From Paramyrothecium sp. XJ0827 (lineage: Eukaryota; Ascomycota; Sordariomycetes; Hypocreales; Stachybotryaceae), in NCBI GenBank assembly GCA_020881915.1, contig JAJFPB010000014.1, positions 558,001 to 622,000 of the forward strand: DNA of 64,000 bases. Reading direction: 5' to 3'. Shown one piece after another: positions 1 to 64,000 of this stretch. The notes beneath the pieces are model-generated. The model was not told the origin of the DNA. It saw nothing but the letters and a program-made list of their open reading frames with translations, and ran no database searches. The stretch's first letter is position 1. Each line of letters opens with the position of its first letter. A program made the position numbers and the translations under genes.

Positions 1-611
1 CAACACGTGGCAGCATTATCATTGATGGTACCCATGATCTCACAACCATCAATCCGCGTGTGTACAGAAGCAGGGTATCCTTGGTTCAACAAGAACCAAC
101 ATTGTTCCCAGGCAGCATTCGCGATAATATCTGTCTGGGTATTGACAACGACGTTAGCCAGGAGGCCAATCATCAGCCAACTCTAGACGACGAGACCATT
201 GAAGCCGCTTGCCGCGCTGCCAATGCCTGGGACTTCATTAGCTCTCTTCCCGAGGGGTTAAACACGCCATGTGGTGCCAGTGGTAGCCAGCTCTCTGGTG
301 GACAACGACAACGCATCGCCATTGCCCGGGCGTTAGTCCGGAACCCTGCAGTGATCCTTCTAGACGAAGCGACTAGTGCACTAGATACTGAGTCAGAAAA
401 AATTGTTCAGAGCGCGCTGCTGGAGGCTACACAGTCCGTTAACAGAATTACCATTGCTGTCGCCCATCGTCTCTCCACGATTCGCGATGCTGATCGCATC
501 TTTGTGTTCTTCGGAGGGCGTATCGCAGAAGCAGGTACCCATAGAGAACTACTTGAACGAGGAGGGCTATACAAGAAAATGTGCGAGGCCCAAAGCCTTG
601 ATGCTGTATAG
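1..611 (+). CDS. ABC transporter, C-terminal nucleotide-binding domain (partial)
   Basis: The frame is open from base 3 to the TAG at 609-611, so only the last 202 residues of a larger protein are present. The order of ATPase motifs is clear: a Q-loop (VQQEPTLFPGSI), the signature LSGGQRQRIAIARAL, Walker B (VILLDEATSALD) and the H-loop (VAHRLSTI). Walker A lies off the window. The match is to the second ATPase domain of full-length MDR (ABCB)-type exporters, which use ATP hydrolysis to move hydrophobic compounds across membranes. The short tail after the H-loop is normal for the family, so the 3' end looks intact. The substrate cannot be inferred. Confidence 0.93.
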   Translation, partial: TRGSIIIDGTHDLTTINPRVYRSRVSLVQQEPTLFPGSIRDNICLGIDNDVSQEANHQPTLDDETIEAACRAANAWDFISSLPEGLNTPCGASGSQLSGGQRQRIAIARALVRNPAVILLDEATSALDTESEKIVQSALLEATQSVNRITIAVAHRLSTIRDADRIFVFFGGRIAEAGTHRELLERGGLYKKMCEAQSLDAV

Positions 612-2428
612 TGGGTTAGTCTGAACAAGACTTGAACTATTTAAATGTTTCGTTCTTTGTTTTTCCTTAGTCATTCTTGTTCCGCCTAATGCCCAATCAA
701 GAGCGAGGAGGCGGGAAGGAATTGTCATTAATTACAGAGGTATCCATTTCTGCAATAATTCTAAGAATCGAATTCCGGCCTTTAGGACCGACGGAGTTGA
801 AAACAAGCCCCGGGTAGTCTTCTTTTGGTAAATGTATGGTCTAATTCACAATACCTCTTGTGTTTGTGGAAAAGAGAAAGTGTAATGAAGCATTTGATAT
901 TAGTGTCTCATGAGAGTATTTACTTGTTATGTCAAGGAAAAAAATGTATTCTTGCAGAGGCAAAACGTCTTTTACAGACAGAAGGAAATGGCGCAAGTGG
1001 TGATTGCTACCCTAAGCCTGCAAGCAAGGTCTGCAATAATACGAGAAATATAAGTGTCTGAGCTGTCGGACTTAGATAATATCAGCAGCGATTTTTAACT
1101 TGAAGCCGCATTCTGCAACTATCGGAGTCCTCGTGCATATAGTTGCAACTCCATTTCCGTTTAATTATGATAATCCTCAATACATCAAGAGATTCCAGTG
1201 TTTCTTGTCAAATTGCCATACCTGTCGGTAGCTAATTTGGCTGGATTATTGTGTGGGGTTACCGGATTTTCCGTTACTTACAACTATGTGACAATAAAAT
1301 TTGTTACAGTTGGATTATGATTGTAACAAGGGTATGACTGTTATTAGCCTTAACATTACACCGCCTGGATTCGCCCATTGTCGGGACATGGCCAGTTCCG
1401 TCATGTAGTACAGTGCCGTGGGATTTGGGTGGAGTAATTTCTCTTACCTCGTAAAGGCAACAATCTAAGAAAACATTTTGTTTTCTATCCATATCATGGT
1501 ACCCCAGCCAGCGCGTATGTAGTTTGACCCATCCAGGCAGCCTTGCGTTCATCCACGTTTGAGATCGCGAGCTTTATGTCGCATATACATAATGGGACAA
1601 CGAGACGTGTACCACTAAAAAGTGCAGGACTCCAGGGCCCTGGTCCGATCTGAAGGGGTACAGATCCCTCGCAATCAAGCGAAAGCGCCTCCAAAAAGTA
1701 TCACAATCACCCTCAACCCTGCAATGGCGCCTGTACAAAGGCTTCACGCAGGTTAACGAGTCTCTTGCCCCGTAAGATCCAGCTCATCGCCAATCGGGTA
1801 ACTGCCCTTGTCCGGGGAAGAGCGGGCAAGGCTGCAGATGAAAGACCCACACATCTTCAGCAGGTGACCATGCACCCCTTTCCTGTTCCATTACGTCCCC
1901 TGATACTTACTGGACTGCGAATCCCTGAACGCAACTAACTGGATAGAATCCCAGTAGTTTGCCCGCCTCAAATGAGTCGTTCCTCGTCTACCTCCATGTA
2001 CGTCAGGGGGCTCGACTCGGACTAGAGGGAGTTCGGCTCGGTCTAGGTCAGCTCGGACTGGAAGAAGCTCGGACTGAAGCATAAGCGCCTGGCCCCTGCT
2101 ACCCCGCAGCATCCTTCAGAATCTCTCCAGCATCGTCGACATTCATTACTTTTCAAGTTTCTACCGTTAGCTCAATGGGTGGTTCCCTGTCCTCCTCGTT
2201 AACTCCAGGTATCTTTACTTGGGAAGCGTTGCTACAACTGCATGGTAGTATATTGACAGGGTTTATGATGCATGCATTCATTCATTCAAAGGGCGTAGTG
2301 TTCAGAACGCAGACGCGAAATCTATATAAAGCTGAGCTAGGTCTTAAGTAAGTTTTCGTCAGAGGACAGTGGATTCCTCCTGGATCTTCGATAGTAGTCA
2401 ATCTTTAACGTACGTACGATCCTTCGCC
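612..2428. other. Intergenic region, no gene recognised
   Basis: The short open frames here have no recognisable motif. Between about 2010 and 2078 a degenerate tandem of roughly 16 bases recurs about four times around the core CTCGGACT. The last 100 bases hold the likely promoter of the small secreted protein gene at 2429. Confidence 0.5.
2323..2330 (+). promoter_or_regulatory. TATA box of the small secreted protein gene
   Basis: TATATAAA lies about 100 bases upstream of the ATG at 2429, a normal position for a fungal core promoter with a 60-70 base leader. Confidence 0.5.
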
Positions 2429-2861
2429 ATGCGTTTCACCTCGAGTATTCTGCCCGCCGCCGTGGCATTTACCTCCGGTGCGTCGGCCTGGGCTCAGGGA
2501 GGTGATGGAGTATGGAGGGCAAACAACAACTTTTATGAGCTCGGCGGTTGTAAGTGATATCGCATCCCAGCTGCTCAACTCTTCATGACCGTTGGAAATA
2601 TTGGTTTCTGTTTCTCACATATTTATCAAGTTATCGTCCATGAAGCCTGCACCACGAGGAATACCAATAACTATCACGCGACGGGTTCCTGCTCGTACTG
2701 GACGAACGCTCAAGGTGGCATCCACTGGGGTAGTACGTAAAATTTTCTCCAACTCTATTATCTACACGCGATGTTTACATTTTCTGACGTATACTTTGCT
2801 TCTAGATTGCCATATTGTCACCTTCGGTATTTTGCACAAGCCGTACATCTTCTGCGACTAA
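2429..2861 (+). CDS. Small secreted cysteine-containing protein, three exons
   Basis: I build a 92-residue protein from exons 2429-2549, 2631-2732 and 2806-2861. Both introns have good signals: gtaagt with an aag end and a CTCAC branch site, then gtacgt with a ctag end. The reading frame continues cleanly across both. The ATG has a good context (cgccATG) and a TATA box upstream. Residues 1-22 form a signal peptide (MRFTSSILPAAVAFTSGASAWA). The mature part is about 70 residues, rich in Asn, Gly, His and aromatic residues. It has four cysteines, in the contexts EACTT, GSCSY, GNCHI and the C-terminal FCD, enough for two disulfides. It is too short for a standard gene finder to see easily. I recognise no family; a small secreted effector-like or antimicrobial-type protein is possible but is only inference. 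Confidence 0.6.
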
Positions 2862-3545
2862 GACAACAAGGAAAATAAGTACATAGTGAAATCTTTTCCA
2901 CTTTTACGTATTTCTACCACATAGGCTTAATCAATTGATTTAGCGGTCTCATTGGGACTAAAGAGCTGTCGCTCCACGGATCTTCTGCCACAGTGATTGT
3001 TGTATCGTCTCATTATAGCGAACTCACCTGCTATTTTGGTGACCACTAAATGTGTAGAGTCGCTGTCTGCCGAGTTGTCGGGAAAGATAGTGATGAGTGC
3101 TAAGTTGCTTTCATCATCGCCTTGTCAACCCTTCATAAGAGCTGCTCGTCCGACTGAGTTCAGGAGTAGATGAAGGCTAAACTTGAAATCGGGAAAAGAA
3201 GAAGCGCGGGAAGGGCAACAGCAACGTTTTTAAAGGTAGCCAGAAGTTTCAACCAAGCATATCAGGACTTGCAATTCAGTATATTATTGTTCTAGGCTGA
3301 GCTTGCCCGAGCTCTGGCCGCTATTGACGCGTCCATAATTCTTTGTTTAAGGTTATGCTACCTACCAGTCTTCATCATTGGACGTCCAAGATTCCAGTTT
3401 CTAATACTTAAGTAGTGTTCCCCAATTTCGCTCGGGTTCTGTTTGGACTCCTGTAGATTCCACACCCTCAGGCACTCGTGGTCAAGTGTTTCGGCTTGTC
3501 TTGCGGTCAGGTCCAGTAGCCATCCGTCAAATGGCCTAGGTATGC
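2862..3545. other. Intergenic region, nothing recognised
   Basis: This separates the small secreted protein gene from the convergent HET gene. I see no coding sequence with family features. Confidence 0.4.
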
Positions 3546-5368
3546 TCAGGAACCTTCCAGGTGAAACTCTACCCAAGATGGCTGCTCTGCATCACTGTAA
3601 CCGCCAGCGTGTAATACATATGTCGCACTGCCGTTCGCATGACTGGCGCCCTTGCGGATGGCGGCCGTAAATACCGTTCCCAACATCTTGTATGAGTACT
3701 CGGCCGCACGATCTGATGATTCAAGAAATTGCGCGTCTCCTTTGGTAGAAAAGTTCTTCCAAAAATACTCCAGGTCCTCCATTTCTTCGTCAATTGGAGA
3801 GTGGTGTGCTTCTGAGATGGAACACCAAGGGCGTCCATTTCGGATGCCACAGAATACTCTGAAACGACCTATTTGATCTTCACAAGCACATTCCAGGATA
3901 ATGACGCCGATGAAGTAGGGTTCACCATAAAAGAAAAACTCATCCAGGCTCCATCGTTTTGCTGGATAAGCTGCCACGACATAAGTTGCATAGTCGGTCA
4001 TTGGTGGAGTAATAACACGCAGGCGCCCCAGAGAAGCTGGACGCAAACCTGAGTATATTTCACTGCCTTCTAGAATGATACCGTTGGGGTGAATCAAAAG
4101 ACTCTGCATTGAAAATTGCGACAAAGCGGACTTGGGGACAGTAATGAGCCATGGCGATGAGTGCCGGCCATAAATGACTGTGGAACCCGAAGCATTCGAA
4201 ACCAGGCCAAGACCAATACAAACAAGTCGCTCGTCAATCTCGGAGTACACCATGCAAGTGCTGGGTCCTTGCTGTTTTTGGGTCGGAGCAGAGGAAAACT
4301 GATGCTGACCCCACGGCCTGTCACCTCTGGCGGCCTCGGTGGGACGAGGTCACTGGGAAAAGATTGGTCTCTCTGCATCCGATCGTAATCCTTTTTGAAG
4401 ACAACGTCGTAATTGATGTCAAAGAAGCCAAATTGTGTCGGGAATGTGTGAGATTTCAAAAACTCGTGGCCCAGAAATTCCCCGTCGTGAGAAATATCCG
4501 AAGCCTTTTCAACGCGTGGAATATCTCTCTCCAAGGTCGGCGGCTGAAGATCTTGAGGTACCCATTTGGAGAATTCCAACGGTGATGAGGCGAGAATACC
4601 AGTAAGAGATTGGCCGGGATCTCGCTGTAGAGTCCAAGAAAGAATGCTGTAATCCTCTTCGTGTCTTAAGATCTGCTCTTGAAGACGAATGAAGGATTTG
4701 ACACCTTCACCGTACAGAAGCGGCATGTTGATGTTGAACAATCCGAATAAGCAGTATGCCATATCCTCTTCCCGCGTGGTTTTCCTACCTGATGCCCAGG
4801 ACATTCGCTCAGCCACACTACAGGTTGATGGTTTATCTCCACGCAAAATGGATGCCGGTATCGAAGTTCCACGAGACAGCTTGGAGGCAAGGCTTCCTTT
4901 GGTCCCTATTTCATCCCATTCAGATGTGTAGAACTCAACGTTGGCAGGCGCAAGTAGCTCTTGCAGTGTCCACCCTCTTGTGAACCAGCGAGATTTCAGA
5001 AAGTCGGCGATGACCACAGTGGAAAACTCCTGCCTAAGTTTTCGACCAGTCACATCTTGTAGATATGCGTAACAGACTGTTGACGACTGGTACCATTGAT
5101 ACATCGAATTGATGGCCTCAGTAAGCTCAGCGCTGCTTGTTTTGTCGATGCAGCAAGTATCAATCCATGCATAGCTTAACCCTTGTTCTTTCGCCTTTTT
5201 ACAGCAGCCCATAATCTTGGCATAGCCTTTCTTTGAGCTGGATGTTGCGTTGAGGACATCCGCATAAAGGACCTCTTCTTGTCCCCAGGTGTGACTCAGG
5301 ATCGCATATGGAGGTATATCCCCAAAGAAGGTTTCCAAAGCGACCGAGCTGGTGTTGAGCAGCCTCAT
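3546..5368 (-). CDS. HET-domain (heterokaryon incompatibility) protein, apparent frameshift near 4255
   Basis: HET proteins act in fungal non-self recognition and can trigger cell death when unlike strains fuse. I chose the ATG at 5368 because it gives the classic start MRLLNTSSVALETFF followed by IPPYAILSHTWG. The HET blocks follow in order: SYAWIDTCCIDK and then WFTRGWTLQELLAP. The C-terminal half includes the usual stretch ending SISFPLLRPKNSKDPALA. There the frame breaks. The homologous continuation (YSEIDERLVCIGLGL, then IYGRHSSPWLITV) sits in another frame starting directly at about 4253, and it runs to the stop at 3546. Either one base has been gained or lost, making a pseudogene or a sequencing error, or a 71-base intron (gtactc to cacag, about 4181-4251) is removed. 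The skipped stretch itself looks like HET coding sequence, so I favour a frameshift. Confidence 0.8.
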
Positions 5369-8300
5369 GCTGGACTGCTCTGTTTGAGACACTTGTGGAT
5401 AATAGTGAAAGAAAGAGACAGAAACTGGTTGAATATAGCTGTTCATGAGCACTTTTCTGATCAAACAGCCTCATGTGCGGGGACGTGGCTGCAATCTGTC
5501 AGCACGGCCAGTTGATTGTTTCTTGCCAATAAGGGCTGCAGCAAGCCGTCGGTCACATGCCTAGATTGCCACAATCATGATTCAGCCAATTGAGTCGCTT
5601 GATTAGTTGGCTTTGGAGAGACGGGTGAATAGACCTCATCCAAATTTGGAACCCCCGAGTGACAGCCAGGCTAAGACATACAGCTCGTGTTTCCACGCGT
5701 CCTTCGAATCCGCATAGAATACCCACGCATTTTTACGGCAGTCTTGCCGCTCACACCAGAAACTCGTAGGACTACCGCCTAACCAGCAGGCTGCATAGAA
5801 TCAGTCGTCCAACAGCTGACGAACACTTTCATGCGGCCCGGGTAGACTTCTCCGTTAGGCGCAATACTTTCATTCTCCGAGGGCTCCCAAATCGGCTTCG
5901 TATGCCCAGAGCCAAAAGATTTCAAAACCAGTACCGCTCGCTGATAAGACTTTTCTCGTGGTAGGTGACGAAATGTTCTTGTCTCTGAATTGCCTATAGC
6001 TTGAGTACACCTGTCTCCCATGAAAGTGCCATGACCTACCTTCGCAGCGTGTTATCATCGGACACATGTTGGGATTGGGCACAGTGGCCCAGTCCTCTGT
6101 CCAGAGCTGCTCCAGGAGGGGCAATTTATCCCTACAACAATAGACAGACATCAAAGATGCGGCTGAAGAGCCACGCCGGCCCCGCTTGCCCTGGCTAGAG
6201 GCATGATTGGTTCTGTCGCGGATAAACTCTGTACACGCTTCAAACTGCGACCATCCTTGACCTCTGTAGGTGCGGCTGTGCAGAAGACGAGCTCCGAGAC
6301 GACTGAGCACGAGCAATATGCTGAATCTAGGCCGGAGGCGGGGTTGAGACCTGCTTCCATATTGCCAGAAAGGCATTACCCTCCTCCTCCTTATTCATTC
6401 CCGGGAACTCTTAGAGCGATATTCTCTGGCATAAGAATAAAGCGTTTGGCGCTTCTGGGAGCAGGCCATTTCCATATCGGTCTGGATGCGCTATCTGGCA
6501 ACCTCCTTGGGAGTCTGGAAGTCTTCCTCTATAAGTCGGGCCCTCCTTAATATAGAACTTGTGGCAGAAGAAATACTTCTAAGCGTCGAGAAAAGCAGGC
6601 ATTCTAGAGACATTGTTGGGGAGGGTGGTCGCGAAGACCCGGGTCGCCCTAGATAGGTTGTTGAGTGCCATTCGTGATTCGCTTAACTATCTCCCATTCG
6701 TTGATATAATAGGTGGTCCTATTGAACAAGACACCGCGAATAAATTTTGCTGTTCGGAATTCCGTTTGGATGGAAGTGCGAAAGGAGTTCGGCCACGAGA
6801 TCGAGACCACGGACTTGCTCACTCCGCTCCTCGAGGCGCTCAGGCTAAAAAGTTTCTGCCAGACTTTCCTCCCTTCCACAACTGCTGCCAGTGCCTGTCT
6901 AGTCTTTCTCTCGCTCTCTCCTCCACTTATTTTGGTGGGAATTGGATTCTTCGCGGAGCATGGCAATGGGGTTGAAGACAGTAAATGAAGCATAAAGGAG
7001 AGATTAATAGGGCCTGAGTCTGTGTAGCCCTTCACTTGTTACCATATCCTGACCCTAGTATTGCCTGGCAGTACCCTACACTGGGATGTAGTAGTACTCA
7101 AAGCACCCGAAGTTAATCTCAGAGGAGAATATCGTTCCCGGAGGTTTCCCCCATGGACGAGGTGTCGGGAATGTTGGCCCGGAAGAAGATTTGGACACAT
7201 GCGATATCTAGATCCAAGCTATAGAGCGACTGGTGTAAGCAAATGCCAGTTGGGCGGATGGTTTGAAGCTCGAGAATGTGTTCGGATCTCAGGGATTAGC
7301 ACGCCCAACCTTAGTTTGAGTTCGGAATCTATTTTAAGATCACAACGATATGTTTGACGAGCTTCGCTTTGGTCCAAATGGACGACGTCCAGTATTCTTC
7401 CTCAAGCCATTGACCACATGAGAAACGGCAAACTAGTCCACTAATGGTATCCGCTCTCTTGGGAATAGACGTCCGGAACTTTTCTCTTTTGCTGGCCCAC
7501 CTCTCTGCATGTCTACTGGTCAGACAGCTTACTGTAATTATCCTCGAAAACCATCAACTGAGTCAATGCTTATCAAATGGGTGGGCTTGATCGTATCATT
7601 GGCGTACTTTTAGAGGCAATGATGCCACTTGCTTGTACGTAGCGAAGGTCAAGTCCGAGGGAATTAGGTGCGGTGACATGGCGGACGAAATTCAGGATCA
7701 AACACACGAACCTACCAGGGGGCTACAAGATTATAGGATGTAACAGCAGGTCAATGCCTAGTCACGAAGCGTGCATGGCTCAGGCGAAATTAATTTGCAA
7801 GAGGTAAAGTCAGGAGTGCAGCCAGCGCAGTGCAAGGAGATGGTGCGACAGCACCACGGGACGTCGCATTGTGTGAAAACGAGGATGCAGCAGCCTCTAC
7901 ATCAATGCAATGGTGCCGTACGTTTACTTTATTATATGCGGCACAGAGCTGTATGATGCTCTTCTCACGTGTGACCATCTCTTTTCTCCTCCCTTTCTCT
8001 TGTCTCTACAACTACAGCGCAGCACGACAGAACCGAGTGCCCTTGCAAATCTCCTTGACCGCCGTTAGTTATAGCAGACGTACCCGCCCTGTAGTTATTT
8101 TAGCAGTCCCCGAGTACTTCATTACTAGAGGATTCTTTGTGATGTGCATCAGTTGAGTTAAATCAAGCGACTCAGCTAGGCGATTGGTTCTTTGTTGAGT
8201 GTTAGTTCCTATTTATGCTAAAGGCCTCATTGATTGGAACGCTGACGTAATATGTCTACTGCAGCTAAAGACATCGAAGGAACCTCTCAGTACGTAAATT

Positions 8301-8927
8301 GGGGGACCTAATTTCGGCGTCGGAAGGATAACCAATGACCTAACGATACCGGAAATCTTAACCAGAAACTAAAGAGATTACAGAGGAAGGATGCCTTGTT
8401 GTTCTAATCCTAACATGGCTAAGTGTAGGGCTGGGTTAAACTTCTTGACCGGGGGTGGACTTTGAGAGCTCCAAGAAAAACCCCGTGCTAACAAGCGGAT
8501 TTTACAGCATAACTCCTCACTCCGCTAGTGTCCATGGCAAAAATCCGCTGTAGATCTCAATCTATATGGTGCAGCAAGATGACAGGAGTGAAGATTGAGT
8601 TAGGCACCCTAGTTTAACAAGCAGGATCCTGCTGCCAAATTTAGGAAACAGGGCTGTGCATCCTCCGCATAGTCCCTGGCCGAGCCACAGTGAGACTACA
8701 AGCTCCTTTTTGACGATCTTGAAGACTACCTTACCTATATTAACACTCTAGGGTCTGGCTGTTGCTTTGATCATTTCTACCATCTTGTGTCCAATATCTA
8801 GCAATCTTTTGATTTTCTCAACAAAATCATACCCGCAAGCGTCGCCTCGAAAAATTACACCTCGATCGCAACAATTATTACAGATACTGTATTTTGCCTG
8901 CAGCAGGAATCCGAAGCCGACCTCGAG
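5369..8927. other. Long intergenic region without a supported gene
   Basis: About 3.5 kb. Overlapping open frames near 5780-6550 and 6610-7030 reach 100-170 codons on both strands but show no domain, signal peptide or consistent splice pattern. They may be chance frames or strongly decayed genes. The last few hundred bases are the promoter of the transporter at 8928. Confidence 0.4.
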
Positions 8928-10589
8928 ATGGCTCATTTACCACGATCGGCACGTGGATACGTTGAACTTTACGACACCGACACCGCCTACCCGTCACATG
9001 CCACTCAACCGCAATCATTAGAGCCTCTCCGGGATTCAGCGACTATTGACGGTTCCATACCAAAGAAGGGCGAGGTTAGCGACGAACGACTGCCTCTAGG
9101 GAAAGCTATAAAGAAATATCCAAAGGTTCTGGCTTACAGTCTAAGCCTCTGCGTCGTGGTAATCGGATGGGGCTACGCCGGGACGGTTGTTGGCGATATC
9201 AGTGGAGTTGACTCATTCAAGAAAGACTATGGCCATATGTACGAAGGTCAACTGTCGGTACCGTCCTTATGGTTATCGTTATGGATGGCTTCAACACCAA
9301 TTGGAATGACGCTGGGCTCGGTATTCGCTGGATGGTTCCAGGATTTCGCGGGTCGCCGAATGAGTTTCTTTGCTGGAAGCTTCATCTCAGCTGTGGGTTG
9401 CACGATCGTCCTCTGTTCCATCTTTCCAACAGACCTTGAGATGAAAAGAGCAATGCTCTTTGCTGGCATGACTCTTCAGGGGCTAGCCATTGGCAATTTG
9501 AAGATCACAGGCATGACTTTTATCTCTGAAATCGCCCCTCCAGCACTACGGGCATCTGTCATGGCGCTGATCCCAACTGGCAACCTCATAGGTCAGCTCC
9601 TGGGATTCATCATGCTCTACGTGATTAACGGTATCGAGGAGAAAACGGGTTACATGTCAGCATTTGGCTCTCAATTTGTCCTCGCTATCGCCCCATTTAT
9701 TATGGCCTGCTGTATGCCGGAGAGTCCTGCTTTCCTGGAAGAAAAAGGTCAAGCGGGAAAGGCAATACTGGCGGCCGAAAAGATATTTGCGCCTCGAGCA
9801 AACCCTGAGACCGCCCTCCAGAAAATTCGCGACAGTATTGCGGAGGAGAGGACCCTGAGCGGTGGAGCTACATTTGCGGCATGTTTTGCTGGAACTAACT
9901 TTCGACGGACCATGATTGTGATTATGGCCAACCTATTTCCTGCCATGTTTGGTTTGGACCTTCTCTCGAAAGCCAGCTATTTTATGCAAACTATTGGGAT
10001 GAAATCAAGCCACAGTCTGATGATTATGGTTGGCGGTATTGTTGCCGGCATTGCCTCCAACGCAGTCGGTATCTGGGTGCAATCGCGCGTCGGGCGCAGG
10101 CCATCAACCATTATTTCCATGGGCATTGCTGCTGTCCTGTGGACTGGAATGGGTGTTGTCGGCTTCTGGAGGGGTGCCCTGTTTGCCTACATCACGTCTG
10201 GTATCTTACTAGTCATTGTTATGGTCTGCGGCCTTGGTTGTTGGCCCGCAGGATATGCCGTCATGGGCGAGACTAGCTCTTTAAGGCTTCGAGCCAAGAC
10301 TCAAGCAGTCGGAGGCGTTGCACAACAGCTTTCAGCGGTAGCTATGGCATTTGGACTTCCTTACATATTCAACACTGACGCTGGCAACCTCGGTGGCAAG
10401 ACTGGCTTTGTTTTCACCTTTTTGACCTCCTTGGCCGTTGTGCTGTGTTTCTTTTTCTTGCCAGAAATGAAGGGAAGGAGTCAAGAGGAAATTGACCATA
10501 TGTTTAATATTGGACTGCCAGCTCGGCGGTTCAAAAACTGGAAGGGTGGTGAGGAGATGAGCAAGATGGACCCCGACACAGCCTTCTAA
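8928..10589 (+). CDS. MFS sugar-transporter-like permease
   Basis: This is an uninterrupted 553-residue protein with about twelve hydrophobic segments, the usual size for the fungal sugar-porter branch of the major facilitator superfamily. After a hydrophilic N-terminus of about 60 residues, the first membrane segment starts near YPKVLAYSLSLCVVVIGWG. The loop between segments 2 and 3 carries FQDFAGRRMSF. The motif after segment 6 is PESPAFLEEKGQ, matching the family's PESPRWL signature with Ala for Arg. The second-half loop carries QSRVGRRPS, and the C-terminus has LPEMKGRSQEEIDHMF, which is typical of sugar porters. It should sit in the plasma membrane and import a sugar or polyol by proton symport. 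The substrate cannot be told. The first ATG (gagATGg) is used; the gene has no introns and stands alone. Confidence 0.9.
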   Translation: MAHLPRSARGYVELYDTDTAYPSHATQPQSLEPLRDSATIDGSIPKKGEVSDERLPLGKAIKKYPKVLAYSLSLCVVVIGWGYAGTVVGDISGVDSFKKDYGHMYEGQLSVPSLWLSLWMASTPIGMTLGSVFAGWFQDFAGRRMSFFAGSFISAVGCTIVLCSIFPTDLEMKRAMLFAGMTLQGLAIGNLKITGMTFISEIAPPALRASVMALIPTGNLIGQLLGFIMLYVINGIEEKTGYMSAFGSQFVLAIAPFIMACCMPESPAFLEEKGQAGKAILAAEKIFAPRANPETALQKIRDSIAEERTLSGGATFAACFAGTNFRRTMIVIMANLFPAMFGLDLLSKASYFMQTIGMKSSHSLMIMVGGIVAGIASNAVGIWVQSRVGRRPSTIISMGIAAVLWTGMGVVGFWRGALFAYITSGILLVIVMVCGLGCWPAGYAVMGETSSLRLRAKTQAVGGVAQQLSAVAMAFGLPYIFNTDAGNLGGKTGFVFTFLTSLAVVLCFFFLPEMKGRSQEEIDHMFNIGLPARRFKNWKGGEEMSKMDPDTAF

Positions 10590-11427
10590 GTTTCGTGTCC
10601 TTACAATGATATTAGGATTTGTCTGGGAATTAGATTTGCGTTGTTTGCAGCTCATCAGCTGGTGTTGCGGAGATTTAGGATACCCTCCATTAAATCTGAA
10701 AGTTATGCGAAGAAGGCCAATTGTGCAAATGGGAAAGGCCAAATAGATCAAATGCACAGGCACAGAAACAAAAGATTTGTACCATCGTCCTCAGCCAGAC
10801 TGGAAGCTCAGTATATTGGCACAACAGAAGCAACCATAAAGGAAATTTTTGGCCGTAACAGACACTCGGCTGTAATCGCTGTTTGCATTGGACACTGCAC
10901 GTACTGCAGATTTTCTGCGTACGATTGGCTGTCGAAGCTATGGATGTACTCCTCAGTATGAACTCTATCTCTCTTCGGGAATGTTCGGAACTCCATTGCC
11001 ATAGCCTTGACACACGATACGCTCTTTCGGTCCGTCAGCGATGGGAGAAATCCGCACTTGGTGAGCCTCTCGGCTTCTCAGACCCAAGGACGTAAGATAC
11101 CTCACAGCTTGGTCAATCGGGCCAAAACAGATCTGTCGTCCTTCATTAAAAGTGCCACTGAGTCAAAGCCTTGGCGGCTTTGTGCTAATCATCTGTGCTC
11201 TGGGTAAAATTGAGATAACGAGAACTGCTTCCTATTCTTTCTGCATACAGCTAAAAGATACATCACATGTCAGTTTATTCAACACAGAGGTCCTCCGTAC
11301 AAATGTTTTACAGCGTAATCCTGCAAGATTTATAACTTTGAATTACTAAAAGACTTGGTTCGGATCGATTAATACTTTAGAGGGGACTCTAAAGATGTTA
11401 CGGGTATCATCCTTCTAAAAATGCTTC
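10590..11427. other. Intergenic region, nothing recognised
   Basis: This is the space between the ends of the converging MFS and Sec14-like genes. Short frames on both strands have no recognisable features. Confidence 0.4.
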
Positions 11428-12726
11428 TCATTCAGTAGGGCAGTGTGTTTCCCAACCAACATATCCGACTGGTTCACGGCGTTGAACCCCTCTATCAGAA
11501 CCAACTGCAATCATTGTGTAACGCTTTTCATCAAGTCGAGCCCACTTGATAGGGCCTGCAGGCAGTTGATCTGAAGCATCAGAGAACCATGTTATAGATG
11601 CAAACAGGCGATTGTCTAGTATTGGTGCCATGCCGTGCTGAAATTGGAATTTGCCCCCAAATTGCTTGGGTACGTTCTCCATATCAATAGACTGGCATAG
11701 AACCTTCAAGGTATCACAGGGCGGCACAATAACCACTTTTGCAGCAGTTCTTGGGTCAATCCATCTACTTAACAGAGCCCAGACTTTGCCGAATATAGCA
11801 GGCGCTTTCAGAACCTATGCCCAATTATTAGTTGGTCCCAGAATAATTTGTTGGAATATTGACTTGGTTAAGTCACATACATAGATTTTCTCAATCACTT
11901 CAGGGTAGCATGTCGCCAGCAATCCACTCAGGTCTTGTGCATAATTCCTTATGGCCCAGCCTTGCGTTAGTGTAAGACCCGAAACATCCACCAGGTATAT
12001 GGCACTTGTTACGGGCATTGCTGGATCTGGTCGCTGGCATGCTATGGAGCAAAGTGGTAATACAAAACGTGCCAGGTAGTCATGAAAGAAAATCGCCCGT
12101 TCTGCAATAAAATCAGCGGTTATTGGCTCAAGATGATTGAATTTGTTCTTACTTTCGTGGCACTTCAACATTGTGCTGTTATTGAGATGTGAGAGGTCAA
12201 AGACACATATCGGAAGACCGTTCTTATCACAGCAACCTGACCAATGAGGATACTACTTTTATTAGCAGAGGTGGACTTTTGATCTTGGTACAAGAATGAT
12301 GTACCAAATTTCTTGTATCCTCAAATTCATCGATATCCGTGCTATCATAAGCTTCTGCGGCGTTCACAGATAGTCGAATGGCACACGCAGCTTCATACTG
12401 CTTCAATGCCCCATCAACATCAAATGACCTGCCGACTAGAAATCTCCTAACAGTTTATTAGAAATTTGGCAAGTTACGCTGGGGCGACCACTCAATTACA
12501 GAAGAGCCGTGTCGTCGCTCAAGCCGCAATTGATATCATCGTGGCTTGTTGTGGAATGCTGCAGAAGCCCACGCTTGATACATTGGGTCTTGAAAGACTC
12601 GAAAAGGGACCTCTCCTCACCATCGAGCCTGATTTTGTCGTGCTGAAAAGGATTCTGATCCATGACGACATGTATAGCAAGTTGCGGACAAATATCAAAT
12701 CGCATCCAACACTGTTGAAGAGTCAA
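11428..12726 (-). CDS. Sec14-like CRAL-TRIO lipid-transfer protein, four exons
   Basis: Exons 12726-12500, 12446-12292, 12236-11881 and 11814-11428 join in frame to a protein of about 374 residues. The introns are 53, 55 and 66 bases with proper GT-AG ends and branch sites such as gctaat and actaat. The N-terminal CRAL-TRIO helix region is visible (DDTALL joined to RFLVGRSFDVDGALKQYEAA), then KNGLPICVFDLSHL. The lipid-binding domain follows, with AIYLVDVSGLTLTQGW, YPEVIEKIYVLKAPAIFGKV and WIDPRTAAKVVIV, ending in the typical ENVPKQFGGKF. The tail with LPAGPIKW and VGSDRGVQRRE matches fungal members that end in a short GOLD-like region. Such proteins exchange phosphatidylinositol and phosphatidylcholine between membranes and link lipid metabolism to secretion. 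The start is the least certain part; the ATG at 12663 is an alternative. Confidence 0.85.
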
Positions 12727-13723
12727 TGGGAGGGACTACTTTCCACACAACCATGGGAAATGTTCACTACATGTTTGTTTTAATTTACTTTCGACTTACG
12801 CAATGATTGATAAAACCTACTTAAGAAACCTGAGACACACCGCGGCCGGCTTGAGGCCAGGGGGCCGGATTGCACCCAAGTTCCTGACTGTTGGTAATAG
12901 AAGTTTAGTGATAACGGTGGTTTCGGCGTGCTAATCAAATTGTTTGACAAGCACAGTGGATACTTTGAGCCACTTTTTGCGATAGATGAGTAATTTGTAG
13001 TCGCTGAGATCGTCCTGCATGTATGACCGGCACCTGGACGCCCTTGTCCGTCCGGGGTCAGAACAAGAGGACGGACCAATATCTCCTGCAGGTACAAAAT
13101 GGTCCTTGCAGTCAGTTAGTCTGAGAAAATACTCGGATTTTGTCTCAAACTTCGGTCTTAAAACAGGGATCGGGCTTTAATCAAATTGATATGACTTACT
13201 AAGTTGATACTAAAACAGTGTTATGAGTAATACTACTCCAAAGCTTTTCCATCCTTGGTCTCAATTTAAGCCGCGTTTCAATTGTCAGGTTCAAAAAAAG
13301 GAACAATAAGTCTCATCACCAGTTATGTCTCGGACAAATCCCGAGGAGCATTCAAACCGCATTTGTCTGGCCTTATCATTAATTATTTAGTGCCAGTCGG
13401 TTCAAGGAGCCAGACGTCATGTGATGAACTCAAGTGGCTCCTAAAACTAGAGAACGCTTGTTCGGGTTCGGGAAGGGCTCATTCCCACGCGTCCGTTCTT
13501 CCTATTATTTGTTATCATCCTATTATGTTGAACCAGTTCAAGTGGCTTAGTATAGTTATTTTAACTTTGCTGATTATCGATCCTTTGCCTTTAAGCATAT
13601 CCCTTTTCTCTGCATAAGTTTAACTGTTATCCATCAGCCGACATTCCCCATGGCTGTAAGCCAACCTGAAGCTTCCTTGAAAGAGCTAAGTATCGTTCCG
13701 TTAATTTCTCGCTACAACCCACC
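12727..13723. other. Intergenic region, nothing recognised
   Basis: About 1 kb with short unsupported frames. No repeat or RNA gene was recognised. Confidence 0.4.
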
Positions 13724-14115
13724 ATGGATCACCTCAGCAAGCGTGCCACATTAGCAGGTAACCTGAAATTAGCTCTATATCGTCCAGCCACAAAAATGTA
13801 AACCGGAGCGCAGTGTCCGCTAACACGGTACTTACAACCGGGCTGACTTCAGCGTGGCTTACATTCAAGACTATCAACGAAACGGTGCTGCAACGACATC
13901 AGATCGCTGTTCCCAGATACCTTGACCTTACCGACATGTCCAAGAATGAACTATATTACACTAGCTATATCGGTCGTCTCACTCTGATGCAGTCTTCTCG
14001 CCGCGCAAGTCAAAATGAATTTTGGAAGTCACAGCTAGATTGTATCTACAAGACGTGCAGCAGTCTTGGACTTGCCAAAGTCAAACTCGAAAGGAGACGG
14101 CTCTTGATCTTCTAA
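13724..14115 (+). CDS. Hypothetical small protein, two exons
   Basis: An ATG in very good context (caccATGg) at 13724 opens a short first exon ending at 13757. A gtaacc donor and a gcag acceptor remove 56 bases, and exon 2 runs from 13814 to the TAA at 14115. The result is about 111 residues with no signal peptide and no membrane segment. I recognise no domain. The Kozak context and an in-frame intron are the only support; it may instead be a remnant of a longer gene. Confidence 0.3.
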
Positions 14116-14269
14116 CACCTTCTCCCTAGATTTTGTCCAAACTATGAATGCAACGAGTTTAAGAGGGATACTCTCAGCTGGTGGGTATTAATATACGAAT
14201 CATTTAGCCAACTTATATATAAAACAATTACTCAGCTTATAGCAGTCGATATATGCAACATAAGGTGCA

Positions 14270-17200
14270 CTAAAGAAGTATACTCAAAATCAAACTAATA
14301 ACAATAATGAATGATGAGATGCTTGTTTTGCCAACACTTGCGTGATGAACAGTCTGGAAACCATCCTTGGTGTTGATGGTTCCGTTTGGCGTTTGCTGTA
14401 TAACAATTTTAGAATCAGCAGTGGAACCCGATTTAGATCCAGCACTGTAGGTGCTTCCATATTGAACTTCAATACGCTCGACGGCTGTCGCTTCATCATT
14501 GTTGCCGATTCCAGCCTTACCATTTCCAGCGTTTGCTTTAGGGTTTCCCACGCTTTGAGTGTCTGCGTCGTCGCCGGGTCCGGGGCTAACTTCGAGTCCC
14601 ATGCCAACTCGCCCAACTCCTTGAGCATCACCAACACCGGCTGTATATGATAAAGTGCCGGCAGCTGCGGCTGCGGCTTTGCTGTGCCATTGCCCGGTTC
14701 CTGCGTCAGCATAGCTGGGTTGAGTTGCCATTGCCACAGATTGAGCCGCGGAGGCGTCTTCCCAAGCTGCGCCGAACGCTGCATTTGAACCACCCTCATC
14801 ATCTTTTGTGGATTCAGACCAGTCCACAAACCCAACGGCCTTCTCAGTTGCGACTTCCGAGCCTTTGAGCCAAGACTCATTAGGGCCGAGTAAGGGTGAC
14901 CATGCAGGGAGAGCTTCCGTGCAGAGTGTTGGCTCACCATCTTGACCTGTCTTTACATATGTAGTGCAAAGCTCGGGAGGAATTTTAATGGTCCGTTGTG
15001 TTTCCTCTCTGGTTGTGACGGGGTAGCAAGTCGTAATGCGATGTCCATGAGCGTCCGTAACTAAAGCTGTCTTGCTGAAAATCGTAGTTTCCACGATCTT
15101 AACAATAGTGACGAGTTCTTGAAGGCTTGTGCCCTGATGCGTACCCGAACCTCCATGTTTTCCTTTGAATTGATTGCCATTCGGGCGACTGTGATTGCCC
15201 TTGACATTATGATTATCTGAGGTTTCATGGCCCGAGCTGCCGTCATTAGCTTCCCCCTTGTGATTATCTGAGCCACCATGTTCACTTTTTATGCCGTTAT
15301 TGCTCGCATTCTCTTCGTTATGTCTGTCATCGTCACCGTTGTCAGTCTTGCCACCATGCTTGCCTTTGTTAGCACCCTTGGCAATCGTAGTTGGTTTGCT
15401 TGTGTCGCCGACCATGCTTTCAGTGGCGGTGGTTCTTGCCAGTGAGGCCACGGTATCATAGCCCAAGAGAGTAGATGTAGGTCGTCCTGGCAAAAACTCC
15501 GGTGCAGCAAAAGACCTGACAAAATTGCAGCCATTACAAACACCAGGCGTGTAACCAGGAACGTCGATGGTAGTAACTGTGGCGGGACAATCGGAACAAA
15601 GTTGATAGGTAAAGGTTGGCATGGCATCATTGACAGCCAGTGTGGAGGCCTAAACACTCATCAGCTTCTGCAAGGGATGCGTTCACATTGTTTGTGAGTG
15701 TTGCGTAGCGGTCCATAAGACTTACCGTGATGACAGTTTCGTATTGGCCTGAGCTTGGAAACCCGATGATATCGGGATAGAAAGGTTGCCCTGCAATAGT
15801 GTAATCGTGGATTGGCCTTGAGTATAAAGCTCTTGTGACTCGGCTTCCTCGGTTTAGTCTCTTGTCCACTCCTCGCATGCCAATTCCCGAGAACTCCTCG
15901 ATAATATATATGAGTTCCTCTCCAATCTGCGTTCCTGACATGTTGGCTTCAATTGATGCGGTCGAAGAAGTCTGAATCGGCGTGCTATCAACAGAAAGGA
16001 CGACACTAGAAGTGGTGTTTGTTAAGCCGAAAAAGAATGCACTCGAAGCTGGCAGTTCTGCGCTTGTGGAAGGCGTCACGATGATAAGAGGCTCCCGCAA
16101 AAGACTAGACAGGGCCAGCGCGCACTCCCCAGTTTCCAGATCTCGACCGTTGACACACCGGCAGGATGAGTTACAAGAACTGCTAGAGGTGCCGTTTTCC
16201 GCCGTGCCCTCGTCGCATTCCTCGTTCGGCTGGACGATTCCGTCACCGCAGAGTTCCGTCTTGCATCTTGCGGAGCAGCCGTCACCGTCTGTTGTATTGC
16301 TGTCGTCGCATTCCTCACCGAAGTGTAAAACACCGTCACCACAGAACTCGAGCTTGCAGGACGCGTTGCAACCATCACCATCCACCGTGTTGCCATCATC
16401 ACAATCCTCACCAGGCTGCAAGATTCCATCGCCGCAGAATTCAAGCTTGCAACTGGCGGTACAGCCATCGCCGTCCACCGTGTTCCCGTCGTCGCATTGC
16501 TCCGTACTCTGAACGATATTATCGCCACACCGTTCCAACTTGCAGTCAGCGCTGCAACCGTCATTATTGTCCAAGTTCCCGTCGTCACATTCCTCGTCGG
16601 CCTGAATAATATTATCACCGCATATCTCTAGCTTGCAAGTGGAGCTGCAGCCATCGTCATCGGCGATATTTCCGTCATCGCATTCTTCGCTGTCTTGAGT
16701 AATACCGTCGCCACAAACCTCCAATTTGCATGAAGAACTGCAGCCGTCATTGTCGGCGACGTTTCCATCGTCACATTCTTCATTGTCCTGGCGAATATTA
16801 TCGCCGCAAACCTCCTTTTTACATGAAGAGCTGCACCCATCATTATTGTCTCTGTTCCCATCGTCGCATTCTTCGTTCGCCTGGACAATATTGTCACCAC
16901 AAACCTCCCGTTTGCAGGTCGAGCTGCACCCATCATTATTGCGAAGATTGCCGTCGTCACACTCCTCGTTGACCTGAGTAATACCATCCCCGCAGACTTC
17001 TCGTTTACACGTCGAGCTGCAGCCATCATTGTTTAAGATATTACCGTCGTCGCACTGCTCATTGGCCTGGATGATACCGTCACCACAGACTTCTCGTCTG
17101 CAAGTCGAGCTGCAGCCGTCATTGTTGAGGATGTTCCCGTCGTCACACTGCTCATTTGCCTGGACAATACCATCTCCGCAGGTTTCTATTTTACAAGTCG

Positions 17201-18341
17201 AGCTACAACCGTCATTGTTGAGGATGTTTCCGTCGTCGCATTGCTCGTTTGCCTGGAGGATACCGTCACCACAGACTTCTCGTCTGCAAGTCGAGCTGCA
17301 ACCGTCATTGTTGAGGATGTTTCCGTCGTCGCATTGCTCGTTTGCCTGGACGATACCGTCACCACAGACTTCTCGTCTGCAAGTCGAGCTGCAGCCGTCA
17401 TTATTGAGGGTATTTCCGTCATCGCATTGTTCGTGGCCCTGAACAATACCGTCGCCGCACCAAAAGTTGGCAATGATGAAGTATGGGTTGGGAACCGTGG
17501 AATCTGACATTTTGGCGATCGGGAAGAATCTGCCGATATTCGTGAATGTCAAATGCGAGGTATGGCCCCATCCTGACAATAATGCGTCTGTGAGACCTTC
17601 CATGAGAGGATGCGTCGGACTAGTAATCTGAGCTCGTTCGAGATACTGATATGTCCTGACTCTCACCCCAAATACGTCGAGAAATCCAAGGTCAGTTTCT
17701 TGTGGGTTCGAGAATATTGGCATCACGAAGAAAAATCCCGTTCCAGCCCCCTGAGTCGTCAATTTAAGAGTCTACGGGGACGCGTACGTTAGCAAACTTT
17801 CCACTTCAAGACACGAGTAATGGAATGCATCGAGCAGTGCTTCGCGAGCTCACTCGGAGTGACATGGCTTGACTTCAGCGTTATAGCCTGGACAACTTAC
17901 ATTCTTTATCAGGGTTACTTTTCCCGGGGTGCTACTTGGCATCCATCCAACAAGCCCGCCGTGTAAGACTACATTTCCTGTTATTGCGGGGCCCCATTGG
18001 GCTTTCGTTTGGGCAAGGAAATCAATTGTCGGACTGGCATCCCCCCAGCCCTGGAAGGCGTCCAGGTAAAGGGCTTTGTATTTCTTAAAGTCGTTGGTAG
18101 TCATGGTCCTGAAGATTGGGATGCTGACAACATCAACTAAGCAAAAGATATTAGCAGAAAACTTGAACCCGTGGTAGTGATGGCATATACCGGTCATGCC
18201 CAGCTCCAACGCCAAAGCATATGCTTTTGTTGATCGACCGGAGGCTCCAGAATATGCGTCAATCATGAGGACGTCTGCAGCGATTGCTCCTGTAACCATC
18301 CATATTGCCGCAATTAGGCTTGCGAATTTGCGGGACAACAT
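14270..18341 (-). CDS. Large secreted DUF4215 cysteine-repeat protein with GPI-like C-terminus, four exons
   Basis: Exons 18341-18191, 18136-17901, 17771-15726 and 15649-14270 join in frame to about 1,270 residues. The introns have gtatat, gtaagt and gtaagt donors and AG acceptors. Residues 1-21 are a signal peptide ([21 protein letters not shown]). A globular N-terminal region of about 230 residues follows, then fourteen near-identical 31-residue repeats of the form [24 protein letters not shown], with six cysteines each. These match the DUF4215/Myxococcus cysteine-rich repeat known mainly from bacterial surface proteins. A serine/threonine/glycine-rich stretch and a hydrophobic C-terminal tail ([15 protein letters not shown]) suggest a GPI-anchored wall or surface protein. 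The last repeat is degenerate. The function is unknown; adhesion or binding is a guess. The repeats may have been acquired from bacteria. Confidence 0.85.
16146..17459 (-). repeat. Tandem array of fourteen 93-bp coding repeats (DUF4215)
   Basis: This lies inside the gene at 14270-18341. Thirteen units of exactly 31 codons are followed by one degenerate unit. The first five units (about 17459-16995) are the most alike, with nearly invariant [12 protein letters not shown], and later units diverge (DGDGCNASC). That pattern suggests recent expansion at the N-terminal end of the array. Confidence 0.9.
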
Positions 18342-19847
18342 ATTTTCTGAGGAGCCAGTTCTGACTCCCAGTTTTCTGATCGGTGGTAAAACCGCAACTC
18401 CCTCAGGAACCTGTAATGTCGGAGGGGGAAAGTTTCATGACAGGTGTCCAAGCGGATAGTTGGGGCTTTTTCTCAATTTTGGGATTTTATTGATGACTTT
18501 CGAGCAGATGTCAACGCGGCGCGCGTCCAAGAAGGCGAAACATTCCAGGCGCAAGCCTTCTGGGCGTCCACTGACTGCGTGACTCCCCAGCCACAAAAAA
18601 AAGTGCACCGATGGGAGGTATCGTGTAAAACGGGTGATTCCAACGGTCATAGAAAATATGCGGATGCAAACGGGCATGGGAATGGTGATCTTAGACATTT
18701 CTTCCTCAAAGGGCAAACCTCATATGGGAGATCTGGACCTGGCATGCGAAAATTGTCTCGGCAATCACGTTCCCTGTGGAAGCGCGAATGCCCTCTGGGC
18801 GTCGAATGCATCCCCATCAAGTAATACTGAGGTACTCATGGTAGGCAAGAAAGAAGTTTTACTTTAATAAGGTAATGAGTGTTGTATTTGCTAACAAAAA
18901 TGATTTCAAATGGAGGGGCGACTAAGTAATAGTTAGCCGTGCCAGATTTTAGCTGTCTGAGGCCACATCTTCATTGCACTTTTTTATTCACAATCTTTCG
19001 CTTAATGAATTTGGGACCGCAACATGCCGATCCATGAAAGTGCCTGTTGAGGACTTGCATGACGATGCAGACTTAGAATCCGTTGAGAACAACAATGTCA
19101 CCCTTGCTTGACGAACACGCATTAGACTTTATGCGTGAAACGCGTCGTAGTAGCTGAGACAAGTTGTCTTATATCTGGCACATATTTTGCAACTATCGAT
19201 AACACGTCCAGTGCGGAAGATATCTTAAAAGTTACCCCACAACACTTCAGGCTATCTTTGGCATTAGTATCAGTAGGGTGACAAGGCGCCCGAGAGGAGG
19301 GGCCCAAGCCCAATGTGAGGTGGCATCAAGTCGTCGCTGTGTACAAAGCATATTACCACGGCTAAATGCTCAATAGGATTCCATGCACCACTTACGCTCG
19401 ATCTAGCGATCTGTTTTCGGCAGAACAACCAATGTCCGGAACTGGCCTACGTATCGGTGCAGTGGCTTGCCAAAGGTCGTCCGCATACCCATTTGGCCTT
19501 ACGATACCTATCGGGCGGTGTGGGAGCAGAATCCAGTTTCCTTTCAAGCACCGGTTACATCTGTCTAGCCCGCGACCCCGATGGATGGGATAAACGGAAA
19601 GCACATACGCCGCGACATGCAATGCCCGTCGATATCCGCGCACAGATCAAGTGGGCGACATAGGGACATAAAATGTGGCATCAATGAATGCATGGGATAG
19701 GTACTGTGGAAAATATGCTTGACATGCGTAACGAGCCCCTCCACAAACTATTGGAGGAGCAATCTAAAGCCTTAATTAACCCTTCCCATCTCAACCTTTT
19801 ATATATTACGCTTTCCCAACCCGTGTAGAGAAGTGATATGATATCAA
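18342..19847. other. Intergenic region, nothing convincing
   Basis: Open frames at 18444-18867 on the + strand overlap in two phases and have no domain, although one contains two CxxC-like cysteine pairs. I see no promoter or splice pattern to support a gene. Confidence 0.35.
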
Positions 19848-20309
19848 TCATTGGGAACTGCCAGATTTTGTCATGGTGATTTGAAAGACAAAATCAGGAT
19901 TTCCTATTAGTCCCAATCTAGCAAGTTGCGGCCAAAGACCTCGCATCGACCATGGAGGGTGGATCAGCGACGGACCCTCGCACTTCGGATCGGAAATCTG
20001 GAGGATTGCCGATTGCGCCCGCAGCGCGGCTTGCATGTCTATTCTACTTTGCGGGAACTTAAGTGGAGGCGAGAAGGAGGCGTGGATCAACGCGTCAGCT
20101 AGATAGCTGTAAATACTGGTAAAAGAATCACTGAGCCATGGTAAATACACCATCGGTGCTGGCCGATGCTGCAAAAACCGTCTTGGTTCAGAGTTCCGAG
20201 GTCCATTTATTATTGGAAGCGAGGTGGATGTTGGCCAGGACTTCAATGGCGAAATCAGCTGGATAGAGAAGAACCAGAAGACCATGCAAGATAACAGCAT
20301 CACCTTCAA
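19848..20309 (-). CDS. Hypothetical protein with possible signal anchor
   Basis: This is a single open frame of 153 codons starting MKVMLLSCMVFWFFSIQLI, which resembles a signal peptide or N-terminal membrane anchor. It then continues with a Pro/Ser/Leu-rich sequence that I cannot assign. There is no intron and no recognisable domain. Support is only the length and the start. Confidence 0.25.
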   Translation of the reverse strand: MKVMLLSCMVFWFFSIQLISPLKSWPTSTSLPIINGPRNSEPRRFLQHRPAPMVYLPWLSDSFTSIYSYLADALIHASFSPPLKFPQSRIDMQAALRAQSAILQISDPKCEGPSLIHPPWSMRGLWPQLARLGLIGNPDFVFQITMTKSGSSQ

Positions 20310-21140
20310 TTGAAGATAAGATAGAACTGTGGATAGGCGCAGGATCGCAGAACAAATTTCAGAGATTGTAAAACAAATTGGGGGATAAACATGGCGAAGA
20401 TGGCCATATTCCAGAGTTTATGGTCAGTCTTTACCGCATTGCATCATCTTTGCCACGCTCCACGCTTAGAGTCGCGATGCGGTAGAAAAAATAAAACCCG
20501 CAGGCAGAAGCACCGGCGAGGACCAGTTTCTAAGACTAGGTAATGATCGACTAAGCCGTGGGAATGTTTACTCTATTGTAGATGACGGCACAAGTACTGA
20601 TTTCATACCACACTGCGCCGGCAGTCAGTCCTGCTAGCCAGCACCAGCCCTTGCCCTCATCTCGGTTGGTATAGCGGGAGATCTGTAGCCGACGAGGGAG
20701 ACCTGCGTGAAAGCTGAAGGAGTGAAGAGAACGGCGTGCTGGAGGAGGCTGATGGTGTTGGGACTGTTGGGAGCCGCAAGTCTAGATCCGAAATGTGACC
20801 CATACCTGCTTCTCAATCACTGTCTCCACCTTAGCTGCAATGACACAGACCTCGTTCAGGCATTCGCTTACGGCTCGAATTTTACCTTTTCTGGATAAAC
20901 GGCCTTTGCCTGATATTTTTAAAACGTAAGCCTGACGCACCAATCAGCTAGGGCCTGATGAAAGAGGGGTTGTTGACCAAGTTTGATCCTGCTTCAATTA
21001 GGCAGATTCATTGTCCCCTTTCCATCAGCGTCACCATATCGTTATCTTCAAGCTTGTCGCATCTGATTGTTGGTTACAAATGCATCAATGAACCACAAAA
21101 GAATACCAGCCCCTATCCTCAAGAACAACGTAGAAGCAGC
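20310..21140. other. Intergenic region, nothing recognised
   Basis: This contains the 5' side of the 2EXR gene. The frame of that gene stays open upstream to 20958, but the extra residues do not look like family sequence. Confidence 0.4.
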
Positions 21141-22169
21141 ATGTCTAGAACCACTCCAATCCGTACTACCGAGGCAATCCCCGCCTTTCCTCGCTTTGGT
21201 AGACTCGCCTACGAGCTTCGCCAACTTATATGGTCGTTCGCGTATCCTCCGCATACACCCGAGGTTTGCATTTGCCGGGATGAGAACCTGCCTTCATCAA
21301 GCGGCTCCAAGCCTTTGATGGTTTATACGCAGTTTCCTGCAACTATGCACGCGTGCCATGAAGCCCGAGAAATAGCCTTTCGTCAAGGCGGGACAGGTTT
21401 TCTTGCGTTTGTCTCTGTACCGCAAGTCGATTTCAGAGTCCCCGCTAGGCCCTTCGATCCTTCACTCGATACCCTGTACTGGCCTGCAACCGAAAACATG
21501 GTCTTCTCTAGCTATTTAACTGGGTACGACGGCATGAGTCCATTGCTATCTGCATCCGACGCCAAGCAGCTACAGCATCTCGCCGTCGAGTGGGGCATGA
21601 TGAATTCATTTCCTCGTCGATTTGTTGAGTATATTCTGGAAGAATGCCCCTGCCTCCGAACACTATCTGTTGTATTCCCTCACATGCCGCACAAGAACAA
21701 TTGGAGAAACCGATTTCAGCCCCCTAGTAGGTACAGCCAGCTGCGGAGGCTGGAGGACCATGAAAGCACAAATACGAAACTAGTGCTGCAAAATCCAGAA
21801 GATGAGAATTGGAACACGTCGTTGCTATCAGAGTTAAGCAGCCCGCATTATGTTTCGATTAACCATTTCTTGGAGTCATTGAGGCTGAGCCTAGATGCCC
21901 ATGGGTCACGCATTATAAAAGTGATGAGGGGTCGATACGAGGGAACCAGTTGGAATACAGACTTAAACTGTTTCGAGGGATTGGATCTTGTACCGGCAAT
22001 GTTTATTGATTACCAGAACAAGCCGAAGTATGTTAATGGGGGTGATGTAGAACGTCACGAAACCCTAGCTATGTTGACTAACTCTGAAGAGTCAAAGGAC
22101 AATGGGGAAGATAACACGTTCAAAAGATCTAGGTTCTACAAGATATTCAAAAAATCAGCGCGAGGCTAG
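21141..22169 (+). CDS. 2EXR-domain protein
   Basis: A 342-residue protein. I use the ATG at 21141 (agcATGtct) rather than the in-frame ATG at 20958, because the domain begins a few residues after it: FPRFGRLAYELRQLIWSFA. That is the hallmark of the fungal 2EXR family, which is widespread in filamentous ascomycetes and has no known biochemical role. Further typical blocks are MHACHEAREIAF, VDTLYWP-like (SLDTLYWPATENM) and ASDAKQLQHLAVEWGM. The C-terminus is basic and serine-rich. The gene is intronless and isolated. Confidence 0.85.
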   Translation: MSRTTPIRTTEAIPAFPRFGRLAYELRQLIWSFAYPPHTPEVCICRDENLPSSSGSKPLMVYTQFPATMHACHEAREIAFRQGGTGFLAFVSVPQVDFRVPARPFDPSLDTLYWPATENMVFSSYLTGYDGMSPLLSASDAKQLQHLAVEWGMMNSFPRRFVEYILEECPCLRTLSVVFPHMPHKNNWRNRFQPPSRYSQLRRLEDHESTNTKLVLQNPEDENWNTSLLSELSSPHYVSINHFLESLRLSLDAHGSRIIKVMRGRYEGTSWNTDLNCFEGLDLVPAMFIDYQNKPKYVNGGDVERHETLAMLTNSEESKDNGEDNTFKRSRFYKIFKKSARG

Positions 22170-23408
22170 GCCTCGGCGAAATCTAGCTTTGAAAGCCTCA
22201 GACTCACATGCAGGCTCTAGTACTTTCGTTGGTAGGCACCGAATTCCTCAGTAGCTATTTGACAATTGACAGTTCAATTGAAGGCCACCTTGGGCGAATA
22301 TTATATCAGTCAAGCTCTGGTTTCAAGTATTGCTAATAATGTTAACTTCTTCCGCGCCTTGAAATCCTAGCCATTAGATCGTAGGTAGCTCAGAGCATGC
22401 CGTAGGCTGCAGAGTACGCCTAACACGATGTTACTATTTATTGTGATCACGTCCAATGAAATCGGCTGGCAAATGACATGTTAGTGTTACGCGAGGAAAC
22501 AACGATGCTTGCAATGCTAAGTTCAGACTGGGTAACATCAGTACTTCCGACAAATGAATAGCACCGTAGACTGAATCGTTAGCAACCTCTATCTTGAATC
22601 CATGGCAATGCCCTGAATGTTACATAGTGCTGTCGTGGTGTTAGAGGATCTCCGAATTGTGAGGTGAAGTTTTCACCTTAACATGGATCCGAATCACGAT
22701 GCAAACTCAGATCAATGAGCTGATACAATACTCGACAGGGCAATATCAACTAAGCTATTGGTCTGGCATTGTGTGGATATTCATTCCAGAATGGAGGTTG
22801 GTTGACGTCGTTTCTACAGTTCACTGTAAAGAGAGGGAGCTCTACGTAAACCCCAAATTTTCTGCACCGTCGCCCGTTTGTCTACCGTATCAATTGAAAG
22901 TATATAACTGGGTAGCAGGAAGTGTTTATGCATTTCTCTTAGGTATCGACATCTCGGGTAAAGGACAAAAATTGGTTGTACAGCGCTGGACTGGCTTCTC
23001 GGTCTTGTACAGTCCACAGTTATTTGCCCATAGCCTTGGCCATCCTAGGCTCCAGTAATTATACCTTGACCAGATTATCAGCTGACTGGTACTTTATTTC
23101 ATCGGGAAAATGAATGACCAAATCAGGTTCTTCCAACAACGTTGTCCTTGCCTGGTCCTGCTCTTGCAATGGTATGACTAGTCCACCCGCGGCGTGACAC
23201 ATCCCGCATGTGATATGTTCAATATATGATTGAACCCCCAAGTCTCTTCAAGATGATTTCATTGCCAACCAAGCCGTCTTCAGCTTCGGCCGTGTGGAAT
23301 GAGACTCATTGGGCGTCCAGTCAGACAATCACGTCTATGACACTTGATATTTCTTCACTTATTTTGAATGATAACATACTATATAGATCATGAATAGACC
23401 CAAACTAA
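22170..23408. other. Intergenic region, nothing recognised
   Basis: The stretch lies between the 3' ends of two convergent genes. A 119-codon frame at 22699-23058 shows no family feature. Confidence 0.35.
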
Positions 23409-25010
23409 TTAATGAATGGTTAACTTAGCTATATCAAGCGATAGCTGGACATTCTGATCCAGATGCTGCCAGGTCAGCGTAATGCCACATTCTTCCAAGT
23501 CCTGTTTAATCACCGCGGCTGTGCGGAGAGAGAATGGTAACGGTCGTAAATGTATATGTCGCAGATGTGGCAGCTGGCTCTGCCACTTTTCATACGGAGA
23601 ACGGAGCACAGAGCCCAAGCCACTGCGTGCCCATATGCGCAGGAGATCTTGTCCGTGTTCTGGCACAAAGCGGAATGTCAACCAGACGACATTTGGCGGC
23701 AAAGTATTGAGAAATCGGGGCCAGGTATTCACCTCAAGCCAGTCGATAAGCAGATGCGGCTCTATCGACAGATACTTGAGTTTGTGGAGCCTCGGCAGAC
23801 ATGTCACCTTGTTGAGGGGTCCAAGTTGATCTGCAGCATGCTCTGCCGAGCAGAGGGTTGTGTTTAATGAAAATTTCTCTAGTGACTCAGCTCGGCTCAG
23901 AAGTATCGCGTTCAGGTCGCTGTCCCGCTCGGGAGAGGGTGGAATTGGAGTGCTCGGAGTTAGGAGAGTCACAGACAGCGACTTGACGCCCGTTGAAAGC
24001 CTCATAAGCGTCTCGATCGAAGCCAGCGAAGTACTGACGGTTAAATTGATATCCTCTAACTGCGAAATTCCTCTCACCACTGTTCTCGCCACAGTCAGAT
24101 GATTTGTCCAGTTGGACGCTATGTGGATACTGTGCAGTCCGGGATGACTTAGAAGCGGCAAGGACGCTTGGGCCTGGGACGAGACACCCCAGTTGTAACC
24201 ATCATTACCCTCTAAGCTGGATGGTTCCGCCTGGAGTTGGAGAGTCCTCAGGCGAGGAAGAAATGGTGTGTTGGCACCCGACTGATCGATGAGCTTTTGG
24301 ATCTTTTGATCGAATTCCTGGGATCGTCGAGTCAACAGCCCTTGAAGCAGCAGTCTGTCTACTTTGAAAGTCATGCTGAGTAGGGCAGCTACCAGCCTTG
24401 GTACTAGGTTTTCCAAATGCTGAGTGGTAATTGCGCTCATTTCGCTGCCCATGGAGTCGCCAGTGGACGGATCTAACAAATCCACGGCATCAAACACCGC
24501 CAAGTCCGCAGGGTCAAGATACGGCAATAAGCTGCACAAGTCCTTCCATACTCGGGCTGTTTTGACGTCAAGGGTTGAGATTCCTGAGAAATTTGCCGAC
24601 AGCGGGATGAAAAGCGCCAAATGCCTGATCAGAGGCCGCAGCTCGCGATTTTGTGTTAAGGTTCTCGCTAGAAGGAGGATCAAATTGGCCCCAGAGGCGT
24701 ACGTCCATTTCACACGTCTGTGAACAAACAGGACTATGGTCTCGTAGAGATAAGGCCGAGCAAGATCTAGGAACCATCGCGATGTCAGGCAGAGCTCCCG
24801 CAGCACTGCGTGCCGGGAACAGAAGTCCTCGCTGAGTGGTGTGGGTTCATCCAGCTCTGGCGGCTGCAGTCTCACATACTGCATAATATTATGCCAGAGC
24901 TCGATCGGAAGTAAACACGGGGTGGGTGTTTTCGATGCCATTTGTGAAGGTTGTCCCTTGGAATCGGAAGGTTGGTGGGTGCGGTAGTAAATGCGAGTTT
25001 GAGACAGCAT
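23409..25010 (-). CDS. F-box-like / leucine-rich hypothetical protein
   Basis: A single open frame of 533 codons. The ATG at 24941 (MASKTPTPC) may be the true start because the F-box-like segment begins just after it: LLPIELWHNIMQYV, followed by LRELCLTSRWFLDLARPYLYETIVL. The rest is leucine-rich with spaced hydrophobic segments (for example LRTLQLQAE, LHSIHIASN, SLSVTLLTP), like the leucine-rich-repeat tails of fungal F-box proteins. These usually serve as substrate adaptors for SCF ubiquitin ligases. The repeat assignment is by pattern only. There are no introns. Confidence 0.7.
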   Translation of the reverse strand: MLSQTRIYYRTHQPSDSKGQPSQMASKTPTPCLLPIELWHNIMQYVRLQPPELDEPTPLSEDFCSRHAVLRELCLTSRWFLDLARPYLYETIVLFVHRRVKWTYASGANLILLLARTLTQNRELRPLIRHLALFIPLSANFSGISTLDVKTARVWKDLCSLLPYLDPADLAVFDAVDLLDPSTGDSMGSEMSAITTQHLENLVPRLVAALLSMTFKVDRLLLQGLLTRRSQEFDQKIQKLIDQSGANTPFLPRLRTLQLQAEPSSLEGNDGYNWGVSSQAQASLPLLSHPGLHSIHIASNWTNHLTVARTVVRGISQLEDINLTVSTSLASIETLMRLSTGVKSLSVTLLTPSTPIPPSPERDSDLNAILLSRAESLEKFSLNTTLCSAEHAADQLGPLNKVTCLPRLHKLKYLSIEPHLLIDWLEVNTWPRFLNTLPPNVVWLTFRFVPEHGQDLLRIWARSGLGSVLRSPYEKWQSQLPHLRHIHLRPLPFSLRTAAVIKQDLEECGITLTWQHLDQNVQLSLDIAKLTIH

Positions 25011-27248
25011 TTTTAGTTCCGCCTTCCTACTAATTCTTTGTCAGCGGATACCTGTGGATCTCAGCTCGACTAGTGTTACGAAAAAGGCCCAGGCGTTCGA
25101 TCACGTGACGTCATAGAGTCGACTGGCATTCGTGAGCGTGCAAAAGATCCCCTTCGTGGGTTTCCCAAACGATTCCTCTGAGTCTTTTTGGACCCATTGA
25201 TGTTTCATAGAATTATCATAGTGATCAATGAACTTTTTTTGTGCCTAGAATAGAAACTTACAGACCTGTAGAGAATTAGAACGACTTGTAGTCATCCTAG
25301 CCATCTTGAAAAGGACAAAGGCAGGTTACTGGAGTGGGGTCCCCAGAAAACAGAAGAATTATTGCTCGGACTATGTGTGGACTTGGTCCCCTCTTGCCGT
25401 ACCTATTTACAAACAATTTAAGAATGAAATCGTCAGTGACCTCCAGCCTAAGCAAGCGGCAATTGATATTACAAGTATATTGCTCGAAGGCCTGGAATTG
25501 ACGCAATAATTTGTGCTCCTGTCTTGAATGAGTGCCGATGAAGGAATAGTCGTTGATATTCTTCTGACTCGTGTGAAGGATTATGTTGTGTATTGACGTC
25601 TCTACATTGAGAGCGGAGAAGTTGGTGTACTTGAAGATCGCCAGTAGAGGATAGGGGCGTACCTGAAGCACCTGGAGCTCATTTGCTGGGTTACAGAAAG
25701 TCATCCAGATCTGATCTCAACAATTGCTGGCCAATCTACACACTATGCCTTTATCGGTATGCCTAGGGCAGCAGCCTTTTTGAGTATGTTCTCGATGGAA
25801 GGCTCGTCATCAATTACGCTGAAACCGAAGCTTGTTATATGCTGTGTATTTTCGCAAGAAATAATGAGACCATATGTCCGCACACGTAGTTCTGTTGCGA
25901 GTAGGAAGTCACAAAACCAATAAACGCGCCCTAGCTATTCGTAAAATTTGTGTAACATTTGTTTTCTGAGCAGTCCTTGCGTCTTTGCTGCATTGACACG
26001 CCCTGCCGTCACCGTGGAAAAGTTCAACGGAGAATAGTAGGTAGAGACTTAAAAAAACAAGTGAATTCAGGACGAGCCTCCGTTTGCATACAATTTGGCG
26101 AACTACGATAATGAAACAGTAGGCTACTCACATGATTTCTATTGAAAGCCTGTGATTGCAAAGGGTTGAAATGCATACTCGTCTTGCAAAGTGGAGGGTG
26201 CTTGTCAAAACTGCAGCAGTGTCAGTCAATGGTCAATGACGGCAACGTCAGGAAGAGGGCCTCTCACTCATCGCTTACAACATGATGCTGCCTAATTTTT
26301 CAATCTCCAAGCCTCTTCCTTGATCATACACGGAGGCTTTAAAAAGCTTCATGAGATACCTCGGAGCCTAAGGCCTCCTTGCTCTGACTGCAACGTCATC
26401 GTGATAAGGCGGGAAACTCGGCATGGGCCTGGTAAGTTGATGGAGGTATGACTGTGATTAACCCGCTTCACAGGCCCAAGATTCGCAATGAATCACGTAG
26501 TAGGGCTGGCTTTCCCAGAGCTAAGAGTACTGACCGAGTGCCCTATGTTTCCTGCAATGGACTCATCCGAATTGCTGATAATACCATGCCGTTCGAGGAG
26601 GTGTGAACACTCCCTGTAGCAACTGCAGTGGTTTTGATGGCGTTCATTGTAACAAAAGCTACGAATTGGCAAAGACGTTATGTTACAGTTTTGCTTCTGG
26701 GTACTGGAGGGGTCAGTCTTACAACGCTAACAAAATCGAAAGACCTGGGATACGCAGGTATACACCGAGTCAAGGAATCTTTTATGAAGACGAACTTCCT
26801 CCCTCATTGCAACCGTAGTGTCGCATTCCTCGCCTCGACAGATGATCACAAGCTTGGGCTTGAGAGAGACCTCGGCGTAGAACAAACGATTAACACGGAG
26901 CCACCCCAAATTGGGCTAAAGAGGAATTGACCGAGGCAGGGGAGGGGCGCAGGCTTTATATAGTGCAAAGCCTTCAACTTACAGTAGAGTTAACACTGCA
27001 TTTATCCTAGACAAGAGCTGGGGTTTTCAAACATCACTCTAAAGCCTGCAAGTTTAAAGCTAGCTCAGAAAAGCCCATAATCACACAGCCACACCTCAAT
27101 ATACTCATCCAACCTTGGCTATTATTGTCTTAGTAAGTTTGGGCTTTTTACTTCTGTTACGGATAATCCGGTCGATTCGAATGATCGGCCAGGTGGACTC
27201 GAAGAATAAGTATAGCTTGAGTATTTCTTAGCTAGGAGGACAACTCAA
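25011..27248. other. Intergenic region left of the peptide cluster
   Basis: About 2.2 kb. The 135-codon frame at 25297-25704 (- strand) and the frames near 26603-26930 (+ strand) have no recognisable domain. No transposon ends were found. It marks the left edge of the UstYa/precursor cluster. Confidence 0.4.
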
Positions 27249-28256
27249 TTAATGTCCCTTCAAATCCTCTTCTCTCCACGAGATACCTTGTACATTTATT
27301 AGCCTTTAAAAATCGTGTTGTTGGATAGACAGACGTACCAAGAGTTGGATGAGTAAATATAGGACCCAAAATGCTTTCGATATAGTGCTGCGCTGCCCAA
27401 TCTGTTATCGCAGCCCAATTCCGGCACTCGTGTTCCGTATTGAACTGTGGCCAAGGCCAGCGATAATCATCAATCCAGTCGTATGTCTGGATAGAAACAT
27501 CGCCATGACACATGAGGACCTGCCTAAGGATGTCGACACAGTGATCGGCATGCTTCAGCTGCTCCTTCAACGGGTGCTCGGTAGGATAGTGGTCGCGGTA
27601 AATTTGTTTCCGTAGCACATTGAGACAGTGAAGCTCGTGAAAGACATCTAGAGTCACAAAATAACCACCCTTTTCATCATTCAGAAGTATTGAACTGCGA
27701 TTGATGCGGTCCATCTCCTCCTTTGGGAGCCTGGTGTTGGTATCTGCATGTACGTCAGCAAAACAACAAGTTCTTTCTGGGCACGATATCCTGTCCGCAC
27801 ATTTATAGAGTGTATTCCAAGCTTTGTCAACTTCGGGTCGTGGCTGACCTACGTATTGGCTTTGGCCGCCTAGGGGGGCATCCACCGTAATGCGCTCATA
27901 CTTCATCGAATCAAGAGCAGGTACTGCTTTCTTTTAGTTATCGGCTTTGAACTATCCCAGGGTAATGTTGGAACCTTACAGTACATAAGGCTGTCACACT
28001 CAGACTTTGCGCAAGACTCCTTGCGCACTTCGAGGACGAGAAAAAAGACCGTTGTGTAAACACATAGGAGGCCTAGATGTATTATCCAAGGCCAAACACT
28101 GTATTCTTTGCGGCGCTTCCATGCAACCGAATTGAGGCTGAGACTGCCAACGTCTGTCTCCTGCGAATCAACCCGACCGTGGTTCTGAAGAAGCTTGTCG
28201 TCTTCTGGGCCACAGCGTGTTGGATTACGCATGTATGAAAACATCACAAATTTCAA
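27249..28256 (-). CDS. UstYa-like (DUF3328) oxidase A, three exons
   Basis: Exons 28256-27980, 27923-27339 and 27286-27249 give about 299 residues. UstYa-family proteins form bonds in fungal cyclic peptides, such as the oxidative ring closure of ustiloxins. The protein has one membrane segment (WIIHLGLLCVYTTVFFLVL) and then the family start PALDSMKYE. Both copper-type motifs are intact: HELHCLNVLRK and HADHCVDILRQ, followed by VLMCHGDVSIQTYDW and EHECRNW. The last intron, after HPTLG, is chosen because the two + strand relatives splice at the same point; without it the frame reads on to 27232. The start is less sure (ATG at 28244 also possible). It is divergent from relative B, with 558 bases between their starts. 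Confidence 0.85.
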
Positions 28257-28814
28257 TGCTGAGTAGGCTGCGACTGTACAAGCAATGTGGAAAATGATTG
28301 AAGGGCAGACTTACCTCCCAGCGTGCAAAACTAAGGGGAACACCCGGGACCCCTTTGTGCCTGAGAATACGTGCTCGTCTATCCCGGAATAGTTCCGCAG
28401 CCTTTTGTTTCCTTCTAGCGTGTGCGTATTACACGAAATAGCCACGACGGCACTGATTGCATGTTGATGCACGGGTATACAGAATTGGAAGAGCGGCTTA
28501 AGCCATTGCTGTGAATGTAAATGCACCCCAAATGGCACCTTCTTTCCCAGGCAATGGCGTGGACGATCAATTAAAGTGTGGATTGTTGGGTCACATGCAT
28601 ATTGACATGCGAAGTGATAAGCGCCTGCATATGCAAGATTGTGGTGGTGGCTCAATCATAATGGCACGAACGCCAAAACGCGCATCCATCGAGCCCTAAG
28701 TGAATTTCCCAGTCTGAGTCCTGCTTCCTTTCTCGAGTTGGATTGTACTGACTTCATCGTCTTACCACTTCACCGGCCCACAGCCTCCTCTCTCTTCAAG
28801 TTTCTGATGACCCT
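28257..28814. promoter_or_regulatory. Divergent promoter shared by UstYa-like genes A and B
   Basis: The 558 bases lie between the start codons of two divergently transcribed UstYa-like genes and should hold both promoters. At 28385-28397 there is a perfect inverted repeat CGGAA-TAG-TTCCG. This is a CGG-N7-CCG arrangement of the kind bound by dimeric Zn2Cys6 regulators. Confidence 0.5.
28385..28397. promoter_or_regulatory. CGG-N7-CCG palindrome, possible Zn2Cys6 binding site
   Basis: CGGAATAGTTCCG has perfectly inverted 5-base arms around a 3-base centre, 129 bases upstream of the gene A start. Binding is inferred from the known preference of dimeric zinc-cluster proteins for CGG half sites. 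Confidence 0.4.
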
Positions 28815-29831
28815 ATGATGGATTCCAGAAGCTCTTACACGTCTTTGAACTTGAGTATGAATCGAGAAGACGAAGATTCGAGTCAAACATCTTCGCTCGA
28901 CACTCTCCTAGAGAAAGCGTCTGCCCGATCGCGTGACACAAAGTATTGCGACATCGGTGCAAATACCCGCAGTGGTATCAGGTTGTCTACTGCGCTCAGT
29001 ATTCATGCTCTTCTAATTGTTTTGTTTGGGGGGATTTGGCTGCTCCTTTTCAGCTTACACGGTTATGAGTACCAACATGGGCCCAACTTGATACGGAGTC
29101 AGAAGCTCCCCTGACCTCTCTCACCATTGCGCCTGCTTGCTGACCTCTTTGTTCTTTTGGAATTAGGCCCTGCTAGATCTGCGGTACGATATGTAAAACA
29201 GACTCTGGATACCAACCTCTACATAAAAGACGTGTTCTTTACGCCCCCCGGGCCAGAGATAGATGCGGCGTGGGACAATCTTATGCGAGGTAGGCTAGAT
29301 CCCAATGGGTAAAAAAGGAATGGAACCTGTTATACTCACTTTCTTCGGTTTAGACAAATACTCTGCTGTTTCACCGACCGAGCTTCTTCCTGAGCATTCG
29401 GTAAAGCTCAACGATGTGACAGAGCGAGTCGTCATCATGCTGGAGGTCTTTCATACCCTGGACTGCCTCAACTACATCCGCAAGTTTACCTTTCGCTCGT
29501 ACTACAACATCAGCGACAATGAGGCGGAAGTTCAACGCTTCGGGCAATGCGTCGAAGCGGTTCGCCAGACGATTATGTGCTACGCGGACATCTCTCTGAA
29601 CACTTATATGTGGCGCAAAAACAGACGTCTCCCGTTCCCTGACTTTCGAATCGATCATGAGTGCAGAGACTGGGGAAGTCTCCAGCAATGGGCCGAGGAT
29701 CACAGATTGCCCCCACTTGGCGACGAGATGCTAGACCATCCTACTTTTGGTATGACGAAACTCCTCATTATTACCTCAAAGTACATTACTAAAGGTTCAA
29801 CTTCTGTTCAGGGACTACCAACATTGAATAG
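28815..29831 (+). CDS. UstYa-like (DUF3328) protein B with degenerate active motifs, four exons
   Basis: Exons 28815-29097, 29167-29289, 29354-29749 and 29812-29831 join to about 273 residues. The membrane segment is ALSIHALLIVLFGGIWLLLF, and the family start is SPARSAVRYV after the first intron. The region expected to carry the two HxxHC motifs reads HTLDCLNYIRK and FGQCVEAVRQ. One of two histidines is lost in the first motif and both in the second, while the cysteines and the surrounding family sequence (TIMCYADIS, DHECRDW) stay intact. The reading frame is not otherwise decayed. It could be a non-catalytic partner of another UstYa protein, or a recently inactivated copy. The first donor (gtcaga) is weak. 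The last intron falls after HPTFG as in genes A and C. Confidence 0.82.
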
Positions 29832-30930
29832 TCAATACGTAAAATTTGATACAGATTTCTAAATCCCTTGTTCCCGCATTGTCACATGTAACCCTTTGCA
29901 TGGCAAACGAAGCAATCGGAGATCAGTTATCAAATACAAAATATTCCTAAGCGTCAGCTGTATGAAACAATCTAGAAACAGAAGGACTGGGTTTTGGGAC
30001 GTGGATATGAAAGACGTCTCAAGTCTGACCACTCTACCCAAGGGTTCTGTAGCAATACTATCTTGTTAACGTCATGAAATTGGGTGGACATCCGATTGAA
30101 TGGTCACAAGACCGGCAATGATGGTCCTATCGCCCCAATCGTAGACTCGTACGTGACCAGATGACCTGAGCTTGGCTGTGTTTCGAAGGAATGTGGTTTC
30201 CTCAATAGTGATAATTGCCAAGCGCGCCACAATGTCACCACTAAGAACTTCGATAAGCCTAGGTACTCGGAAGCATGCGTATAGTCGCTCCTACAGGGTC
30301 CTGCAGGTTGTTCAGCTGAAGGATCAGGTCCAAGACTAGCCTTACAGGGGTCGCCTGTCCCACATACATGACATCCCCCGCCGGCTCGGCCCGCTCACGA
30401 CCCCGGTCATCTAACAACCTTGAGGCCAAGACAGACACCCTTACTTCAGGTCGGAGCGAAAGCCCAACGATGATGATGGGAGGCCTCCAAATCTCTTACT
30501 TCCATTTTCTAGTTTCAGACTGGATTGGGTTCTTCGGATGCGCGAAGGAGTCGCTCGAAACCTGTCAATATCCGACCAATAGAGTTTCCAATCTCCCTGT
30601 CCCAGGAATCAGCTCGCAGGCCAGCGCCCCATACCAGTAACCATTAGATGCATATGAGAAATATTACGTGTACAACCAGGTAAGCAATCAATGTTTTTAG
30701 CAAATCTCCTTGAAACTGCAGGTGGTCAATTCAACCTTAGTTGTCTCAACAAGTATTGATCCTGGTTCTTTGGATTCACTCGACTCTTTGACGCGTCTGA
30801 GAGCTCTTCAATGCATCAGAACAAGAAGCCTCTGTGTCCTAGGTTTTACCTAATCGTAAAGCAGCTATTTGCTCGTTCCAGATGAATGACATACTGATCA
30901 TGTTCTTAGATCTAGACTGACTTTTGTACC
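29832..30930. other. Intergenic region inside the peptide cluster
   Basis: About 1.1 kb. A 90-codon frame at 30368-30640 (+) has no domain. This region should contain the promoter of gene C. No TCGTCCG site was seen here. Confidence 0.35.
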
Positions 30931-31937
30931 ATGTTCGGACAAAACTCAATGAGAGCCGGTCAAGGCTTCTCGATCCAACGAAGGATGGTTGGCTCGCCCT
31001 TGATTCTTCATATTTGCTTCTTTCTTGTTTACGCGGTTGGTTTCTTGTATGCAGTACAAGATATGATCCGTCATCGTCATGAGGCTGGTCTCATTCACTG
31101 TACGTTGTGGAGGTACGATCTCCTCTGGGCTCAGATCGCTAAAACAGAAAAGCGCCTGCCAGAATCGCAGTGGAATATGAAGTAAGGACTGTTAACGACT
31201 CAAATCCACCTGCGTTTGCAAACCCCCCGAGCAAAGAAACCGACAAAGCGTGGCAGGCTCTACTCAGATGTATGTTCAATTTCAATCCAAAAAATCTCCT
31301 GGGAACTGTTACTCAATCAAGAACAGACGACAATCTTGTGATACAGGGGGATGACTTGGTTCGAATAGACAAGCTATCCGTTCCACTCCGCGATGGTTCA
31401 GGCTACCTCTCTGGTCTAGGTGTAATGCACCAGCTGCACTGTCTTGTCAGTCTGACATTAGAGGCTCCAACGCGCTGGGCGGAAGCAAATCAAACTGACT
31501 CAGCAGATGGAGTAGAACCACGTCCGTGAATATGCGTTCCGAGAATACTACATTAGAGAGACTGGAAAGGACAAAGAAGTCCACGTTTGTAAGTTTGCTC
31601 TACAAGAACATACCCTGTGTGAGCTGACACGACACATAGACCACTGTATCGATAACTTGCGACGGATTATTATGTGCCATGCTGACATCACTCCGCGCAC
31701 ATATCAGTGGGAAGAAAACTCGCCCTTGCCTTCAATGAAATCAATTTCGAAGCGGGAATGCAGAAAATGGGATCCTATTTACGCATTTGCCAAAGGAAAT
31801 CAACCTTCCAGGACACATGGCGCTATCCTGGAGAATCCAACTTTGGGTAAGCATCTACAACTTGATTTGATTGCGGACCTAACATGATTCTAGGCGTCAT
31901 AGAGTCTATCCGTCTTAATGCATCTCAGGCTCAATAA
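30931..31937 (+). CDS. UstYa-like (DUF3328) oxidase C, six exons
   Basis: Exons 30931-31099, 31153-31269, 31327-31445, 31516-31588, 31640-31846 and 31894-31937 join in frame to about 242 residues. Each junction restores family sequence: the membrane segment LILHICFFLVYAVGFLYAV, the start SPARIAVEYE, then GSGYLSGLGVMHQLHCLNHV, VHVYHCIDNLRRIIMCHADI and RECRKW. Both HxxHC motifs are complete (HQLHC and HVYHC), so it is likely an active oxidase acting on the cluster's peptide in the secretory pathway. The final intron after NPTLG matches genes A and B. It reads towards the precursor gene, in the same direction. Two acceptors (aaag at 31152, acag at 31326) are chosen to keep the frame. Confidence 0.83.
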
Positions 31938-33015
31938 TTTCAAGGCACAGGGTAGTTGGTGGTACTATTGCATTATCTCACTGTGAACAATTGGACAGAG
32001 TAAGCAACTGTTAGGGCAATTAGACTTTGCTTGAAATATATTATACTTTGATCTGGTATTAATCAAGAGAATCGTTATTCTAAAAAAGCTTGTTGTGAAT
32101 TCCCGCAAAGGGTTGCAAATACCGTGCCTGGCAAGAGGAGACCCAAAGATGGGTAGGACCCGGAGAGTGAACGTAAACGCCCAGAGACTACCATCGATCT
32201 TACAGATTCACCACGATATGACGAATCGCCCCAGTCGCAATCCTTGCATGATAATGTCTGCCGGACAGCTCCTTGATGCAGTTCAGCCACGCCGTTGCAT
32301 GAGACATCTCACCTTGCAGGTCAACTCACGTTTGCCTGATGCATTGCGATTGTGTTGATTTCTCTACCGCAGATATCATACTTCAGCTTCGACACGAGAC
32401 TAAAAAGAGGCAATAGACCACAGATCGGCAGGCTTGGCTAGTTTCTCTCGTGACCTTACTCGTTGTCATATCCACCCGATGGTGGCTTGCGTGGTGGCTT
32501 GCCCTAGCAATTACTCCCACCAATAGGCTAACCACTCTTGCATTACCGCTGCTGCTGTTGCATGGAATCAAAGTACTTGGCAAAACTCTACATGAGGTCC
32601 GCTATTGATAATAAGGTGCATGAATTTGTAATCTAAATGTAAGCCCTGTCGTGGCTTCAATCTCTAGTGTTACGGACACGATCAATCGCGAACGTCTCGG
32701 ATTTGGTACGAAAGTGCGGGGATACCAGGAAGAAGGCCTGACTCAGATGAGCTGGTATGAGTGACCACATGCTTCTCATGCAAGATAGATGCGGGAAATC
32801 GAAAAGAGTGTAAACGACGCAAGAGCTGAGTCCTGGAGAGCGGTTCGGAGCTTGCCTGGAAGCCGATCAAGTATTTAATGTCCTATTCCCAAATCTCCAT
32901 CTTTTAAAAAGAAATCTTGAATCTACGCTCCCCGAAAAGTCTCGACGAGTGATTCAGTATTCAGAAACATTGAAGCCACAAACAACAACTTGTCAGTAGG
33001 GCAACTTTGGACATC
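31938..33015. other. Intergenic region upstream of the precursor gene
   Basis: About 1.1 kb with no supported gene. The short minus-strand frames show no features. It should contain the precursor promoter. Confidence 0.4.
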
Positions 33016-33688
33016 ATGCGTTTCTCAGCCACATATTTGCTGTTCGGCCTTGCTAGCATTTCCACTGCAGCTCCAGTTCACGGCAATAGAGGTGAGGCAC
33101 CAGTCATACACTTTGTGTTCGAAGCTAACAGAGGCCCTCAAAGCCCTTCGCCGTGAAGACATCGATGCTGACGCTGCTGAGAAATACAAGCTCTACGTTG
33201 ATCCCAGCAAGCGTGACACAGCAGAGATCGATGCTGACGCTGCTGAGAAATACAAGCTCTATGTTGATCCCAGCAAGCGTGACACAGCAGAGATCGATGC
33301 TGACGCTGCTGAGAAATACAAGCTCTATGTTGATCCCAGCAAGCGTAGCGTAGCAGAGATCGATGCTGACGCTGCCGAGAAGTACAAGCTTTACTCTACG
33401 GATGAGCCAGAGAAGCGCGAGGAGTCTGGGGCGGAGCTTGACGCTGATGCTGCTGAGAAATACAAGCTTTACTCTACAGAAAAGCGCGAAGAAGCGGACC
33501 TTGATGCTGATGCTGCTGAAAAGTACAAACTCTACTCTACGGAAGAGCCAGAGAAGCGTGACGAAGCTGAGACCGATGCCGATGCTGCTGAAAAATACAA
33601 GCTCTACTCTACGGAGAAGCGTGAGGAATCAGATATCGATGCTGATGCCGCTGAGAGGTACCAGGGTTACATTGACAGCCGCATTTAG
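33016..33688 (+). CDS. Repeat-containing RiPP precursor (dikaritin/UstA type)
   Basis: The ATG at 33016 gives a signal peptide (MRFSATYLLFGLASISTAAP). A short intron starts at 33092 (gtgagg). It can end at 33143 (better spacing from the gctaac branch site) or 33131, and both keep the frame, giving 206 or 210 residues. The rest is eight tandem repeats of 20-24 residues. Seven contain DADAAEKYKLY followed by an acidic or Pro/Ser tail and Lys-Arg; the last contains RYQGY and ends at IDSRI. This is the known design of UstA-like precursors: secreted, cut at Lys-Arg by Kex2-type protease, with a short core repeated many times and cyclised by UstYa oxidases. YKLY is the likely core, with tyrosines at both ends. 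Four UstYa-like genes flank it. Confidence 0.9.
33155..33688 (+). repeat. Eight tandem precursor repeats with YKLY/YQGY cores
   Basis: Units 1-3 end VDPSKR and are nearly identical at the DNA level. Units 4 and 6 end with an EPEKR tail, and units 5 and 7 with STEKR. Unit 8 is divergent (YQGY) and lacks a final Lys-Arg. The alternation of long and short tails in units 4-7 suggests duplication of a two-unit block. Confidence 0.9.
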
Positions 33689-34384
33689 ATCCGATGTGGG
33701 TAAGGGTTATCAGCCATGTTCTTCAAGCGGGCTACTAGCGGCGAGATAAGTAGATATGTGGTGGGGGCTCAAGCTGGCTTTTGGTCAAGTGTCAATTATT
33801 CCATAGCCTAATAAACTCACACCCTCCTTAACCTGGTTTGACAGCCAAGTCAATCTCCTGTTAATCAGCCTTGTCATGAGAGATTTGATGCACGTAGTCA
33901 TTTCGCCTCTAAGACCCAAATGGCCAGTCTGGAAAGCTAGAGGTCTGGATAATGCGTACCAAGCTACGTCTTGAAGCTCGAGTAGTGACCCTAATCTGAT
34001 GCGTTGCTGTATCACGTCTTGACCCCTGTCACTGGTGGTAGGCCCCCACTCGTTCAGCTCATGCAGCCAGGGCTGAACAAGGCGTGTGCCATTGCATCCA
34101 GTGTGAGTGCAGCCATGTGCTAGGAGAACAGTACCTGCGCCTTCCTAATACGTAGGCGGATTGCCAAGATCAATCGATGGCGTTTCTCTTCGGTTTTCGG
34201 CGGACGATGCATGATACATCGTGTCGCTGCTGAGTTCACCGAGTGAAGCTCAACCCCATTACCCCACCCTCCCCTTCTGCGTTCATGTGGGCCACGCTCA
34301 AATTTTCGTCCGGACATTGTGGTTCTATTCGATTAACCTCAGTTGCCTCTATAGACATCATTCATACCTATCTGACGCCTGACT
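33689..34384. other. Intergenic region between precursor and UstYa-like gene D
   Basis: About 0.7 kb without a supported gene. The last 100 bases hold the TTTTCGTCCGGAC element upstream of gene D. Confidence 0.4.
34303..34315 (+). promoter_or_regulatory. TTTTCGTCCGGAC element upstream of UstYa-like gene D
   Basis: This 13-base stretch lies 70 bases before the ATG of gene D and recurs exactly at 47809-47821, upstream of the Zn2Cys6 gene. It contains the palindrome GTCCGGAC. It may be a site for the shared regulator. Confidence 0.45.
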
Positions 34385-35090
34385 ATGGGTAACAGCGAGG
34401 ACTCCCAGAAATCTACCATGAGGTATAGCTGGCTGGCCGTTTTGGCTGTCATTACCACTTTGGCACTAGCAACAGCCTTTTGGGTTGATATCCCTACCGG
34501 CACGGGTTTGCAGCATCATTCTGGCGATTGCAAAGGGACAGATAATTCTCAGGGCTTGATTAGTGTGGTCTTTGGGGAATACGACGAGTACAAAAACCTT
34601 AGCCATGCCCATGACCATCTTTGGGATGATCTCCTTACGCCCAACGGTGGTTATGTCAAGGTAACGGAGAAGAATCATACGACGCACATGTACGGCATCT
34701 CGATGTATCATCAGCTCCATTGCCTCCAAATGATCAGGAGCGCGATACAGGACCTACAGCACCAGGTCAGCGGTCAAGGAAACGAAGTTTCTCACGAACA
34801 GTTTCACAGAGAAGATTCTCATACGCATCTGGACACAAAGCATTGGGTGCACTGTCTGGATTATTTGCGACAGGTGAGAGCTTATGACGCTTCCCGAATT
34901 GAGCAGGATTAACGACTTGCTACAGACAATTCTGTGCAATGCAGATGGCACCATTGAACCACCTAAGATACGTTCATCTGGAGAGGAATTTATTAACGGT
35001 ATGGGGGAAAGAAAGTGCAGGGACTGGTCAATGCTAAGAAACTTGTCTTTACGAAAGAACACTCCTATAGAAGACCTTATGATAAAATAG
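34385..35090 (+). CDS. UstYa-like (DUF3328) oxidase D, two exons
   Basis: Exons 34385-34873 and 34926-35090 join in frame to 217 residues; the intron has a gtgaga donor and a tacag acceptor. It is the most divergent of the four relatives and looks more like the UstYb-type branch. It has a membrane segment near the N-terminus (WLAVLAVITTLALATAFWV), a single family core, and both motifs complete (HQLHCLQMIR and HWVHCLDYLRQ). These are followed across the splice by TILCNADGTIEPP and RKCRDW. It lies just after the precursor in the same direction and should act on the same peptide. The intron between LRQ and TILCN is well supported, because the unspliced frame stops at once. Confidence 0.85.
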
Positions 35091-38066
35091 ATAAGAGAGG
35101 TTTATGTTTACCCTCTTAGACTTGGCTATCCAAGACAGCCTTATGAAAATCAATGCGCCTTACAAGCGCTTGACCTTCCAATGTGCAATTCGTGCATTTT
35201 CTTGTCGCCGCATTTGTCAGCCCACGCTCGCGTTGATTGATCCCTCTTCCGCCGAACCTGCAGACGATGCAACAATCAGCTGCGCTAAGAACCGAGTCTC
35301 AAGGTCTAACGAGTGGGCACGATGTTAGTAGATTTTATAGTTCCGCGTTTCTACTTGCCATAGACAAGATACCAATCCGTAGTATAGTTACAGCTGCGGT
35401 ATGCTCATGCGTCGAACTCCACACATCTGCTTTAAAGGCTAGAGAAATTAGAGGAGCTAGTGAACCTTTGGCCCTTCAAAAAGTAGCCGCTCTATTACAC
35501 CAAATAGGTATTACGGGAAGCTATGAGAGTGTAAAAACGCTCACAAATGAGTGTCGAACGCAACAAGCAGCACAACAGACAGAATTCCTGAGATAAGTTC
35601 CCCTTACCAACTTATCAAATCTTGTCAATGCGAGTACCGATACAACATCTTCGCGCCAGGGTTCTGTGCCGCCACTGGAACTGGAGTCAAGATCTCCACC
35701 GATTTCTCTGTGACCGAATGACCGCGTACGACATCTATCCTCCACCTTACAACTGAGTTTCTCGACGAAGTCTTGGGTATCTTCGAATCATCGACCTGAA
35801 GGCAGTGCAGCAACCTTGTCGTGTGTGTGTCTCGGTCGCCGCCCACAAACTCTTCCGCCGAGTCTATATATCGAGGCACTGGCAAGATCGTCTATTTTTT
35901 CTGGGTTTCGCATCCACCGCCCATGTCTCCTCCGTTGTGCGAAGCGCCGCTTAGCTTAAGGTTGCTGGCAGCGAGAGAAGCATGGATTTGACTACGAGGA
36001 CGTCGAGGAATCATTACGCGTGATTTGTTCCCGAGTTCGTCACGTTGGTCTGGCCGCACACCCTTCACAATGATCGAAGGTGACATGAACCAGAATTAAC
36101 AAAAGAGAAGAGCACGAAGCTTCGATGGGAATCACCAAATAGTTCTCCCAAGTACGTTCTGCTTCTCAGTAATGGCCCGAAGAAGCGAGGGTGACGACGT
36201 GTTGGTTTTTGCCGGTCATTCCGATCTCCTCCCCGTCGTAGCGGTCGACGCTTAAGCTTAGTCCGTGTTATAGAAATACAATTTCCAAACGCCGAGCCAA
36301 GAAATGGCGGTGCTCCTAGGAGCTCCCGCACTCACGGGCCCGGATATAAGAGTCAGACTTATTGCACATTGGTCTTGATCTCCTGGATCACTGGGTGAAC
36401 TGCCTCTGCTTCCATCCTCTTCTGCGACAATACCATAACTCAGTAGTATCATGGTTGCCGTTTAAGTACGAGACTAGCTGAACACAACCCATCCTCCCAG
36501 ATGGTGGAGGGATGTGACACCCCGCGGAACCAGACCACGCTACATGCAGTGGCTTCAGAGTCTTCCTGGCCCAAGCGTGGTCACCTACAGGGACTTGGTT
36601 GGCTACTTCGCGGCACTTCACTGGACTGACTGCTCCCCGGGATGAAACCGTTGACTATGGTGTCCTCTTTAGGACACTTAAGTTGGCAATAATCGACCCC
36701 TTGTCCTATACCAACGCTATCAAGCTCAAGGGCAGTCTAGCAGCTTGTGCCTCTATCTGGAGGGAATCAACAATATTTGATTTTCTAGCATAGCGATCCC
36801 CTGATGAGTGATACTGATACGTAAATCTTGCTAGTGAGTTCAAGGCCCGCCTCAACCTATGCATGCTTCCATACTTGGCCCCGCCAAGCCAAGCCTCAAT
36901 GTTCAGTTTGACTGCACCTCGCATGCCGATATCGGATCTGCTGGACTCGCCATGAAGGGCTCAGTACCGGCACCTTCCCCTGCAACTAGAATATGGACTG
37001 TGTAACAAAGAGGTCTGTGCCTTGAAGTCTGGAGAGGTGAGGTTTCATTCCTCCTACTAGAACTATCACGACAGAGGCGGCAGAAGCAATGAGAGTTGAC
37101 ACAGATGCGCCTCATAGCATTCTGCGCGTTACTGAGGTGGCCGTAGACACAATCTCTGAAGTCTATGAACAGCTAGCCCCGTCATTGCTTAATCCCGGCC
37201 GCGTTCTGTCAGAGTCTTGCTGTGACTCTCAATGTACTGGACCACAGGGTGCAGAGAATTCTCTGGAGCATACATCGGTTCTGGCACGTGAAACTTGTTG
37301 CAAAGCCCGAGATGCCGTTGACAGAGCTCGCGAACATACTGAGGGTACGGTTCCTGATGCAGACTGGAAAAAAACAGATTGCCACCATCGGGGCTGGGAA
37401 TGCAGCAGGAACAATAAATCTTCTGATCTTTCATCGCGAACATCTGGCCAAATGCATGCGTTACTCCTAGCGAGACCGACATTGTGGCTGAAGAGGAAAC
37501 TCCCCGATTTCCATGACCTGGATGAAGAATACTCCGACGAGATGTTGCAGGACTGCCAGGTCAGCAGACAGTCGCAATAGCTCAACATGCTTGTGGTTAT
37601 TATCCCAGCTTCCCCCACTCGCCTTGCAACCAGGCATCCGAGCGGTGCGAGACGCATGAACCGCCGCAGAACCTAGTAAGTTTGTCACCTGTCAGGTTTA
37701 GAGCCTCGCACCTCTTGCAAAGGCTTGAAGAGGGCAGCATGAGCCAGCAATATGCAATAAGACAAATGTGTTGGCAAGCGTTCCGGGATTTCGGATGATT
37801 TGTGGAGAATGTATCAGATAACGATGATGTATTGGCGCCGCTAACCCCAGCTGTGACTAACCAAATTAGGACAAGTTGTTATTAAAAGTGTCAATCAGGG
37901 GCATTTTAGATTAGAGGACGGTAGAAAGTTTGTCCTTCGAGGCGCGAACAACTACTCCAAAACGCGGCTCCACGCTGCCTACCCAGCCACCTGCCGAACT
38001 TTGGTGGCCGTGTGATGGCAGAGCTACAGATGGAACGAGTCGCACGATATAAAACAAAGGAGGAAC
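35091..38066. other. Long intergenic region right of the peptide genes
   Basis: Nearly 3 kb with overlapping short frames on both strands (for example 37089-37657) but no domain or splice logic. There is no tyrosinase, cytochrome P450 or methyltransferase of the kind seen in ustiloxin clusters. Confidence 0.4.
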
Positions 38067-38885
38067 ATGCCGTCTACCATTCCCGGCCACCGTTCGAGCC
38101 CCTCTGTCGACAAGCTGCTGGACCAGCTCAACGAGACGGAAGTTCACCTCTTGCTAGCCGATCTTAACAATTCACCCGACGTCCATATACCCGTTGCAGA
38201 GGCAATAAATTTTTACGAGAAGCCCCGCCGCCATCGCAATGGACATGGCCTTCCAGCGAAACGAACCGTCTCGTCGCCCTGCTTGGCCTCGGCTCGCCGC
38301 GACCGATCAAGGAATATCACACCACCTCCCCCGATGCCCTCCCTCCCCACAGCGATGACTATACCGCCTGCGAGAGGGCCATACCAGCCTCCGGTCCTCA
38401 CAGTCTTGGATGATTGCATCAACACAGATACCGTCACCACAGACAGCACGCACGCTTCCACGAACCTACTCGATGGGTCACAGGACATTCAAAGACCCCA
38501 AACAGCAGAACGAGACGCCGAGCCCGCTGTTTGCGCAGACACAGCACCTCAACGAATAACACCTGGGATGCCTCGGGCATACAAACGCATCAGCCGGCCC
38601 CCAATGCTGGTGGAGTATCTTTTCGATAGGCGCGACATGGTAGTGCCGGCGAGTCGTCATCTTCCATTGCTCCGCAGTTCTCAGTCGATGCTAGATCTCA
38701 GGACATTCAATCAACAGCAGAAGTATGAGGTCGATCATCGATTGACTGACATCCTAGAGCCATTGGTATTGGACGCGTGGGACCCGAATAAAAATGTCCC
38801 TTTGGCCCAAGGGAGTTCGCACGTTATGGATGCGCCCTGCATGGATAGCCTCTACGGAGTTCTGGCGGCAGGGAATGAAAATTGA
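38067..38885 (+). CDS. Hypothetical proline-rich protein
   Basis: A 272-codon frame beginning MPSTIPGHRSSPSVDKLLDQL. It has a charged N-terminus, a central Pro-rich stretch (ITPPPPMPSLPTAM) and no membrane segment or known domain. It looks intrinsically disordered. The sequence after the stop may belong to a further exon in another frame (38886-39003), but no splice pair is convincing. The function is unknown. Confidence 0.4.
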   Translation: MPSTIPGHRSSPSVDKLLDQLNETEVHLLLADLNNSPDVHIPVAEAINFYEKPRRHRNGHGLPAKRTVSSPCLASARRDRSRNITPPPPMPSLPTAMTIPPARGPYQPPVLTVLDDCINTDTVTTDSTHASTNLLDGSQDIQRPQTAERDAEPAVCADTAPQRITPGMPRAYKRISRPPMLVEYLFDRRDMVVPASRHLPLLRSSQSMLDLRTFNQQQKYEVDHRLTDILEPLVLDAWDPNKNVPLAQGSSHVMDAPCMDSLYGVLAAGNEN

Positions 38886-40167
38886 AGATGTGAAGTGGTC
38901 CACGGCGACCCGGCTTCTTCGTAACCTGAATTGCATCACGGAATATCTTGGGAAGACTGTCCCTATTGATGTTGCGTCCGTTGTCAGCTTTGGTGTATCG
39001 TAATATGATGCAACGATGTCTTGAGTCTCCATAACAATGGTCAGGGTTGCATACGGGCTTGGTTGTTCCTATACCAGTGATGACGTCTCGGTTTTTACCA
39101 AGACCTCTAAACCAGTCTGCACCAGGCGTCTTCACCCTGCTACTAACATGGACTTACCCAAGGGATGGTCTAATTCGTGCCAGATCAGTCATGGCTATTT
39201 CCTCGTCTTTAAGGCCTATGTCAACTTACAGGACAGACTTTGCCATAGATTGTCTTCGTGTCGTTGATACAGGCATTCCTTACTTATCTTTGGGTTATGA
39301 TTGAGGCAGCGCGAGTGTGCTAAGAGCGCGCTATCCCACATGGCAGCAATGTTGCAGACCTGGCGCAGTCGAATGGCAAAAAAACCCCGAACTATCTATG
39401 TAGCAACGGGAGATAACCTCAATCATAGATATTACGGCGTTCGTGTTTCTATTCACCGCATTTTGTGCGAGATGACTCTGAGTGGAAGCACGGACTGCTC
39501 AGACACAGCCATCATTTATCCCCCAGGCCGTTATCACCCTGATCGCGGCTTCAGGACACGATGCCGATACTGGCCTCCGTGGCTAGAACCACGAATCGCG
39601 CATCATTAGGTTATTACAAGTCGTAGCCAAACAAGGAATTTATATTTTGGGTATTATACCGAGCGTAGATCCGTCCCTTGTTGAGTGTTTCTAGATTCAG
39701 CGTAGCTCCCGGTATAATACCCTTGCTACCCGCTTACGCTCTACATACAAAGAGAGTATCTAGACGCTAAGACGTTACATTCTTAGTTCGCTGTTATTTT
39801 TATCACCATGGTCGTGTTCACTCCCTGTGCGGGAAAGCCTGTTTGCTTGAAGCACGTGTGGTAAAACGGTGGAAATATCACAGTGCCCAGGGTTGCTTTG
39901 TCCTATTAAAGGAAGGACATCATTGGACATTTATTTAAATGTAATAACTCTCATCTAGGCACAACACATAGCGAAGCAATAAAATATGAATGCAGGCCAT
40001 CGCGGTTAGTAATAGGCCGTATTTAGCTCATAGTTCATTGACAGTTACGGCATAAAGATAAAGTAATATAGCTATGGAAGCTTGCCTACCTTCTGATACT
40101 GTCTAAGGCAGCCAGATTTCTGGGTTGACGGGGAAAATCGGCTGAGTAACTTTGCTAACTAAATTAC
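38886..40167. other. Intergenic region with a long-armed hairpin
   Basis: There is no supported gene. It holds a perfect 12-base inverted repeat at 39649-39660 and 39711-39722. Confidence 0.4.
39649..39722. repeat. Inverted repeat, 12-base arms with 50-base spacer
   Basis: GGGTATTATACC at 39649-39660 is exactly inverted at 39711-39722 (GGTATAATACCC). It could be a hairpin or the remains of a small inverted-repeat element; no flanking target duplication was recognised. Confidence 0.5.
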
Positions 40168-40628
40168 CTAGCTCAGAGGTCCAAAAGTGCCAGAGTTTAT
40201 GTCCTGACTAAAGCAAGTAAGGTCTGGCGTAGTAGGCAGGATTGTTATAACGTCTTCTTCGCTGTCGGCGGTGCAGTCGGCGCTGCTGAAGAGGCGGACT
40301 TTTCAAGACTTGTTAGCGAAGCACTTTTTCCATTACCAACGGTCGTTGGGATATTTTGGTCCTACTTACTGGGCCGCTGAAGCGAGTTGTACCTAACTCT
40401 CCAGCTTGGAGATTGAAGAGGGCGGCCGTAAGGAGCGAGACAGGACCCATTGGAAAAAGGGTCGAAGAAGATGTTCAAGTCGATTAAACTCCCCCCGCAG
40501 TTTGGCTCCGTGAAGTATTGTAGACCGACTGTACCCCAATTCTCCTGACGCCCCTCAATGTTGCCATTGGGAGCAGCGCTTACGCCGGCAACGGCGAGCG
40601 CGGTGAGAAGGCCGGTGTTCAGTTGCAT
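40168..40628 (-). CDS. Small secreted cysteine-containing protein, two exons
   Basis: Exons 40628-40370 and 40298-40168 give 129 residues. The ATG at 40628 is chosen because it starts a clear signal peptide (MQLNTGLLTALAVAGVSAAP); the upstream in-frame ATG at 40715 would bury it. The 71-base intron has gtaagt, a gctaac branch site and an AAG acceptor, and splicing opens a further 42 codons. The mature protein has four cysteines (EPNCGG, NGSCLAP, SADCTAD and LTCFSQD), an NGS glycosylation site, and a middle motif GRPLQSPSWRVRY. I do not recognise the family. A secreted effector-like or wall-associated role is possible but is inference. Confidence 0.65.
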
Positions 40629-41861
40629 ATTGAAAAAGCTTTTGAAGAGAGTAGCGCTGTGAGATGGTTCTTTGTGAGGTTGCTCTGGATCCGATGAATG
40701 CCCATCGAAGGCCATCCACCTTATATAGTTGTTTTTATCGCTATAGCCTTTCTCTCAGGATACTTACCCAGTAGCTAATCTCCAGTGCCCAGAAACAATA
40801 GCGGTGTCCTGTACAAGGATATCGCGCAAGGCTGGTCCAACGACAGGCATACCTGCAGTAGATGAGAATGCCCAAAGGATTCATCCAGGATGCAGGGTGA
40901 AGTAACGGTGAGAGTCAGCCAAGCATTAGCTGACCATACGCTTAGACGAATGGCTTGTCCAAGCAGGTGAGAGCAGAGCATGTTTATGAGGCCTGCCAAG
41001 TGTAGACCGTGCATAAGCGGCATTACAAATACATCATCCCAGTGAATTGGGACAGGTATTGTAGGTAAGACTAGGCTACTAATCCTTGAGAAGATGTCAT
41101 GAGACTTTTCAGCTTCAAATAGGCTATCAAGCAGGATGTGATGCAGCTAAGTGTCTTTACGTGCAAACGATGGGACTGGAGGCTGGAGGCTTTTAACATG
41201 CGCTATTATCTGTACTACGTGATTCATTATGATCTATATCGCATGGTCGTCTAAAGTTTAGAAAGACGCGACGTCAAGAACGCCAACACGGTACTTTGAA
41301 AACACACTTATACGTCTGTTTCTTTACAGATCGTTTACACGGAGCTGCGGGCAGTCTTCCCGGAAAGCCTCAAAATAGTGGGGCTAGCTGAACTAGGGCC
41401 TTGCTGGACAAACTGGTGTGGGACAGGGTCACAGCGCAGAATGCATGTATGCAACGATGTATTTAGCATGATCTGTGTACAAAAGAGCTACGTTTCTTTA
41501 ATTTGGGAGTGTCACTATTCCCACAGTCCAAGCATGCATGCATCAGGCCACGATATCTCGAGATGTTTGCCAGGTCTGACAGGCAACGTATGGAATGTCA
41601 AGGCGTGCTGAGGACGTGGTACCGGATAAATGGCGACACTTGCATGTTGCCAAGCATTGTAAGAAACAGTCCGCCTCCTTACGAGACAGCTGTCAAATGA
41701 GAGGCAAAATGCATAGAGGAAAATCTCACTCAGACTGGGCAGCTCAAAAGGCAGGGAACTGGGATGGCTTGTATTTAGCACACTTTAAATAGATGAAAAA
41801 TCCGGCAGGGGCGGAAGAATAAGGATCCTACACACAAGACAATCCCTGCGGTTCAACAAGA
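40629..41861. other. Intergenic region, nothing recognised
   Basis: This contains the promoter of the small secreted protein gene. The short frames on both strands show no features. Confidence 0.35.
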
Positions 41862-41985
41862 ATGATTGCCGCGGAGACGCCTCCATCGGACAAATCGATG
41901 TTGAAGCTTTCCAATTCAAGTCAGCAATTGCCCGATTTTAAAGCAGGAAAGTTCCACTTGCCTCATCTCCCTGGTACCTTCTCCG
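41862..41985 (-). pseudogene. Decayed copy of an MFS transporter exon-intron-exon segment
   Basis: On the minus strand this resembles the intact transporter at about 43559-43680, including the intron between its RWC and FYINLP exons. The first 25 bases are identical. The protein [15 protein letters not shown] has become [15 protein letters not shown], and the intron donor GTAAGT has changed to GCAAGT. The copy is short and leads nowhere, so it is a relic of a partial duplication. Confidence 0.7.
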
Positions 41986-42318
41986 CCTGTCAATTGTACC
42001 CTTGCCCCGATCAACGCTCACCAGTGTCATTTACCTGTGCCAACATTATCATGGTTCTTGGTGGGTAAGTCGCTGCGCACGATCAAGAGTCCGGCAGTGG
42101 AAATCACTCTTTTCCTCCGGATACTAAGCAAGCTGGAGCCTAAATTGTTCCTGGTCAACCTGTGTCGTTGGTTTTACTGAAGCTTTTTGGATATTGGCCA
42201 CCAGTAATACAGCAATTTGACTACTTTGACTCTAGATTTACAAAGCGAAACTATACTTGAGATCAAGCCTATTACTCTAAATTCTAGATCAATAGAGTCA
42301 CAGTAGAATAAGCTATCC

Positions 42319-44568
42319 TCACTTGACCTTTCCCTTGATGCTTTTCCAGGGAGAGAGAAAAGCGACCAACGCCGCCGCTCCCGCACTTGCAATAGCAATT
42401 GCATATGCCACCCTAAGAGCAGCCATGTACGAAACCAACAATCCTGGCATTTGGGACTCTGCAAACACGTCCCGGAGACCCTCTGCTCCTGCTTCCACGA
42501 CATCGGCAGGATTTATATCAGGAGTATTAGTCAAAACTTGTTGAACGAGCGTGTTGACGAATGCCGTTTGTGCAGCCGTGACTATGAGCGCGCCCCCAAT
42601 TGTTTGCATAACTGTGCCGAGATCGTTGTTTAGTATCAAGCTAAAGGGGCAGGCCGAATTATCACTCACACATTAATATTGCAGTCACTATCGCGACATC
42701 CTCGTCCTTGGCAAGTGCCTGCCCGACCATTACTGGGGTTTGGAAGCAAAGACCGAGTCCGACGCCTGCGAGAACCTGATAGCCGATCCAAAGAGATGAC
42801 GACGATCCGATGTCCAAGGTATACAGAAGCCCGCTTCCAGCTGTTGTAATGACTGCTCCTCCTATCAGAAATGGAGCGAAATGGCCGAATGAACTGAGAG
42901 CACCGCCAGAGAAGATGATAAAAAGAGCTGCCATTCGTCAGTGAAATGCCTCATAGGTCTGTGTACAAGCACTTACTCATGGCAATGATTAGCGGCAAGT
43001 TGCGAATTCCACTGCCCGAGGCTGAGACACCTTGTACAGACTGAAAGTAGATAGCTGCGAACTTTGATGAGCATCATATCTGCTATATATTGCGAGGAAC
43101 TTACGAAGGTAGTACAAGAGTACATAGAAAGAGCCACCCAACCTTTGAGAAGTTGAGTTAACTACTGGCCGCCGCGCGTCAGGGGTTCAAAGGACTTACA
43201 AAGCAGTGAAAGCGCAACACACCAGCATCGTTCTGTCCTTCATCAGTCGTGGCAATATGAGAGCTCGATCCTTCTGCAGATACTCGACAACGCCGAAAAG
43301 GATGGCGATGAGCACAAAACCAACGAGCAATCCTATCACCACTGAGGAATTCCAAGGCTTGGTAACTCCGCCATACTGCAAAGCTAGAATGTAGCAAATG
43401 ACAGCTACCATAATAACGAATGAGCCGGGGAAGTCCATCTGAAGAATCTTTTCGCGAAGAGGCGTATTAACTGCACCCTTGGCTCTGTACACGGAGGTCA
43501 GATATCATTATGCACGTGGAAGCTTTATACCTACGTGTCTGGTGTTTTGAAAAAGAGCAGAATGATTGCCGCGGAGACGCCTCCAACGGGCAGATTGATA
43601 TAGAAGCCTTTCAACTCAAGTCAGCAGTTGCCCGATTCGACACACGTAGTTCCACTTACACCATCTCCACGATACTTTTTCCGTAAAGGCTCCTCCTAGG
43701 AGTGGACCAACCACACTTGCACATCCGCTTCAATGGGTTTAGAGTTTGAATGCCCCTACTCAGGATAGGCGAACTTACTAGGTGGCTCCAAGGATGCCGG
43801 TGAATGCGGGCCTCATAACGGGAGGGACAGAGAACGCAATTATTGTAAAGCAGCCGCCAAGTGTGCCAGCAGCCCCAATACCCGTAATAGCTCGTCCAAC
43901 CTGCATCCGTCAATAACTGAAGATTTTAGAGACGATTACAAACTTACAATTAAGGCCACACTATTTGGGGCCACACCTGTGTTCAGATACATCAGCTGGT
44001 ATCCTACAGATTCGGGACATTGAAACTTACCACAAATGAGGCTTCCGAGTTCGAACAGGCCAATCCCAGTAAGAAAGACTGGTTTCAGAGGAAAGTATTT
44101 GTATGCTTTGCCCCAGCTGGACTGAAACGATGCTACTGTCAAGAAGAAAGACGACGCGTACCTATTTCCATTAGTTGCATTGAAACCATCGAAAAAGGAG
44201 AGATTTTTACCATCCGATGTCATCAAGCGAGTTGAAGGCGGTGGTGATTTTTGGAATAGCGGTAGACAAAATTGTCTACGTTCATGAGTTAGGCAAGTCG
44301 CAGTCTCGTCTATTGAGCAGGTGATTTACCATGTCCAGAGAAGCCTAAGGAAGTCAGCTGCCGGCAGCTCTTTCATGTAAGGAATTCATTCAATGGTACT
44401 TACAAGAAACATGCTCAGCACTAGAGCAATGACTGTTAACACTAATTTTGATTTGGTTGGGTACTCCGTTGTAGTAGCATCTGCTCCATCTTGAGAGACA
44501 GATGAGTTGCCGTCGACCTTCTCACCGACTTCTTCCGAACCAGTCTTGGGAATCTGTGTTTCTTCCAT
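42319..44568 (-). CDS. MFS multidrug/toxin efflux transporter (14-segment type), about 13 exons
   Basis: The gene looks fragmented but rejoins completely when about twelve short introns are removed, giving roughly 550 residues. Landmarks in order are: the N-terminus [17 protein letters not shown] joined to the 15-base exon encoding ASLDM (44344-44330); [56 protein letters not shown] followed by FYINLPVGG, the motif of 14-segment exporters; then [19 protein letters not shown] and [17 protein letters not shown]. Relatives export fungal secondary metabolites or drugs by proton antiport at the plasma membrane. Its promoter carries paired TCGTCCG sites shared with the neighbouring regulator gene, so the two are probably co-regulated. 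It may export the product of the peptide cluster. Confidence 0.85.
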
Positions 44569-44803
44569 TTTATGAAGATTATCAATCTGAGACACGGTGA
44601 CTCTTTGCAATTTCTCAACGGAGTAAGAAAGGTAGAATATCTCGAACAGCGTGCTCAAGAAATGGTCTGAAAATGTACACCAGAGGTAAACAGGCCACGG
44701 GTCATAATATATATCGAGGACAAGCGCCCGTTGGCACAAATCCTCTTTTTAGGTACTCGCAAAACTACGTAACATGGGAAATTTAACAGCTTACAAATGT
44801 TTC

Positions 44804-44823
44804 TCGTCCGAATATTCGTCCGC
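44804..44823 (+). promoter_or_regulatory. Paired TCGTCCG site, transporter promoter (distal to proximal copy 1)
   Basis: TCGTCCGAATATTCGTCCGC, a direct repeat of GTCCG with a 12-base period, lies 236 bases upstream of the transporter ATG. It is preceded by TACAAATGT, which also precedes the second copy 98 bases away. Confidence 0.55.
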
Positions 44824-44900
44824 TTATCAGCCCCCTATCATGCTTAATACTGTACATGAAGGGAGATGATGTGGAGGGGTGGACGGCGTACAAATGTCTT

Positions 44901-44919
44901 CCGTCCGAAACTTGTCCGC
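44901..44919 (+). promoter_or_regulatory. Paired GTCCG site, transporter promoter (copy 2)
   Basis: CCGTCCGAAACTTGTCCGC has the same layout as copy 1 with an 11-base period. The shared flanks (TACAAATGT before, AGGCCC-like after) suggest a local duplication of the site. Confidence 0.5.
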
Positions 44920-45308
44920 ACATTAGGCCCTCCGTGGACATCAGTTTACACCCCTGTCACTTCAAATCGCGAACCCGATTAAGACAGCCTAGGCAGCAAA
45001 AGAGAGTTTGCAACATGATTGATCTAAGTTGTATGGTCATTACGCCATTTTCGAAGGTTTAAGGAATATGATTGATGATTTTGCAACACCATTTGCGGGT
45101 GTTTTACCGAGAACATATTGTTGCGTGTCCTCAACCTAAGTTCTGTTTTTTTTTAAGGTTCCCTCCAAACCGATAGGACATTCGTCAGCATTTCCTACGT
45201 TTGTTGAAACTATCCTCTGAGACGTGTCAAATCAGGCTGATGAAATGATTTACCACTAACATAAGCATATCTATACTCCCCAAAGCATAAACGTTTGGAC
45301 TGCTCTAT

Positions 45309-47657
45309 CTATTTAACTGAGTCGTTCAACCAAGCCCAATCATCTCCAAAATTGGGCGCGATAGTGTGTGCCCAATCGAAGTCAATGGATGCCACCTCCG
45401 GAATTATACTATCCCAAGATCCCGTGTCACTTGTTTGGCCATTATCGCGGGTGGCATTGGATACTAAACCTGGAGATTTATTGACGTGAATAGGATTCTC
45501 GTGAAAAGTGTCGTGAGATAGGCTGAAAGCCAAGGGAGGGTGGACTGGTGGTGATTCACATCCAGGCTGCGAGTTGGTGTAATAACTTCCGGGCGATATT
45601 GTGATGATACCTGCATAAGGAACGACGACCTTCACATGGGGACTTGTCGGTGATTCTCCTGTTTTGTGGGAGCACTCGCCCTTGTCCAAGAACATTAAAG
45701 TCTCCAGTCCTTGACATGCTTGTGATGCAATAGGGTTGCTGACCGTGAACGAAGCCTGGCGGAGCGTATCAATGGTCAAGCCTATCAGGTCACGGTCCTT
45801 ATCTTGATTCACAACCTGATGGACGGAACTTCCATACCCAAGTAGCCCAAGAATCAACAATGACGAGCACACAAACGCCTGGTAGTCGATGACATTAATC
45901 ATGCCAAAGGCCGATAGTGTGTCGGAGCGCATGGAGTGATACACTTTGAGAAAATTCCGTGAAGCTTGCAAACACGCAGTTCGGTGTTTTTCGAGTTGGG
46001 CATCCTCGACAGAATGAATCATGAGGGGCATGTGAAGCATCACCATCACATGGTAGAGCCAACATTGCGTTGCAGTCTGATCCAAATATTCTTGGCGCGA
46101 TATCTGGCCGCTTGCCAGCGTAGCTGAAGGGTTCCAAAATGCTTCGTCGCAATTTTTCATCGCGGCTCCAAGCTCCCTCTGGATTTGTTCAGTGCGTGAA
46201 ATTGACAGACTCAAACCACGTTGGTTTCTATCAATAACTTCTGCTGACAGTAGTATCAGGTTGTGCTGCAGCAATGATGTGGCATCAAGTTCACTTTCCC
46301 TAATAGGGATTGTACGCCCATCCGCGGCATAAGGCAGGCCCAGAAGAAGAGATGAGTACACGTCTCCCGAACACAACGAGAGCCACGACTGATTTCGACG
46401 ATGTCTATCTGCCTCCGTTTCGCTTGCGGAGAGACGTTCTGGACGATGAAGCCCAAGCAGTTGACCGTAAGCAATGGCTTGATGGGTGAGAACCCAGCAT
46501 TTTCTAAGCAATCCCAGATTCACTAAACCCCAGTCAACATCGGCAGAAACAAACAAGTGGATCCCAAATGACCTACTGTAAATCTTGCACGATAACATTA
46601 TTGTCTGAATTCCCTCCTCAGTGCTAGCATAATCTGGATCGTTTATGATAAGACGATTTACCTTCTCGAAATAGGTCTGAAAATATGCTCCTGGGGGACG
46701 AGGCAGTTGACGTATGATGAACTGATGAACTCTTGTGTCTAGTTGCTGAAGACATACGACAATACAAAGCATAGCGAGACCAACAACTGGGGGATGGTCA
46801 GAATCAAGTGCCCAGAGCACGAAATCCGGTAGCGTTGAGATGGCTGTGTCACCGATCGATGCTGGAAGCCATGGGCCAAGGGGCCTCCTGTTCGGTTTCA
46901 GTAAAGATCATTGTTTTTGTCGGTGCGACATACCATGTATGCCACCATGAACCTGTTGCTATCATGATCATTCCGACCAACTCTGGGGGTATTGGGTCTG
47001 AAAGAAGTGCTTTGCAGGTATGCATGCGTTTCGTTACGGCTGACGAACTTGCGGCTCGAGCAGCCTCGGCATTGTGCTCAGGTTCCATGTCCGAGCCGTG
47101 ACTTTTCCACTATTCTCATTCTCAGTGAACACGGATTTGAACGAGTCTTAGGCCAGGAAGCTTACAATAGCATTGTCAAATAATGTAACTAGGGGATTGA
47201 TGCTCTGGGGGGAACTTTCGTCGATTGAAGGGGGAGCGTCAGTCGGCGAACGAGATGCTGGCGTTGAGACAGGAGCAAATGACGATGATGGTGATGATGT
47301 CTCAGGTCCTCTTGACTCCATAACTTGTGGATCATCGCTGACTTCTGAACCGTTCAGACGACTGGGTGTCTGGCCAATATTCTTGTCGGCATCCTTTTTT
47401 GTCGAATCCGAAGCTTGGAGGGCAGCCTCAAGTCTTGCGACCCGATTCCTGAGGTTCTCCCTGTTGTCAATGCCGGCGGCTTGAATAAGCTCTCGCCTTT
47501 GTTCGGTACATTCTTTGGCTCTCACAGCACAGTTTTCGCAAGTTGTGGAATCTTTTGGGAAGTTGCATCGCACCTTTCGCTTTCGGCATTCGTAGCAACT
47601 ACGGGTTCCTTTCCGCATACCTTTTTGCAATTTCGCGGGTCCTGCCTGGTTCAGCAT
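45309..47657 (-). CDS. Zn2Cys6 transcription factor, likely local pathway regulator, three exons
   Basis: Exons 47657-47166, 47109-46934 and 46887-45309 join in frame to about 748 residues, with introns of 56 and 46 bases. The zinc cluster is complete (CYECRKRKVRC, then CENCAVRAKEC). It is followed by a linker and a short coiled coil (NLRNRVARLEAALQA) for dimerisation. The second half is the fungal transcription-factor domain, with WALDSDHPPVVGLAM, IAYGQLLGLHRPERL and RNQSWLSLCSGDVYSSLLLG. The splice after SWWHTW restores PLGPWLPASIGDTAI. The upstream region carries two paired TCGTCCG elements like those in front of the adjacent transporter, which suggests self-regulation and control of the transporter. 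One of the elements recurs upstream of UstYa-like gene D. Confidence 0.87.
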
Positions 47658-47704
47658 CTTGGGGAAATTATGGTCTGCTTGGCCTCACAGCGCGGGTCAA
47701 GTTC

Positions 47705-47722
47705 TCGTCCGAAGACTCGTCC
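47705..47722 (+). promoter_or_regulatory. Paired TCGTCC site in the regulator promoter (proximal)
   Basis: TCGTCCGAAGACTCGTCC lies 48 bases upstream of the regulator ATG. It is a direct repeat of CGTCC with a 12-base period, the same layout as at 44804. Confidence 0.5.
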
Positions 47723-47799
47723 ATAAAAAGGCACAAGAGAGACCCCCCCGCGGTTCCGGATGGCTGGCGCTGACCTAGACCCACCCTTCGCACGAATCT

Positions 47800-47821
47800 T
47801 CGTCCGAGTTTTCGTCCGGAC
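47800..47821 (+). promoter_or_regulatory. Paired TCGTCCG site in the regulator promoter (distal)
   Basis: Two TCGTCCG copies with a 12-base period; the second runs into the palindrome GTCCGGAC. Bases 47809-47821 are identical to the element before UstYa-like gene D. The site is about 95 bases from the proximal site, close to the 98-base spacing in the transporter promoter. Confidence 0.55.
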
Positions 47822-47822
47822 C

Positions 47823-48724
47823 TCAGCTGACAAAGTCATTTCGGAATCTATCTGTACATTAACCGATCAAAGGTGCCGATCTCCCTTCCAGTTAATTGTA
47901 TCCAATAATTGAGCATAAGCAATGCCTATCATACTAAGCCCCGTTATGAATTTACCCAGGTTCTGAGGTGAGTGCGGCTTTGAGCTAGTTTCGTGTGAAT
48001 ATGCCAGTATGAATCACTTGTGCACAGCCAGGGTTTGGTTGACTACCGCATGCGGTAAATCGACGAATACGTGGTCGATCTGCATGGATGTGAAAAGCGA
48101 GTTAGGTGGGACAGCCGCGCAAGTGGTGAGGCAATGTGTATCATCGAGTTGTGCTTCGGTTGCGCCGATGTCTAAGTATGACAGTTATCGAAGGCAGCAC
48201 GCCGCCGTAGTCAAGTGCGCAACAGACGGCCGACCAGCTGTTGGAATATTGGTGAGGCATTGCCATCACAGTGGGATGCGTAAACTCCTGGGTTTTGTAC
48301 GAGGAAAATCCATTTCAAATTGCCGGCCTGTCATAGGAAAATCAATCCGCCAGTCTCCTCCCCCTTGGCCGCGTCTTTGTGCTCTAATGCATTCACGTCG
48401 CAATCAGCCGCGCTGGTCGCAATTTTTTCGAAGTTTCACTCGCGTGCCAGATGATGAGTTGGATCAAAACGAATAATCTATAAAACTTCAGCCGGTTTAT
48501 TGTATCGTCAAAACACGATTCGAATGGCTTCCAGATGAGGTGTAATGCTACATTTGCTGCCTTCTTCGGGCCCATTGGGGCTTGGAATAGGCGAGCACCT
48601 GCACAGCACCAACTCAATCTGGTGCCACAGCATCATTTCCACGGTGTAAGCTTGGAATTCCCTATCACTCCAATACACAATGCTCTAGAATTGCATGAGA
48701 TAGGCTAGAACTTATTAATGCATC
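47823..48724. other. Intergenic region, nothing recognised
   Basis: A 155-codon plus-strand frame at 48009-48476 shows no domain, signal peptide or splice support. Confidence 0.35.
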
Positions 48725-51916
<3,192 letters not shown>

Positions 51917-53091
51917 TGTGATCTCGTACTGTTTATCGCATAAATTTCGGTCTCGATTCAAAATGGACGCGCAAGGTAAAGGCGCTCTGGACAAGTCGCA
52001 TGCTGCCTAAAGTAGACCTCGGGACTCTGGAAATAAAACCGGGTATAGACGTCGAGGTCTCACAGATTGTCCCGGCGGTAAACGCCGGTAGATGGACTTG
52101 TTAAGAATGAAAAGAGTCTAGTCCTGGCGTCCCACTGCTTGACCTCCACTTCTGCCGAAGAAGGCCGGTTTATGCCACAGCACAGTAAACGGTACTGCTG
52201 TAGGTTTCTCTGACCCACTAAAGAGTCGATAAGGATATCAGATAAGGAACGTACCCAGCCCAAAGTAAACAGAAAACTTGGGTTTTGTTGAGGTCTTTTT
52301 TTCATCGACCTTTTTGTGCCATGATAATTGCAACACATGTTATATAGTGTGTAACACTATAATAGAACCCGAAGCCAGACGCTCACACGAAGCTTTACTT
52401 ATGTAAGGCATTGATGCTTTCGCTCAGGGTATATTCTTGAGCGTTCAGACCCGGCTCAGTGTCGGCTCAGCCCTCCTCACGTAGCCTGGGGTTGCTCACG
52501 CTTGTACTTTACGCATCCGAACATCACAAGTGAGGTCCATTGTCAAAGAAACCTAGCTTCAAACTTATATATAACTTAGTAGTAAACCTTATTTAATCTG
52601 TCTATGTGTGTGCCGTTTTGCTCCCTGCGCTACGCAATCAGCCATAATTCCAGTAAGATTTGACTGGAAAACACCACACCTACCTGACTTGTTCGGCTTG
52701 ATGTGGAATTATTTGATCGAGAGGAAGTCTGAACCCCATTAAAAAGAAGATGTAAAATTCGTACCTGCCCATCTAATAGGAAGCTAACCTCCCTTCTCTA
52801 TGTATAAGAGTATAACAAGATCCCTAGACTGATTCTAATTAGAGCTCCAGGGTAGCTAAAGCAAGGTACATTTCCTGCCCACCCAATCACACTATTTTAC
52901 TAATTACTACCTACTTAGCCCGTATTCCAGGCTCATAAAATTGGGCCGGTAGACTCCTCATCACGTGCAAAGTACCTAACGAAATGCTCAACGTCACTGA
53001 CGAACACTCTTCAACAAAATTCCGAATAAAGTGTTTGATCTATCGACCTGCCAGCAGTGCAATTATCCTATTGATCATTGGAGTCCAAGCC
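51917..53091. other. Intergenic region, nothing recognised
   Basis: This is the promoter side of the beta-galactosidase gene and the 5' side of the regulator pseudogene. It is AT-rich in parts (52560-52980), with no supported gene. Confidence 0.4.
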
Positions 53092-54813
53092 ATGAATGCG
53101 AAGCCGGAAGCATGCCACAATTGCAGGCTGAGTCGTTTAACAAGTGACCGATCCCTTCCGCACTGCCTGAAATGCACCAAGAGGGGTTAGAGTTGTCTAG
53201 GCTACGGCATTCTGTTGCGGTGGGAAAATGGTATGGCGAGTCGTGGGAAAATGGCTGGTGTCACGTTCGATGATATGAGGAAGATCCGGAAGCGAAATGC
53301 GATGTCGACTCTACCAGCGCGATGTCTTTCCGTCGTGTCAACAAACCAGCCCCCATTTGCAGGTTCTAAGTCGAACCCTCCTCATTCCTTAATCGGCCCG
53401 CTGGCGCAAGATCTAGTGGGGAAGTATCTGTACTACTGTTGGTTGTGTTCGCCCGCTTGACTGCTCTTCATATTAACATTCTTCGGTAAAAGTCGCGATT
53501 GATGTGTGCAGGGACCTCGTTATCTATGACATCCCCAAACATAACCCATTTCGCGAGCTGGTCCGAATGGCGTACCAGCACCCTATCTTCTTACAGGCGA
53601 TCATCCCCAGTTCAGCTTTACACATGTCAAGCACGTCGCAACGGTCATCAAGGTCATCGACTAGGTTTACAACGATAGCTTCAGCTCAAAGCACGTAGCA
53701 CAAGCTTGCCGAGCTCTGCATCGATCGGTTCATGTACGGAATCCTTACCGAAGTCTTATCATGACGCGATCAGGGCCAAGCAGCAAGCACTTTGCCTCCT
53801 GAAGTCTGCTCTCAAAAACATGGCTTCGGCGGATGTTGATGTGATTCTCGCGGTGGTCCTTCTCCTCCTTGGATTCGAGCTCATTGCCTCTGTGCGAGAA
53901 AGCTGGACAATCCACGTCAATGGTGCAGGAATAATCATTGAGAAGCTGGTCGCATCCGCTTTGGCGACGGAGATTGCTCTGAGCCCGCTTCGCAGCTGGT
54001 TGATGTCAAATTGCTTGGTGTGAGATGTCCTGTCTAGTAACTGGTGTTTCCCTGACTTGAAATATACTAGGTATGATCTTCTCGGGTCAACATTCGCAAA
54101 TTCTTATCTACCATAAAGTGGTAGATTATCGACGACTACCCTGTCACTGCTTCAAGATGCAGAAGGCAACCATTGCTCGTCATTTCCAGCCGCTCTCCTT
54201 CCTCTGATACAGGATGGGGCTCAACTGTTGAAGATGAAAGAACCTTTCCCTATCTCCGGATACCTCGATCGATTCAAGTCAACACAAGGCGCTCCATCTC
54301 TTATACACTGCGAAGTCATTCAACCCAGCCATTTGCGCCATCAATCTACAATCACGCTCACCGGCTGACGATCTCCTCCATCGGACTGAAATTGTTTCTG
54401 CACACAGGGCAGCTGTATGCCTCTACCTCTCGCGCATTATCCTTGCTCTTTGGCCGGGGACAGTACTGCCAGACGATCTGGAACTTCTGGCTGCCGAAAT
54501 TATCACCCACCTTTCATATATGCACCCCAGAGATGCGTTATTCACAGCAACAGCGTGGCCAGCTTTCATTGCTGGCCTGGAGACGATTGAACTTGCGAAT
54601 CGCCCTTGGGTATTCAGAAGATTCAATGAGCTCTGGAAAACGGAGCCTCGGGGAGCTACCAGAGAGGCCACCGGATTATTGATGGCAATATGGGATGGGA
54701 GGAAGAATGAAGATGTTGCAAAGAATAGCAATGACTGGCTCCACAAGCAGGAAGAAAATTGGAACTGGATCAAGGAACTAATGAACATGGGCACCGACTG
54801 GTTGATCGCATAG
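53092..54813 (+). pseudogene. Zn2Cys6 transcription factor pseudogene
   Basis: Family sequence is recognisable along the whole length but is broken repeatedly. The zinc cluster starts KPEACHNCRLSRL and has lost its third cysteine (Ser at that place). An in-frame TAG at 53188-53190 interrupts it just before CLGYGILLRW. Later blocks, DLVIYDIPKHNPFRELV, YHDAIRAKQQALCLLKSAL, YDLLGSTFANS, SAHRAAVCLYLSRIILALW and PRDALFTATAWPAFIAG, lie in different frames. They are separated by a TAA at 54113-54115 and by at least one frameshift. A possible true intron remains near 54022-54071. The layout matches a fungal regulator of about 500 residues. It cannot make a working protein as it stands. Confidence 0.82.
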
Positions 54814-55000
54814 TTCTAAGGCAATCCAGGATGATGATCTATCGTGGCGATAGCATATATCCACCGCCCACCAAGCGCGACAATGTAGGTAGCCACTGCC
54901 GCCATGACAAAAGTATACAGGTGATCACCCTGTAGTTACTACGTGGTCTAACAACAATTCGTGAGCGAAAGTCTACATGCAGGATCACGCTTCTCCCAGA

Positions 55001-55908
55001 CTACCACGCTGACCGGCTGAATTGCATTTGCGCTTCAGTCATTCCCTCTTCTAGGAATTCAGCCTTCTCATCCGCGGTCAGGTCAATACTGGCCTTAGGC
55101 ACTTTTCCCCATATTGCCAGAATCCGCAAACTCACGGCTGCAGCACCCACGCCAAACCAGAACGTGTTCTTATAGCTCTTCCCCAGTCCTGCCACGTCTA
55201 CCGTTGCTGACTGGATAATGTCCATCAAAGCAAGGACGAAAGCTACACCTAGCTGCAGCACAGATTTAATCACGCTCCCGGCCAAAGCCTGCTGTACTTG
55301 GGAAAGGTGGTGGTTACGAAGACTATCATCAAGATTGTGGACAGATCAATTCCGATGGTGCTGAAGATGACTGCAGGGAATATCCATGCCCAATAACTTC
55401 CTCCAAGTGGAATCAGAGCAATAAGAATCTGTGATCTTACTGCACCCAGACCAGAGATGATTAACAGCACACGCCCTGGACCCAGGTGCAAGATGAAGCC
55501 TTCGATGACACTGATAATGAGGCCCACAAGACCAAGAGGCACGTACCACGCTACCACCTGCAACGGACTGGCAAGCATGATGTTCTGGAAATAGAGCGTG
55601 CCATATACAGAGAAGGTGCCCCAGGTGCCGTAAAGCAGGAAGAGAGCCAAAAGGAGAGGGCTCATAAAAGGAGTCATGAAGATCGAAGCTGGTAAAAGAG
55701 GCTGATCAGAGACGCGGATCTCGATGTAGGCTGCAGCAAGGAGTGAGAAAAGGCCAAGTACGAGATAGACTGGGATATATGGCGTTCGCCAAACTACAGG
55801 AGCGTGTGCTGATTGCAAGATGAAAAATACGACTAGGACGAGACCACGGGCGATCGTAATGGCGCCGAAATGGTCCATTTCGCCCTCACGACCAGCAGCC
55901 AATGACAC
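55001..55908 (-). pseudogene. MFS transporter fragment, C-terminal half, frameshifted
   Basis: Only the second half of a 14-segment MFS exporter is present: about eight membrane segments starting near ITIARGLVLVVFFILQS, through GTWGTFSVYGTLYFQNI and PLQVVAWYVPLG. The frame shifts near 55285. One frame ends FVTTTFPKYSRLWPGA, while the family continuation LAGSVIKSVLQLGVAF runs in the neighbouring frame to a stop at 55001. The N-terminal half is missing; beyond 55908 the sequence no longer resembles a transporter and a different broken gene begins on the other strand at about 55993. Confidence 0.75.
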
Positions 55909-55992
55909 CCTGAAATTATCGCCATCCCTGACGCTCAGGAACCCTCGGATGATCCATGTGACATTGGAAGTGATGCGTCAGTCCTCCGCAGA

Positions 55993-56495
55993 GTGACCAC
56001 CGAAAGCAAATGGCTTGTCGAACTCTCCTTAGTCAAGGAAGGCTGGAACATGAAAGTTTCAAGGGCTCGCTACAGCCCAGAAAGCAACGCCATAGCAGCC
56101 CGCGCCCGTGACGCCGGCGTCTCCATCCGAAAGAAGACCCGCCTACTGATTGAGCGAGGCGATCCAGACACTCAAGTTGCGCTCGTAACGCACGTGGGTT
56201 TCTTGCACTCTTCACCAATGACTGGGAGGACTCGTGGTCAAATCCTGGGACGGGGTGGCAGAACTGCGAAACTCGGGCTTAGGTATTCGAGCAGGATGTA
56301 ATGAATGATTTAGATGCGGATGCTAGGCTTATTGAGACGATGGACAGTCGACTAAGGAGGGGAAAGAATAATGCCATCCCGGCTGCGAAAGAGCAGGCAG
56401 TGCTATTTCAGCAAGCAATGGAGAATTGGGAGACTCAGAGGCTACAGAGACCCAATAAAGCAGGGCTGAATCTCGAAACGGATATTTTTGCATGA
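55993..56495 (+). pseudogene. Histidine-phosphatase (phosphoglycerate-mutase-like) fragment
   Basis: The 3' part of a phosphoglycerate-mutase-superfamily gene. EGWNMKVSRARYSPES and AIAARARDAGVSIRKK are followed by VALVTHVGFLH, the second conserved histidine block, which normally reads THGGF. The frame then shifts near 56200: LFTNDWEDSWSNPGTGWQ continues in the next frame, a TAG near 56280 interrupts it, and VFEQDVMNDLDADARLIE closes the gene. The N-terminal RHG active-site part is absent. It abuts the MFS fragment head to head, consistent with a rearrangement that cut both genes. Confidence 0.65.
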
Positions 56496-56918
56496 TTAAT
56501 TATTAAAAGTAGCTTTGTAATCCAGAGTTCTCTTTAAACTTGGCTGTCGCACAATTAATAATAGCCACGCAACATACTTTACACTGCCATTCGGCCTCCC
56601 CAAGACTGCGGCAGTATACATGAGGCCGAAACAAGGAATCCTTACTCATGCAGGCTCAGGCAGGCTTCCCGCGGGCTCTCTGTTCAGCCCAGGCATCTCA
56701 GGAAAGCTCGCATCAAAGCGGCACCTGCTCAGTTCTAGAAGCAGAAAGAAAATACTCTGTGTCTGGTTTGGAGTGGTATACGGGCTGAGATTTTATTGAC
56801 CTAATGTAAACCTACCAATTACAGACTTACAACCTGCTCTAAAACCAGCCAACTACCTTTGCGGCTCAGTGACTTCTCTTGTATCGAACCAAACAATGTG
56901 TTCTTCAGACAGATTAAA
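56496..56918. other. Intergenic region, nothing recognised
   Basis: The 3' flank of the hexose-transporter-like gene and of the phosphatase fragment. No features were found. Confidence 0.4.
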
Positions 56919-58592
56919 TCAAGATGAATATACATGAGAGTCGACTTTTTCACTTTCTGTGACTTGGACAACCTTATCCGTATTCCTGAGAACCTCTCCA
57001 ACAAGCTTATCTCCAGCCTCCTGGCCATCAAGTACCAGAGCCGTCTCTTCGAGGCTCAGATTCCCGGTCTCAACGAACAAGAAGTAGACGACAACGGTTT
57101 CGACGGCTAGCCATACATCATAAGTGATGTAGTACTTCCAACCCGAGTTGGTCACACCGACGGGGTTCGCATATTGGTTGAAGATGAGGGCACAGGCCAC
57201 AAACAAATTGTAAAGCACAAGCCCTCGAGCGCGGAGGTTGAAAGGCAGAATCTCGACCACATATGTGACTTGCAAGACACCCCAACCAGCCGTGAAGAAG
57301 AAGTTGAAAAGGAAGATCATTGCCAAGACGCCCTTGGCGACGCCGCTCGGTCCACCACTCCCGTCCTCATTGAGATCGGTTGACATTTCGTAGGTGGCCT
57401 CGAGAGCAGTCCATACGATAAAAGTAGCAAGGGATCCAAGCGTTGAGCCGAGGAACATGGTTCGTCTTGGGATCCGGTTCACTACCAGGGAGAAAACAAC
57501 ACCCCAAAGCATTGACCAAAGCGTCAAAAGAGCATTGATGAGGGTCTGGGTACCTTGTGCACGGTAGCCGATGGAGTTGAGAATCAGGGTTAAGTAGTAG
57601 CTGATCAGCCCGTTACCACTCCACTGACTGAAGAATCCGACTGCCAAATGATGAAGAAACGGTGGCAGTTGCCTCGGGTCTTGAAAAATGACAGGTAGCT
57701 GGTAGATCTCATCGCTTCGTTCTCAAGACGAATTGCGGTCCGGATTTCCTCCATCTCCACAATTACCAACGGACTGTTGCTGTCGCCGTTGGCGTGATAT
57801 TTGACAAGGAGCTTCTCTGCCTCGGCATCGCGCTCTTTTGCAATCAACCATCGAGGAGATTCATCGATAAGGAAACACAGCCCAAGCTGTAGGATGCTAG
57901 ACAAGGCCTGGAGAATCGATGGGATACGCCATGCCCACTCACTGTTGATTCTGAAGGTGCCGTAAGTAATCCACGCCGCGGTGAGGGCTCCAAGGCCCCA
58001 CAAAGTATTGTAAATAGAGACCATGGGCGCTCGTTGGGTGGGGAAAGCGAGTTCCATGATAAGAAGGGGTGCAGCGGTAATGTTCAGAGCCAGGCCAAAA
58101 CCCAAGATGCCTCTGGCAGCGATGAACATGCCTGTGTTGTGGGATCCACCCTGAAGACCAACGCCTAGAAGCATGATGGCTGCTCCCACAACCAGAGCTG
58201 GCCGACGGCCGAACCTGTCGCAGAACATAGCGCAGAAGGGCAGAGCTGCAAGTTGGCCGATATTCTGAATGGCATTTAAACTAGAGAAAATCTACGTCAG
58301 CTTATACCCAAGACGGAGTCATGCTGGAAGGATAGAGCAACGAGCACTGGAAATGTGCAGCGTACATGGCAAGATCATTTGCGTCGGGGTTGTTGAATGA
58401 TGCTTTCCATGTGTCCAGACTTTGAAGTCCGTTCATCATGGAGCCATCGTAACCCGTAGCATAACTCGAAATGAGTGAGAGACATAAAACTGCATTTAGT
58501 TTGAGATTGCCCTTGTTGGTGAGCCAGCTGGCCCAACCCGCGGAAGCGGCCAGATGGCCGTCGAGGGCAAAGGAGGCCTGGGCTTCGGCCAT
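56919..58592 (-). CDS. Hexose/lactose-permease-like MFS transporter with a one-base frameshift
   Basis: The ATG at 58592 starts MAEAQASFALDGH; the first exon ends at 58348 and exon 2 begins at 58280. The sugar-porter signatures are TGYDGSMMNGLQSL, LNAIQNIGQLAALPF, DRFGRRPALV, ESPRWLIAKERDAEA, FFSQWSGNGLISYYL and VVEILPFNLRARG, so about 530 residues of a fungal hexose or lactose permease are present. Near 57650 the frame breaks. SFFKTRGNCHRFFII should continue LAVGFFSQW, but that lies in another frame, as if one T were missing from ATTTTGG. The rest is intact on both sides. It is a fresh pseudogene or a homopolymer sequencing error. A GH2 beta-galactosidase lies 5 kb away. Confidence 0.82.
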
Positions 58593-59296
58593 TGTGATCA
58601 AAGATTCAAAATGTGTCCAGCGTCGAGCTTGAAGGTGGAAGTTGACCATAAGTGGTTATCGCGGCATTATAATCTTGTCTCGTCCAGGCGATGGGCCGAT
58701 TGACCACGGGACCAAAGCAGGCTAATTGGCTCTAGCGACATTCAAGAATCGCCGATGATCCCCGGCCCATGGGGGTGGAACATGTTGATTGTCCCCCGCA
58801 TACTATGCCACGCGGGAAAGGGATAAGCGATATGAAATTAGAAGCCTTGATCGGAGAATGCTACCGGTCTTTGCCGGTGTTACAAGCTGCGATTATCGCG
58901 TGAGACCACGGGCATACCATCTTACCATGGACCGGATAATCGGCTGATTTCGACTGGGCCCGGCGGAGAAATTGGAACCGATTGGGGTTGAGCCTAAGAA
59001 CAGCATGGGTAAGCGATGCTATCAAATGTGGAGAGTGATAAGTGGCTCGCTAGAGACATGACAGACCGTGGACTAAGGCAAGATCATTGTTAGTGCGGGG
59101 GGCGAACCAGGAACTTCTGATCTGACGCCGGTAATCTTTACCGGGTTTGACGAGCCCGCGGTTATGGCTTTGAGTCCGGGGAAGGTGAGGCACTTGATTA
59201 AGAGGGACCTGCTGCCATGCATACTATTTGAAACGAACGTGTAGACCGATCGCCAGATTCGTCCGATCCAGTCAACTCAAGTTAATATAATCCAAA
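58593..59296. promoter_or_regulatory. Divergent promoter region with two CCGG inverted repeats
   Basis: 704 bases separate the starts of the transporter-like gene (-) and the secreted-protein gene (+). It contains CCGGTAATCTTTACCGG (59128-59144) and ACCGGTCTTTGCCGGT (58863-58878), both inverted repeats, and a GGCTAA (58720-58725) of the kind bound by XlnR-type regulators. These suggest zinc-cluster control of both genes. Confidence 0.4.
59128..59144. promoter_or_regulatory. Perfect inverted repeat CCGGTAA-TCT-TTACCGG
   Basis: Seven-base arms around a three-base centre, 152 bases upstream of the secreted-protein ATG. It contains a CGG-N9-CCG arrangement, a plausible zinc-cluster operator. Binding is not shown. 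Confidence 0.4.
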
Positions 59297-61132
59297 ATGG
59301 GGGTTCTCTCTTTGTTCACATCCCTCGTGGCGCTAGGTTCTGTCGTCAGCGCGGCGAGCCTGGCCGAGCGGATTGGTAACAGCTCTCAACTCGCCTCAAG
59401 TTCGTACAACAAGAATCAGCTCATGAGGTATATACGTTAATAGCCTTCGTCTTACTAGATGCTCAGAGTCTTTTCGACTATTCCATGGAAGTCTCAGACT
59501 CTCGCTATGATCCGTCTTACAACTATATCTGGTACCAAGACAACGGTCAATGGTCAATTCGCTTTACTGCATGGTACATTCCTGGTTTGCTGCACAGAGC
59601 CAAGTGCAGCGATGTCAAGGCCGCTATTGCGGCAATCGAGAATGTGTGAGTTTCACAGTGCTCGAACTAAACCAAGAAGACACTAACATCGTCACAGGCT
59701 GACGAATCAGATGAACGCTGATTTCGATTCTGCCTGGTATGGAACATTTAAGCTAGCCCCAGATTCGCCAGATCCAACACCAGATGGAGCATTGTATCCC
59801 CCAGCAATCTATGATACGTATGACCCGAATTGGAGAGAGTTTGTTGGGTAAGACAATCCTCAAGTTTACGTCTTGTGTTTCAAACGCTAACTCATTGATG
59901 TTAGTACTCAGTTAATTCAGATTGTCGAGGAATTTGACGACTTGCTTCCTCCTGCTCTTACAGCTCGCATCGAAGATGCGCTCGAGGCAGCAGCCGTGGG
60001 TGGCATGCGAAGAAATGGATCGTTCCCTGAAGAAGACAATCTGATCCTTGGCTACTCCAACCCAGCCATCATGCGGGCGCTCACAGCGGGATGGATTGGC
60101 AAGCGAAAGAACAACCAGGTTCTCATCGACTTCGCCTGGCAGCAGGGACAAGACATCCTTGATTTATTCGAGCGGGACGGTCAGAACGTGCTGTCAGAGT
60201 ACAATGCCCCTAACTACTACGGAATCGACATCTGGGCCCTTGCGGCCAACATCGCTTACGGACCGGCTGATGCACCCATGACCAAGAACTCCAAGACCAT
60301 CATCACTCAATTGTGGAAGGACATTGCAGCACACTACAACCCGTACCTCGGAAATATGGTTGGACCTTATGATCGCGCCTACAGCCGCGACGCGAATACC
60401 CATTCTCAGATTCTGTCTATGATATTATGGGGTGTCTACGGACGTGGTGTAGGGGCCCAGCCTCCGCTCGGCGAGGCTGACTTGCTGTATGATGTCGCAC
60501 AAGGCGCTGCTCTGGCACTGGTCATGGACGTCATTGCTCCCACCATCAGCAAAGATGCCGAGGCTATACTTACTTCCAAAGGCAAATGGGAGGGTAGTCG
60601 GTTCATCAACAAGACCGTCTGGGAAGAGCTGACTTCAGACAACCCTCGCTTCATCACCTCCTGGCTGAGTGCTGATCTTATGATTGGCGCCCAAGTTGTC
60701 GCTGAAACCAAGAACAGGGGCAACCAATATGTGCCTGCCATCGTCCAATGGGCCGCAGACCCTGCGCACAAGCCATATCCCTACATGGGCTTCTTCACGC
60801 TTTACCCCAGTGCTTCAACTCTCAGTGCTGAAGCTGGACCGAACCGTCTGACTGTCTCATACCCAAACACAACGCAGGGAGGGACTGACATCTTTACTTT
60901 TGCTCTGACCGGCATCCCCCCGGCTTGGACGCTTGGCAACAAACACATTATGGGAGGACTTGAGGAGCTGCCATGCCTCAATGTAAATGTGACTGCTCCG
61001 GGTCTGGTAAAGCAGGACGTGGCTTATGGAGCTACTTTGAGGAACCATTGGATTTATAACGTCTCGTATGTAGTGCCCGAGGGCTTCTCTGGGATTCCAA
61101 GCGTTACGCTGGATATGGAGTACACATGTTAA
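59297..61132 (+). CDS. Secreted protein of unknown function, four exons
   Basis: Exons 59297-59427, 59469-59645, 59698-59847 and 59905-61132 join in frame to 561 residues. The signal peptide is MGVLSLFTSLVALGSVVSAA. The body has several helix-like blocks rich in aromatic residues (YNYIWYQDNGQWSIRFTAWY, SAWYGTFKL, GYSNPAIMRALTAGW, NAPNYYGIDIWALAANIAYG, YDRAYSRDANTHSQILSMI). It has few cysteines and many N-glycosylation sites. The helical first two thirds with a beta-rich end resemble (alpha/alpha)-barrel carbohydrate-active enzymes, but I cannot assign a glycoside-hydrolase family. It shares a promoter region with a sugar-transporter-like gene, so a role in extracellular carbohydrate use is a reasonable inference only. 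Confidence 0.75.
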
Positions 61133-61647
61133 TAACGGGTTTTCAGTTTGGAGGGCGATATACCATAAACCTTCTACTGTCTATAATACGTCAAGAAACA
61201 CATAATTTGTTCGCAAATGCTAGCGTGTTTGAGTTGGGTGTCCCATGCCGTTGCGCAACGTTTCTGAAGTCCGCATAATAGCGTGCAATTTACCGACTGA
61301 GCGTTGTCGAATAGCTCTTGATCCGTCGGACCACATTCCTCCGCCGATTAGATACTAGATGCACCGAAATCACCGCAAATTGCCGTAGTGCTTCAAAGCT
61401 CAAAGCGGCTGCGATTGGCTAGTTAATCCGAAGTACACCGTACATCGCCGGCTCTGGTCTCTCGAGTCCGGGGCAGCACTACGAGTAATACGCAGGCTCA
61501 GAGTAACTTTAAAAGAGGGCAATGACGGGAACTCTGTACAGTCTCACTCATAAATAGGAAATAAGCAATTTGTTCTAAGTACTGACTACGCATTGTCCAA
61601 TACCATTCAGCCTTTATTCTCGTCCTGTAATCACGAAGATATCCAAT
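61133..61647. other. Intergenic region, promoter of the deaminase gene
   Basis: 515 bases without coding features between two genes on the same strand. Confidence 0.4.
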
Positions 61648-62727
61648 ATGCGTCTAGTCATCCGCGACGACCCCAAAAAGGCGTCACTTTATATCGCCGA
61701 ATACATCATCAGTAGGCACCATCTTCGCCTTGTGTCTCCAGTCGGGGAGTTGCTCGGTGCAAGTTGTGCTAATTTCTTGATGAAGACAGAATCATCGCAT
61801 TCAATCCCACAGCAGAAAGGCCATTCGTGCTCGGTCTACCAACGGGCAGCAGCCCTCTACACATCTACCAAGAGCTGATTAAAGCACACCAGGCGTCAAG
61901 ACTTTCCTTCCGCCATGTTGTAACATTCAACATGGACGAATACGTTGGATTGCCTCGCGAACACCCTGAATCATACTATTCTTTCATGCATATCAATTTC
62001 TTTAACCATATTGACTTGCAAGCCGAAAACATCCATCTTCTCGATGGGAATGCTCCCGATCTTTTCACAGAATGTACCGAATATGAGGCCAAGATCCAAG
62101 CCTATGGTGGTATCGAGCTGTTTCTTGGGGGTGTTGGGAGCGATGGACACATAGCTTTCAACGAGCCGGGATCCAGCCTAGCAAGCCGAACGCGAATCAA
62201 GTCTCTCGCATACGAGACGAGGCTTGCTAACGCTCGATTTTTTAACGGGGATATGGATGCAGTGCCAAGCATGGCGCTTACTGTTGGCGTCCAGACGGTA
62301 ATGGATGCTAGGGAGGTCGTGATTATCGCGACGGGTGCCTCCAAAGCACTTTCCATCCAACAAGCCGTTGAGGGCGGAGTGAGCCATCTCTGCACACTCT
62401 CCTGCCTCCAACTACACCCTAGGAGCATGGTTGTGGTGGATGAAGATGCCACGCTGGAGATGAAAGTCAAGACAGTAAATGTAGGTAACAATGAATCCTT
62501 TCCTTCCTGTGCAGCAAACTGATCAAACGTCCCAGTACTTCAAAGGAGTTGAGCAGACGATTAGACAGAAGGGGTTTTCTGAGCAATTACCGCCCTCACC
62601 AACACTCACTGCCGGTGGAGATGACGACGATGGTGATTTGAAGCCGGACAGTATGGCATCGCGAATACAGCCCACAGCACGGGTGAGGTCGGTGACGTTC
62701 CCGATTGGGCTTTCCAAGGGTTTCTGA
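61648..62727 (+). CDS. nagB: Glucosamine-6-phosphate deaminase (NagB type), three exons
   Basis: Exons 61648-61711, 61786-62480 and 62536-62727 join in frame to about 316 residues. The enzyme converts glucosamine-6-phosphate to fructose-6-phosphate and ammonia, the last step of N-acetylglucosamine use. Splicing restores [27 protein letters not shown]. The active-site blocks are FNMDEYVGL and [20 protein letters not shown], then [21 protein letters not shown]. The C-terminus [14 protein letters not shown] follows the second intron. GSDGH has Ser where many relatives have Pro, which is probably tolerated. The C-terminal tail is acidic (GGDDDDGD) and longer than in bacteria, as in fungal homologues. 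It converges on the regulator gene at 62753 with only 25 bases between the stops. Confidence 0.92.
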
Positions 62728-62752
62728 GCATTAAAAATGTAGTATAGCATGA

Positions 62753-64000
62753 TCAACTTGGAAATTCCATTTGCTGTAGGCTGACCTGGTCGAATATCTG
62801 CCAAGAGTAGTCGAAGTTTGGTTCCATTACTGAAGCATGTGTCTGCTGGGTGTTGGCGAAATCGGGTGTGCTGACCCCCTGGAGGCTGTCTTCGAGGCGG
62901 GCTATCAACTTGTCGCAGAGGCTGGGCTTGGGTTCATTCTTCTGCTTGAGCATTTCAAGATGTATCCTTATGTTTCTCATATCTGGATTATGATTAGAAA
63001 CTCTGACTCAAATTGATGCCATAGAAACGCATCATCTTGGCAATCGTGGGAGAGGCAACATACCATCGATTTCTCCGGCTCCTCCTTGAATACCTTGGAC
63101 CACGATGAGGGCGGCCCAAGTGATGATAATGAGGTCCCAGTTGGACCAGATTGAATCATCATGCAGATGCAGTTTCAGTGTGGCGCGGGCGGATTGAAGC
63201 AACTCGTCCTGCTCGTTTGAAGTAATGCTGCTTGACCACAGACTGCCGCTCCTCGCCGGATGGTAAATGGAGAGGACAAGTAACCTATGCAGGACATACT
63301 GCCGAAAGACCAGCTTGCTGTTCTGGTCAGTCTCTGTGATTTTGCCGTTGAACTCCAGGAGCCAATCGTCAAGCTGTCTGGCCCAGTCCCTGATCAGGAC
63401 GCTGTCAATAGCAGTGAAGTTGGTAGTCGATACACGGTAATTAATACCAGAATCGTCAGCGAAGCACGACCATATCGTGGGTAGTCTTCGGCCGGTGAAG
63501 TGGCTTAAGCCAGTGTGCATCATGCGAGACAGCTTGTAAAGCTGATCCAGCGGTGACATGCGGAGAGTGGGTAGCGGCGCTTCTATGGGAATGACAGGAC
63601 AGGACAAATGGAGTGAGGAATGTTCCAGATCAACTATCTGAATGCCACTGAAGAGCTTTCGCCATTCCCTGGATGTGTCATCGACATGAGCTGGGCAGTA
63701 GTCTAGCATGAGTCGGTAGCCCACTGAGATCCAGTTGCCCGTCTCGCGGATGTTGGCTTCGGTGAGAAGGCCCGCAAGGACTATACCGAGTACTGTTTGG
63801 AAAGCCCATTCTTCTCTAGAGACGGATGTCTCGAGAGGTGTTCCTATATCGCTCCCAGGAATGCTCAGCTGCGCAATGGCATTGCACAAGACAGTAAAGA
63901 AATGCGGCGCGATTTCGACCATTTCTAGAGACCCGCGCGTGCTTGAACAGTAGAGAATGGATGCAAGCAGAATGGGTTGAGGAGCAGAAAAGGTTTGCTT
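62753..64000 (-). CDS. Fungal transcription factor, C-terminal part (runs off the window)
   Basis: The frame is open at base 64000 (QTFSAPQPILLASILYC just inside the edge) and continues to an intron at 63063-62983 (gtatgt to ccag), then a last exon ending at 62753. The roughly 390 residues visible match the C-terminal regulatory region of zinc-cluster transcription factors: HFFTVLCNAIAQL, SREWRKLFSGIQIVDLEHSS, QYVLHRLLVLSIYHPARSG and WDLIIITWAALIVVQGIQGG. The DNA-binding domain should lie beyond the window. Its position, converging on the deaminase gene, hints at but does not prove control of amino-sugar use. Confidence 0.8.

Follow-up and report, generated by a model that had tools for sequence, protein, structure and literature searches.

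A locus of Paramyrothecium sp. XJ0827 in which one repeat-containing precursor gene lies among four DUF3328/UstYa-like genes raises the question of what so small a gene set makes and why it carries several UstY proteins, whose separate roles within a cluster are largely open. Our explanation as a whole, which we consider reasonably probable, is that the locus would be a dikaritin-type cluster in which UstY-B represents a conserved pseudo-oxidase, with cleavage, cross-linking, product and pairing as predicted steps. The analysed window is the whole stretch of 64,000 nucleotides, and the features of the cluster within it are as follows.

27299..28244, minus strand: UstY-A, spliced model with exons 28244-27980, 27923-27801 and 27743-27339
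28818..29831, plus strand: UstY-B, spliced model with exons 28818-29061, 29167-29289 and 29354-29749, the last exon from 29812
30931..31937, plus strand: UstY-C, exons 30931-31099, 31153-31269, 31327-31445, 31516-31588, 31640-31846 and 31894-31937
33016..33688, plus strand: precursor gene with a signal-peptide-like N terminus, one intron and eight Kex2-type repeats
33164..33685, plus strand: repeat array, DADAAEKYKLY seven times, then DADAAERYQGY once (codon table and TRF)
34385..35090, plus strand: UstY-D, spliced model with exons 34385-34873 and 34926-35090, of a short, divergent type

The UstY gene models follow reading frame and splice sites; the end of exon 3 and the last exon of UstY-B were set by eye from the sequence, as were the end of exon 5 and the last exon of UstY-C, the remainder of which is a spliced model. 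The earlier placement of UstY-A is corrected to the minus strand, with the start codon (ATG) at 28244; its last exon, from 27303, is short and probable, and the frame extends to 27232 if the last intron is unused. All four genes around the precursor match PF11807, as had been predicted (E values of 1.7e-58 for UstY-A, 3.7e-34 for UstY-B, 4.3e-45 for UstY-C and 3.4e-20 for UstY-D), and all lie within about 6 kb of it, with UstY-A and UstY-B adjacent and divergently transcribed. Both HxxHC motifs are intact in UstY-A (HELHC, HADHC), UstY-C (HQLHC, HVYHC) and UstY-D (HQLHC, HWVHC), the last of which has an unsure position in the tree because of its long branch. The four upstream regions had no 8-10-mer in common, which says little because the 300 control sets had almost none either, and no Rfam match was found within the window.

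The precursor starts at an ATG at 33016 with the N terminus MRFSATYLLFGLASISTAAP, which is signal-peptide-like by Kyte-Doolittle hydrophobicity only. A short GT-AG intron with the donor at 33092 and the acceptor at 33131, 33143 or 33158 keeps this N terminus in frame with the repeats and gives a protein of 201-210 aa, depending on the acceptor. The intron model and the repeat table thus bear out the predicted signal-peptide-like start and eight repeats, of which units 1-7 end in KR and unit 8 extends to the C terminus (SRI), with spacings of 22, 22, 22, 26, 21, 24 and 21 aa. TRF splits the array into 33157-33394 (score 406) and 33431-33654 (score 209). The reading frame of the repeats is constrained: among the variant codons of the 11-residue block DADAAEKYKLY in repeats 1-7, 9 are synonymous and 0 non-synonymous, for which an expected synonymous share of 0.19, or 0.33 with transitions only, gives P of about 4e-7 and 5e-5 if the variants are taken as independent, an assumption that does not hold for repeats. 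Adding repeat 8 brings the block to 10 synonymous and 3 amino-acid variant codons, and the same count in the linker columns is 3:13 and 0:8. This codon-variant pattern rules out a non-coding tandem repeat. The prediction of a YKLY core fits seven repeats, but the last one reads YQGY, without leucine, and in repeats 1-7 the invariant block comprises all 11 residues, so that YKLY is not proven as the core; the part common to the full set of eight repeats is DADAAE[K/R]Y..Y only. The protein search for precursor homologues scored 7991 candidates, none of which reached E <= 10. Relatives of UstY-A and UstY-B were found. A second precursor copy was not found in the own genome, and in the openly licensed literature KYKLY gave one match, unrelated, and DADAA with Kex2 led only to Le Marquer 2019.

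The invariance of all 11 residues in repeats 1-7 leaves room for a mature core longer than YKLY, e.g., DADAAEKYKLY(V/S), with the acidic residues retained in the product, and the related motif given by Le Marquer, DADAATXYV[A/V]D (PMC6339444), points the same way. We nevertheless hold such a core to be somewhat unlikely, as the ustiloxin core is thought to be trimmed from Kex2 peptides of 13-14 residues (PMC6514808), and a conserved flank can therefore be a recognition segment. A more radical alternative is that the repeats yield linear, unmodified secreted peptides, i.e., signalling peptides or repeat effectors, and that the UstY genes act on something else. Umemura's survey (PMC7329392) lends it some plausibility, as 6120 of 7878 Kex2-processed repeat proteins had no nearby UstYa gene. 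Against it, UstYa neighbours were recorded for 22% of such precursors, and this locus has four such genes so close to the precursor. In the same survey, repeats contained tyrosine in 65.6% of cases with UstYa neighbours vs 38.2%, and tyrosine is present here, so linear peptides appear distinctly unlikely as the end product.

The minimal composition proposed for the cluster stood up to the search, as neither a tyrosinase nor a P450 match was found in the window, which makes the cluster minimal and asperipin-like. Tyrosinase (PF00264) gave 47 exon-level matches in the genome, the nearest on the contig (C5) lying about 213 kb before the window. The Pfam scan of 28 sequences (the five proteins of the cluster together with 23 frames from the window) revealed no regulator, transporter or peptidase adjoining the cluster and no methyltransferase, short exons being outside the scan. 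Frames for ABC, sugar and MFS transporters occur at 3-608, 8802-10586, 55273-55977 and 57608-58291, none of them closer to the cluster than about 17 kb. A loose first look at the whole genome gave no match to S41 peptidase (PF03572). By eye, at least seven repeat-precursor/UstYa loci, including this cluster, are present in the genome: 13 frames passed the mechanical filter of the precursor survey, among which three belong to the window (the precursor, the frame antisense to it and a DUF4215 frame), six elsewhere are repeat precursors, and four are low-complexity or overlapping. When the motifs of the remaining UstYa genes were surveyed on unspliced frames, in which split motifs are not judgeable, one gene (L022) had HQLQC at the first motif.

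The four UstY genes had been treated as alike, which does not hold for UstY-B, where HTLDC and RFGQC stand in place of the expected HxxHC motifs. As the two altered motifs are encoded within a single continuous exon (29354-29749), a faulty splice model is excluded as the cause of the loss. The loss is conserved: six of the seven UstY-B homologues covering the motif region are without both motifs, and the seventh and most distant one (P0050), sister to the others and counted apart, retains only the second motif intact. P0051, a first exon lacking the motif region, was excluded from this count and from the tree. The clade of UstY-B and the six homologues P0044-P0049 (support 100/99) has neither motif in any of its 7 sequences, in contrast to the UstY-A matches, 42/43 of which carry both; the exception, P0039, without the first motif, was excluded from the tree and the residue-conservation comparison. 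Within the B clade, none of the 7 sequences has the second His of either motif, and the first His is missing from 3/7 and 5/7, respectively. Motif 1 contains Asp (6/7) or Asn (1/7) as the replacement, and motif 2 contains Gly (7/7) followed by Gln (5/7) or Lys (2/7). The four conserved Cys are identical in 7/7 B-clade sequences, as are Arg174, Trp219 and His234 (UstY-A numbering), and the profile comparison of UstY-B with UstY-A relatives gave E 4.9e-53. The structure model of UstY-B is poor (pLDDT 51) and too weak for use, and retention of the fold therefore rests on sequence. A sequence search of the PDB gave no relatives, the four matches (E 0.21-0.28) all being KCTD16, and a fold search with Foldseek likewise retrieved none at E <= 0.001. 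Equal length of the longest contig is the only basis on which the A-like P0018 and the B-like P0045 from the same source (6642), and the A-like P0003 and the C-like P0035 of Colletotrichum falcatum (55350), are probably linked. No report of a conserved UstY lineage without the copper site was found among the matches listed from the openly licensed literature, with bioRxiv outside its scope.

The best reading would be that UstY-B pairs, as a conserved pseudo-oxidase, with an active UstY, although UstY-B could bind another metal or act alone. Motif loss by itself resembles relaxed constraint, as in a degenerating duplicate that is about to be lost, but the frame is open across several exons, the closest relative shows 83% identity across half of UstY-B, and the same kind of replacement recurs in sequences just 53-55% identical to it, which makes decay highly improbable. 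An active UstY-B using another metal site or chemistry, with Asp/Asn and Gln/Lys in place of the second His of each motif, would explain the conservation of the substituting residues, a pattern that a new function would be expected to produce. It appears unlikely in view of the histidines lost and of CctR, a DUF3328 protein and two-copper dimeric oxidase, in which exchanging motif residues for alanine abolished all activity (PMC12435403). The authors of that study postulate an accessory protein that would deliver electrons or Cu(I). Conservation of a UstY-B lineage without the copper-holding residues suggests a helper role, and we tentatively propose, at somewhat less than even confidence, that this pseudo-oxidase lineage provides a needed second subunit of a heterodimeric cross-linking oxidase or an accessory protein for such delivery.

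In the pathway that we envisage, the precursor would enter the secretory pathway and be cleaved by Kex2 after each Lys-Arg and after ALRR, releasing seven YKLY-containing peptides, each 20-24 residues long, and a single YQGY-containing one. UstY-A, UstY-C and UstY-D, as putative membrane-anchored copper oxidases, would cross-link the tyrosine-containing core oxidatively, most likely at the two tyrosines, since apart from DADAAE[K/R] no other residues are shared by the eight repeats. DADAAE is probably a recognition segment, and the acidic flanks would be trimmed by peptidases encoded elsewhere. UstY-B keeps the family signature and conserved cysteines, but the known two-copper site presumably cannot form in it, and it would most likely assist an active UstY as its partner, e.g., in substrate holding or dimer geometry, with UstY-A as the first candidate because it is divergently transcribed beside it. 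A two-tyrosine core, the lack of a tyrosinase and the few genes make the cluster a convenient one in which to study a new cross-linked peptide, and UstY-B allows a direct test of catalytic vs helper subunits. If the pseudo-oxidase partner reading is true, it would help explain why a single precursor is often accompanied by several UstY genes in fungal RiPP clusters.

The predicted dikaritin-type architecture is recognisable in the signal-peptide-like start, the Kex2-type repeats and the four PF11807 genes, and the locus appears to be a new member of the compact dikaritin-type RiPP clusters, its product and exact core being predictions. The precursor has Kex2-flanked repeated cores, its signal peptide being judged by hydropathy only. 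PMC12048977 treats the presence of a DUF3328/UstYa protein carrying two HxxHC motifs as the defining feature of dikaritins; UstY-A, UstY-C and UstY-D are of this kind and UstY-B is not. Ding's original list, as quoted there, also includes a cluster tyrosinase, which is absent here. With CctR and the other DUF3328 copper oxidases, the same three proteins share both HxxHC motifs, whereas UstY-B shares the profile and the conserved cysteines and lacks the HxxHC(x)nHxxHC copper-ligand site. Ustiloxin B and phomopsin (PMC7329392 and PMC6514808) likewise derive from Kex2-cut repeated precursors and have two and five UstYa family proteins; a tyrosinase is present and needed there, in contrast to this window, and their cores YAIG and YVIP differ. 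The predicted novelty of the core holds against these and against FYYTGY of asperipin-2a, but the repeat itself has a precedent in motif 3 of Le Marquer 2019, from Kex2-processed repeats of Pezizomycotina. DADAA and a Tyr as third residue after it are shared, DADAA..Y occurring in 8/8 repeats here, whereas T-X-Y-V-[A/V]-D contrasts with E-K-Y-K-L-Y, the full motif is absent, and the section of PMC6339444 on motif 3 describes it without UstYa context. According to PMC6514808, asperipin-2a of Aspergillus flavus comes from a four-gene cluster without tyrosinase, with one UstY (AprY) vs four here and with a reductase, AprR, and a transporter, AprT, for which no counterpart was recognised beside our cluster among the 28 sequences scanned. 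What the two systems have in common is a minimal cluster of a repeat precursor and UstY oxidase without tyrosinase, and a core with several tyrosines, as in the Y..Y found here.

Five genes with models spliced by GT-AG introns make up the cluster, which lies on contig C5 (window C5:558001-622000) of a 51.77-Mb fungal genome assembled into 15 contigs. They occupy 27.3-35.1 kb in this order:

UstY-A, minus strand, UstYa/DUF3328 gene
UstY-B, plus strand, UstYa/DUF3328 gene
UstY-C, plus strand, UstYa/DUF3328 gene
Precursor, 33016-33688, plus strand, Kex2-type repeat peptide gene
UstY-D, plus strand, UstYa/DUF3328 gene

The PF11807 scores of all four UstY models far exceed the Pfam cut-off, and in the genome-wide profile search the PF11807 matches in the window are confined to these genes. 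The tyrosinase profile gave no match in the window and 47 exon-level matches genome-wide, the nearest on C5 about 213 kb before the window, and none of the at least 105 P450 matches in the genome (92 scored of 399 candidates) falls in the window. The original prediction of a minimal dikaritin-type cluster, with a Kex2 repeat precursor and UstYa genes and with tyrosinase and P450 matches absent from the window, is therefore upheld. The S41 peptidase (PF03572), a family known from phomopsin-type clusters according to excerpts of PMC6514808, had no match across the whole genome. In two cases a P450 match on C2 scores almost the same as one on C4 (C2:2154037-2154669 and C4:449196-449828; C2:2104740-2105264 and C4:714483-715007), a hint that a segment may have been duplicated between these contigs.

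Beyond the five cluster proteins, a Pfam scan covering 23 frames of the window found ABC, HET, sugar/MFS transporter, DUF4215, CRAL-TRIO, 2EXR, Zn-cluster, fungal transcription factor, beta-galactosidase and glucosamine-isomerase domains; no evident partner of the cluster is among them. The Zn-cluster frame (47151-47684) lies about 12 kb from the cluster and is no evident member of it. A large-type (LacZ-like) beta-galactosidase, the Zn-cluster regulator frame and sugar/MFS transporters stand close together (47151-51371 and 55273-58291, minus strand), perhaps as a galactoside-use cluster, and a 714-aa open frame (15630-17771, minus strand) carries 14 cysteine-rich DUF4215 repeats.

The precursor starts at 33016, its N terminus is hydrophobic as in secreted proteins, and its short intron leaves the frame unchanged with any of three acceptors (33131, 33143 or 33158). 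The 11-residue block of its eight repeats is invariant in repeats 1-7 (DADAAEKYKLY) and reads DADAAERYQGY in repeat 8. Variant codons in the block are 9 synonymous to 0 non-synonymous over repeats 1-7 and 10 to 3 over repeats 1-8, while changes in the linker columns are mostly of the amino acid (synonymous to non-synonymous 3:13 and 0:8); the P values of the codon test are guides only, since repeats can share history through duplication or conversion. The pattern shows that the frame is translated and the block constrained, and does not by itself fix the residues of the product.

The repeat-frame scan of the window and 20 stretches around other UstYa genes passed 13 frames, 10 of them outside the window. 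Judged by eye, six of these 10 add to the Kex2-type repeat frames that neighbour UstYa genes, no two with the same repeat:

L012, VAYGRHTDD x16, about two copies per Kex2 unit
L016, ADGF
L023, HHQGAKTN
L024, STNNQAGWG x10
L026, GDPILDIN x6
L029, ADGAFFVINW

The genome thus probably holds at least seven repeat-precursor/UstYa loci, the window cluster being one of a repertoire. The one 5.8S rRNA match among the 39 scored of 1475 candidates (C9:2907815-2907966) looks like a degenerate copy within other sequence.

UstY-A, UstY-C and UstY-D each carry two HxxHC copper-binding motifs, whereas UstY-B has HTLDC and RFGQC instead. Of the eight matches to UstY-B, the six that span the motif region (P0044-P0049) contain neither motif (NSLDC/RFGQC, HTLDC/RFGQC, NSLDC/HFGKC, HSLDC/RFGQC, HTLDC/YFGQC, NSLNC/HFGKC); P0051 consists of the first exon only, with the motif region absent, and in P0050 (Bombardia bombarda, 39% identical) HDLYC stands in first place while the second motif, HVAHC, is intact. 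Both motifs are present in 42 of the 43 matches to UstY-A, P0039 being without the first. In the tree, where the placing of the long-branched UstY-D is unsure, UstY-B groups with P0044-P0049 in a single clade (100/99), whose sister is P0050 (100/97). This arrangement is compatible with the first motif having been lost earlier than the second, although the first-motif changes, to Tyr in P0050 versus Asp/Asn in the B clade, could be independent of each other.

All seven B-clade sequences lack the second His of both motifs, and the first His is lost from motif 1 in three and from motif 2 in five. None of the four conserved cysteines has changed, and where the A family is at least 90% uniform (34 columns), the B clade shares the commonest residue in 24. 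Loss of HC in both motifs was seen in none of about 20 other UstYa genes of this genome, grouped by ourselves and read as unspliced frames, some of which show one motif region only; in one gene (L022:4877-5521) the first motif is partly altered, to HQLQC. A good structure model of UstY-A exon 3 (pLDDT 82) has one motif on each of two long helices (residues 32-50 and 58-78), with no similar PDB fold at E <= 0.001. The poor, low-confidence UstY-B model (pLDDT 51, eight sequences) has helices at comparable positions (27-45 and 56-88).

In the oxidase CctR, two coppers are held by HxxHC(x)nHxxHC, alanine mutants of motif residues are inactive, and dimers are joined through inter-chain disulfides (PMC12435403). 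Since the coppers and activity of CctR rest on these motifs, UstY-B should, to judge from its sequence, be no CctR-like oxidase. That UstY-B is conserved, keeps its cysteines and lies divergent to UstY-A suggests a helper subunit. UstY-B is a candidate for the accessory protein that the CctR authors hypothesize to deliver electrons or Cu(I) (PMC12435403). A-like and B-like genes, and A-like and C-like genes, are probably linked in other genomes, judged solely from equal-sized contigs. The original prediction overlooked this conserved UstY without a copper site, which raises the interest of an otherwise ordinary cluster.

The cluster is real, constrained, minimal and dikaritin-type, ordinary in kind and with an apparently new core. 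It falls within the wider dikaritin definition (Kex2 repeat precursor plus UstYa) and outside Ding's original five-gene list, as relayed in part by PMC12048977. The predicted novelty of YKLY holds against the cores named in portions of PMC7329392 and PMC6514808, with which alone it was compared (YAIG, YVIG, YVIP, YTIG, YFIG and FYYTGY), but repeat 8 gives YQGY, and the repeat is similar, though not identical, to Le Marquer motif 3 as given in part of PMC6339444, which weakens the case for an entirely new kind of precursor. In ustiloxin biosynthesis ustYa and ustYb are both required, according to excerpts of PMC6514808. In how it would work, the window cluster most resembles that of asperipin-2a.
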